Notes under the pieces: model-generated | Databases searched by the model: none | What the model saw: only the letters and a program-made list of their open reading frames with translations | What the model was told of the DNA's origin: nothing | Program-made: the position numbers and the translations under genes | Part shown: piece by piece, positions 1-38,993 of the stretch | Position numbering within the stretch: position 1 is the stretch's first letter | Layout of the letters: each line of letters opens with the position of its first letter | Source: Anaerolinea sp. | GTDB taxonomy: Bacteria; Chloroflexota; Anaerolineae; Aggregatilineales; Phototrophicaceae | DNA length: 38,993 nucleotides | NCBI GenBank assembly: GCA_014879865.1 | Contig: JACSRG010000481.1 | Coordinates: forward strand, 1 to 38,993 | Direction of reading: 5' to 3'

Positions 1-71
1 ACGGGGTTTAAACCCCGTGCTACGAGAAAAGACCAAGCCCACTAAAGGGGCTTGCAAAGCGTCTTTTCGCG
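1..71. repeat. palindromic intergenic element (window edge, may continue upstream)
   Basis: ACGGGGTTTAAACCCCGT (1-18) is a perfect 18-bp palindrome; followed by nested inverted repeats CGAGAAAAGAC (23-33)/GTCTTTTCGCG (61-71) enclosing CAAGCCC (34-40)/GGGCTTG (48-54). Confidence 0.6.
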
Positions 72-180
72 GGCAAACGAGCAGATCGGGCTAAGCCTTT
101 TGGGCGTCGAGCGGCGCGTTTCAACACTCCCGATGCTTAAGACAGTCCTGTCCCTACAAACGATTTCAGGGAGGTGAGAT

Positions 181-231
181 TATAAAAGGACTGAGAACAC
201 ACTCAGTCCTCAGTCCTTCTACCTCAGTCCT
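181..231 (-). terminator. Rho-independent terminator made from repeated CTCAGTCCT units, 3' of ABC exporter operon
   Basis: On the minus strand AGGACTGAG-tgtgtt-CTCAGTCCTTTTATAA: 9-bp perfect stem, 6-nt loop and T-tract just after the stop at 237; extra unit copies at 211-218 and 223-231. Confidence 0.75.
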
Positions 232-236
232 ATCTT

Positions 237-2054
237 TTAGTCCGCTGCCATCTCCGGCGAGAGTTCGATTTCACGTTCGCGGCGGAACTGCTGCGTGTAC
301 AGGCGATAGTAATGCCCGCGCGCCTTGAGCAGTTCGGCGTGCGATCCCTGTTCGCTCACGCCGCCGTTCTCGATGACGAGGATACGGTCGGCTTTGCGGA
401 TGGTGCTCAAGCGGTGCGCGATGATGAAGCTCGTCCGCCCCTGCATCAGCGTTTCCATGCCCTTCTGGATCAAGGCTTCGGTCAGCGTATCGACGCTCGA
501 CGTGGCTTCGTCCATGATGAAGATTTCCGGTTTCGCCAAGACCGCGCGCGCTAAGCTGATCAACTGCTTCTGCCCGACCGAGAGCAGGTTGCCGCCTTCG
601 CCGACTTCCTCATCATAACCTTTTTCCAGCGTCATGATGAAGTCGTGCGCGCCTGCCAGCTTCGCCGCCTGTTCGATCTCCGCGTCGGTGGCGTCCAGCT
701 TGCCATAGCGCAGGTTCTCGCGGATCGTGCCGCTGAACAGGTGCGGCGTTTGCAGCACCATGCCAATGCGCGACTGGATCGCGTGCTGCGGCATATCCGT
801 GTAGTCCAGATCGCCGATGCGGATCACCCCGCCGCGCGGTTCGAAGAAGCGGCACACGAGGTTGACCAGCGTCGATTTGCCTGCGCCCGTCGGACCCACC
901 AGCGCGATGGTTTCGCCGCGCTTGATCGTCAGGTTGAAGTCCTTGAAGATCGGCTTGTCGATCTCGTCATCATAGTAGAACTGCACGTTGTCGAAGACGA
1001 TGTCGCCGACAATCGTACCCGGATCGACCGCGTTTTCTTTGTCCACGATGCTCGGTTCGCTGTCGAGCAGTTTGTACGTGCGTTCCGCCGAGGCAATCGC
1101 GTGCTGCATCGACGCGAACACGCGCGCCATATCCTGCACGGGCCACAGCATGAAGGTCACGTAGCTGACGAATGCCTGAATGCCGCCGACGGTCATGAAG
1201 CCGAGGTCGATCTGGATGCCGCCGAAGTACACAATCCCGCCGAGCGCGAATGCGCTGATGATCTGCACGGAGGGCAGGAAGAGCGCCGACAGCCATGCCG
1301 CCTTGAACGATGCACGGTACATATTGCCGGTCAGCACGCCGAACTCGCGCAGGTTTTCGCTTTCGCGCCCCAATGCCTTGACGACGCGCACGCCGGTGAT
1401 GTTCTCGTTATACGCGCCGGTGATCTTCGAGTTCGCCTTGCGCGACTCGCGGTACTCGTCCAGAATGCGATTCTGGAACCAGACCGCCACGACGATCAGC
1501 ACCGGGACGACCAGCATCACGCCGAGCGCCAACTGCCAGTTGATCGCCAGCATGAAAATGATCGCGGTGATGATGTTGACCACTCCCCACGTCATGTCGA
1601 GCATACCCCACGTCACCAAGTCGGCGATGCGTTCGGTGTCCGAGGTCAAGCGTGACATGATCCAGCCGACCGGCGTCTTGTTGTAGTACGAGATCGACAG
1701 CTTTTGCAGATGGTCGAACAGCGCCTTGCGCATGTCGTACATCACCCGCTGACCGAGTACCCCGCACAACCAGATGAAGACGAACACCGAAATCGCCTGA
1801 ATGATCATCAGCGCACCGTATGCCAGCACGATCTGGATCAGCCGATCCCGATCTGCGGGGATGATCGCTTCGTCGATGATCATCTTGCTCAGGTAGGTCA
1901 GGAACATGCCGATCACCGACATCACCGACACGGCGATGACGAAACCGAGCGTGCCTTTCCAGTGCGGACGCAGTTGACCGACGATGCGGATCAAAGTGCG
2001 CCCGTTGAATTTCGCCTTCTGATAATCTTCTTCTTCGTAGCCAAAATCAGACAT
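237..2054 (-). CDS. ABC transporter, fused permease/ATP-binding protein (exporter subunit 2)
   Basis: ORF 605 aa; N-terminal TM domain; Walker A GPTGAGKS, signature LLSVGQKQ, Walker B IFIMDEAT. Confidence 0.93.
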   Translation of the reverse strand: MSDFGYEEEDYQKAKFNGRTLIRIVGQLRPHWKGTLGFVIAVSVMSVIGMFLTYLSKMIIDEAIIPADRDRLIQIVLAYGALMIIQAISVFVFIWLCGVLGQRVMYDMRKALFDHLQKLSISYYNKTPVGWIMSRLTSDTERIADLVTWGMLDMTWGVVNIITAIIFMLAINWQLALGVMLVVPVLIVVAVWFQNRILDEYRESRKANSKITGAYNENITGVRVVKALGRESENLREFGVLTGNMYRASFKAAWLSALFLPSVQIISAFALGGIVYFGGIQIDLGFMTVGGIQAFVSYVTFMLWPVQDMARVFASMQHAIASAERTYKLLDSEPSIVDKENAVDPGTIVGDIVFDNVQFYYDDEIDKPIFKDFNLTIKRGETIALVGPTGAGKSTLVNLVCRFFEPRGGVIRIGDLDYTDMPQHAIQSRIGMVLQTPHLFSGTIRENLRYGKLDATDAEIEQAAKLAGAHDFIMTLEKGYDEEVGEGGNLLSVGQKQLISLARAVLAKPEIFIMDEATSSVDTLTEALIQKGMETLMQGRTSFIIAHRLSTIRKADRILVIENGGVSEQGSHAELLKARGHYYRLYTQQFRREREIELSPEMAAD

Positions 2055-3846
2055 TGGCTAGCTCCTTCTCAAGCTCAGTCTCGATTCGCACCTGCAAATC
2101 GTAGATCTGCTGGTAAATGCCCGGTTGGTTGACGAGCGTTTCGTGCGTGCCGCGCTGCACGATGCGCCCCTTGTCCAAGACAAGGATTTGATCGGCGTTC
2201 ATGATGCTCTGGATGCGATGCGCGATGATGAACGTCGTCCGTGCTTCCATCAACTCGTCCAGCGCCGCGCGGATGTTCGCTTCCGTCTCCGTATCGACCG
2301 ACGAGGTTGAGTCGTCGAGGATCAGGATGCGCGGGTTCTTCAACAGCGTGCGCGCAATCGCGACGCGCTGCTTTTGACCGCCCGACAGCGTGACACCGCG
2401 TTCACCGACAATCGTGTCGTAGCCTTCGGGGAACGCCGTGATCACCTCGTGGACATCCGCCGCCTTCGCCGCCGCGATCACCTCTGCCTCATCGACATGC
2501 CGCCCGACGCCGTAGGTGATGTTTTCGCGGATCGAGCGCGAGAACAGGAACGGCTCTTGCTCGACAATCCCGATGTTCGCGCGCAAGAACTGGCGCGAGA
2601 TCAAGCTCAACGGCACGCCGTCCACCGTGACGCGACCGCTCGTGTAATCATAGAAGCGCGGCAGCAGGTTGACCAGCGACGTTTTGCCCGACCCGGTCGA
2701 ACCGAGCAGCGCGACTGAAGTCCCCGCCTTGACCGTGAAGCTGATGTCTTTGAGGACTGCCTGTCCCGGTTCATACTCGAACGTGACGTTCTCGAAGGCG
2801 ATGTCGCCCTTGAGCGGCTGATCGAGCTTCGCCAGCCCGTCGGTGATCGGCTCACGATCTTCCTTCAAAATCTTCGCGACGCGCTCGTAGCTGACCAAGC
2901 CTTCCGATGCGTTGACGATGATACGACCCAAGCCGCGCATCGGTTCGATGATCCAGATGATCAAGCCGATGTAAGCGATGTACGTGCCGATGGACATCGT
3001 GCCATCCATGACCATGATCGCGCCGACGACGTAGCCCGAAAGCTGCTGTAAGCCGCTCATGATGTCGGTGATGGGCCAGTAGAGCGCGTGTCCCTTCATG
3101 AACACCTTACCGCGTTGGAAGTGTTCCCAGTTCTCGGTTTCAAACTTGTCGCGCTCGTAGTCCTGCCGCGCGAACGCCTTGACGACGCGCACGCCGGTCA
3201 GGTTTTCTTGCAGCGTCGCCGACAGCTTGCCTTCCTGCTCCTGATAGCGTTCGTATGCTTTCGACACGCGCTGGAAGAAGTACATCGACACCGCGCCGAT
3301 GAACGGCACGACGATCACCGAGAACAACGCCAACTGCCAGTTGAGCGCGAGCAGGGCGGTGAAGTTGATCGAGAACAGCAGCAGGATACGCCCTAAGCCA
3401 ATCGCCTGCTCGGAATAGAACCGCTGAATGTGGTTCACGTCCGAGGTCACGCGCTGGATGAGTTCCCCCGTCGAGTTTTTGCTGTGGAAGGTGAAGGTCA
3501 GGCGCTGCAAATGGTCGAAGAGGTAGTTGCGGAGACGCAGCACGATCCCTTCCGCCGTCTGTGCCGACCACCGACCACTCAAATACGTGAACACGCCTTC
3601 TACCCCCGCCATCACGATGAAGCTCAACGCGATCAACAACAGTGCATCCAGAATGTGATCGCGCAGCAGCACATCATCGATCAGGTATTGCAGCAGCAGG
3701 AGCGTCCCCGTTTTCGCCATCGCCGCGAGCGCCAGCGCGAAGATCGCCGCGAAGTACAAGCCGCGAAATCCGCTGAGCATCCGCCACAACCCGACGAGCC
3801 GGTTGGATGAGACTGAACTTTTGAGATCGAAATTTTGCTGAGACAA
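2047..3846 (-). CDS. ABC transporter, fused permease/ATP-binding protein (exporter subunit 1)
   Basis: ORF track gives 2047..3897; Walker A GSTGSGKT, LSGGQKQR, ILILDDSTS. Start re-assigned to TTG at 3846, preceded by AAGGAGG (3855-3861) at 8-nt spacing. Overlaps the next gene by 8 bp. Confidence 0.88.
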   Translation of the reverse strand: MSQQNFDLKSSVSSNRLVGLWRMLSGFRGLYFAAIFALALAAMAKTGTLLLLQYLIDDVLLRDHILDALLLIALSFIVMAGVEGVFTYLSGRWSAQTAEGIVLRLRNYLFDHLQRLTFTFHSKNSTGELIQRVTSDVNHIQRFYSEQAIGLGRILLLFSINFTALLALNWQLALFSVIVVPFIGAVSMYFFQRVSKAYERYQEQEGKLSATLQENLTGVRVVKAFARQDYERDKFETENWEHFQRGKVFMKGHALYWPITDIMSGLQQLSGYVVGAIMVMDGTMSIGTYIAYIGLIIWIIEPMRGLGRIIVNASEGLVSYERVAKILKEDREPITDGLAKLDQPLKGDIAFENVTFEYEPGQAVLKDISFTVKAGTSVALLGSTGSGKTSLVNLLPRFYDYTSGRVTVDGVPLSLISRQFLRANIGIVEQEPFLFSRSIRENITYGVGRHVDEAEVIAAAKAADVHEVITAFPEGYDTIVGERGVTLSGGQKQRVAIARTLLKNPRILILDDSTSSVDTETEANIRAALDELMEARTTFIIAHRIQSIMNADQILVLDKGRIVQRGTHETLVNQPGIYQQIYDLQVRIETELEKELANV

Positions 3847-3886
3847 CGATTGCGCCTCCTTATTCCATGAATCAAGCGCAAGAGTC

Positions 3887-3930
3887 ATTATATACATGGT
3901 TTCCCAGAATTTGGCAAGGGTTATTCTGGG
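3887..3930 (-). promoter_or_regulatory. promoter of ABC exporter operon with flanking inverted repeat
   Basis: Minus strand TTGCCA (3917-3912), 17 nt, TATATA (3894-3889; overlapping TATAAT 3892-3887). Inverted repeat CCCAGAAT (3903-3910)/ATTCTGGG (3923-3930) brackets the -35. Confidence 0.55.
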
Positions 3931-4040
3931 GGTTTAGAAATCAGGTCAGGTTATGAAGGGTCATGAGGGTTCATGGGTTCAATGATCGGCAGGGCGTTTC
4001 GGCTCATCGCTCTATGTCAGGCGATAGCTCAAGTGTGAAC

Positions 4041-4069
4041 TTGGATGTCGGCGCATGTGTCTCTACAAT
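4041..4069 (+). promoter_or_regulatory. sigma70-type promoter for GT39-like gene
   Basis: TTGGAT (4041-4046) - 17 nt - TACAAT (4064-4069), 30 nt upstream of ATG 4099. Confidence 0.55.
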
Positions 4070-4098
4070 ACAATACGCGCTAAAGGACAATTTGTTTC

Positions 4099-6045
4099 AT
4101 GAGAAGTATCGCTAACCTATTTTCCGAATTGCCTCTCTCACGTAAACGGGTAGGATTTCGTGTTTCCCTTCTGACCCTGCTCCTACTGCTGATCGTCGCC
4201 AGTCGTGCCTACCGGCTTGACGTGGATGTGCTGGATGTGCAAACCGACGAGTCGTGGTCAGTGTGGCAGACGTTCGGCAGTGTGAACGACATTCTGCGTT
4301 GGACGCCCTACGATTGGACACCCCTGTACTACCTGACGCTCGGCGCATGGCGCGAACTGACCAACCTCCATCCCGTGACTTTGCGCTGGCTGTCGGTGCT
4401 GGCATTCGCGGTCGGATGCAGCGCCATGTATCGCGTCGGACGGCGGTTGTACGGCGCGGGCGTCGTGCCGATGCTGGCGTATGCCGCCTTCGCCTACATG
4501 GTCTTCCTCAGCACGGAGATGCGCGGCTATGCCTTGCTGCTGGCGTTTTACCCGCTGGCGATCTGGTCGATGCTGCGCTACTTCCACCGCCCGACGCTGT
4601 CGCGCGCGCTGCCGCTGGGAATCCTGCTGGCGGCGATGTTCTACACCTCGCTGACGAGCGCCGCCGCTACCGGCGCACTGGTGCTGTTCAGCGCGTTTCT
4701 GTACGGCACGCGCATCTGGCGCTGGATCGTCCCGGCGGTGATCGCCGTCGTGCTCGCCCTGCCGGAAATCCTCAACAAGGCGGCGATTATCACCACGCGG
4801 ATGCAGGCGACGATCAACATCCCGCTGCTGCCGTTCGGCGAGGCGCTGGTCGATCTGTACGGCGCGCATACCGGCTACCCGCTGCTGATCTGGATCGGCT
4901 TGGCGGTGGTGGCGGGGGTGATGCTGGTGATAAACTTTGTACGGGTACGACGCACGTTCTCTAATAATACAAATCGCATTAAAGACCCGCTTATTGACCC
5001 CATCCCCTCCCCGAATTCGGGGAGGGGCGTAAACGGGAGTCTGCTTGCGCCTTCCCCTGAATTCGGGGGAAGGGAAGTTGGTATGCCACTTGAGCGCATC
5101 GCCCTCGGCTTGTTCGTGTGGGCGCTCATCCCGATTGCGCTGTACATCACCAACCCGACCTTCGGCTTCTTCAATCACCGTTACTCGTGGTGGGTGATGA
5201 TCGGCGTGGCGCTGTTCCTCGGTGCGGGCTTGAGCCGCCTGCCGCGCGTCGGTCAGGGGGCAGTCGCGCTGCTGTTGATCACGTTCGCCTTCGTGCCGAT
5301 CCCGCTGACCAAGTATCAGCTTGGCGATCCGCCGCTTGCCCCGGCGTTCGAGTGGCTGGCGGGCAAGGCGCGCCCCGACGATGCTGTGCTGATCGACCCC
5401 GCGTGCGGCTGCTGGTCGCCGGAACGCTTCGCCTACCTGACGCGCGTTTACTTCCCGATGGGCTTGCGCTTCGTCAGCGAACCGGGCGACGAGCAGCGGT
5501 TGTGGTACTTGACCGGGGCAGTCGGCGCGACCGAAAGCGTCGCCGCTGAGGTCAATCGGGGGCGCGTGGCGGGCGAGTTTTTCGGTCCGCCCGAAGCCTT
5601 GATCCGCGTGTATGAAGCGCCGCCCGATCCGGTCGGAGAAGTCTACAGCAATGGGATGCGTTTTCACGGCGCGGAGATCGCCGGGGCGAACGGCTTTCCG
5701 ATCTTCCACGAGGGCGAACCGCTCACGCTGCGCGTGTGGTGGACAACCGATCAACCGCTGCCACAAGATTACAGCATCGGCGTGTTCCTGTTTGACAGTG
5801 CTGGCAATCTCGTCTTACAGGAGGACAGCGCGCCGCGCACCACGCCGCCGCAAACGTCGATGTGGCAGACCGGGACAATCTACATGGAAGAGCGCACGCT
5901 CACTCTGCCGATCCCGTCCGGGCGCGGCGTGTATCGCCTGATGCTGGCGCTCTACTGGTACGGCGATCCGGTGCGCCTGACCGCGCCGGGAGTCGATGCG
6001 GATGGGCTGCGTTTCCTGACGAACGTCTACATATCGGCTTGGTAA
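4099..6045 (+). CDS. polytopic membrane glycosyltransferase-like protein (GT39/PMT-like)
   Basis: ORF 648 aa; N-terminal TM then LDVQTDESWSVWQ motif, many TM helices, soluble C-terminal beta-rich domain. Contains an in-frame repeat insert at about 5001-5077. Confidence 0.75.
   Translation: MRSIANLFSELPLSRKRVGFRVSLLTLLLLLIVASRAYRLDVDVLDVQTDESWSVWQTFGSVNDILRWTPYDWTPLYYLTLGAWRELTNLHPVTLRWLSVLAFAVGCSAMYRVGRRLYGAGVVPMLAYAAFAYMVFLSTEMRGYALLLAFYPLAIWSMLRYFHRPTLSRALPLGILLAAMFYTSLTSAAATGALVLFSAFLYGTRIWRWIVPAVIAVVLALPEILNKAAIITTRMQATINIPLLPFGEALVDLYGAHTGYPLLIWIGLAVVAGVMLVINFVRVRRTFSNNTNRIKDPLIDPIPSPNSGRGVNGSLLAPSPEFGGREVGMPLERIALGLFVWALIPIALYITNPTFGFFNHRYSWWVMIGVALFLGAGLSRLPRVGQGAVALLLITFAFVPIPLTKYQLGDPPLAPAFEWLAGKARPDDAVLIDPACGCWSPERFAYLTRVYFPMGLRFVSEPGDEQRLWYLTGAVGATESVAAEVNRGRVAGEFFGPPEALIRVYEAPPDPVGEVYSNGMRFHGAEIAGANGFPIFHEGEPLTLRVWWTTDQPLPQDYSIGVFLFDSAGNLVLQEDSAPRTTPPQTSMWQTGTIYMEERTLTLPIPSGRGVYRLMLALYWYGDPVRLTAPGVDADGLRFLTNVYISAW
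5004..5073. repeat. modular palindromic element, copy 1, inside a CDS
   Basis: CCCCTCCCCGAATTCGGGGAGGGG (5004-5027, perfect palindrome), centre CGTAAACGGGAGTCTGCTTGCG, then CCTTCCCCTGAATTCGGGGGAAGG (5050-5073, one mismatch). Confidence 0.85.
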
Positions 6046-6062
6046 GGTGCAAGATAAGACTC

Positions 6063-6130
6063 AACGCAAAGACGGTAAGGCGCAAAGAATGTAAGTGGAT
6101 CACACTTGGCGTCTTTGCGTTGCGCTCTTT
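6063..6130. repeat. intergenic hairpin of CGCAAAGA-type units, likely bidirectional terminator
   Basis: AACGCAAAGAC (6063-6073) pairs exactly with GTCTTTGCGTT (6111-6121); left arm continues as CGCAAAGA-CGGTAAGG-CGCAAAGA. Sits between convergent genes (stops at 6045 and 6134). Confidence 0.65.
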
Positions 6131-6133
6131 CTT

Positions 6134-7216
6134 TTATGCCGTTTGCGCGAACCACTTGATTTCGGGCAGGGCGCGGCGATCCTCCATCAAGATCAGATGG
6201 CTGTCGCCGAATTCGTGCCACAGGTAGCCTTCGCGCACGGCTTCGGCATAGCTCTCGCGGATCGCCTCCTGTCCGGCGATGGTGTAAAGCATGGCAAGGT
6301 GACTCGTGACCGGATCATGCAGCCCGGTGATCAGCCCATCGACCACGTTGACGCCGCGCTTCGGGTGGATGTACAGGCGCGTGAATCCGCGTGATGGCTC
6401 AACCTCATGCCCGTTCCACGCCGATTCGAGCGCGCGGACGACGGTCGTCCCAACGGCGATCACGCGCCGCCTTTCGTGGTTCGCCTGATTGACCAGCTTA
6501 GCGGTTCTGGCAGACACGAAATATGGTTCGGGGTAGAGCGGGTGATTCTCCACCACCTCGGTTTCGACTTCGAGGCTGCTCACGCCCGTGTGCAGCGTGA
6601 TCGGGGCAATCGTCACGCCGTTAGCGCGCAAGCTGTCCACCACGCGCCGCGTGAATGGATACGCCGCCGAGGGCATCTCCGCGCTGCCGGGGACAGCGGC
6701 AAAGACCGTCTGGTAGGTCGCCAGCGGGTAGCTCTCCTGCACATAGCCGTAGCGGATCGGCTTGCCGGTGCGTTCCATTGCCGCGCGCACATCACCGTCG
6801 ATCTGCGCGAACCACAGGCGCGGCAGACCGGGGTAGGGCGTGATCAAGCGTGCGGGCAGGTCGGCAATCGTGAGCATCATGCCCGCCGTGACCGGGAGCG
6901 GTCCGGGCTGCGCGCTGCTCCAGCGCGGCTCGATCAGCCACATGCCGTTCCCGAAATGTGTTGCCATGCTGACGACGAACGCGCCGAGATCGGCGTGGTG
7001 CGCGGGCAGGCTGGCGGGGAGCGTCGCGCTGTCATTGACCACCAACAGATCGCCGGGACGCAGATAATGCGCTAATTCGGTGAAGCGTGTATGGACGTGT
7101 CCGCGCTCGGTGCTGACCATCAGCCGCGCATGGTCACGCGGGACACCGCGCGCCTCGGCGGGCTGTGTCGCCTGCAAATCGAGCGGACGCTCGAAAATCA
7201 GTTCAGACCGTTTCAT
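6134..7216 (-). CDS. queA: S-adenosylmethionine:tRNA ribosyltransferase-isomerase (QueA family)
   Basis: LRPGDLLVVNDSATLPASL, ITLHTGVSSLEVE, SARTAKLVNQANHERRRVIAVGTTVVRALES. Start moved to ATG 7216 (MKRSELIFERPLDL), overlapping the upstream stop. Confidence 0.85.
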   Translation of the reverse strand: MKRSELIFERPLDLQATQPAEARGVPRDHARLMVSTERGHVHTRFTELAHYLRPGDLLVVNDSATLPASLPAHHADLGAFVVSMATHFGNGMWLIEPRWSSAQPGPLPVTAGMMLTIADLPARLITPYPGLPRLWFAQIDGDVRAAMERTGKPIRYGYVQESYPLATYQTVFAAVPGSAEMPSAAYPFTRRVVDSLRANGVTIAPITLHTGVSSLEVETEVVENHPLYPEPYFVSARTAKLVNQANHERRRVIAVGTTVVRALESAWNGHEVEPSRGFTRLYIHPKRGVNVVDGLITGLHDPVTSHLAMLYTIAGQEAIRESYAEAVREGYLWHEFGDSHLILMEDRRALPEIKWFAQTA

Positions 7217-7931
7217 TGACTGCCTCCCAGCGATCCGCTTGCGCGGCGTAGCGACCACCGCTCACCGCCATGCGATTTTGCCCGAACAGCCATGCCCAGA
7301 ACGGCACGGTGACATCCGGCAGCGGGCGATCCGAAATGTCCTCGCCGGGGAAAGCATCCTGATGCATCACCGTGCGCATATCGCCCGGATCGACGCTGAC
7401 CACGCTGACATTTTCGCCGCGTAGTTCGTTCGCCATCGTCAACGAGGCGAGATCGAGTGCCGCTTTGGTCATGCCGTAGCCGCCCCAGCCTTCATAGCCG
7501 CCTTTCGCCGCGTCGCTCGACAGATTGACGACAATCCCGCCGTTGGCTTTGAGCGCGGGCAATGCAAGCTGAGTCAGCGCGAGGGGCGCGATCACATTGA
7601 TCTTGAAGACGCGTTCCAGCGCGTCGAGCGGGTAATCCGCCAGCGCGGGCAGGGGCGACACGCCCAAATCCGACGCATTGTTGATCAGCACGGCGAGGTT
7701 TGCGCCCGCCGCGTCGATCACGGCTTGGCGGTGGGCGGCGTCGGCAACATCGCCGATGACCGTTTTGACCGTCACGCCGTAAGTGTTCAGCGAGCGGGCG
7801 ACGGCTTCAAGCGGTTCGGCATGACGGGCGGTCAGCACGATGTCATAACCTTGCCCCGCCAGAAAACGCGCCAGCACTTCGCCCAAGCCGCGACTCGCGC
7901 CGGTGATAATCGCCGTAGTTGTGTTAGCCAT
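7203..7931 (-). CDS. short-chain dehydrogenase/reductase
   Basis: TTAIITGASRGLGEVLARFLA nucleotide-binding motif; YGMTKAALDL catalytic motif. Confidence 0.88.
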   Translation of the reverse strand: MANTTTAIITGASRGLGEVLARFLAGQGYDIVLTARHAEPLEAVARSLNTYGVTVKTVIGDVADAAHRQAVIDAAGANLAVLINNASDLGVSPLPALADYPLDALERVFKINVIAPLALTQLALPALKANGGIVVNLSSDAAKGGYEGWGGYGMTKAALDLASLTMANELRGENVSVVSVDPGDMRTVMHQDAFPGEDISDRPLPDVTVPFWAWLFGQNRMAVSGGRYAAQADRWEAVNETV

Positions 7932-8009
7932 GTAGAGTCTCCCCTAGCTGATCGAATTACCTCTACTATAGGGGAAGGCGCGGATAGTTTCGCCCTGCCT
8001 AAGGACGGT

Positions 8010-8039
8010 TTGCCGACTGTACGTCCGTACAGTCATAAT
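8010..8039 (+). promoter_or_regulatory. promoter with operator-like palindrome in the spacer, upstream of the antiporter
   Basis: GACTGTACG-TC-CGTACAGTC (8015-8034), 9-bp perfect arms, between TTGCCG (8010-8015) and CATAAT (8034-8039). Confidence 0.55.
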
Positions 8040-8094
8040 TCGTCAACCAACCAACAGCGGACGCCGTGTGATGGTGTATGAGGTGAGGTCGCCG

Positions 8095-9270
8095 ATGGCG
8101 CAGCTTTTTCTTGCTTTTGCTTTGTTGATTATCACGGCGCAGGTCTCCGGCGTGATCAGCCGCCGCTTCGGGCAAACGTCGATGGTCGGCGCACTGATCG
8201 GCGGGGCGCTGCTCGGCGCGGGCGGACTGAATCTGCTGGCGCATTTTCCGCCGGATGTCGATGCTGCCGTCCGCGTCTTCGCGGAAATCGGCTTTTTGCT
8301 GCTCGTTTTCGGCGCGGGGCTGGAGATCGATCCGGCGCAGGTTCGGGAACACGGGCGGGCGATCCTTCTCAGCGGGTGGCTCGGCGTGATCATCAGCTTC
8401 GCGCTGGTCGTCCCCGTCATGCTGATCGCCGGAGCGGCGCTGCCGGTGGCGCTGTTCGTCGCGGTGGCGCTGGCAGGGACGGGCAACGGCGTCGCCACGC
8501 AGATGGCATTCGAGATGAACCTGATCCGCTCGAAAGAGGGCGTCGTGCTGCTCGGCGCGGCGATGATCGACGATGTGCTGGTGCTGCTGGCGCTGGCTTT
8601 TCTGATCAGCTTCGGGCAAAGCCCCGATTTGCTCGGCATCCTGTTCCGGTTCGCGCTCTTCCTGACGCTTGCCGTCCTCGTCGGCGGGCTGGTGCTGCCG
8701 CGCGTGGTCAGCGTGATCGAGCAGTTGGCGATCCCCGGCGTGACCATCGGCGTGGGCTTGAGTGTGATGTTCCTGTATGCGTGGGCGGCGGAGTCCATCG
8801 GTGGCATGACGCCGATCCTTGGCGCATTCATCGCGGGGATTGCGCTCGGACGGGCGACCTGCCGCGATACGCTGCAAAGTGGGATTCGCGCGGTCGCGGA
8901 AGGCGTGTTCATTCCCGTCTTCCTGATGAACATCGGCTTGCGGACGGACATCCGCGCGCTTGACGCCGGGACGCTGCCGCTCATGATCGGGCTGCTGATC
9001 GCGTCAGTCGCGGGCAAATTGATCGGCTGCGGGGGCGGCGCGCGATTGGCTGGATTCAACGTGCGCGAGTCGCTGCATGTCGGGATCAGCATGATTCCGC
9101 GTGGGGCGGTCGGCTTGGCGCTGACGACGCTCGGCTTGACGAGTGGTCTGCTGCCTGCCGGGTTATTCCCGTCAATTGTGCTGGTGATGCTGGTGACGAC
9201 GATCCTCGCACCGGTCATGCTGCGCTGGTACGCCCGCCGGGAGATACGGGTACTCGACCCGGTAACGTGA
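8095..9270 (+). CDS. CPA2-type cation:proton antiporter (membrane domain only)
   Basis: Polytopic protein; SRRFGQTSMVGALIGGALLG, GAGLEID, GGMTPILGAFIAGIAL. Start chosen as ATG 8095 after GAGGTGAGG; ORF track starts at 8068. Confidence 0.85.
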   Translation: MAQLFLAFALLIITAQVSGVISRRFGQTSMVGALIGGALLGAGGLNLLAHFPPDVDAAVRVFAEIGFLLLVFGAGLEIDPAQVREHGRAILLSGWLGVIISFALVVPVMLIAGAALPVALFVAVALAGTGNGVATQMAFEMNLIRSKEGVVLLGAAMIDDVLVLLALAFLISFGQSPDLLGILFRFALFLTLAVLVGGLVLPRVVSVIEQLAIPGVTIGVGLSVMFLYAWAAESIGGMTPILGAFIAGIALGRATCRDTLQSGIRAVAEGVFIPVFLMNIGLRTDIRALDAGTLPLMIGLLIASVAGKLIGCGGGARLAGFNVRESLHVGISMIPRGAVGLALTTLGLTSGLLPAGLFPSIVLVMLVTTILAPVMLRWYARREIRVLDPVT

Positions 9271-9405
9271 ACTGCGGTTCAGGAATGGGCAGCCTGTTCG
9301 AACAAGCTCGAAAGTATGATCCTCAAGCACTTGTTTTAAATCGTCAAACGCCACGTTCTTGGGATTATTGCGGAGCTTCTGCAGACGGTTTTCACGTTTG
9401 CTCAA
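9271..9405 (-). pseudogene. degraded HicA-like toxin fragment
   Basis: LSKRENRLQKLRNNPKNVAFDDLKQVLEDHTFELVRT resembles the HicA N-terminal half; the expected G-S-H-H core is absent and the frame runs antisense into the antiporter gene; no HicB-like ORF. Confidence 0.6.
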
Positions 9406-9453
9406 GCTGTATTCTACGTTGGTTTTCCATACGGTGATCGTGTTCCTCCAAGA

Positions 9454-10089
9454 TTAGGCTGAGGAATTCTCGACCAAGTGACGCTGCAGCGCGATGGTCA
9501 CGGCTTCGGTGCGGTTGCCCGCGCCGAGCTTCGCCAGAATCGAGCTGACGTGAAACTTGACCGTCCGCTCGCTGATGACCAACTGCGCCGCGATCTCCTT
9601 GTTCTGCAAGCCGCGCACCATCAGCGCGAGGACTTCGCGTTCGCGCGGGGAAATCGGCTCGACGGGCGTTTCGGCAATATGGCGCAGCAGCTTCGAGGTG
9701 ACAATCGGCTGGAGCAGCGACCCGCCGCCGTAGACCACGCGCACGGCGTTGAATAACTCCTCACGCGGCGCGCCCTTGAGCAGGTAGCCGCGTGCGCCTG
9801 CCTGCACCGCGCTGACGATCCGCTCGTCGGTGTCGAAGGCGGTGAAGACAATCGCCGGGATGTTCAGCCCCGCGTCGCGCAGTCCGTTGAGCGTTTGCAC
9901 GCCGTCCAATTCGGGCATTTGTAGATCGAGCAGCAGCACATCCGGCGGAGACGCCAGCACTTTGGCGATCACCTCGCGTCCGTTGGATGCCGTGCCGACG
10001 ATCTCGAAATCGGGCTGCGTGCCGAGGATCGCCGCCAGTCCGTCCACGACGACCGGGTGATCGTCGGCGATCAAGATGCGAATGCTCAT
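9454..10089 (-). CDS. NarL/LuxR-family response regulator
   Basis: MSIRILIADDHPVVVDGL receiver; C-terminal ISPREREVLALMVRGLQNKEIAAQLVISERTVKFHVSSILAKLG. Start 10089 overlaps kinase stop (ATGA). Confidence 0.92.
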   Translation of the reverse strand: MSIRILIADDHPVVVDGLAAILGTQPDFEIVGTASNGREVIAKVLASPPDVLLLDLQMPELDGVQTLNGLRDAGLNIPAIVFTAFDTDERIVSAVQAGARGYLLKGAPREELFNAVRVVYGGGSLLQPIVTSKLLRHIAETPVEPISPREREVLALMVRGLQNKEIAAQLVISERTVKFHVSSILAKLGAGNRTEAVTIALQRHLVENSSA

Positions 10090-11261
10090 CGGCTGCCCTC
10101 CCCGGATGCCAATGGAATGATGATATGCAGCGATGCGCCTTCGCCCGGTTGTGTGCAAACCTCGAACGTTCCGCCGAGCAGCCGCGCCCGCTCGTTTAAG
10201 CCGATCAAGCCGAAACGATCCGCCGGAATGGTGGTCGGGTCGAAGCCCTGCCCGTCGTCCTCGATCAGCAGTTCGACCTGATCCGGCTGAGCGGTGAACG
10301 TCACCCAGATGTGCTTGGCGCTGGCGTGGCGGACGACATTGGTCAGTGCTTCTTGAGCAATGCGATACAGCCCCGCTTCGACGCGCATCGGCAGCGGGCG
10401 ATCCGCGCCGATCAGCTCGATGTGCGTCTGCAAGCCGCGATCCTCGCCGTAGCGCTTGACCAACGCCCGGAGCGCATCGCAGAACGACTGTTTTTCGAGC
10501 GGCGCGGCGCGCAAGTCCAGCACGGAACGGCGCGCTTCTTCCATGTTTGCCCGCGCCAGCGTCAACGCCCGCATGACGGCATCGTGCGCGCCTTCGACGT
10601 TCTCGACGTGCATCAACGCGTCGGCGGTTTCCAACTGCAAGGTGATCGCCGCGAGTCCCTGCGCCAGCGTATCATGGATTTCGCGCGCGAGGCGGTTGCG
10701 TTCTTCGAGCGCGCCGAGTTCTAGCGAACGGTCGAACAGGCGGGCGCGTTCGATGGCGATGCTCAACAAGCCGCCGACGGTATTCAACAGGCGCAGATCG
10801 TCAGCGGAAAGCTCGCTCCAATCGGCGCTGACGACGTTCAGCACGCCGACGCGCCGGTCATGGTGATAGAGCGGGACGCTGGCATGGTAGCGTAAGCCAC
10901 CCGTTTTTTCGGTCGAGAGGTACTTGAGGCGCGTGCAGGTGATGATGCTGACGTTGGCGGCGGTGTCGAGCGTGCCGAGCGCGTATTTTTCGAGACAGAA
11001 ACAGTCGTCGCCTTCCATGCTGGCGGGGTCGTGCTTGAGTCCCGGCGGGAGGTTGAGCGCCGCCGCGAGATAGGTCGCGCCGGTGTCCTCGCGCTGAAGC
11101 CAGATCCAACCCGTCTGCACGTTGAACAGCGCCGCGATGCTGTTGAGCGCCGCATCCAGCGCCCGCGACAGATCGACCTCGCGATTCAGCGCCTCGGCAA
11201 TCGTGTTGAGGATCGACAGCTCGTGGTTGCGCCGCATCAACTGATCGGTATCCGACATCAC
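10086..11261 (-). CDS. GAF-domain sensor histidine kinase (HisKA_3 / NarX-like)
   Basis: ERNRLAREIHDTLAQGLAAITLQ H-box; YRIAQEALTNVVRHA; DDGQGFD; GLIGLNERARLLGG. Confidence 0.92.
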   Translation of the reverse strand: MMSDTDQLMRRNHELSILNTIAEALNREVDLSRALDAALNSIAALFNVQTGWIWLQREDTGATYLAAALNLPPGLKHDPASMEGDDCFCLEKYALGTLDTAANVSIITCTRLKYLSTEKTGGLRYHASVPLYHHDRRVGVLNVVSADWSELSADDLRLLNTVGGLLSIAIERARLFDRSLELGALEERNRLAREIHDTLAQGLAAITLQLETADALMHVENVEGAHDAVMRALTLARANMEEARRSVLDLRAAPLEKQSFCDALRALVKRYGEDRGLQTHIELIGADRPLPMRVEAGLYRIAQEALTNVVRHASAKHIWVTFTAQPDQVELLIEDDGQGFDPTTIPADRFGLIGLNERARLLGGTFEVCTQPGEGASLHIIIPLASGEGSR

Positions 11262-11282
11262 ACCCCCAAAATAAACAAATCA

Positions 11283-11353
11283 ACCGCAGAGGACGCAGAG
11301 GGCGCAGAGAAAAATCATGCTTTTCTCTGCGTTCTCCGCGCTCTCTGCGGTTC
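11283..11353. repeat. intergenic hairpin of CGCAGAGG-type units, likely terminator of rpoD
   Basis: AACCGCAGAGGACGCAGAGGGCGCAGAGAAAA (11283-11314) and TTTTCTCTGCGTTCTCCGCGCTCTCTGCGGTT (11322-11353): 32-nt arms, 27 matches, 7-nt loop. Confidence 0.8.
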
Positions 11354-11378
11354 AAAGTTTTTCGCTTGACGACCCCGG

Positions 11379-12551
11379 TTAGCTCAGGTAGTCACGCAGA
11401 TTATGTGCCAAGCGCGGGTGACGCAAGCGGCGCAGCGCTTCTTTTTCAAGCTGGCGAATGCGTTCACGGCTGAGTCCGAACTTGTTGGCGATCTCTTCGA
11501 GCGTGTGCGGTTCGCCACCGCCCAAGCCGAAGCGCAGGCGCAGGATATGGCTTTGGCGCGGCGTGAGTTCGCTCAAAACTTCTTCAATCGTCTCTTGGAG
11601 CAAATGCTGCGTTGCCGATTCGACGGGGGAAGGCGAATCTTGATCTTCGATGAAGTCGCCGAATTCGCTGTCGCCGTCGTCGCCGACCGGACGTTCCAGC
11701 GCAATCGCGTGCTGGCTGGCGTCCATCATGCTGCGGATGGTGTCGGCGGGCAAATCCATCTCCCCGGCGATTTCTTCCGGCGAGGGGCGGCGTCCGAGGG
11801 TCTGTTCGAGTGCTTGCGCGGTGCGGTACATCTGACGGATGCGTTCCGTCATGTGGAGGGGGATGCGGATTGTACGGGTCTTTTGCGCGAGTGCGCGGGT
11901 GATCGCCTGACGAATCCACCACGTCGCATACGTGCTAAATCGATTACCGCGCCGATAATCGTATTTATCGACGGCGCGCATCAAGCCGACGTTGCCTTCC
12001 TGAATCAGATCGGGGAAGGGCAGCCCTTGACCCATGTAGCGCTTGGCGATGCTGACGACGAGGCGCGTGTTGGCGCGTCCAAGATGTTCCCGTGCCGCCT
12101 GACCATCGCTCACCAGCTTTTCGAGGTGTGCCAGCCACGCATCGCTGTACAGTTCGCGCGACCCCAAGCGTGTGAAGGTATCACGCGCCTGTTTGCCGAG
12201 TTCTATCCGTTTTGCCAGTTCGATTTCTTCTTGAGCGGTGAGCAGGGGTTCTTGCGCCATTTGCCGGAAATACAGTCCGACGGGGTCGTCGGCGGAGACA
12301 GCGCTGATATCGCCGACAGTGGGGTCTTGCAGGATTTCTTCCGGCTCGAACTCAGTATCTCCTTCTTCTGCAAGTATGAACGAGTCCGGCGGTTCACTTT
12401 CTTGGCGCAGTTCTATCCCTAACTCGTCAAGCTCGTACAGAATGGTCTCGATGGCCGTTACGTCGTCGCCATCCTCATCCAGCACTTCAAGCACGTCTTC
12501 AAAGGTGACATACCCGCGCTGGTCAGCCCGGTTCAGAAGTTCCTGTAACAC
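11379..12551 (-). CDS. rpoD: RNA polymerase sigma factor, RpoD/SigA family
   Basis: PFPDLIQEGNVGLMRAVDKYDYRRGNRFSTYATWWIRQAITRAL; HTH LEEIANKFGLSRERIRQLEKEALRRLRHP. Start proposed as GTG 12551 after GGAGG; ORF track start 12626. Confidence 0.93.
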   Translation of the reverse strand: MLQELLNRADQRGYVTFEDVLEVLDEDGDDVTAIETILYELDELGIELRQESEPPDSFILAEEGDTEFEPEEILQDPTVGDISAVSADDPVGLYFRQMAQEPLLTAQEEIELAKRIELGKQARDTFTRLGSRELYSDAWLAHLEKLVSDGQAAREHLGRANTRLVVSIAKRYMGQGLPFPDLIQEGNVGLMRAVDKYDYRRGNRFSTYATWWIRQAITRALAQKTRTIRIPLHMTERIRQMYRTAQALEQTLGRRPSPEEIAGEMDLPADTIRSMMDASQHAIALERPVGDDGDSEFGDFIEDQDSPSPVESATQHLLQETIEEVLSELTPRQSHILRLRFGLGGGEPHTLEEIANKFGLSRERIRQLEKEALRRLRHPRLAHNLRDYLS

Positions 12552-12704
12552 GACAGCTACTTGCCTCCGTATAAGATGGCATAACAAGTGCCACGTTCGT
12601 ACACGCTGTACAAACCCGTCAAGCAAAAACGATCACTCTTTTTTAAAACCCTCATATTGTAACACACTAAACCTGACTTTGTGAATTACTGTGCAGAGCA
12701 AGTT

Positions 12705-13094
12705 TTAGGAAACTGCCCATACCCGTTCGCCGTTCAAAATGCGGCGTAAGTGATCGGGGAAGTCCTGCCGGTTGACCGGTTTACCGATGAATCCGTCGAA
12801 ACCCTTGTGCAGCGCCGAGACGGATTCACTTATATGCACAGTGTACGCCACGATTGGAATCTCTGTGCCAAAACGGGCGCGCAGTAGGTCGAGGACTTCA
12901 TAGCCATTCTGTACGGGCAGTTCCAGATCGACGAAAATCACTGCCGGTTGGACGATTTGATCAAGGGCATCGGCGACGAGCGCCGGGTGGTTGATGCTGC
13001 TGGCACTCACCCCTTCGGCAGACAGCAGTTTCTCCAGCACAATCGCGCTCATCCGGTCATCTTCGATGATCAGTGCGTGTTTGGTTTGGCTCAC
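12705..13094 (-). CDS. single-domain response regulator (receiver only)
   Basis: ALIIEDDRMSAIVL; VIFVDLELPVQNGYEVL; DGFIGKPVN. Confidence 0.85.
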   Translation of the reverse strand: MSQTKHALIIEDDRMSAIVLEKLLSAEGVSASSINHPALVADALDQIVQPAVIFVDLELPVQNGYEVLDLLRARFGTEIPIVAYTVHISESVSALHKGFDGFIGKPVNRQDFPDHLRRILNGERVWAVS

Positions 13095-13126
13095 AATGAG
13101 TCTCCGTTCTTGAATAGGCGGATTGT

Positions 13127-13525
13127 TTAGCTTGGACGCCAGACCGTTTCGCCCTGCAAAATGCGATCAATCAGGCTGGCAAAGATGCTGCTGTCAATCG
13201 GCTTGCCGATCACGCCATCAAAACCGGCTTTGCGCAGCAGTTCGACTTCCTCGTTCATCACGCTGGCAGTCACGGCGACGATTTTGGTCGTAGAGAAATC
13301 GTCACGTTCCCGCAGCGTCTTCAAGACATGAAATCCATCATAGGGCTGCATGTGAATATCCACAAGCACGATGTCCGGTTTGAAGGTCAGCCCTTGAAGG
13401 CGGCTTAAGAAGTCGGTGCTGTCTTCGAAAACGCCAACCTCGGTATAGTTGAGCTTACGTGTTAAGAGAAGCTGCATGACTTGGCGGCTAAGTGGATCGT
13501 CATCAAAGTAGGCAATCGCAGGCAT
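13127..13525 (-). CDS. single-domain response regulator (receiver only)
   Basis: AYFDDDPLSRQVMQLLL; IVLVDIHMQPYDGFHVL; DGVIGKPID. Confidence 0.85.
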   Translation of the reverse strand: MPAIAYFDDDPLSRQVMQLLLTRKLNYTEVGVFEDSTDFLSRLQGLTFKPDIVLVDIHMQPYDGFHVLKTLRERDDFSTTKIVAVTASVMNEEVELLRKAGFDGVIGKPIDSSIFASLIDRILQGETVWRPS

Positions 13526-13570
13526 GGTTATTTTCCTTTAACGCGAGTCAGTAAATTTGCACACAGCCGG

Positions 13571-15028
13571 CTAAGCTGTGGTTAAGGGTAGGGCAGACGA
13601 AAGCGGCAGCAGCGCGGTAAAGGTTGCGCCCTGCCCGTAGATGCTTTCGACCTTCAGTGCGCCGCCGTGTGCTTCTGTCAGCCGCCGCGCGATAGGCAGT
13701 CCCAAACCCGTGCCTTTGCCCACGCGCAAGCCAACTTCCGTTTGGCGGAAGGTTTCAAAAATCGACTCCATATCCTGCTGCCGAATGCCGGGTCCCGTGT
13801 CGGCGACGCTGATTACCATGCTGGCGTCCTGCTGGTGCGCGCTGATCGTTATGCTTCCCTGTTCGGTGAATTTGCAGGCGTTCGAAATCAGATTGAGCAG
13901 CACTTGCCGGATGCGCAAGCGATCCCCGCGTACGGTAGGCAGAGGATCGTCGAGTTCTAACCGGATGCTGACCGGTTTGCCCTGCACGAGCGTCTGCGCG
14001 GTTTTCTCAAGCCCGCGCAGCTCCTGTTCGATGCTGACGCCATCCTCGACGAACAACTGGAGCGACCCGGACTCGATTTTGGAGATGTCGAGCACATCGT
14101 TGATCAGCGCGAGCAAATGCCGGCTGCTCGACACAATGTTGCCCGCTGCTTCTTTCTGCTCCGCGTTGACTTCCCCGAACATTCCTTCGCGGATGAACTC
14201 GCTGAAATTGATGATCGAGTTCAGCGGTGTACGCAGTTCATGGCTCATCGCCGCTAAAAACTGCGACTTGATGCGGTTGGCGCGTTCCGCTTCAGCGCGG
14301 GCATGATTCGCCTGCTCGTTGGCGTCTGCCAGTTCGGTGGTGCGTGCCTGTACCCGCGCTTCGAGCGTCGCTACGAGATCATTGACCTCGGCGACTCGCT
14401 GTTCAAACTCGCGCCGCAGATAACTGACATATGCCAGCACCAGTAGGATCGTGAAGACTGCCGCCGCGCTGGCTCCTGTTGGCGTGATAAAGGACTCGCC
14501 ATTTTCGAGCGGCGGTGTCGCGCCGTTGTTTGTTTGAACGATGACGATGACGATGAAGAAGATTACGATTGCCAACCCCGCCCACAGCAGTCGGCTGCGA
14601 GGTAGGATGAGCGAGGCGAACAGCAGGTTGATCATGGCAAGCGGCAGCGCTGAACCATCCCAGTAGCCGCTGGCGAACATCAAACCAGCCTGAACCAAGA
14701 CCAAGAAGGCGACTGTAATCACGCCGCCGAGGTAAATGTGACCGCGCGCTACTACGATGAGCGCGATAACCGGTCCCGCGACGAATGCCAGCAGGTCGAT
14801 GATGGGGAGTGTAAACCGCGTTGCCGAGAGCAGGGCGAACCCAAAGGCGATTATGAGTAGGACGGGCAAAAATCCGCGCAGCGTGCGTTCAACAAATGCA
14901 CGTTCACGCTGTGGACTGCGCGGGGAAATCCACGCCATCCACAGACGATAGATGCCATTCGCAGGCAGGGGAGAGGTGTTCGAGCGTGACATAGGGCAGC
15001 ACCCCGCTGTGATAGTATAAGAATACAT
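13571..15028 (-). CDS. membrane-bound sensor histidine kinase
   Basis: N-terminal TM helices, coiled coil, FLAAMSHELRTPLNSIINFSEF H-box, DTGPGIRQQDMESIFETFRQ, GTGLGLPIARRL. Confidence 0.9.
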   Translation of the reverse strand: MYSYTITAGCCPMSRSNTSPLPANGIYRLWMAWISPRSPQRERAFVERTLRGFLPVLLIIAFGFALLSATRFTLPIIDLLAFVAGPVIALIVVARGHIYLGGVITVAFLVLVQAGLMFASGYWDGSALPLAMINLLFASLILPRSRLLWAGLAIVIFFIVIVIVQTNNGATPPLENGESFITPTGASAAAVFTILLVLAYVSYLRREFEQRVAEVNDLVATLEARVQARTTELADANEQANHARAEAERANRIKSQFLAAMSHELRTPLNSIINFSEFIREGMFGEVNAEQKEAAGNIVSSSRHLLALINDVLDISKIESGSLQLFVEDGVSIEQELRGLEKTAQTLVQGKPVSIRLELDDPLPTVRGDRLRIRQVLLNLISNACKFTEQGSITISAHQQDASMVISVADTGPGIRQQDMESIFETFRQTEVGLRVGKGTGLGLPIARRLTEAHGGALKVESIYGQGATFTALLPLSSALPLTTA

Positions 15029-15137
15029 GATTTAGCACTGACATTTAACCTATTATAAGATCATATCTCCATTTTGAGGCTTAATCTTGGCGCGCCGCGC
15101 GACATGCGGCGGGTTTCTGCGTTGAGACATGGGGAGA

Positions 15138-15166
15138 TTGCAGAAAAAACAACCCACCGTTATGAT
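15138..15166 (+). promoter_or_regulatory. sigma70-type promoter for DnaB-like gene
   Basis: TTGCAG (15138-15143) - 17 nt - TATGAT (15161-15166), upstream of ATG 15197. Confidence 0.55.
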
Positions 15167-15196
15167 ACATACTAGACATGGCATTTGAGGGCAGCA

Positions 15197-16402
15197 ATGA
15201 CGACCCGACGTTTCACCGATCAGTTTCCGCCAAATCCTGACGAGCAGCCCCCAGCGAGCGAAAGACCCGCCGTACCTGCCAAACGCCCGCAGCCGATTCC
15301 CCAACCAGCACAGCCAAAACCGTCAGGAGCGCCTGCTCCGGCGAGTTCGAGCGCGCCGCGCGGCAATGCGCATCTCCCACGCACGCTGACACAGGTGCTC
15401 AATGAAGCAGATGAGCGCGTGACGCGCGGTGATCTAGTCGATTACGTCCCGCTGCCTACCGGGTTCGATCCGCTTGATGGGTTTATCGGGGGCGGTTTGC
15501 GCAAAACCGAACTGGTACTGCTTGGCGGCGCGCAGGGTATCGGCAAGACGATTGCCACGCTGCAAATCGCGCGGAACATCGCGCAGCGCCCGGATCAGTA
15601 CGTGTTCTACCTCTCCTACGAACACACCGAAACGCATCTGATGCACCGCCTGCTGTGTTTGGAAAGCATCAACCCGCCGGAGATCGACCTCAGCCGGGGG
15701 CTAAAGCTGCGCGACCTGTACCAGATCATCGTGGCGCAGCGCGCGAAAGAGTTCATGGGGCGCGAAGGCGGCGCGGGGTCGCTGCAAACGATTCTGCGCG
15801 ACAACCCCAAGACCGCGCCGGGGTTGAGCCGCATCGTTCGCTACGCCGACCGCATGATCCTCGTCAAGGCAAGCCCGGCAGTGACGACGCTGCGCTCGAT
15901 CAAGGAGATGACCGCGCGCCTGTGCGATGCGACCGGCGGCAACGTCGCCGTGTTCATCGACTACTTGCAGAAGATCGCCGTTCACCCGGAACGCCCACGC
16001 GACGAAAACGACAAGGTGACAATCATCGTCGAGGGATTGAAGGACATCGCCATGTCGCTTGACGTGCCGGTGTGGGCGATTGTCGCGGCGGATCGTGAAG
16101 GCTTGAAGAGCAAGCGCATTCACTTGTTTCACTTGCGCGGCAGCAGCGCGCTCGACTACGAGTCGGACATCGCGTTGATCATGAACAACAAGTACCAGAT
16201 CATGTCGAAAGACCACGCGGCGTTCAATCCGTATACCGCCAAGCAGTTCCGCGATTGGGTGGTGTGGACAATTGAGAAGAATCGCGCCGGTCGCGCGATG
16301 CAGGACATGGAATTTCAGCTACACGGTCAGCATTTCGCCTTCGACCCGCGCGGTCAAAAGGTGCAGCAGCAGTTAATCGACGACAAGATCATCGAAACAT
16401 AA
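15197..16402 (+). CDS. DnaB-like helicase C-terminal (RecA-fold) domain protein
   Basis: GGAQGIGKT Walker A, FIDYLQKI Walker B, LRGSSALDYESDIALIMN, IEKNRAGRAMQDMEFQL; Pro-rich N-terminus instead of a DnaB N domain. Confidence 0.8.
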   Translation: MTTRRFTDQFPPNPDEQPPASERPAVPAKRPQPIPQPAQPKPSGAPAPASSSAPRGNAHLPRTLTQVLNEADERVTRGDLVDYVPLPTGFDPLDGFIGGGLRKTELVLLGGAQGIGKTIATLQIARNIAQRPDQYVFYLSYEHTETHLMHRLLCLESINPPEIDLSRGLKLRDLYQIIVAQRAKEFMGREGGAGSLQTILRDNPKTAPGLSRIVRYADRMILVKASPAVTTLRSIKEMTARLCDATGGNVAVFIDYLQKIAVHPERPRDENDKVTIIVEGLKDIAMSLDVPVWAIVAADREGLKSKRIHLFHLRGSSALDYESDIALIMNNKYQIMSKDHAAFNPYTAKQFRDWVVWTIEKNRAGRAMQDMEFQLHGQHFAFDPRGQKVQQQLIDDKIIET

Positions 16403-16406
16403 GCAG

Positions 16407-16435
16407 AAGGACGAGGCACTGCCTCGTCCTTTTGT
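16407..16435. terminator. Rho-independent terminator between convergent genes
   Basis: AAGGACGAGGCA-c-TGCCTCGTCCTT (16407-16431), then TTTGTTTATT. Confidence 0.85.
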
Positions 16436-16462
16436 TTATTGAGACTCCCTCTTGCGTTGCCC

Positions 16463-17428
16463 CTACTCGTTTGGAGCGTCGACCGGTTGTGCCGGGCGGA
16501 TAAAATTGAGCTTCGACAATTCGCGCACCTGTTGATCGGCGCGGTAGCTGCTGCGCACGAGCGGTCCGCTTTCCACCCACTTGAAGCCCAGTTCCAACCC
16601 GATTTCCTTGATGCGGTCAAATTCCTCCGGCAGATAGAAGCGTTCGACCGCGAGATGCTGCTTGCTCGGCTGGAGATACTGCCCGACGGTCAAAATATCG
16701 ACGCCGCAGTTCGCCAGATCGCGCATAACCTCGACCACTTCGTCGAACGTTTCGCCCAACCCGACCATGATCCCGCTCTTGGTCAGCACGAGCGGATCCA
16801 TCTGTTTGGCGTTGGTCAGCGTCGTCATCGCCCATTCGTAATGATCCTGCGGCTGTACCTTGCGGAACAGGCGCGGCACGGTCTCGACGTTGTGATTCAG
16901 GATTTCCGGCTGCGCGTCCATGACGATCTTGAGCGCTTCGGGACTGCCCTTGAAGTCAGGGATCAGCACTTCGATACTGCACCCCGGCTGAAGCTGGCGA
17001 ATGCGCTTAATGACCATCGCGAAGATCGGCGCGCCGCCGTCCTTGCGTTCGTCACGGTTGACACTCGTAATCACGACGTGGCGCAGATTCATCGCCTTGA
17101 CCGACTCGGCAACGCGATTTGGTTCGTTCCAGTCGAGCGGACTCGGACGCCCGGTTTTGATGTCGCAGAAGCCGCACGAGCGCGTGCAGGTATCGCCCAT
17201 CATCAAAAACGTCGCCGTGCCGCGTCCCCAGCATTCGCCGAGATTCGGGCATTGGGCTTCTTCGCAGACAGTATGCAGGCTCTTTTCGCGCATCAAGCCG
17301 TAGACGCGTTCGTAAGTTTCGCCGCTCGGCGCACGCACCTTGATCCACGGGGGACGACGGCGCGGGTGTTCAGGATCAGGCTTCCATTCCGTGTTAGGAA
17401 TGGCGTTCGGATTGATCAGGTCAGTCAC
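16463..17428 (-). CDS. lipA: lipoyl synthase
   Basis: [48 protein letters not shown]; radical SAM CxxxCxxC motif. Confidence 0.95.
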
Positions 17429-17468
17429 AACAAAGCTCCGTTACAACTTGGCTTATCCCATTATACGC

Positions 17469-18341
17469 CTAGCGCAAAATCAAATCGAGTTCCACTGCGC
17501 TGATGTTCAGCGTTCGCTTAAGATGATGCCACAGCGCGCGCGTGACAAGCTCGCGGAAGGCGATCACGACGGCAGCCGTGCTCGGCGCAATGATGATGGT
17601 CGCGCTGAAGTTCGCGCCGAAGCGGACGAGCAGCGACGGCAGAACATACAGCGCGATGACTGCGGCGAGCAGGTAGGTCAGCAGCGTGAGCAGCGCCCAC
17701 GCACCGAGCGCGAAGCCGCGTACATTCCGGCTGTTGACCGCATACGCCGGGATCACCATGCCGAGCACCGCCGCGATCACCGGCATGTTCAGGAAGTCGT
17801 AGAACAGGAACAGCGCGAACGAGATGGCGTCGATTAGCCAGAAGTGGACGGCGCGCTGCCCGGTCAGCGGGTAGGCGACCGCGCCGAACAGGAACGGCGA
17901 CGCGACAATGCCGAGCATGAAGATCGCTTGCAGCGGCAGCCGCCAGCGGCGCTGCGCCTCGAAAAACGCCGTGCAGTGAATCCAGTGGATGCCCATCCGT
18001 CCGAGCGGCAGCGCGCTCATCAGGTCGTAGGTATGCAGTTCGTGATTGCGCGCAATCGTCCCGCTGACGGTGGTCACGATCAGCAGGCTGAACGCCATAT
18101 TCGCCGCCAGCGCGATCAGCGGGGAGGGGAAGAACAGCCCGATCACCGCGATGTTGATCACCGGGATGAACGCCAGCAGCCCGATGAAGCGGATCACCTG
18201 CGTGACATGGGGCGTTTGCGGGCGCGGGCGCGCGGCGATGCGCTGGTGGAGCAGCGTAAGCAGGCGTTCGTAGCCTCGCCAGATGCGCGGCTCGCGCTTG
18301 AGCGGCTCGTTCAACGTGCGGTACAGTCGCCAAGTTAGCAT
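17469..18341 (-). CDS. ABC-2-like polytopic membrane protein A3
   Basis: Multiple TM helices; VSGTIARNHELHTYDLMSALPLG; C-terminal FRELVTRALWHHLKRTLN shared with A2. Start ATG 18341 overlaps the upstream stop. Confidence 0.7.
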   Translation of the reverse strand: MLTWRLYRTLNEPLKREPRIWRGYERLLTLLHQRIAARPRPQTPHVTQVIRFIGLLAFIPVINIAVIGLFFPSPLIALAANMAFSLLIVTTVSGTIARNHELHTYDLMSALPLGRMGIHWIHCTAFFEAQRRWRLPLQAIFMLGIVASPFLFGAVAYPLTGQRAVHFWLIDAISFALFLFYDFLNMPVIAAVLGMVIPAYAVNSRNVRGFALGAWALLTLLTYLLAAVIALYVLPSLLVRFGANFSATIIIAPSTAAVVIAFRELVTRALWHHLKRTLNISAVELDLILR

Positions 18342-19234
18342 AGGCGCTCCAATTCTACGGATGTTGCGTTGAGCGCGGCGGGCAAGCGCCGCCACAACAG
18401 GCGGATGGTCAGTTCGCGGAAACTGCCGAGGACGACGAGCGCCGCCAGCGGCAGAGTCAAGGCGCTTAGCGCGTCGCTAATGCCGAAAAGCTGGAAGGAT
18501 GCCGGGACGATCACCAGCAGCACCAACAGCAGCAGGAGATAGCCGGTGAGCTGAAGCAGGATGAACACCGCCGCCGTGATGAAACGGGCGTTGGCGGTCG
18601 AAGTCGTGTGCGCGGGGACGGTCATGCTCAACAACCCCGCCGTCACCTGTGCCGCGTAGTTATCCAGCAGAATCACGATGCCGGCGGCGGCGGTGGCGAT
18701 GAGCCAGTGGAAGAATGAGAAAGCAGCATTTGCGCCGAACAGCGCTGCGATGGCAAAGATCGACGAAATGATCCCGATTACGCTCATGAGGATGGCGAGA
18801 TCGTGCAGCAGACGATTTTGCAGCATCCCGCTCAGGGTGAATGACCAGTGCAGCCCGACGATCCCGGTCGGCAGCGTGCCGAGCAGATCATAGCGTCCAG
18901 CTTGATGTTCGCGGGCGATGCGTCCGCTGATGCTCAATGTCAGCGCCAGTCCGTAAAGCGTGTTGAGCAGCGGCACGAGGACGGGCGACAGGGTGACGAC
19001 GAGGAACAGCGACACGATGAAGATCGGCGCGCCGAACAGGATCGCGGCAATAGGCAGCAGCAGCATCCCGGCGCTGCGGGTAATCGAGAACCAGAGGGAA
19101 CGGCGCGGAAAACCACTGCCTACCTCGGGCTTGCCGCGCCGGTAATGCCGCGCCAATTGCAGAAATGCGCGATCCGGCACCGCTCGTGGTCGCAGCGGAT
19201 TGTTGAGCGCCCGCCGCAAACGCCATGTGAGCAT
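18335..19234 (-). CDS. ABC-2-like polytopic membrane protein A2
   Basis: ISGRIAREHQAGRYDLLGTLPTG; FRELTIRLLWRRLPAALN; starts directly after the A1 stop (TGAATG). Confidence 0.7.
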   Translation of the reverse strand: MLTWRLRRALNNPLRPRAVPDRAFLQLARHYRRGKPEVGSGFPRRSLWFSITRSAGMLLLPIAAILFGAPIFIVSLFLVVTLSPVLVPLLNTLYGLALTLSISGRIAREHQAGRYDLLGTLPTGIVGLHWSFTLSGMLQNRLLHDLAILMSVIGIISSIFAIAALFGANAAFSFFHWLIATAAAGIVILLDNYAAQVTAGLLSMTVPAHTTSTANARFITAAVFILLQLTGYLLLLLVLLVIVPASFQLFGISDALSALTLPLAALVVLGSFRELTIRLLWRRLPAALNATSVELERLC

Positions 19235-20158
19235 TCAGGCAGCCCCCGACAATACCAGACGGAACTCGGCGGCATCGAGGTGCAGTCGTGCGCTCAGCGC
19301 CCGCGCCAGTGCCACCGCGATAGCGGCGCGAATTCCGACGAACATTCCGAGCAGCACGAACGGAAAGGCGATCAGTTCCAGCACCGGGGCGATGTTCAGG
19401 CGGGCGGAGAGGCTCGGCACGATGAGAAACGCGCCGAGCCACATCAACCCATAGGCGCAACCTTGCAGCAGCAGGAAGCTGATCAGCGCCCATGCCCGCG
19501 CTTCGGCACGGCTGCGGACGATCAGCGGCACGAGCAAACCGATCAGGTTGGCGTCGGCGAGGGAATACACGTCGTCTACGTAGAACGCCAGCGCAATCAG
19601 CAGCAGTATGACGATCAAGAACAGCAGCGAACAATTCAATGGCTCCGCGGGAAGGATAAACGGGAAACGCGCCACGTAGCTCCCGGTCATCAGCGGCGCG
19701 ACAAACAGCGTGGTGGTGAGCAGACCGCTCCGCACAGACCAGACGCGCCGCATGGGTCTGCCGCTATAGGGATGTCTCAGGGCTTGAGTCGCGCTTGCCA
19801 ATGCCCACAGCGCCGCGAACAAGCCGTCCGGCGTGACTGCGAGCAGATCGAGCATCTGATTTGCCCGTTCGTCCGCAATCGCATCGGCGACGCGCAGCGT
19901 GACGCCCATCCCGACGACCGTCGCGTAGAGCAGGACGCCGAACGGGACGATAATCGCGGCGGCATAGCAGATGACCCCATAGAAATCGGGAAGCGCTCCG
20001 ACGAGAGCGCAGCCAATGCCCCCTAGCGCGATCCAGCCCCACAACGGCAGGGCGAAAGCGGGTTTGTGCTCCGCTTCGCGCTGCGCCTGCGCGCGCCGAA
20101 ACAGGGGGTGCTCCAGCGGCGGCATGAACAGCGCACGCCACAAGCGAAAGGCGATCAT
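19235..20158 (-). CDS. ABC-2-like polytopic membrane protein A1
   Basis: MIAFRLWRALFMPPLEHPLF start; VADAIADERANQMLDLLAVTPDG; ATGA overlap with the upstream gene. Confidence 0.68.
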   Translation of the reverse strand: MIAFRLWRALFMPPLEHPLFRRAQAQREAEHKPAFALPLWGWIALGGIGCALVGALPDFYGVICYAAAIIVPFGVLLYATVVGMGVTLRVADAIADERANQMLDLLAVTPDGLFAALWALASATQALRHPYSGRPMRRVWSVRSGLLTTTLFVAPLMTGSYVARFPFILPAEPLNCSLLFLIVILLLIALAFYVDDVYSLADANLIGLLVPLIVRSRAEARAWALISFLLLQGCAYGLMWLGAFLIVPSLSARLNIAPVLELIAFPFVLLGMFVGIRAAIAVALARALSARLHLDAAEFRLVLSGAA

Positions 20159-21432
20159 CCCGGCGGCAGCCCCCACGCGACCACGTCCGGCGCGCCGAAC
20201 GCGGGGAACAAACCTTCGCTCAACGCGGTGTAGACGCCCGTTTCGACCTCCAGTGCCAGCAGCAAATAGCTCCGTCCATCCTCTCTCACATCACCGCCGA
20301 AGCCGAGGTAGCGTCCATCCGGCGACCATGACAGGCGCGGCGGATTCGGCGTGGCGTCCGGCGTGCTGTAGCCGCAGTACGCGGTGATCTCGTTCGTCGA
20401 GAGGTCGAGGACGTGAATCATAGCATTTCCTGTGTTGGCGAGTGGGTCAGCGCCCGTGACTTCGGTCACCCAGAAAGCGATCCGCTGGCTATCGGGCGAC
20501 CATGCCAGATCGCCGACGGCGATCCCATTGATGCGCGCCGCGCCATACGCCGCCGCGAAGTTTGTCCACTGAACGGGTTCCATCATACCCGGTTGAATGC
20601 CGAAGAGTTCACCAGTGATACGCGCATCGTCGCCGACAGGTTCAACGTAGGCAAGCCATGTGCCATCCGGCGACCAGTGCTGCGTGTTGTAATAGGCGCG
20701 GTCTTCGCCGAGCAGCACCCGCTCACGCGGTTCGGCAAGGTTGACCAGTGTGCGCGAGAAGGTGTCGCCGTCCTGCTGGAGCAGCACCGCGTAGCGTCCA
20801 CCGGGCTGCACGGAGACGACGCCGGGAACGGTCAGGTATTCGCGCACATCCGCGTCGAGCGGGCGCAGATAGGCGGAACGGGCAGGCGTCCAGATCAAGT
20901 ACATCTCGTCCGACCACCATTCGACATCGGCGGCGTAGGCGGTGATCAAGGTGCGTTCTGTTCCGTTTAAGCGCATCCGGTTATAGGCGTTGGTCGCGTC
21001 GTTGAAGTAGGTGATCCAGCGCGCGTCGGGCGAGAGGCGGCAGTTGGTCGTACACGGGTTGGAATCGGGCAGGGGGTAACGCCGGTCGGTCGCTACATCA
21101 TAAACCCAGAGCGCGGTGCTGTCGAAATACGTCAAGATGATGCCGTTGGCGTCGAATTCGGCGGTGCGCGCTTGAATCCCTACGGGCGGACACACCCGGA
21201 TGATGTCCCCGTCCATGACGGTGTCGGCATGGGCGACGGCGCTCAAACATATGATCATCATGAGACAAATCCACGCACGAGCGACCCTGCGTCCGTTCAC
21301 GAAACCCCCATCCCAACCTTCCCCCGAATCCGGGGGAAGGCGCAAACACGAGTCTGCTTGCGCCCCTCCTGTCCAAGCGAAGCTTGGCATTCGGGGAGGG
21401 GTCAAGAAGCAAGAGATCAACTTGTTATTCAT
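20155..21432 (-). CDS. exported PD40/TolB-like beta-propeller protein
   Basis: Repeats HWSPDGTWLAYV, LAWSPDSQRIAFW, LSWSPDGRYLGFG; signal-like RRVARAWICLMMIICLSAVAHA. ATG 21432 overlaps the upstream stop as ATGA; alternative start GTG 21300. Confidence 0.75.
   Translation of the reverse strand: MNNKLISCFLTPPRMPSFAWTGGAQADSCLRLPPDSGEGWDGGFVNGRRVARAWICLMMIICLSAVAHADTVMDGDIIRVCPPVGIQARTAEFDANGIILTYFDSTALWVYDVATDRRYPLPDSNPCTTNCRLSPDARWITYFNDATNAYNRMRLNGTERTLITAYAADVEWWSDEMYLIWTPARSAYLRPLDADVREYLTVPGVVSVQPGGRYAVLLQQDGDTFSRTLVNLAEPRERVLLGEDRAYYNTQHWSPDGTWLAYVEPVGDDARITGELFGIQPGMMEPVQWTNFAAAYGAARINGIAVGDLAWSPDSQRIAFWVTEVTGADPLANTGNAMIHVLDLSTNEITAYCGYSTPDATPNPPRLSWSPDGRYLGFGGDVREDGRSYLLLALEVETGVYTALSEGLFPAFGAPDVVAWGLPPG
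21305..21402. repeat. modular palindromic element, copy 2
   Basis: CCTTCCCCCGAATCCGGGGGAAGG (21317-21340), centre CGCAAACACGAGTCTGCTTGCG, then CCCCTCC...GGGGAGGGG with nested CCAAGC-gaa-GCTTGG (21373-21387). Confidence 0.85.
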
Positions 21433-22217
21433 CCGTATAACTTCTTCCGCAAGGTTTCCTCCGGCGTGGGCGGTTTTTCCGTCCATTCGACCCGCCAGAC
21501 GTGAATCTGACTGAGGCGCTCATCTGCGCCGCCGTCGGCAACGTACAGCCGATCTCCGTGCAGCAGGCAGTCCATCGGGCGATGGAGCAGATTATCCGCG
21601 AGATCGGTCAGCATGGCGCTCGTCGGGCGTTCTTCCTCCACCAGCAGGTCGAAGAAGTGGGCGGCGTAGATCACGCGCGTGTCGTAGTCGTAGATTTCGC
21701 CGTCGGCGTCGGTTTGCGGTGCAGGGAGCGCGTAGGCGAAGCGAATCCGGCGGCAGATCAGGAATAGGTTCGGGTGGATCAATTCGGTTTCGGCGAGGAC
21801 ATAGCTTTCTGCGATGCCGATCAACTGCGGCAGGTCGAGCTTAAGCCGCTGCGCCAGCGCGACTTTATCGGCGATGGACAGCGGCAGCACAAGATCGCCG
21901 ACCCGTTCGGGGAGGCGCTGCCCGCGATGGCGCGCCCCGGCGTAATTCAGCGCCATGCAGTGCCAGCCCGCCTGCGGCTTGATCACGTCGTCAGGCAGTG
22001 CCAGCGGCACGACGCTGGTGTTCATCCCGTTCGACTCGTCAACCGATGCAATTAGCGTTCCGTCCGCTGCGAAGGCGTGCTGCGCCAACCAGCAGTCCTC
22101 CGCATAGATTTCTTCGACGTACAGAGCGCCGTCCGGCGTCACGCCGAGAATGCTGCAATCGCCGTTGTGATGAAGAGGGCGCGATGTTTCATAATGAAAG
22201 ATCGGCGGATGCATCAA
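21429..22217 (-). CDS. uncharacterised 262-aa protein, beta-propeller-like C-terminus
   Basis: Long ORF at the head of the coupled operon; ...MDCLLHGDRLYVADGGADERLSQIHVWRV... No family firmly recognised. Confidence 0.65.
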   Translation of the reverse strand: MMHPPIFHYETSRPLHHNGDCSILGVTPDGALYVEEIYAEDCWLAQHAFAADGTLIASVDESNGMNTSVVPLALPDDVIKPQAGWHCMALNYAGARHRGQRLPERVGDLVLPLSIADKVALAQRLKLDLPQLIGIAESYVLAETELIHPNLFLICRRIRFAYALPAPQTDADGEIYDYDTRVIYAAHFFDLLVEEERPTSAMLTDLADNLLHRPMDCLLHGDRLYVADGGADERLSQIHVWRVEWTEKPPTPEETLRKKLYG

Positions 22218-22305
22218 GAAACCCTTTCAAGTCCTTTGTCGAACATCCTGCGTTAGCATGTTATACTACAGGCGTTCTCTTTTATTATGGTTGGGGCTAA
22301 GTTCA

Positions 22306-22962
22306 ATGTCAGAACGGCTAGCCGACAATGTCATTATAACTGATCCACAGGCTGGGGGTGCGCGCGAAAAAGGGGAGGGTGTCGAAGCCCGCAAGGTGAC
22401 GCAAACCTCGGTTATGCCGCCGCTGCGCCTGACTGGATTGAACGTTCCGCCTGCCGCCGAAACAGGGTTGATCAACGCGGTCGTCCTGTCCGGCGAAGGA
22501 GCAGACCACGATGATCGGCAAGATGCTTCGCGCACCACTGCCGAAACGCAAGGTGTCCTCGAAGTCACCCAAGGACAGCGCCCGACCGTCTTGATTATCG
22601 AAGATACGGCGGAGCTGGCGGAAATCCTACAGGTGACGCTGGAACACATGGGCATGATCACGGCACACGAAAGTCACGGCGGACGCGCTTTCGTGCGTTT
22701 CAACGCGATGATGCCCGATATTGTGCTGCTGGATATTGGCTTGCCGGACATCACCGGCTGGAAAGTCCTTGAGAGCATCAAAGACCGCCAGCGCGAGTCG
22801 GGCGGCAGGATGCCCATCGTCATCGTCATCACCGCGTATGGCGACCCCGCCAACCGGTTGGTTGGCAAGCTGCACGGCGTGCACAACTACCTGATCAAGC
22901 CGTTCACACCGGACGAAGTGGTGCAGGTGGTGCGGAACGCGCTCAGCAGCGCATCCGGTTGA
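22306..22962 (+). CDS. receiver-domain protein with about 85-aa N-terminal extension
   Basis: TVLIIEDTAELAEILQ, DIVLLDIGLPDITGWKVLE, NYLIKPFTPDEVV; no output domain. Start ATG 22306 (MSERLADNV). Confidence 0.82.
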   Translation: MSERLADNVIITDPQAGGAREKGEGVEARKVTQTSVMPPLRLTGLNVPPAAETGLINAVVLSGEGADHDDRQDASRTTAETQGVLEVTQGQRPTVLIIEDTAELAEILQVTLEHMGMITAHESHGGRAFVRFNAMMPDIVLLDIGLPDITGWKVLESIKDRQRESGGRMPIVIVITAYGDPANRLVGKLHGVHNYLIKPFTPDEVVQVVRNALSSASG

Positions 22963-23951
22963 TGCTGTTTTCCCGCAAACGAGCAGCGCGCTTCGGAGTG
23001 CTGCTCGTCCTCGTGTTGATCTCCCTGCTTGCCCTACAATCGAGCCTGATTCGCCCCGTTAATGAGGAAAGGGTGATGGAGGCACTGTATCATATTGAGC
23101 GACTCGCGCTGCGTGATGGCTGGACGCCGGAACTGGCGCGCCGCGCGGGTGACTTATGGCGCGATTCTGGCGATCTCATACGGGCGGCTGCCTACTGGGA
23201 AAACGCGGGCGATGATCCGGCAGTCGTCCGGGCACTCGCGGAAGCCTATGTCGAACTGGGCGAGTGGTCGCGCGCGGCGGATACGCTGCTGCGTCTGCTG
23301 GAACAGCAGCCTGAGGACAGTTGGGCGAACTTCCAGCTCGGCGTGATTTTCGCCGCCGTCGCGCCGGAACGCGCGCTGCCGTATCTGCAAGCGGCGCTGC
23401 CTGCTTACGGTGAGACGCTCGCCCCGGTGATCGAAGGGGCGCGGCGCGGCGATCCGCTGCGGGTCGGGATGGCGCTGGCAGAGGCGCGCCTGTGGGCATA
23501 TGCCGAACTCGCGTTTGAGCAAGTGCCTTCGGCACGCGGTTATGCCTACAGCGGTTTCGTGCGCGATCAACAGGGGAAGGACGGCGGCGCGCTGATTCAG
23601 GCGGCAGTCGCACTGGAACCGGATGATGCGCAGGTGCGTCTATTGGAAGGGCTGCACTACCGCACGATAGGCGACCGCCGCGCCAGCCTCGACGCAATCA
23701 TCACGGCGGCGGCGCTCGATCCGCTTAACCCGGCGATCTATGCGGAGCTGGGCGCAGCGTACGAACTGGTCGGCGATGTCGTGACCGCGCGCCGCTGGTT
23801 GGAGTATGCGGTCACGCTGTCAGGTAACGATCCGAAGTTTCAGGCGATTTTGGAGGCGTTCGATGCCGACCAAGCAGACCTGCTGGCTGCCGTAGGGTTC
23901 ACCGATGAACCTACTTTCGAGAGTACTCCCACCCCAAACCCTCTGGACTGA
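22959..23951 (+). CDS. membrane-anchored TPR-repeat protein
   Basis: N-terminal TM; alpha-helical repeats such as AYVELGEWSRAADTLLRLLEQQPEDSWANFQLGVIFA; start overlaps the RR stop. Confidence 0.8.
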   Translation: MMLFSRKRAARFGVLLVLVLISLLALQSSLIRPVNEERVMEALYHIERLALRDGWTPELARRAGDLWRDSGDLIRAAAYWENAGDDPAVVRALAEAYVELGEWSRAADTLLRLLEQQPEDSWANFQLGVIFAAVAPERALPYLQAALPAYGETLAPVIEGARRGDPLRVGMALAEARLWAYAELAFEQVPSARGYAYSGFVRDQQGKDGGALIQAAVALEPDDAQVRLLEGLHYRTIGDRRASLDAIITAAALDPLNPAIYAELGAAYELVGDVVTARRWLEYAVTLSGNDPKFQAILEAFDADQADLLAAVGFTDEPTFESTPTPNPLD

Positions 23952-24810
23952 TTCCCTCTTTCGCGCGCAGGCACGCGCCGTCCACTGGGGCGGCAGTTGG
24001 TGGCGGATGCGCGACCGCACCGTCGCATGGTTTTCTCAATCGCTCGTCACCGTCGTCGGCATCTGGTTGGGGCTGGCGGCGCTGCTGTGGCTGCTGCCCG
24101 TCGAACGGGATGCGCAGACGTGGCTGCGTGACTTCACCCGCATCTACTGGCTGCTGTGCATGGCGTTCGGCTTGACCTTCGACATCGCCATTGACTTCAA
24201 CAGCCTGAGCGCGGCGCTCGGCGTGATCAACGGCGCGGTGAATGCGGGGCGCTACGATTTGATCCGCTTGTCCCTCATGCGCCCGGCGCAGTTCGTCGCC
24301 AAACAGTACGCGGTCGCGCAGGTGCGCGGTTGGTTCGCCACCGCGCGCGTCGTCTGGCTGCGGCTGGCATTCGTGATCTTCGGCGTGTTCGCGCTGGCGC
24401 TGGAAATCATCACCCCGAACACAGGCGCATCCTCGACGTTCTTCGCCTATCCCTATATGATGGTGGGGATCGGCGCGATCATCTACGTGCTGGAGCCGTA
24501 CTGGCGCATGAAAGCCGTGACGGCGCTCGGTGTGGCGCTGTCGGCGCGGATGCTAAATGGCGTCAGCACGACGCTGGCGGCAGGCTTCGCGCTGCTGGCG
24601 TTCTGGCTGGCGCAGGGAATTTTCATCGTCGCGCTGGCGTTCGTGCTGTCGTTTTCGCTTGTGCTGGTATTCGCCGACGAATTCGCGCTGATCGTCTGCT
24701 TTCCGTTTCTGGTAGCGGTTGCCGGCGGGACGATCTACGGGTTCTATTCGTTCGTGCAGACGGCAAGTTTGCGACACGCCGCATGGCGGCTTCTGCTCAT
24801 GCATGATTGA
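23905..24810 (+). CDS. ABC-2-like polytopic membrane protein B1
   Basis: LLSRVLPPQTLWTDSLFRAQAR; NAGRYDLIRLSLMRPAQFVAKQYA; EPYWRMKAVTALGVALSAR; overlaps TPR gene by 47 nt. Confidence 0.7.
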   Translation: MNLLSRVLPPQTLWTDSLFRAQARAVHWGGSWWRMRDRTVAWFSQSLVTVVGIWLGLAALLWLLPVERDAQTWLRDFTRIYWLLCMAFGLTFDIAIDFNSLSAALGVINGAVNAGRYDLIRLSLMRPAQFVAKQYAVAQVRGWFATARVVWLRLAFVIFGVFALALEIITPNTGASSTFFAYPYMMVGIGAIIYVLEPYWRMKAVTALGVALSARMLNGVSTTLAAGFALLAFWLAQGIFIVALAFVLSFSLVLVFADEFALIVCFPFLVAVAGGTIYGFYSFVQTASLRHAAWRLLLMHD

Positions 24811-24822
24811 GGATTATGCTTC

Positions 24823-25746
24823 ATGTTCGATCCACTGGCACGTTTACTGCCCCCGCCAACGCTGTGGGATAATCCGCTGTTTCGCACCGACGCCCGCACC
24901 ATTCGTTTCGGTTCGTCATGGCGACTGCTCCGGCGGCGAACGTTTCGCTGGGGCATTCAGATGCTCGTCGTCCTCGCGATCTGCTTTGGGCTGGCGCTGG
25001 CGAATGAAGTCCTGATGCTCAACCCGAACAGCTATAGTTACGGCTACTGGCGAAACAATTTCCTCGGCAACTTCCTTGCGTTCGCGGTGCTCGGCTCCAT
25101 CGGGTTGAACGTGATCCTCGACTTTGTGGCGGTTTCGGCGTCGCTCGGCACGATCAGCAGTGATTTCACGGAGAACCGCGCCGATCTGATCCGCTTGACC
25201 CTGATCCGCCCGACACAGATCGTCGCCGCCAAGCGCGAGTTGGCGCGGGTGCGTGTTTTTCGCATGACGGCGCGCATCATGTGGCTGCGCCTGTGGATCG
25301 TCGTGATGGCGCTTGCCGCGCTGGCGTATCTGTACTTCGAGAACATGCAGAACACAGCGCCAGTCACGCCGGAGGTTTTCATCGGCACAGGGCTGATCAT
25401 CCTGCTAACCTGCGCCACATATATCATCGAACCGTACTGGCGCGCACAGGCGATCACGGCGGCAGGGGTGGCGGTATCGGCGCGGACGCGGCACGGTATC
25501 AGCGCGACCTTGAACGGAGGCTTCACGCTGATCGCTTTCTGGATCGCGCAGGGCTTGATCATCATGGTGCTGCTGTTTCTCGTACAAGTCACGGCGTTCC
25601 TGTACATCCCCGATCCGATCATCATTATCGGGATGCTGTTTCTGTTCTGGACGATCATCACCGTCGTGATCTATGTCTTTTACGCCGCAGTGGCGCGCAA
25701 CAGCCTGTATCAAGCCGCGTACCGGCTGGCGACCTTAGATAATTGA
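24823..25746 (+). CDS. ABC-2-like polytopic membrane protein B2
   Basis: LARLLPPPTLWDNPLFRTDAR; ENRADLIRLTLIRPTQIVAAKRE; EPYWRAQAITAAGVAVSAR; clear paralog of B1. Confidence 0.72.
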   Translation: MFDPLARLLPPPTLWDNPLFRTDARTIRFGSSWRLLRRRTFRWGIQMLVVLAICFGLALANEVLMLNPNSYSYGYWRNNFLGNFLAFAVLGSIGLNVILDFVAVSASLGTISSDFTENRADLIRLTLIRPTQIVAAKRELARVRVFRMTARIMWLRLWIVVMALAALAYLYFENMQNTAPVTPEVFIGTGLIILLTCATYIIEPYWRAQAITAAGVAVSARTRHGISATLNGGFTLIAFWIAQGLIIMVLLFLVQVTAFLYIPDPIIIIGMLFLFWTIITVVIYVFYAAVARNSLYQAAYRLATLDN

Positions 25747-25785
25747 TCTTGTGTTACAATTCGCATTGGACAACCCAAGAGGGTA

Positions 25786-26553
25786 ATGGCAATGGATACT
25801 ACCGCTCCGCGTACCACCGCGTTGAGAACCTTGTTGATCATCGGCGTGCTGATCCTCGCCTTAGCGGGGCTGATTCAACTGAACGCAGCAGCGGCGAACT
25901 GGCATTACATCACGACGGGCAGCGCGGGCGATCTGCTGTACGCGGCAGCATTCGACGGGCTGCAAGACGAGTGGGAGCAGTATAACGAACGGCGCAGCGC
26001 CGTGATTGATGGCGGCGTGATCCGCTTGACGAATAATGAAGTCAACAACGGCAACTACTCGGTGACGAAGGCGCGCTTCGCCGATTTCGACCTCGCCGTA
26101 ACGGGCAGCGCGGTCGCGGGACCGGAAAACAACGGCTACGGCGTGATCTACCGCCTGCAAGACCGGAGCAATTACTACACTTTCATGGTCAGCAGCGACG
26201 GCTATTATCAGGTGACGCGGGTGGTCAACGGCGATGTAACCGAACTCAGCACATGGATCGAGTCGCCGGTCGTCAACATGGGGATCGGCGCGGTCAACCG
26301 TCTGCGGGTGGTCGCGCGCGGCGACCAGTTCGAGTTTTATGTCAACGAGCAGCGGGTGCAGGTGTGTGTCCCCAACAACCCTGCCGCGCAAAGCATGTAT
26401 ATGATGGATACCTGTATTGATGGGCAGATGCTCGACACGCTGACGGACGCCTCTATCGCACAGGGTCAGATTGGCGTCGTGATCCAGACAATTGAAGGCG
26501 CGGACGCGGGCGTAAGTGTGGAGTTTGATAACCTCATCGTGATGGGGTCGTAA
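25786..26553 (+). CDS. membrane-anchored LamG/DUF1080-like (concanavalin-type) domain protein
   Basis: N-terminal TM, then GVIYRLQDRSNYYTFMVSSDGYYQVTRVVNGD ... NRLRVVARGDQFEFYVNEQRV. Confidence 0.7.
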   Translation: MAMDTTAPRTTALRTLLIIGVLILALAGLIQLNAAAANWHYITTGSAGDLLYAAAFDGLQDEWEQYNERRSAVIDGGVIRLTNNEVNNGNYSVTKARFADFDLAVTGSAVAGPENNGYGVIYRLQDRSNYYTFMVSSDGYYQVTRVVNGDVTELSTWIESPVVNMGIGAVNRLRVVARGDQFEFYVNEQRVQVCVPNNPAAQSMYMMDTCIDGQMLDTLTDASIAQGQIGVVIQTIEGADAGVSVEFDNLIVMGS

Positions 26554-26567
26554 GCTGGAGTAACTCA

Positions 26568-26605
26568 CCCCCATCCCATCCAAGCGGAGCTTGGACGAGA
26601 TGGGG
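26568..26605. repeat. palindromic element, copy 3 (short form)
   Basis: CCCCATCCCATCCAAGCGGAGCTTGGACGAGATGGGG; contains the CCAAGCG[A/G]AGCTTGG core shared with copy 2. Confidence 0.75.
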
Positions 26606-26629
26606 TCTAGGCAGCGAGATGGCGAAGGT

Positions 26630-27934
26630 ATGCGAATTCATTTGCGGACATTAGGCTGCCGGTTGAACCAGAGCGAAATCGAGACGATGGCGCGGGAGTT
26701 CCGTCGGCAGGGACATGAAATTGTCGATGATCCCGCGCTGGCGGATCAGATCATCGTGAATACGTGCGCGGTCACGGAAGACGCCAGCCGTGCCAGCCGC
26801 CGCCTTGTGCGCGGACTGAATCGCGCCAACGATGACGCGGCGATCACCGTGACAGGCTGCTACGCGCAGATCGCCCCGGATCAGATCGCGGTTATCCCCG
26901 GCGTAGCGCGCGTAATCGACAACGGCGCGAAAGATCGCCTCGTGACGGCGATCACCGGGAAGGAGATCGAGCCGTTCGACCTTGAGCCGATCAGCCGGGA
27001 TACGCCGACGCACTTGGCGCGCACGCGGGCGTTCGTGAAAGTGCAGGATGGCTGTGATAACGCCTGTACCTTCTGCGTGACGACCCTCGCGCGCGGGGCA
27101 GGGCGCAGCCGCGCTTTAGCCGACGTGGTCGCAGAAATCCGAATGCTGACGGCGATGGGTTATCAAGAAGCCGTGCTGACCGGCGTGCATCTCGGCTCGT
27201 ACGGGCAAGATCGCGGCGAGCGCGACGGCTTGATCACGCTGGTGCGGGCGATCCTCAGCGAGACGGACATCCCGCGTTTGCGCCTGTCGTCGCTCGAACC
27301 GTGGGACTTGACGCCGGAATTCTTCACGCTGTGGCGTGATCCGCGCCTGTGCCCGCATTTGCATTTGCCGCTGCAAAGCGGGTGCGATGCGACGCTCAAG
27401 CGGATGCTGCGCAAGACGACACAGGCGCAGTTCCGCGCGCTGATCGACGCGGCGCGGACGGCAATCCCCGATCCGTGCATCACCACCGACGTGATCGCCG
27501 GTTTTCCCGGCGAGACGGACGAGGAATTCGCCATCAGCGAGGCGTTCGTCCGCGCGATGGATTTCGCCGGGCTGCATGTCTTCCGCTACAGCAAGCGCCC
27601 CGGCACGGCGGCGGCGCGGATGCGCGGTCACATCGCCGAAGACGTGAAGCAGACGCGTAGCGCGCGCTTGATCGCGCTCGGCGCGGAGCTGGAACGACGC
27701 TACGCCGAACGCTACATCGGCGCGACCCGTCCGGTTGTCTGGGAGCATATCTCAGGGGCTGCTCAGGAAGGCTTTGTCAACGTGGGTTATACTGATAACT
27801 ATATCCGCGTCAGCGCGCTGCATCCGCGTGTGCTGACCGGGTTGATGGTTCCGGCGCAGATCACCGGGTATGACGCGGCGAAAGGGATCGCCAGCGTACT
27901 GCCCCTTATCGAAATGGACATGGAATGGACGTAA
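26630..27934 (+). CDS. mtaB: tRNA t6A37 methylthiotransferase
   Basis: MRIHLRTLGCRLNQSEIETM; VKVQDGCDNACTFCVTTLARG; LHLPLQSGCD. ORF-track start 26591 lies inside the repeat; ATG 26630 preferred. Confidence 0.92.
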   Translation: MRIHLRTLGCRLNQSEIETMAREFRRQGHEIVDDPALADQIIVNTCAVTEDASRASRRLVRGLNRANDDAAITVTGCYAQIAPDQIAVIPGVARVIDNGAKDRLVTAITGKEIEPFDLEPISRDTPTHLARTRAFVKVQDGCDNACTFCVTTLARGAGRSRALADVVAEIRMLTAMGYQEAVLTGVHLGSYGQDRGERDGLITLVRAILSETDIPRLRLSSLEPWDLTPEFFTLWRDPRLCPHLHLPLQSGCDATLKRMLRKTTQAQFRALIDAARTAIPDPCITTDVIAGFPGETDEEFAISEAFVRAMDFAGLHVFRYSKRPGTAAARMRGHIAEDVKQTRSARLIALGAELERRYAERYIGATRPVVWEHISGAAQEGFVNVGYTDNYIRVSALHPRVLTGLMVPAQITGYDAAKGIASVLPLIEMDMEWT

Positions 27935-28371
27935 AAGTACAACTCAACGAGGCGCTCAAGGCGGCGATGGTCGCCAAGGACAGCGCGCGCCGCGACGTGA
28001 TCCGGCTGATGCAAAGCGCGGTCAAGCAGGTGGAAATCGACAGCCAGAAGACGCTGGCGGACGATGACGTGCTGGCGATCCTACAAAAAGAGGTCAAGAA
28101 GCGCCGCGAAAGCGCCGACGAAGCGCGCAAAGCGGGGCGTGAGGATATCGCCACGAGTGAAGAAGCCGAAATCGCCATCATCGAGACATTTCTGCCGCGC
28201 CAGCTCACGCGCGAGGAAATCAGCGCCATCGTGCGCCAGACTATCGAGCAGACCGGCGTCACCTCGCCGAAAGAAATGGGCAAATTGATGGGCGCGCTGA
28301 TGCCTAAGGTCAAGGGTATTGCCGATGGCAAGCTGGTCAACGAAGTCGTACGGGAGCAGTTGAGTTCATAA
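27925..28371 (+). CDS. yqeY: YqeY-like (GatB/YqeY domain) protein
   Basis: MDVKVQLNEALKAAMVAKDSARRDVIRLMQSAVKQVEID; EIAIIETFLPRQLTREEI; overlaps mtaB by 10 nt. Confidence 0.9.
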   Translation: MDVKVQLNEALKAAMVAKDSARRDVIRLMQSAVKQVEIDSQKTLADDDVLAILQKEVKKRRESADEARKAGREDIATSEEAEIAIIETFLPRQLTREEISAIVRQTIEQTGVTSPKEMGKLMGALMPKVKGIADGKLVNEVVREQLSS

Positions 28372-28373
28372 CG

Positions 28374-30722
28374 ATGTTGAGCGGAGCCTCCCGGTTGTTT
28401 GACCGATATTTTCCCCCGGCGCGGCGGGAGGAACCGCTGTATCGCCTGCTGCTGACGCTGATCGCGCTGACGTTCGTGCTGTGTTCGACGATTATCATCG
28501 CCTTTGACAGCTTGTTCGTCACGCAGAACGCGATCAATGCGCTGCAAGTCGGCAGCATCGCCCCGGTTGATATTCGCGCGCCGTTCAGTGTGACGTACAT
28601 CAGCGAAGTGCTGACGCAGCGCGTCCGCGATGAAGCGGTGGAGAACATCAACCCGTTCTACGATCCACCTGATCCGAATGTCGCCCGTCAGCAGCTTCAA
28701 CTGCTGCGCCAGATCGTCGAATACGTGGACAACGTGCGCCACGATGCATTCGGTACGCCGACGCAGAAAGCCGCCGACATCAACGCGATTTCGGCGCTGA
28801 CGCTCGATCTGGCGGTGGTCGAGACGATCCTCAATATGGACGATGCGACGTGGGGCGCAGTCTCCGACGAGATGATCGTGGTGCTGGAACGAGTGATGCG
28901 CGAGTCGATCCGTGAAATCGAATTGTTACAGGTCGCGGATCAACTGCCGACGCAGGTGTCGCTGCGCTTCGATCCGCAGGCGGCGGCGGTGGTGGTCGGC
29001 ATCGTCGGCGACTTGATCCGTCCGAATCGCTTCCCGAATGCCGCCGCGACCGAAGCGGCGCGCCTTGCCGCCGCGCAAGCGATCTCACCGCAAAGCCGCT
29101 CTTTCGAGCGCGGGCAGATCGTCGTGCGGGCGGGGGCGCGCATCGAAGCGGCAGACTACGAGGCGCTCGACGCGCTGGAACTTCTCAGCACGCCGGATCG
29201 CCGCGCGCAGATGGTGATTCGTGCATTCCTCGCCAGCCTGCTGGTGATGGTCGGCTTGGCGCTCTATATCGCCCGGTTTCCCGAAAAATTCAATACCAGT
29301 CCGCGTTCGCTCGGACTGCTGGCGGCGGTGTTCGTGCTGACACTGGTGGGCGCGCGTCTGTTCAGCGGCGGTGACAACCTGATCTATATCTTCCCGGCGG
29401 CGGCGATGGCGCTGCTGCTGGTGGCGATCACGCATACCGAAGTGGCAATCGTCGCCGGGTTTGCGCTGGCGCTGCTCGTCGGCTTGATGAGCAGCAATTC
29501 GCTCGAACTCACCATGTTGATCGGCGTTGGCGGCATGGTCGGCGTGCTGATCTTGCGCCGCTCGGAGCGCCTGAACAGCTACTTCATCGCCGGCGTAGTC
29601 ATCAGCTTGACCAACGCGATCATCGTCACGCTGTTCAATCTGGGATCGCTCGATTCGGACAACTCGACCTTCGCCACGCTGATCCTCTACGCGCTGATCA
29701 ACGGCGTGCTGGCAGCCATGACCGCGCTGGCGGGCATGTACGCGGTCACGCTGCTGTTCAACCTGCCGACGAGTCTCAAACTGGTCGAGTTGAGCCAGCC
29801 GCAGCAGCCCCTGTTGCAGCGCTTGCTGCGGCAAGCGCCGGGGACGTACCAGCATTCGCTGCAAGTCGCCAACCTTGCCGAGCAAGCGGCGAGCGCCATC
29901 GGCGCGGACGCGGATTTGCTGCGCGTGGCGGCGCTGTACCATGACATCGGCAAGATCAATAATCCCGGCTTTTTCGTCGAGAATCAGGTCGATAACGTCA
30001 ACCCGCACGACGCGCTGAACGATCCGTATCGCAGCGCGGCGATCATCATCGACCATGTGATCGACGGGGATAAACTGGCGCGGCTAGCGCGGCTGCCCGC
30101 ACGCATCCGTGATTTCATTCTGGAACATCACGGCACGACGCAGGTCACATATTTCTACAGTAAGGCACTCGAAGCCGTCGGCGATGATGAAGCAGTGGAC
30201 ATCAGCGAGTTCACGTATCCCGGTCCCAAGCCGCAAACCCGCGAGACGGCGATCATGATGCTGTCGGATAGCTGCGAAAGCACGGTGCGCGCGCGCAAAC
30301 CGGGGCATAAGTCCGAGATCGCAGATATTGTGCAGGGCATCTTCGACAGCCGGATGCGCGATGGTCAGCTTGACGAATGCGGCTTGACGCTCCGTGACCT
30401 GAACATGATCAGAGAGATCTTCATCGACATGCTGCAAGCGGTGTTCCACCCGCGCATCAACTATCCTGCGTCGCCCCGGCGTCCGCAGATCGCCATGACG
30501 CAGCAGATTCCGATTGAAGTCTATTCGCGCCCGGAAGAAACAGCCGTCACGAGCGATCCGTCGCCTGCGCCGCCCGCCGCTCCGAAGCGGCAAACGACCG
30601 AGATCGTCCCGGTAGCGGATGACGACGAGAACGAGGAGTCGCCCTTGCTCGAAGTCCCGCCGCTGCGGCGCACCCAGCGGATGAATCCGCCGGAGAAGGA
30701 ACGCGAAGAAGATGATGTCTGA
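28374..30722 (+). CDS. pgpH: 7TM-HD domain phosphohydrolase (PgpH-like)
   Basis: N-terminal TM plus extracellular domain, seven-TM block, cytoplasmic HD domain GTYQHSLQVANLAEQAA, LYHDIGKINNPGFFVENQ. Confidence 0.87.
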   Translation: MLSGASRLFDRYFPPARREEPLYRLLLTLIALTFVLCSTIIIAFDSLFVTQNAINALQVGSIAPVDIRAPFSVTYISEVLTQRVRDEAVENINPFYDPPDPNVARQQLQLLRQIVEYVDNVRHDAFGTPTQKAADINAISALTLDLAVVETILNMDDATWGAVSDEMIVVLERVMRESIREIELLQVADQLPTQVSLRFDPQAAAVVVGIVGDLIRPNRFPNAAATEAARLAAAQAISPQSRSFERGQIVVRAGARIEAADYEALDALELLSTPDRRAQMVIRAFLASLLVMVGLALYIARFPEKFNTSPRSLGLLAAVFVLTLVGARLFSGGDNLIYIFPAAAMALLLVAITHTEVAIVAGFALALLVGLMSSNSLELTMLIGVGGMVGVLILRRSERLNSYFIAGVVISLTNAIIVTLFNLGSLDSDNSTFATLILYALINGVLAAMTALAGMYAVTLLFNLPTSLKLVELSQPQQPLLQRLLRQAPGTYQHSLQVANLAEQAASAIGADADLLRVAALYHDIGKINNPGFFVENQVDNVNPHDALNDPYRSAAIIIDHVIDGDKLARLARLPARIRDFILEHHGTTQVTYFYSKALEAVGDDEAVDISEFTYPGPKPQTRETAIMMLSDSCESTVRARKPGHKSEIADIVQGIFDSRMRDGQLDECGLTLRDLNMIREIFIDMLQAVFHPRINYPASPRRPQIAMTQQIPIEVYSRPEETAVTSDPSPAPPAAPKRQTTEIVPVADDDENEESPLLEVPPLRRTQRMNPPEKEREEDDV

Positions 30723-31224
30723 ACATCAGCCTGAGAACCAGTTTGAGATCGACGTACAGAACGACGACGGCTACGCTTTCGACGCCGCGCGCTTGCAAGC
30801 GGCAGCGGGCGCGGTGCTGACGCGCCACGATGTCGCCGAGGGTACGACGCTCACGATTGTCGTCACGAGCAATGAGGATGTCGCGTCGCTCAACCGCGAT
30901 TTTCGCGGCGTCGACGCTCCGACGGACGTGCTGTCATTCCCGGCGGATATTCCGCCCATGCCCGGTGAGCCGCCGTATCTCGGCGACCTGATCATCGCCT
31001 ACCCGTATGCATCGGCACAGGCGCAGCGTGAAGGTCACGCGTTGATGGACAGCCTCGCGCTGCTGGTCGTGCACGGAACGCTGCATCTGCTTGGCTATGA
31101 CCACGATACAATGGAACATAAAGCCGAAATGTGGCAAGCTCAAGAAACAGCGCTGACGGCGCTAGGCATCTCGCCTGACATCGTTCCGGCGTTGGAAGCG
31201 GGAACAGATCATGACGAAGACTGA
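30712..31224 (+). CDS. ybeY: endoribonuclease YbeY
   Basis: PTDVLSFPADIP; LVVHGTLHLLGYDHDTMEHKAEMW (H-x3-H-x5-H). Confidence 0.93.
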   Translation: MMSEHQPENQFEIDVQNDDGYAFDAARLQAAAGAVLTRHDVAEGTTLTIVVTSNEDVASLNRDFRGVDAPTDVLSFPADIPPMPGEPPYLGDLIIAYPYASAQAQREGHALMDSLALLVVHGTLHLLGYDHDTMEHKAEMWQAQETALTALGISPDIVPALEAGTDHDED

Positions 31225-31663
31225 CATACAGCACAAGATGATCGACGCGCTGGTAGGGACGTCGCGCATCAACCCGGATGATTTCGCCTACAAGACGAGC
31301 ACGAATCGCGTGAAGAGCTTGAGCTACGCGCTGGCAGGCTGGATATACATGCTCCGGCGGCAGAAGAACACACGGATTCAGGCGTTTGCCAGCATTTTTG
31401 TATTGGGGCTGGCGGCGTGGCTCGGCGTCGAACCGATCAGTTGGGCAATTCTCATCCTCACCGTCACGATGGTGTGGATGGCAGAGTTCATCAACGCAGC
31501 GGTCGAAGCCGCGATTGATCTTTCGACCAGCGAGTACCACCCGATGGCGAAGGTCGGCAAAGATGTCGCCTCGGCGGCGGTGCTGCTGGGCGCGGTCGCG
31601 TCGGTGGTGATCGGGCTAATCATCTTGCTGCCGCCGCTGCTGACCAAACTAGGAGTAGGGTAG
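31211..31663 (+). CDS. diacylglycerol/undecaprenol kinase family protein, copy 1
   Basis: AEFINAAVEAAIDLSTSEYHPMAKVGKDVASAAVLLGA; TM helices. Confidence 0.87.
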   Translation: MTKTDIQHKMIDALVGTSRINPDDFAYKTSTNRVKSLSYALAGWIYMLRRQKNTRIQAFASIFVLGLAAWLGVEPISWAILILTVTMVWMAEFINAAVEAAIDLSTSEYHPMAKVGKDVASAAVLLGAVASVVIGLIILLPPLLTKLGVG

Positions 31664-31675
31664 AGGGGACACTAT

Positions 31676-32179
31676 TTGAGCGATCAGCCAACGCCTGACA
31701 ATGATGCGACGCAAGCTGAAGTCGAAAAGAAAGATGTGCTGCGGACACCGGACGGTCAAGAGATCGACCTCGGCATCACCGGTACGATGAAACTTGACCC
31801 GCCGGGACGCAAGTCGAACCCGAACCGTTTGGCGAGTGTGAAATACGCGGTTGCGGGGCTGCTCTACGTCCTGACGCACGAGCAGAGCATCAAGCTGGCG
31901 ACGATTGTCACGGCAATTGTGATCGTGATCGGCTTGTGGCTGCAAATCAACGTGCTGAGCTGGGCGCTGCTAACGTTCGCTATCGGTGGCGTATGGGTCA
32001 CGGAGTGCTTGAACACGGCGATTGAAGCGGCAATCGACTTGGGGACGAGCGATCCGCATCCGCTGGCGAAGATCGGCAAGGATGTCGCTTCGACCGCCGC
32101 GCTCGTGAGTTCGATAGTGTTCGTCGTGATTGTAGTGCTGATCCTGCTGCCGCGTTTGCTTGATCGCATCGCCGGGTAG
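31676..32179 (+). CDS. diacylglycerol/undecaprenol kinase family protein, copy 2
   Basis: TECLNTAIEAAIDLGTSDPHPLAKIGKDVASTAALVSS; about 45-aa N-terminal extension; TTG start. Confidence 0.85.
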   Translation: MSDQPTPDNDATQAEVEKKDVLRTPDGQEIDLGITGTMKLDPPGRKSNPNRLASVKYAVAGLLYVLTHEQSIKLATIVTAIVIVIGLWLQINVLSWALLTFAIGGVWVTECLNTAIEAAIDLGTSDPHPLAKIGKDVASTAALVSSIVFVVIVVLILLPRLLDRIAG

Positions 32180-32202
32180 CCGTTGAGTCAACGAGAAAGC
32201 CG

Positions 32203-33585
32203 ATGAGCCGAGATCCCTATAACGCTGAACCGCCAATGGATGATGATCTGCCGGAATACCCGCCGGAGTATCCGCCGGAGCGTTTGACTCCCTTTGATGA
32301 GCCGGGAGATGAACCCACGCCTTCACGTCCGATGCGCCCGGTAACCGCATGGTCGAGCGAACAGACGCCCGCGCGTCCTATGCCGCCCGTGCCGACCGAT
32401 GACCTTGACCCGGACGCCACGCCGCAGCCCTCGCGCCGTCACAGCAAAGCGCGCGAACGCATCGAGAAACGCAAGCGGCAGACCGGGACGACTCACGCCG
32501 TTCCGCTCGGCAGCGCCGACGCCGTGCCGCGTTCACGTCCGCCGCGCCAGCGCCGCCAGATCAGCGTGCCGACTAACCTGCCGAAAATCAACCTGAAGAT
32601 CGGACGCGGCGCATTCTACGTCATCGGGTCGATTCTGCTGGTCGTGATCGTGATTTTCGCGCTCGGACGGCTGCGCAACCAGCCGCCGGAGGTCAACCCG
32701 AATGCGATCTGGATCGGCACCGAATGGACCTACGAGGAACGCACCGACGACGAGATCAAGGCGCTGGCACAGCAGTTGCGCGATAACAAGATCGGCACGG
32801 TCTACGCGTGGGTAAGCTGGCTGCAAGACGACAACACATGGCGGCAGGCAGACACAGGCGCTTGGGATCGCGTCAAGTCGTTCCGCGAGCGGCTGGAACT
32901 GGCAGACCCCGGCGTCGAGCTGATCGGGTGGATCAGCCTGCCCGTCAACGGCGGCGACGGCTACCGCATGGATGAAGTCGAAGTGCTGGACGCGGTCGCT
33001 GCCTTCAGCGGGCGAGTAGTCACCGAGTTTGGCTTCGACGGCGTCTTCTTGAATGTCGAACCCGTGTGGAACGATGATCAGAACTTCCTCGAACTGCTGC
33101 GCAAGACGCGGAGCGTCGTCGGGTTGGATGTGCCGATTGCTGCCGCCATCCCGCCCGATTGGAGTCCGCTCGGTGCGGGCATTCCCGTGCCCGCGCTGAT
33201 CACGCCGGGGACGATCTGGGAGAAAGCCTACAAGCAGAGCGTCGCGCTGCTGGTCGATCAAATGGCGGTCATGGCGTATAACAGCGCGCTCACCGCGCCC
33301 GCCGATTACTCGCGCTGGATGGCGTATCAGGTCGAGACTTATGCGCGGGCGATGGCAGAATTGGACATCGGCACGCAGGTCTTGATCGGCATCCCGACGT
33401 ATGATGCGGAACTGCCCGGTCACGATCCGCTGGTCGAAACCGTCCCGGCGGCGATAGATGGAATCAAGCTGGGGATCGAGCAGGCGGGCGAAACAGCGTC
33501 GTTTGTGCGCGGCGTGGTGATCTATGGCTACTGGACGACCGACGAAACCGAGTGGAGTCAGTTCAGGCGCGAGTGGGTGGAATAA
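32203..33585 (+). CDS. membrane-anchored GH18-like TIM-barrel protein
   Basis: Pro/Arg-rich N-terminus, single TM, then FGFDGVFLNVEPVWNDDQNFLELLRKTR, MAVMAYNSALTAPADYSRWM, LIGIPTYDAE. Confidence 0.65.
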   Translation: MSRDPYNAEPPMDDDLPEYPPEYPPERLTPFDEPGDEPTPSRPMRPVTAWSSEQTPARPMPPVPTDDLDPDATPQPSRRHSKARERIEKRKRQTGTTHAVPLGSADAVPRSRPPRQRRQISVPTNLPKINLKIGRGAFYVIGSILLVVIVIFALGRLRNQPPEVNPNAIWIGTEWTYEERTDDEIKALAQQLRDNKIGTVYAWVSWLQDDNTWRQADTGAWDRVKSFRERLELADPGVELIGWISLPVNGGDGYRMDEVEVLDAVAAFSGRVVTEFGFDGVFLNVEPVWNDDQNFLELLRKTRSVVGLDVPIAAAIPPDWSPLGAGIPVPALITPGTIWEKAYKQSVALLVDQMAVMAYNSALTAPADYSRWMAYQVETYARAMAELDIGTQVLIGIPTYDAELPGHDPLVETVPAAIDGIKLGIEQAGETASFVRGVVIYGYWTTDETEWSQFRREWVE

Positions 33586-33588
33586 AGC

Positions 33589-33643
33589 AAGTTGAAAGTA
33601 GAAAGTGGAGCGCATGGACAGCTCCACTTTTTACTTTCACCTT
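33589..33643. repeat. intergenic hairpin of GAAAGTAG-type units, likely bidirectional terminator
   Basis: TGAAAGTAGAAAGTGGAGC (33593-33611) versus GCTCCACTTTTTACTTTCA (33621-33639): 18 of 19 paired, 9-nt loop; between convergent stops 33585 and 33654. Confidence 0.8.
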
Positions 33644-33653
33644 TTAACTGGTT

Positions 33654-35024
33654 CTACTTCGCCACTTCTTCGAGGAAGTAGATCGCCGTGTCGATGCCCT
33701 TGCGGAACATTTCCAACGAATAATGCTCGTCGGGACCATGCGCGCCGTCGGTGTTCAAGCCGAAGCCGAGCATAATCGTCGGCGCGCCGAGGATGCGCTT
33801 GAAGTCTGCGACGACGGGGATGCTCCCGCCCGTGCGCGCGAACAGCGGCGCTTTGCCCCACCCGCGCTCGTAGGCGCGGACGGCGGCTTGCATTTCGGGC
33901 ATGTCGGTTTCCATCAGCGCGGCGTCGCCCATGTTGAGCAGCTTGAGCTCGGCGCGCACGGTCGGCGGGGTGATCTGCGCGACGTACGCCTTGACCAGTT
34001 CGTAAATCTCAACCGGGTCTTGATCGGCGACGAGGCGGCAGCTAATTTTCGCCATCGCCTTCGCGGGCAGCACGGTCTTCGCGCCTTCGCCCGTCCACCC
34101 GCTCAACAAGCCGTTGATTTCGAGCGTGGGGCGTCCGGTGATGCGTTCGTCCGCCGTATAACCGGCTTCGCCCCATATGCCCGGCGCTCCGGTGATCTCC
34201 ATGTATTTCTCGTCCGAGAGGGCAAGGCTGGCGATTTCGGCGCGGTCGGTATCGGTCAGTGGACGCACTTTGTCGTAGAAGCCGGGGACGGCGATGCTGT
34301 TATCCGGGTTGTGCAGCTTGGCGATGATCTGCGCCAGCGCCAAGGCTGGGTTGTGGATCGCGCCGCCGTAGCCGCCGCTGTGCAAGTCGATCTTGCTCGC
34401 CTGCACGTCAAGCTGCATGTAAGTCAAGCCGCGCAGCGCCCGCGTGATCTCCGGTTGATCAACATCCGTCATGCCTGTGTCGGAAATCACGGCGACATCA
34501 GCGCGCAGCATGTCGGCATACGTCTTTAGAAAATCCTGCAAGTTCTTCGAGCCAATTTCTTCTTCGCCTTCGAGCAGCATCTTTACGTTGACCGGCAGCT
34601 TGCCATCGGTCGCCAGATACGACTCGACCGTCTTGACATGGACGAATGCCTGCCCTTTGTCGTCGGATGAACCGCGTGCGTAAATGAAACCGTCACGTAC
34701 TTCCGGCTCGAACGGCGCGCTTGACCAGCCATCCTTCTTCTGATCGGCGGGCTGTACATCGTAATGCCCGTAGATCAGCACGGTGGGCTTGTCCGCGCCC
34801 GCATTGAGCCAGTCCGCATACACGACGGGATGCCCCGCTGTCGGCATGACGGCGACATTCTGCATTCCGATGCGCTTGAGATCGGCGGCTAACCAGTCGG
34901 CGGCGCGGCGCACCTCACCTGTATAGGCAGAGTCCGTGCTGACGCTGGGGATGCGCAGCAGTTCAAACAACTGCTGGCGAAACGTCTCCGCGTGATCGCG
35001 GGCATATTGAATTGGAGTAGTCAT
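33654..35024 (-). CDS. M20 family metallopeptidase (dipeptidase)
   Basis: VLIYGHYDVQPADQKKDGW; GSSDDKGQAFVHVK; LEGEEEIGSKNL; FARTGGSIPVVADF. Start ATG 35024 (MTTPIQYARDH). Confidence 0.93.
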   Translation of the reverse strand: MTTPIQYARDHAETFRQQLFELLRIPSVSTDSAYTGEVRRAADWLAADLKRIGMQNVAVMPTAGHPVVYADWLNAGADKPTVLIYGHYDVQPADQKKDGWSSAPFEPEVRDGFIYARGSSDDKGQAFVHVKTVESYLATDGKLPVNVKMLLEGEEEIGSKNLQDFLKTYADMLRADVAVISDTGMTDVDQPEITRALRGLTYMQLDVQASKIDLHSGGYGGAIHNPALALAQIIAKLHNPDNSIAVPGFYDKVRPLTDTDRAEIASLALSDEKYMEITGAPGIWGEAGYTADERITGRPTLEINGLLSGWTGEGAKTVLPAKAMAKISCRLVADQDPVEIYELVKAYVAQITPPTVRAELKLLNMGDAALMETDMPEMQAAVRAYERGWGKAPLFARTGGSIPVVADFKRILGAPTIMLGFGLNTDGAHGPDEHYSLEMFRKGIDTAIYFLEEVAK

Positions 35025-35043
35025 GAGTTTCCTTTTGTGAATA

Positions 35044-36066
35044 TTAATTGCTGAACACGGCGGCGGCATTCTTCCACAGCGCGGCTTTGTCGGCTTCACC
35101 GGGGACGAACGGGAAATAATAGCCGACCCGATCCAGCAGCCCATCATAGCGCGCTTTGACCGCATGAGCCAACTCGTCGATGGGTGCGACGACGGCGATC
35201 TCGTTGAGCAGATCGTCGCTGATCAAGTCGCCCATTTCGTACCAGCGTCCCTGCCGTGATAGTTCGTTCAACTGCACATGCAGATCGCCCATACCGTGCA
35301 GTTCCAGCACCGAGCTGTAGCTCGGCGTGCTGGCGTAGAATGCGATCTGCGACTTGACGGCGACTTCGCTCTGTTTGATCTCGTCGGCGTTGTTTCCCGT
35401 GACGACAAAGATCGCGCAGCTTAGGGCGCAGTCTTTCGCGCTGCGTCCGGTCTTCGCCGCGCCCTGTTCGACATTCGGGATGATCAATTCTTTTAAATAG
35501 CGCACGGTATGGAAGGGATGCACATGAAAGCCTTGGCACATTTCGCCCGCTAACCGACATAAATGTTCGTTGACACCGGCGATATAGACCGGGATGTCCG
35601 GGTGATCAATCGCGCCGGGCTTGAAGAACGGCGTCATCAGCGTGAAGCGGTAATGTTCGCCGAGGTAGCGCAGTGGTTCGCCCGTTTGGAAGTTCTTCCA
35701 GATCGCGCGCAGCGACTCGATGTATTCGCGCAGGCGCGGCGTCGGCGCTGACCATTCGGTGCTGAAGCGCTTCTCGATGTGCGGCTTGACCTGCGTCCCC
35801 AAACCGAGCGCGAAGCGTCCGCCGGATTGTTCCGCCAAATCCCATGCGATCTGCGCCGTGACCATCGGCGAACGCGGGAAAGCGACGGCAATCGCGGTGC
35901 CGAGCAAAATCCGCTTCGTCGCGGCGGCGGCATGGGTGAGTGGTAAGAAAGGGTTGTGCGCCGTCTCGGAGGTCCACAACCCCGCGAAACCGTGATCTTC
36001 GACGGCGCGGGCGAGGTCGCCAACGGTGTTTAAATTGTCGGGAAAAATAGTGACATCAAACTGCAT
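35044..36066 (-). CDS. LLM-class (luciferase-like, probably F420-dependent) oxidoreductase
   Basis: TVGDLARAVEDHGFAGLWTSETAHNPFLPLTHAAAATKRILLGTAIAVAFPRSPMVTAQIAWDLAEQSGGRFALGLGTQV. Confidence 0.9.
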   Translation of the reverse strand: MQFDVTIFPDNLNTVGDLARAVEDHGFAGLWTSETAHNPFLPLTHAAAATKRILLGTAIAVAFPRSPMVTAQIAWDLAEQSGGRFALGLGTQVKPHIEKRFSTEWSAPTPRLREYIESLRAIWKNFQTGEPLRYLGEHYRFTLMTPFFKPGAIDHPDIPVYIAGVNEHLCRLAGEMCQGFHVHPFHTVRYLKELIIPNVEQGAAKTGRSAKDCALSCAIFVVTGNNADEIKQSEVAVKSQIAFYASTPSYSSVLELHGMGDLHVQLNELSRQGRWYEMGDLISDDLLNEIAVVAPIDELAHAVKARYDGLLDRVGYYFPFVPGEADKAALWKNAAAVFSN

Positions 36067-36199
36067 GGCAATAACCTTTATCGAGTCAAGGAAGATTTAC
36101 GGGAATTATAGCGCGATTTCTCGTGTCGATGTCGGGAAGTGCTATAATGAGGCTGTCTCCGGTTTTAGTCGCATGTCCCACCTAGCGTAAAGGCTTCAC

Positions 36200-37474
36200 A
36201 TGATCGAGCAACCGCATCTTGATAAGATTGGGCAAGAACATCTGCTGACGTTGTACTCGATCACGCGGACGATCAATTCGAGCCTCGATTTTGACGAGGT
36301 GTTGAATACCGTCATGGATTCGGTCATGCAGGTGACGCGGGCGCAGCGCGGTTTCTTGATGGTGTCGGAAGACCCAGATGGTGCGCAAATGAGCGTGCGG
36401 GTGGCACGCGGGTTGACCGGCGAGACGATTCAGTCGGAGGCGCGCTACAGCACATCGGTGGTCAACGAGGTCGTGTCTACGCGCCAATCGCTGCTGACCA
36501 ACAACGCGCAGTACGACAACCGTTACAAGGTCGGGCAGAGCATCATCATGCAGGGGTTGCGCGCCATTTTGTGCGCGCCGATGATGGTCAAAGACCGGTT
36601 GATCGGCGTCGTCTATGTGGACTCCGCTATTCGCAACAACAACTTCAAAGAAGAGGATTTGCTCTTGCTGAACGCGGTGGCAGGGCAAGCCGCCGTCGCC
36701 ATTGAAAACGCGCGCCTGTATCGCCTTGCGGTGGATCGCGGTCGGATCGACCGGGAAATTCAAATGGCGCGTGAAATTCAGGAGTCGCTGCTGCCGCGTA
36801 AAATCCTGAGCATTCCCGGCTACGAGATCGCCGCACAGTGGCGGGCAGCGCGCGAGATGGCGGGCGATTTCTATGATATGTTCCCGCTGTCGAATCACAC
36901 GTTTGGCGTAGTGATCGCGGATGTCTCCGACAAGGGAATTCCGGCGGCGCTGTTCATGGCATCCACGCGCAGCATGATTCGCACCCATGCGTTCGCGGGC
37001 TTGTCCGGCGTCGATACCGTCGGGCGGACGAACGATCTGCTCGTCGAGGATACGGAAAGCGGCATGTTCGTCACGATATACTACAGCACATTTCACCCGG
37101 ATGGGCGGATGTCAGGTGTGAATGCGGGGCATAATCCGCCGTTCTTCCTGCGCCCTTCGACGGGCGAACAGCGCTTCTTGCCGCGCGGCGGTCGGGCGGC
37201 GGGGTGGTTCCCGAACAACCCGTTAGGGACGCTCGAACTGCTTTTGCAGCCCGGCGATGTACTCGTTTATTACACTGACGGGCTGACCGATGCCGAAGAC
37301 CCATCCGGCGATTACTTCGGCGAGCAGCGGCTCGCCCAGACGGTCGCGCAGAACGCGGGTACGTCGGCGGAAGAGATGCTGCGCGCGCTGGAAGATGCGG
37401 TCGATGAATTCTGCTGCGGGATGCCCGCTTTCGACGATCTCACTTTATGTGTGGTGCGATACGTCGGCTTGTAA
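36200..37474 (+). CDS. GAF-domain SpoIIE/PP2C-type serine phosphatase
   Basis: GAF region VTRAQRGFLMVSE...; EIQESLLPRKILSIPGYEIAAQWRAAREMAGDFYDMF; GVVIADVSDKGIPAALFMA; VNAGHNPPF; YYTDGLTDA. Confidence 0.93.
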   Translation: MIEQPHLDKIGQEHLLTLYSITRTINSSLDFDEVLNTVMDSVMQVTRAQRGFLMVSEDPDGAQMSVRVARGLTGETIQSEARYSTSVVNEVVSTRQSLLTNNAQYDNRYKVGQSIIMQGLRAILCAPMMVKDRLIGVVYVDSAIRNNNFKEEDLLLLNAVAGQAAVAIENARLYRLAVDRGRIDREIQMAREIQESLLPRKILSIPGYEIAAQWRAAREMAGDFYDMFPLSNHTFGVVIADVSDKGIPAALFMASTRSMIRTHAFAGLSGVDTVGRTNDLLVEDTESGMFVTIYYSTFHPDGRMSGVNAGHNPPFFLRPSTGEQRFLPRGGRAAGWFPNNPLGTLELLLQPGDVLVYYTDGLTDAEDPSGDYFGEQRLAQTVAQNAGTSAEEMLRALEDAVDEFCCGMPAFDDLTLCVVRYVGL

Positions 37475-37554
37475 CCCTGCCGCGTATCTTTATCACCGTC
37501 GAATTGTTCTTATGAATGTGCTATGCGTGGTTCGCCGGAGATAAGAGTATCCCC

Positions 37555-38679
37555 ATGCACCAAATCTCACCTAATACGGCATATGGCTCGGTGACGCGCT
37601 GGGTTCTGATTGCGCTGTTGGTGATTATTCTGCTGGTCGCCGCGTGGATCGTACGCGGCATCCTCATGCTGACGCTGGCGTCGGTGATCTTGGTCGTGCT
37701 GTTCACGATGCCGATCCGCTACCTGATCGGGCGCGGGGTATCGCGTCCGGTTGCCACCATCCTGTCGCTGCTGCTCGTCGTGTTCTTCATCGCGGCGCTG
37801 CTGGCGGTCGCGCTGCCGACGCTCGTGCAGCAGTTCACCGTGCTGGCAACGCGGATCGTGCCTCAAGGCATCGAGGCATTGGTGCAGCGCTGGCAGGATG
37901 GCGAAATCGTCGAGCAGTATCCGTTTCTCGCCTTCCTGCGGGATGTTGATCTCGAACCTTTCTTGGATACGTTGAGCGAACAGCTCGCCAGCGCAATTGG
38001 TCAGTTTGGCGTGCAGGTGCTCCCGGTACTCGGCGGCGTCGCCGATACGGTGCTCAGCGTGTTGATCGTGATCTTCTTGAGCCTGTATTTGCTGGCAAAC
38101 CCGCAGATGCATCAAGAAGGGTTGATCAAGCTCTTTCCGCTCAATTACCGGCATCGTGTGCGCGAAATCATCGCGCGCTTGGATTTGATGCTGCGTGGTT
38201 GGCTGCGCGCCACGATCATTTCGATGGGCTTCGTGGCGATAGCAACGGGCATCGGGATGGCGCTGTTGGGGATTCAGCAGGCGGCGGCACTCGGCGTACT
38301 CACCGGCGTGCTGTCCTTTGTCCCGAACTTCGGACCGATCATCGCGTTGGTTCCATCGATTGCTGTGGGCATTGTCCAAGCGCCGAATAACGTGGGGTGG
38401 GTGATCGTCGTCATCTACGGCATTTCGTTTGTGCAGAGCCAAATTGTCACGCCGATACTGGTTGCAGGGAGCATTCGGCTGCCGCCCGTACTGGTGCTGC
38501 TCGGTCAGATCATCGCGGGTGCATTCCTCGGTTTCCTCGGCTTGATGCTGGCAGTTCCGATCACGGCGGTCATTATGATCCTCGTGCAAGAGGTCTACAT
38601 CAAGGATGTTCTGGGCGACCAATCGGTCGATGAATCGCTCGTGCGTGCCGATGAAGCACTGCTGCCGGATGGTGTGTGA
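37555..38679 (+). CDS. AI-2E family transporter
   Basis: Polytopic; FVPNFGPIIALVPSIAVGIV; PILVAGSIRLPPVLVLLGQIIAGAFLGFLGLMLAVPITAV. Start ATG 37555 preferred over 37516. Confidence 0.88.
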   Translation: MHQISPNTAYGSVTRWVLIALLVIILLVAAWIVRGILMLTLASVILVVLFTMPIRYLIGRGVSRPVATILSLLLVVFFIAALLAVALPTLVQQFTVLATRIVPQGIEALVQRWQDGEIVEQYPFLAFLRDVDLEPFLDTLSEQLASAIGQFGVQVLPVLGGVADTVLSVLIVIFLSLYLLANPQMHQEGLIKLFPLNYRHRVREIIARLDLMLRGWLRATIISMGFVAIATGIGMALLGIQQAAALGVLTGVLSFVPNFGPIIALVPSIAVGIVQAPNNVGWVIVVIYGISFVQSQIVTPILVAGSIRLPPVLVLLGQIIAGAFLGFLGLMLAVPITAVIMILVQEVYIKDVLGDQSVDESLVRADEALLPDGV

Positions 38680-38709
38680 AATTGCTCCAAATTTCACCAA
38701 TATTCACCC

Positions 38710-38738
38710 TTCACACCCTCTGGTAGGGGGTATATAAT
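38710..38738 (+). promoter_or_regulatory. rRNA operon promoter P1
   Basis: TTCACA (38710-38715) - 17 nt - TATAAT (38733-38738); -10 lies between GGGG and CCCC. Confidence 0.55.
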
Positions 38739-38839
38739 CCCCGTCCGCTGTTGAGAACACAGCCGCACCTGAACAACGCTGTATCCCAAATTCACCGCTC
38801 TAGTTTAAAGAGAAGTTGAATTAGAGTAAGAAAAGGGAT

Positions 38840-38869
38840 TGACAGTCACGGGAAGCGACTGATAGAATC
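38840..38869 (+). promoter_or_regulatory. rRNA operon promoter P2
   Basis: TTGACA (38840-38845) - 18 nt - TAGAAT (38864-38869), about 100 nt upstream of 16S. Confidence 0.65.
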
Positions 38870-38967
38870 ATCAGCGTATCACCGACCTCAACCACTGGTT
38901 GAGACCTCGTCGGAAGATGAGACAGCACCTTAACAACAGAACTGTGAAGACGAAGAGCAAGGAAGTC

Positions 38968-38993
38968 AATGACGGAGAGTTTGATCCTGGCTC
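38968..38993 (+). rRNA. rrs: 16S rRNA, 5' end only (truncated by window)
   Basis: AGAGTTTGATCCTGGCTC (38976-38993) is the universal 27F site at the bacterial 16S 5' end. Confidence 0.93.

Follow-up and report, generated by a model that had tools for sequence, protein, structure and literature searches.

We found that an open reading frame for a membrane protein in a member of the Phototrophicaceae (Chloroflexota) is interrupted, without loss of frame, by one copy of a modular palindromic repeat, which is very probably a MITE/REP-like mobile element of the foldback type, non-autonomous, amplified in one bacterial family and tolerated in protein loops. The window, that is, the whole 38,993-nt stretch of DNA analysed, corresponds to contig C882 within a 6.42-Mb assembly of 937 contigs.

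An in-frame insertion between two hydrophobic helices

The host ORF (4099–6045, + strand) is an uninterrupted frame encoding a 648-residue membrane protein whose N-terminal half is PMT_2-like (GT-C type), with a match to PMT_2 (E = 3e-5) slightly under the curated cut-off. Its frame at 4996–5073 (78 nt, exactly 26 codons) reads DPIPSPNSGRGVNGSLLAPSPEFGGR followed by EVG, and hydropathy analysis places the element between hydrophobic helices at residues 263–281 and 334–352, as an earlier note on this DNA had proposed. The basic RVRR immediately ahead suggests that the insert lies on the cytoplasmic side, and the loop may well be exposed in the folded protein. A search by sequence found no solved structure resembling the window protein.

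Homologs were detected in 42 genomes in a protein search of 101 relatives. The insert is absent from all 29 homologs that were aligned (34–44% identity), with alignment picking up in frame on either side of an in-frame gap, as the earlier note had predicted for orthologs. The site corresponds in these homologs to a turn of mostly 3–6 residues, versus about 45–52 in the window protein; two of them (L010 and L020) have longer loops of sequence unrelated to the element. The extra loop, which had been attributed to the element in its entirety, is so only in part: the 26 codons at 4996–5073 are element, but some 13–20 residues upstream, encoded by an AT-rich stretch at 4960–4995 (+ strand; about TFSNNTNRIKDPLI) that lies outside the repeat consensus, match nothing in the repeat family and are likewise missing from homologs.

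A modular foldback element

The window copy comprises a left end at 4996–5003 (GACCCCAT, a short form of GACCCCACCCCCGA); arm B, a perfect 24-bp palindrome, at 5004–5027 (CCCCTCCCCGAATTCGGGGAGGGG); a linker at 5028–5049 on the + strand (CGTAAACGGGAGTCTGCTTGCG), whose consensus, CGCAAACACGAGTCTGCTTGCG, forms a short hairpin of its own; arm A, a 24-bp palindrome with one mismatch, at 5050–5073 (CCTTCCCCTGAATTCGGGGGAAGG); and a shortened right end at 5074–5085 (GAAGTTGG..., compared by eye with TTGGGAAGGGGGTTTCGTTAACTTGG of full copies). From the 60 regions that we read, the consensus is AACCCCCTTCCCAA–CCTTCCCCCGAATTCGGGGGAAGG (A)–CGCAAACACGAGTCTGCTTGCG (linker)–CCCCTCCCCGAATTCGGGGAGGGG (B)–TCGGGGGTGGGGTCA, and in full copies a hairpin linker of 22 bp joins the two 24-bp palindromes, with C-rich ends that are complementary to one another on the outside. 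This consensus folds into a single long foldback, beyond what shuffles give (DNA parameters, z −4.75), in which its ends pair as terminal inverted repeats; the ORFs that cross the element are those of the host gene. Module order varies, A-linker-B and B-linker-A both being found, with the window copy of the latter type; a nested hairpin (GCCAAGCTTCGCTTGGACGG) occurs within some arms, and single-arm copies are common. A second copy in the window, at 21306–21399, is A-linker-B with an extra nested hairpin in arm B and likely lies in the 5′ leader of the ORF at 20155–21486 (− strand). The description of the sequence as a modular palindromic element therefore holds for a dispersed family with its modules in varying order.

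Patchy amplification within one bacterial family

In this genome, CCCCGAATTCGGGG occurs at 94 sites with up to one mismatch versus 0 for the reversed control, and a 105-nt query yielded 79 matching pieces in blastn, so that the palindromic arms of the window copy are not due to chance. Moreover, the linker motif GAGTCTGCTTGCGCC is present in 20 exact copies. Nine relatives of the same family have 47, 64, 42, 31, 27, 21, 20, 15 and 10 palindromes (up to one mismatch) and the remaining relatives 0–4. Because the reversed control, 0 in this genome, reaches 14–35 in some relatives, including three copy-rich ones, the palindrome count alone is no proof of the element there; elements were also read directly in G053, G043 and others. 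Among about 400 genomes sampled across the phylum, the exact palindrome is amplified only in this genome, with 0–2 occurrences in the others. The element family is thus amplified patchily within one bacterial family and near-absent elsewhere in the phylum. No matches to the element were found in plasmid and phage collections, and a search of Rfam gave sub-threshold matches only, with no family above its threshold.

Many contigs of this genome start or stop inside the repeat (for example L094, L095, L110, L123 and L147), the assembly breaking there, and the true copy number is therefore probably higher than counted. Near elements we also observed a second palindrome family, GGGGCATGATATATCATGCCCC (at L093, L096, L112, L130 and L141), with seven occurrences in 247 kb and none for the reversed control.

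Copies inside genes keep the reading frame

Placement was scored for copies away from the contig ends of the fragmented assembly, of which this genome has 27. One, the palindrome at L093:1513, lies in a long ORF without repeat flanks and was discarded as chance. Five of the 26 remaining copies are intragenic, all in frame: in the window gene; in genes for a DUF6056 membrane protein (L113), a PMT_2 protein (L135) and a SAM methyltransferase (L120, directly ahead of the GxGxG segment VLDVGCGNG), whose homologs lack the extra residues; and in AddB (L122), with a net gain of only about six residues. The copies at window position 21317, L108:3525 and L289 were rejected as intragenic cases, the element being upstream of the likely true start. 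In the better assembly of G053, three of 14 copies are intragenic and in frame, in PriA immediately ahead of Walker A, in a GT9-WecG fusion and in a PMT_2 protein. G043 has two among 18 scored places, in PriA at the same position as in G053 and in a GH31 alpha-glucosidase (about 56 extra residues), and G026 no convincing case among about 20.

Altogether, about ten of 77 placements are intragenic, all in frame, and represent nine independent events; this count of coding versus intergenic copies and the genome-wide palindrome search had both been proposed in the earlier note, and both came out in favour of the element. The rest are mostly intergenic, many of them near gene ends and often between convergent genes. 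For the eight cases in this genome and G053, all frame-keeping, chance would give (1/3)^8 = 1.5e-4, a rough scale that overstates the surprise because scoring a case as intragenic requires an open frame. With coding fractions assumed, placement at random in a genome that is mostly coding would put far more than the observed eight of 40 copies within coding sequence. We saw no gene split by the element in these two genomes among neighbouring pairs with a Pfam match, same-strand neighbours being of different families or having a family on one side only.

Other repeats were observed at some of these genes. The insert of L135 is nested, with outer arms (GGCATGAGGGTGT...) that enclose the element, and the GT9-WecG fusion of G053 (L279:1763–3778, − strand) also contains LQSSAVSCQLSEAGSQLNTKKPKTENRKLITNNSELGTRNSELDSALSTQHSAL, a further stretch that looks like a repeat but does not resemble the palindromic element. 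In-frame inserts of other kinds, C-rich and repeat-like, are present in AddB of G004 (L179) and in a PMT_2 homolog of G019 (L245) (PHPSTSSPLNGEG; LTPQPPLQTRPHPPTPSPNMERG). In a methyltransferase of G081 (L184), the loop that holds the element in L120 is occupied by a different, cloverleaf-like foldback, also in frame and with GCCCTCACCCTG/CAGGGTGAGGGC as its outer arms; such a recurrence in another family suggests that loops of this kind are hit repeatedly.

Peptides encoded by the element and selection after insertion

A 70-nt core of the element is free of stop codons in all six frames, as are 2.9% of shuffles, or 4.3% of those keeping the palindromic arms; the window copy has stops in two other frames. 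The encoded peptides are rich in Pro, Gly, Ser and Arg, and copies are read in differing frames and strands, as PSPNSGRG, PSPEFGGR, PLPEFGEG, PPRIRGG or PPRMPSFAWTGG. For annotation, PSPNSGRG, SPEFGGR, PLPEFGEG and PPRIRGG motifs in proteins of this lineage are best taken as element inserts and not domains. Selection of the element for readability in six frames, so that it survives inside genes, which together with unrelated foldbacks at the same loops would make it a general and continuing source of new disordered loops, is an idea that we put forward only tentatively and regard as doubtful; the absence of stops may instead be a by-product of palindromes rich in C+G.

G053 and G043 share the insertion in PriA, a gene in which they are 83–88% identical around the insert. 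Selection on the host gene can here be estimated apart from that on the insert, and this pair stands in for the window gene, whose closest homologs are only about 44% identical. The two inserts, of 144 and 270 nt, are each a multiple of three. In the flank before the insert dS is 0.70 and dN 0.11 (dN/dS 0.16), in that after it 0.55 and 0.079 (dN/dS 0.14), and over the 48 alignable codons of the insert 0.17 and 0.21 (dN/dS about 1.2). The low ratios in the flanks and that of about 1.2 in the insert therefore show a host gene kept under purifying selection and an inserted peptide that changes freely, evolving about neutrally. The lower dS inside the insert is based on a small number of sites and could stem from the choice of codons that were alignable.

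Origin and spread of the element

The reading that we favour is that of a mobile element without a protein of its own. A full copy is an overall inverted repeat in which each half is a 24-bp palindrome, with a hairpin linker and pairing C-rich ends. Because the element encodes no protein, its mobility would have to depend on a trans-acting enzyme, and we infer spread of this kind, by transposition, from its copy number, dispersal and patchiness. Insertions that persist are mostly intergenic, and a minority would be maintained within genes where a stop-free core, a net length that fits the frame and a peptide placed at a short-loop site coincide, a pattern that would reflect tolerance rather than benefit.

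One candidate for the trans-acting enzyme would be a RAYT (HUH, Y1 transposase), in which case the repeats would be REP elements and the phenomenon ordinary REP/BIME biology. This genome has two good Y1_Tnp genes, and the overall behaviour of the element resembles that of intragenic REPs (PMC3733652), yet neither a GTAG nor a CGTC tag is present on the arms in the consensus, and no palindrome lies within the surrounding 2–3.5 kb of either Y1_Tnp gene of this genome. Moreover, in the copy-rich G026, G005, G038 and G043 the Y1_Tnp matches are all weak and fall within long ORFs, whereas G041 has 11 good Y1_Tnp copies and zero elements; Y1_Tnp genes occur in 71 of 101 genomes, and element number shows no visible link to them. 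We therefore regard movement by a RAYT as unlikely.

It is quite unlikely that the palindromes are instead kept for a role in RNA or DNA, as mRNA hairpins, terminators or stabilisers, or protein-binding sites, the intragenic copies being regulatory and incidentally translated. Such a role would fit the strong hairpins expected in transcripts (window segment z −3.6), the frequent location of intergenic copies near gene ends and between convergent genes, and the seemingly lower synonymous differences in the PriA insert than in its flanks, over just 48 aligned codons. It is harder to reconcile with a copy number that ranges patchily from 0–4 to 94 among close relatives, with variable module order and orientation, and with the lack of any Rfam family above threshold.

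A loop native to a protein subfamily and merely resembling the repeat, for which the longer, unrelated loops of L010 and L020 might be adduced, is highly improbable given that the sequence matches a genome-wide repeat and that every homolog is without the loop sequence. Equally hard to credit is a repeat misjoined into the gene in a fragmented assembly with many contigs ending in the repeat, since the copy lies mid-contig with its reading frame intact, its best other match in this genome is just 93% identical, and the independent assemblies of G053 and G043 have the same kind of insertion.

Comparison with known repeat systems

The earlier note had likened the in-frame insertion to Rickettsia palindromic elements (RPEs; Ogata 2000, 2002), the best-known case of its kind, which are summarised in PMC10969869 as short palindromes lying in frame in unrelated protein genes whose function is apparently kept. 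Compared by description, the likeness stands: homologs lack the insert, and the placements that are intragenic (about 10 of 77) are in frame. Rickettsia is not alone in this, however, since in-frame intragenic REPs have been published for several other bacteria (PMC3733652). Unlike RPEs, which encode one conserved peptide, the present element is read in several frames and in both orientations, occurs in another host lineage and mostly in intergenic copies, and has a nested architecture of 24-bp palindromes around a hairpin linker.

Intragenic GTAG/CGTC REPs (Di Nocera 2013; PMC3733652) are pairs that encode 20–30 residues in ORFs of several bacteria, often of DNA repair genes. The present element is similarly mostly intergenic, forms modular dimers and has hit repair genes, here AddB and PriA. 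It differs from these tagged stem-loops of 20–40 bp in that its arms are loopless 24-bp palindromes centred on GAATTC without a tag, the CGTC string occurring in the nested-hairpin variant only, and in that we found no linked RAYT for it.

With prokaryotic MITEs, as portrayed in a 2024 review (PMC10969869) that deems MITE-driven protein evolution conceivable in other prokaryotes, the element has in common that it is non-coding, about 100 bp long, with inverted-repeat ends and patchy amplification; unlike them, each of its halves is itself a palindrome. No description of this element family was found in the open literature, and subscription journals may hold one. The small dispersed repeats of cyanobacteria, reportedly described by Elhai in 2008 as very small, folding and with modular variants, are likened to it by description, as very small folding modular repeats. 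As a system, the family is clear-cut and relatively young, and its copies are numerous and spread over several genera. Thus, palindromes in frame within genes are already known, and what is new in the present case is that they carry no tags and keep to no fixed peptide frame.

Follow-up and report, generated by a model that had tools for sequence, protein, structure and literature searches.

Five membrane proteins, A1-A3 and B1-B2, encoded in two divergent gene sets of a Chloroflexota genome, fall within the ABC-2 permease fold or close to it, an assignment supported by four lines of evidence: predicted structural models, their matches to NosY, profile links to ABC-2 families, and a coupling segment. 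The preferred reading, to which we assign a probability of roughly 0.47, is that A and B are divergent, NosY/GldF-like ABC-2-fold membrane proteins, which would be energised by an ABC ATPase in trans and would operate with surface partners.

The window, i.e. the whole stretch of 38,993 nucleotides that was analysed, is a contig of a 6.4-Mb metagenome-assembled genome (MAG) made of 937 contigs. An earlier note on this DNA had listed ten open reading frames (ORFs) in the locus, and all ten are present, at or near the positions and on the strands it had assigned. The minus strand carries the genes for membrane proteins A3 (17469..18341, motif LHTYDLMSALPLG), A2 (18335..19234, motif AGRYDLLGTLPTG) and A1 (19235..20158, motif ANQMLDLLAVTPDG), for a secreted PD40 beta-propeller with a Sec-type signal (20155..21261; Pfam DPPIV_N, 9e-6, and PD40, 1.4e-5; 41-58% identity in 18 relatives) and for a 262-aa protein with no predicted TM segment (21429..22217; 36-56% identity in 14 relatives). 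On the plus strand are found a receiver-only response regulator (RR) with a variable N-terminal region (22258..22962; Response_reg, 1.2e-18), a TPR protein with an N-terminal TM segment, whose repeats probably lie outside the membrane (22959..23951; TPR_11, 7e-10), both block-conserved, the membrane proteins B1 (23905..24810, motif AGRYDLIRLSLMRP) and B2 (24823..25746, motif ENRADLIRLTLIRP), and a membrane-anchored LamG/concanavalin-like protein (25786..26553; PF06439, E 7.6e-9; mean identity in relatives 45%). These Pfam matches uphold the PD40, receiver, TPR and LamG assignments of the note, the LamG-like domain corresponding to 3keto-disac_hyd. Three of the gene junctions it had described, A1/PD40 (ATGA), A1/A2 (abutting, TGAATG) and A2/A3 (a 7-nt overlap), are seen in the sequence, and the RR and TPR genes overlap by 4 nt. 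As also claimed, no protein with Walker A or LSGGQ motifs is encoded among the locus genes, between LipA and MtaB; the nearest ABC ATPases in the window are a fused ABCB-type exporter pair (237-3780). A DnaB-C/KaiC-like RecA-type ATPase (15185-16402) adjoins LipA here and in most block copies, and a tandem pair of prokaryotic diacylglycerol kinase genes is located 3' of YbeY (31238-32179).

A fourth junction, an ATGA between the 262-aa and PD40 genes, is not real: the ORF reads through a structured repeat, about 100 bp long, that is dispersed in the genome. This DNA (about 21301-21402, to which no strand is assigned), lying outside the conserved locus, has 43 matches in the same genome, several of them at contig ends, and folds as single-stranded DNA with a z score of -3.9. 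Since the first 64-70 or so residues of the long PD40 ORF have no counterpart in the 18 relatives, and their DNA coincides with the repeat, the conserved PD40 start is probably near 21261; insertion of the repeat between the two genes created a false ORF extension. The 262-aa protein finds no match in Pfam, NCBIfam or PDB and belongs to no known family. Comparison with its 14 relatives highlights 19 invariant residues (LNFAGxRHRGxRxPER, GLAESYVLAEA), and its gene is found in about half of the loci.

The five membrane proteins had been described as paralogous. Within each set this is borne out by BLAST (A2/A3, 30% identity, E 3e-36; A1/A2, E 6e-12; B1/B2, 39% identity, E 8e-64), A1 giving in addition a profile match at E 5e-69 and A3 belonging to the A-family alignment. 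Between A and B, in contrast, pairwise BLAST gives no signal, and the relationship is seen by profile only (hhalign probability 94.5, E 7.7e-8, with the coupling motif in register), the comparison having been made with separate alignments and no B sequences in the A set. None of the five matches any Pfam or NCBIfam model, the curated ABC2 cut-off not being reached, or any PDB entry by sequence or HMM. A Pfam scan and a PDB sequence-profile search of all members of the A alignment returned nothing usable; for the B members they returned a single sub-threshold match, to ABC2_membrane_3. Members of two further groups, C and D, give sub-threshold Pfam matches to ABC2_membrane_2/4 (1.1e-4, 6.8e-5) and GldF (5.6e-4). 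Profile-profile probabilities are 98.4 for B-C, 97.9 for A-D, 95.1 for D-B, 94.5 for A-B and 63.8 for A-C; C or D reach up to 57-67 against ATPase-linked ABC-2 clusters, while the negative controls, clusters not recognised as ABC-2, do not exceed 2.3. The B profile matches PF12679 permeases (E 8.5e-5) and a permease beside a DrrA-type ATPase (E 6e-4). The similarity of A to recognised ABC-2 families is only indirect, via B, C and D, and, judged from these profiles, it is group D that bridges A to them.

Structural models predicted by AF2 for A2 (pLDDT 85.1, pTM 0.81) and B1 (pLDDT 90.1, pTM 0.88) feature an N-terminal amphipathic helix or region and six TM helices, with the cytoplasmic coupling helix formed at the motif by short helices that connect TM2 to TM3 (107-113 and 116-121 in B1). 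When the models were compared to PDB by Foldseek, the top six matches of A2 were NosY chains (best E 0.019, probability 1.00), as were all top ten matches of B1 (best E 0.029; 7o0y_E, TMt 0.58), and the following ones were mainly the ABC-2 proteins ABCG, ABCA and Wzm. Because the E-values are modest (0.02-0.07, with TM-scores of 0.3-0.6), the fold call does not rest on Foldseek alone. The ABC-2-like character proposed in the earlier note is backed jointly by the AF2 models, Foldseek, the profile chain and the coupling motif, and no unrelated family turned up in the structure and profile checks, NosY being the best PDB fold match for the models of A2 and B1.

The mid-protein motif, noticed earlier for its resemblance to the ABC-2 coupling segment, does align in register with the canonical clusters. 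The aligned segments read EEDRGTLDLLLSTP in the canonical clusters, SIxREKxxQTWDLLVLTG in C, GRWDLLRLT in B and IARERRxGxYDLLxxTPxG in A, so that R-E-x-x-x-G-x-Y-D-L-L-x-x-x-P of A and G-R-W-D-L-L of B align with canonical E-E-x-x-G-T-L-D-x-L-L-S-T-P, and both families were counted as carrying the ABC-2 coupling segment, E-x-x-x-G-T-x-[DE]-L-L-x-x-P. This segment, with its shared core G-x-[YW]-D-L-L, is a conservation peak in both A and B, which is what continued docking of a nucleotide-binding domain would predict. Polar intramembrane residues are also conserved (D191, Q228, R273 and E274 in A; D97, R153, E197, R201 and Q237 in B); they are family-specific and fall outside the canonical motif. 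By hhalign, the two families align at two of these positions, one acidic and in TM4 (D191 in A, E197 in B), the other a glutamine in TM5 (Q228 in A, Q237 in B).

A PD40 search of genome contigs resulted in 55 loci, nearly all from Aggregatilineales/Anaerolineae (Chloroflexota) MAGs. The common block consists, in order, of a DnaB-like gene in the forward direction, of LipA, zero to six A genes, PD40 and the 262-aa gene in the reverse direction, and of RR, TPR, zero to three B genes, LamG, MtaB, YqeY, 7TM-HD and YbeY, again forward. The two divergent halves are kept together in dozens of MAGs, in agreement with their earlier treatment as one locus, and this synteny of the whole block indicates that the locus is more than a chance arrangement. 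None of the 27 blocks that extend in full from LipA to MtaB/YqeY contains an ABC ATPase, in line with the earlier observation on the window; A is present in 21 of them and B in 12, as counted by a hand-made gene caller known to have missed one further B (in L209/L048). Block contigs also occur in two records labelled Bacteroidetes and Pleurocapsa minor (L181, L201); these contigs are probably of Chloroflexota origin, the assemblies being mislabelled or contaminated.

Nine genomes have no A in the block, and searching them with the A alignment, which does detect A in other genomes, found no A anywhere else. Two of the nine (L178, L208) also have no B, yet PD40, RR, TPR and LamG are retained. 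A and B are hence accessory genes added to a propeller/RR/TPR/LamG core, which weakens the idea of an indispensable scaffold. In the 249 genomes of the class that were searched, A is nearly restricted to one family, which contributes seven of the eight positive genomes; the eighth is a weak match in another family of the same order. The nearest neighbour of 82 out of 90 A proteins in a tree lies in another genome, and the A paralogs are thus of old origin, not products of recent duplication. Conservation within the block is lowest for A and B, whose mean identity is 24% and 28%, respectively, against 38-50% for the rest. In two loci (L197, L219) the block borders Wzz, BY-kinase-like, sugar nucleotide and glycosyltransferase genes, L197 featuring a 224-aa two-TM protein at the usual A position, and in L199/L065 a glycosyltransferase gene lies inside the block: these neighbours point weakly to a polysaccharide link.

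Related proteins are found outside the block as well. In four genomes of the A-bearing family, A copies lie 8-36 bp behind DppF, at the 3' end of complete Dpp/Opp importer operons (L077, L079, L348; also L351), and another follows a sugar-type importer (L350). Group D comprises L352 and L353; in the latter, from another family of the order, SBP_bac_5, OppB, OppC, an ABC-2-like D protein and a 482-aa WD40 propeller are encoded in a row (350-7339). Group C (L319-L327, L329, L330) is formed by orphan ABC-2-like proteins of about 340 aa, often encoded beside an M3 peptidase gene and mostly without an adjacent ATPase. As propellers adjoin both the L353 copy and C copies (L326, L330), the combination of a propeller with an orphan ABC-2-like protein is a repeated pairing. 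Off-locus B copies were seen in L067 and L069, where their neighbours are a GNAT-like protein, a receiver protein and a 919-aa GAF hybrid histidine kinase. A and B belong to a larger set, including groups C and D, encoded without an adjacent cognate ATPase.

A motor was also sought elsewhere in the genomes. The genome of the window encodes 132 ABC ATPase domains; the small ATPases inspected that lack an adjacent membrane protein are LolD/MacB-like, MalK-like, SufC-like or contig-edge cases. In two near-complete genomes of few contigs that carry the locus (G022, G004), each of the best NatA/CcmA-like ATPases is accompanied by a permease encoded next to it. Among the best candidates of these three genomes, no dedicated orphan ABC-2-class ATPase was found, which argues against such an enzyme, not against the borrowing of one. 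Close to distant PD40 copies (L220), ABC ATPases resembling TM-fused ABCB-type exporters are encoded; these were rejected as partners, as was an ATPase near B copies in L060, encoded on the opposite strand. Literature searches on orphan ABC-2 permeases returned nothing.

If energised in trans, A and B proteins would assemble in the membrane as homo- or hetero-dimers, and these would dock, via the retained coupling segment, an ABC ATPase encoded elsewhere in the genome. Force or substrate might then be passed to the secreted PD40 propeller and to the anchored TPR and LamG-like proteins, with receiver-type signalling possibly controlling the system; the LamG domain and the occasional polysaccharide neighbours hint at a role of the surface proteins in glycan or envelope handling. 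An ATPase in trans is favoured by the conservation of the docking segment and by the precedent of shared ATPases (MsmK, FhuC/IsdF), and the A copies directly behind DppF in importer operons also count for it. The lack of a dedicated orphan ATPase, the non-canonical polar TM residues and the modest Foldseek scores count against it, and a whole set without ATPases is unusual for ABC-2 permeases. Nearly as likely is that the ABC-2 fold has here lost its motor and that A and B serve the propeller/TPR/LamG complex passively, as membrane scaffold, channel or anchor; a shared ATPase and an ATPase-free scaffold were the two possibilities offered in the earlier note. This would account for the 27 complete blocks devoid of an ATPase, for the missing orphan ABC-2-class enzyme among those inspected in three genomes and for block A and B and most C copies having no adjacent ATPase of their own, and the polar intramembrane residues suggest a repurposed interior; yet the coupling segment, which ought to have relaxed in that case, ranks among the best-conserved parts, and the loss of A/B from loci where the surface genes stay is odd for a scaffold.

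Possible too, though we put it forward tentatively, is a lineage-specific ABC-2-fold family independent of ABC ATPases, whose members would be variable hetero-oligomeric membrane parts of a propeller/TPR/LamG machine and would have retained the coupling helix to engage a new partner. That the helix is kept specifically for a non-ABC cytosolic partner of the locus, such as the receiver or the 262-aa protein, seems unlikely: almost all blocks do encode a cytosolic receiver protein, and in two genomes B copies have a receiver and a hybrid histidine kinase nearby, but neither candidate tracks the membrane proteins, since the receiver persists without A and B (L178, L208) and the 262-aa gene is absent from many A-bearing loci. 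Highly improbable, finally, is an unrelated six-TM family resembling ABC-2 by convergence. Although no membrane protein of the window has a sequence match in Pfam, NCBIfam or PDB, and Foldseek E-values stay above 0.001, NosY comes first for both independent models, the profile chain is graded and accompanied by negative controls, the motif is in true register and group D provides a bridge.

ABC permeases normally occur with their ATPase. The A/B set, fast-evolving, endowed with the fold and the coupling motif, without a motor of its own and tied to extracellular beta-propellers, provides a natural setting in which to ask if the ABC-2 membrane fold can function with no nucleotide-binding domain, or with a borrowed one. 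Envelope biology in this little-studied lineage of Chloroflexota also gains several unannotated families, namely groups A, B, C and D and that of the 262-aa protein.

Among known systems, permeases energised in trans by an ATPase not their own, as proposed for A/B, are exemplified by those served by MsmK of Streptococcus suis, an ATPase shared among ABC systems (PMC4519317), and by IsdF of S. aureus, on whose coupling helix the shared ATPase FhuC docks (PMC10147376); these are, however, importers with a known borrowed ATPase, while for A/B no such partner was found among the candidates inspected. The Dpp/Opp operons that carry a homologous A protein directly behind DppF (L077, L079, L348, L351) encode a complete importer, with two permeases and two ATPases of its own, unlike the window locus, which has none and encodes no cognate ATPase with its permeases, as complete ABC transporters do. 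GldF and the ABC2_membrane_2, _3 and _4 families (PF12679, PF12698, PF12730) share with A/B the coupling motif and profile links, strongest via groups C and D, but canonical ABC2_membrane members in these genomes adjoin ATPases, and A1-A3 and B1-B2 fall under no Pfam or NCBIfam model. NosY is encoded with the ATPase NosF and the beta-helix protein NosD. The block differs from NosDFY in having no ABC ATPase and a PD40 propeller as extracellular partner, so that neither NosF nor NosD has its equivalent there, and the sequence similarity of NosY to A/B is undetectable by HMM against PDB; nevertheless, NosY is the best PDB fold match of A2 and B1, has like them six TM helices with a TM2-TM3 coupling helix, and works with an extracytoplasmic partner protein, a further likeness to the locus described here.
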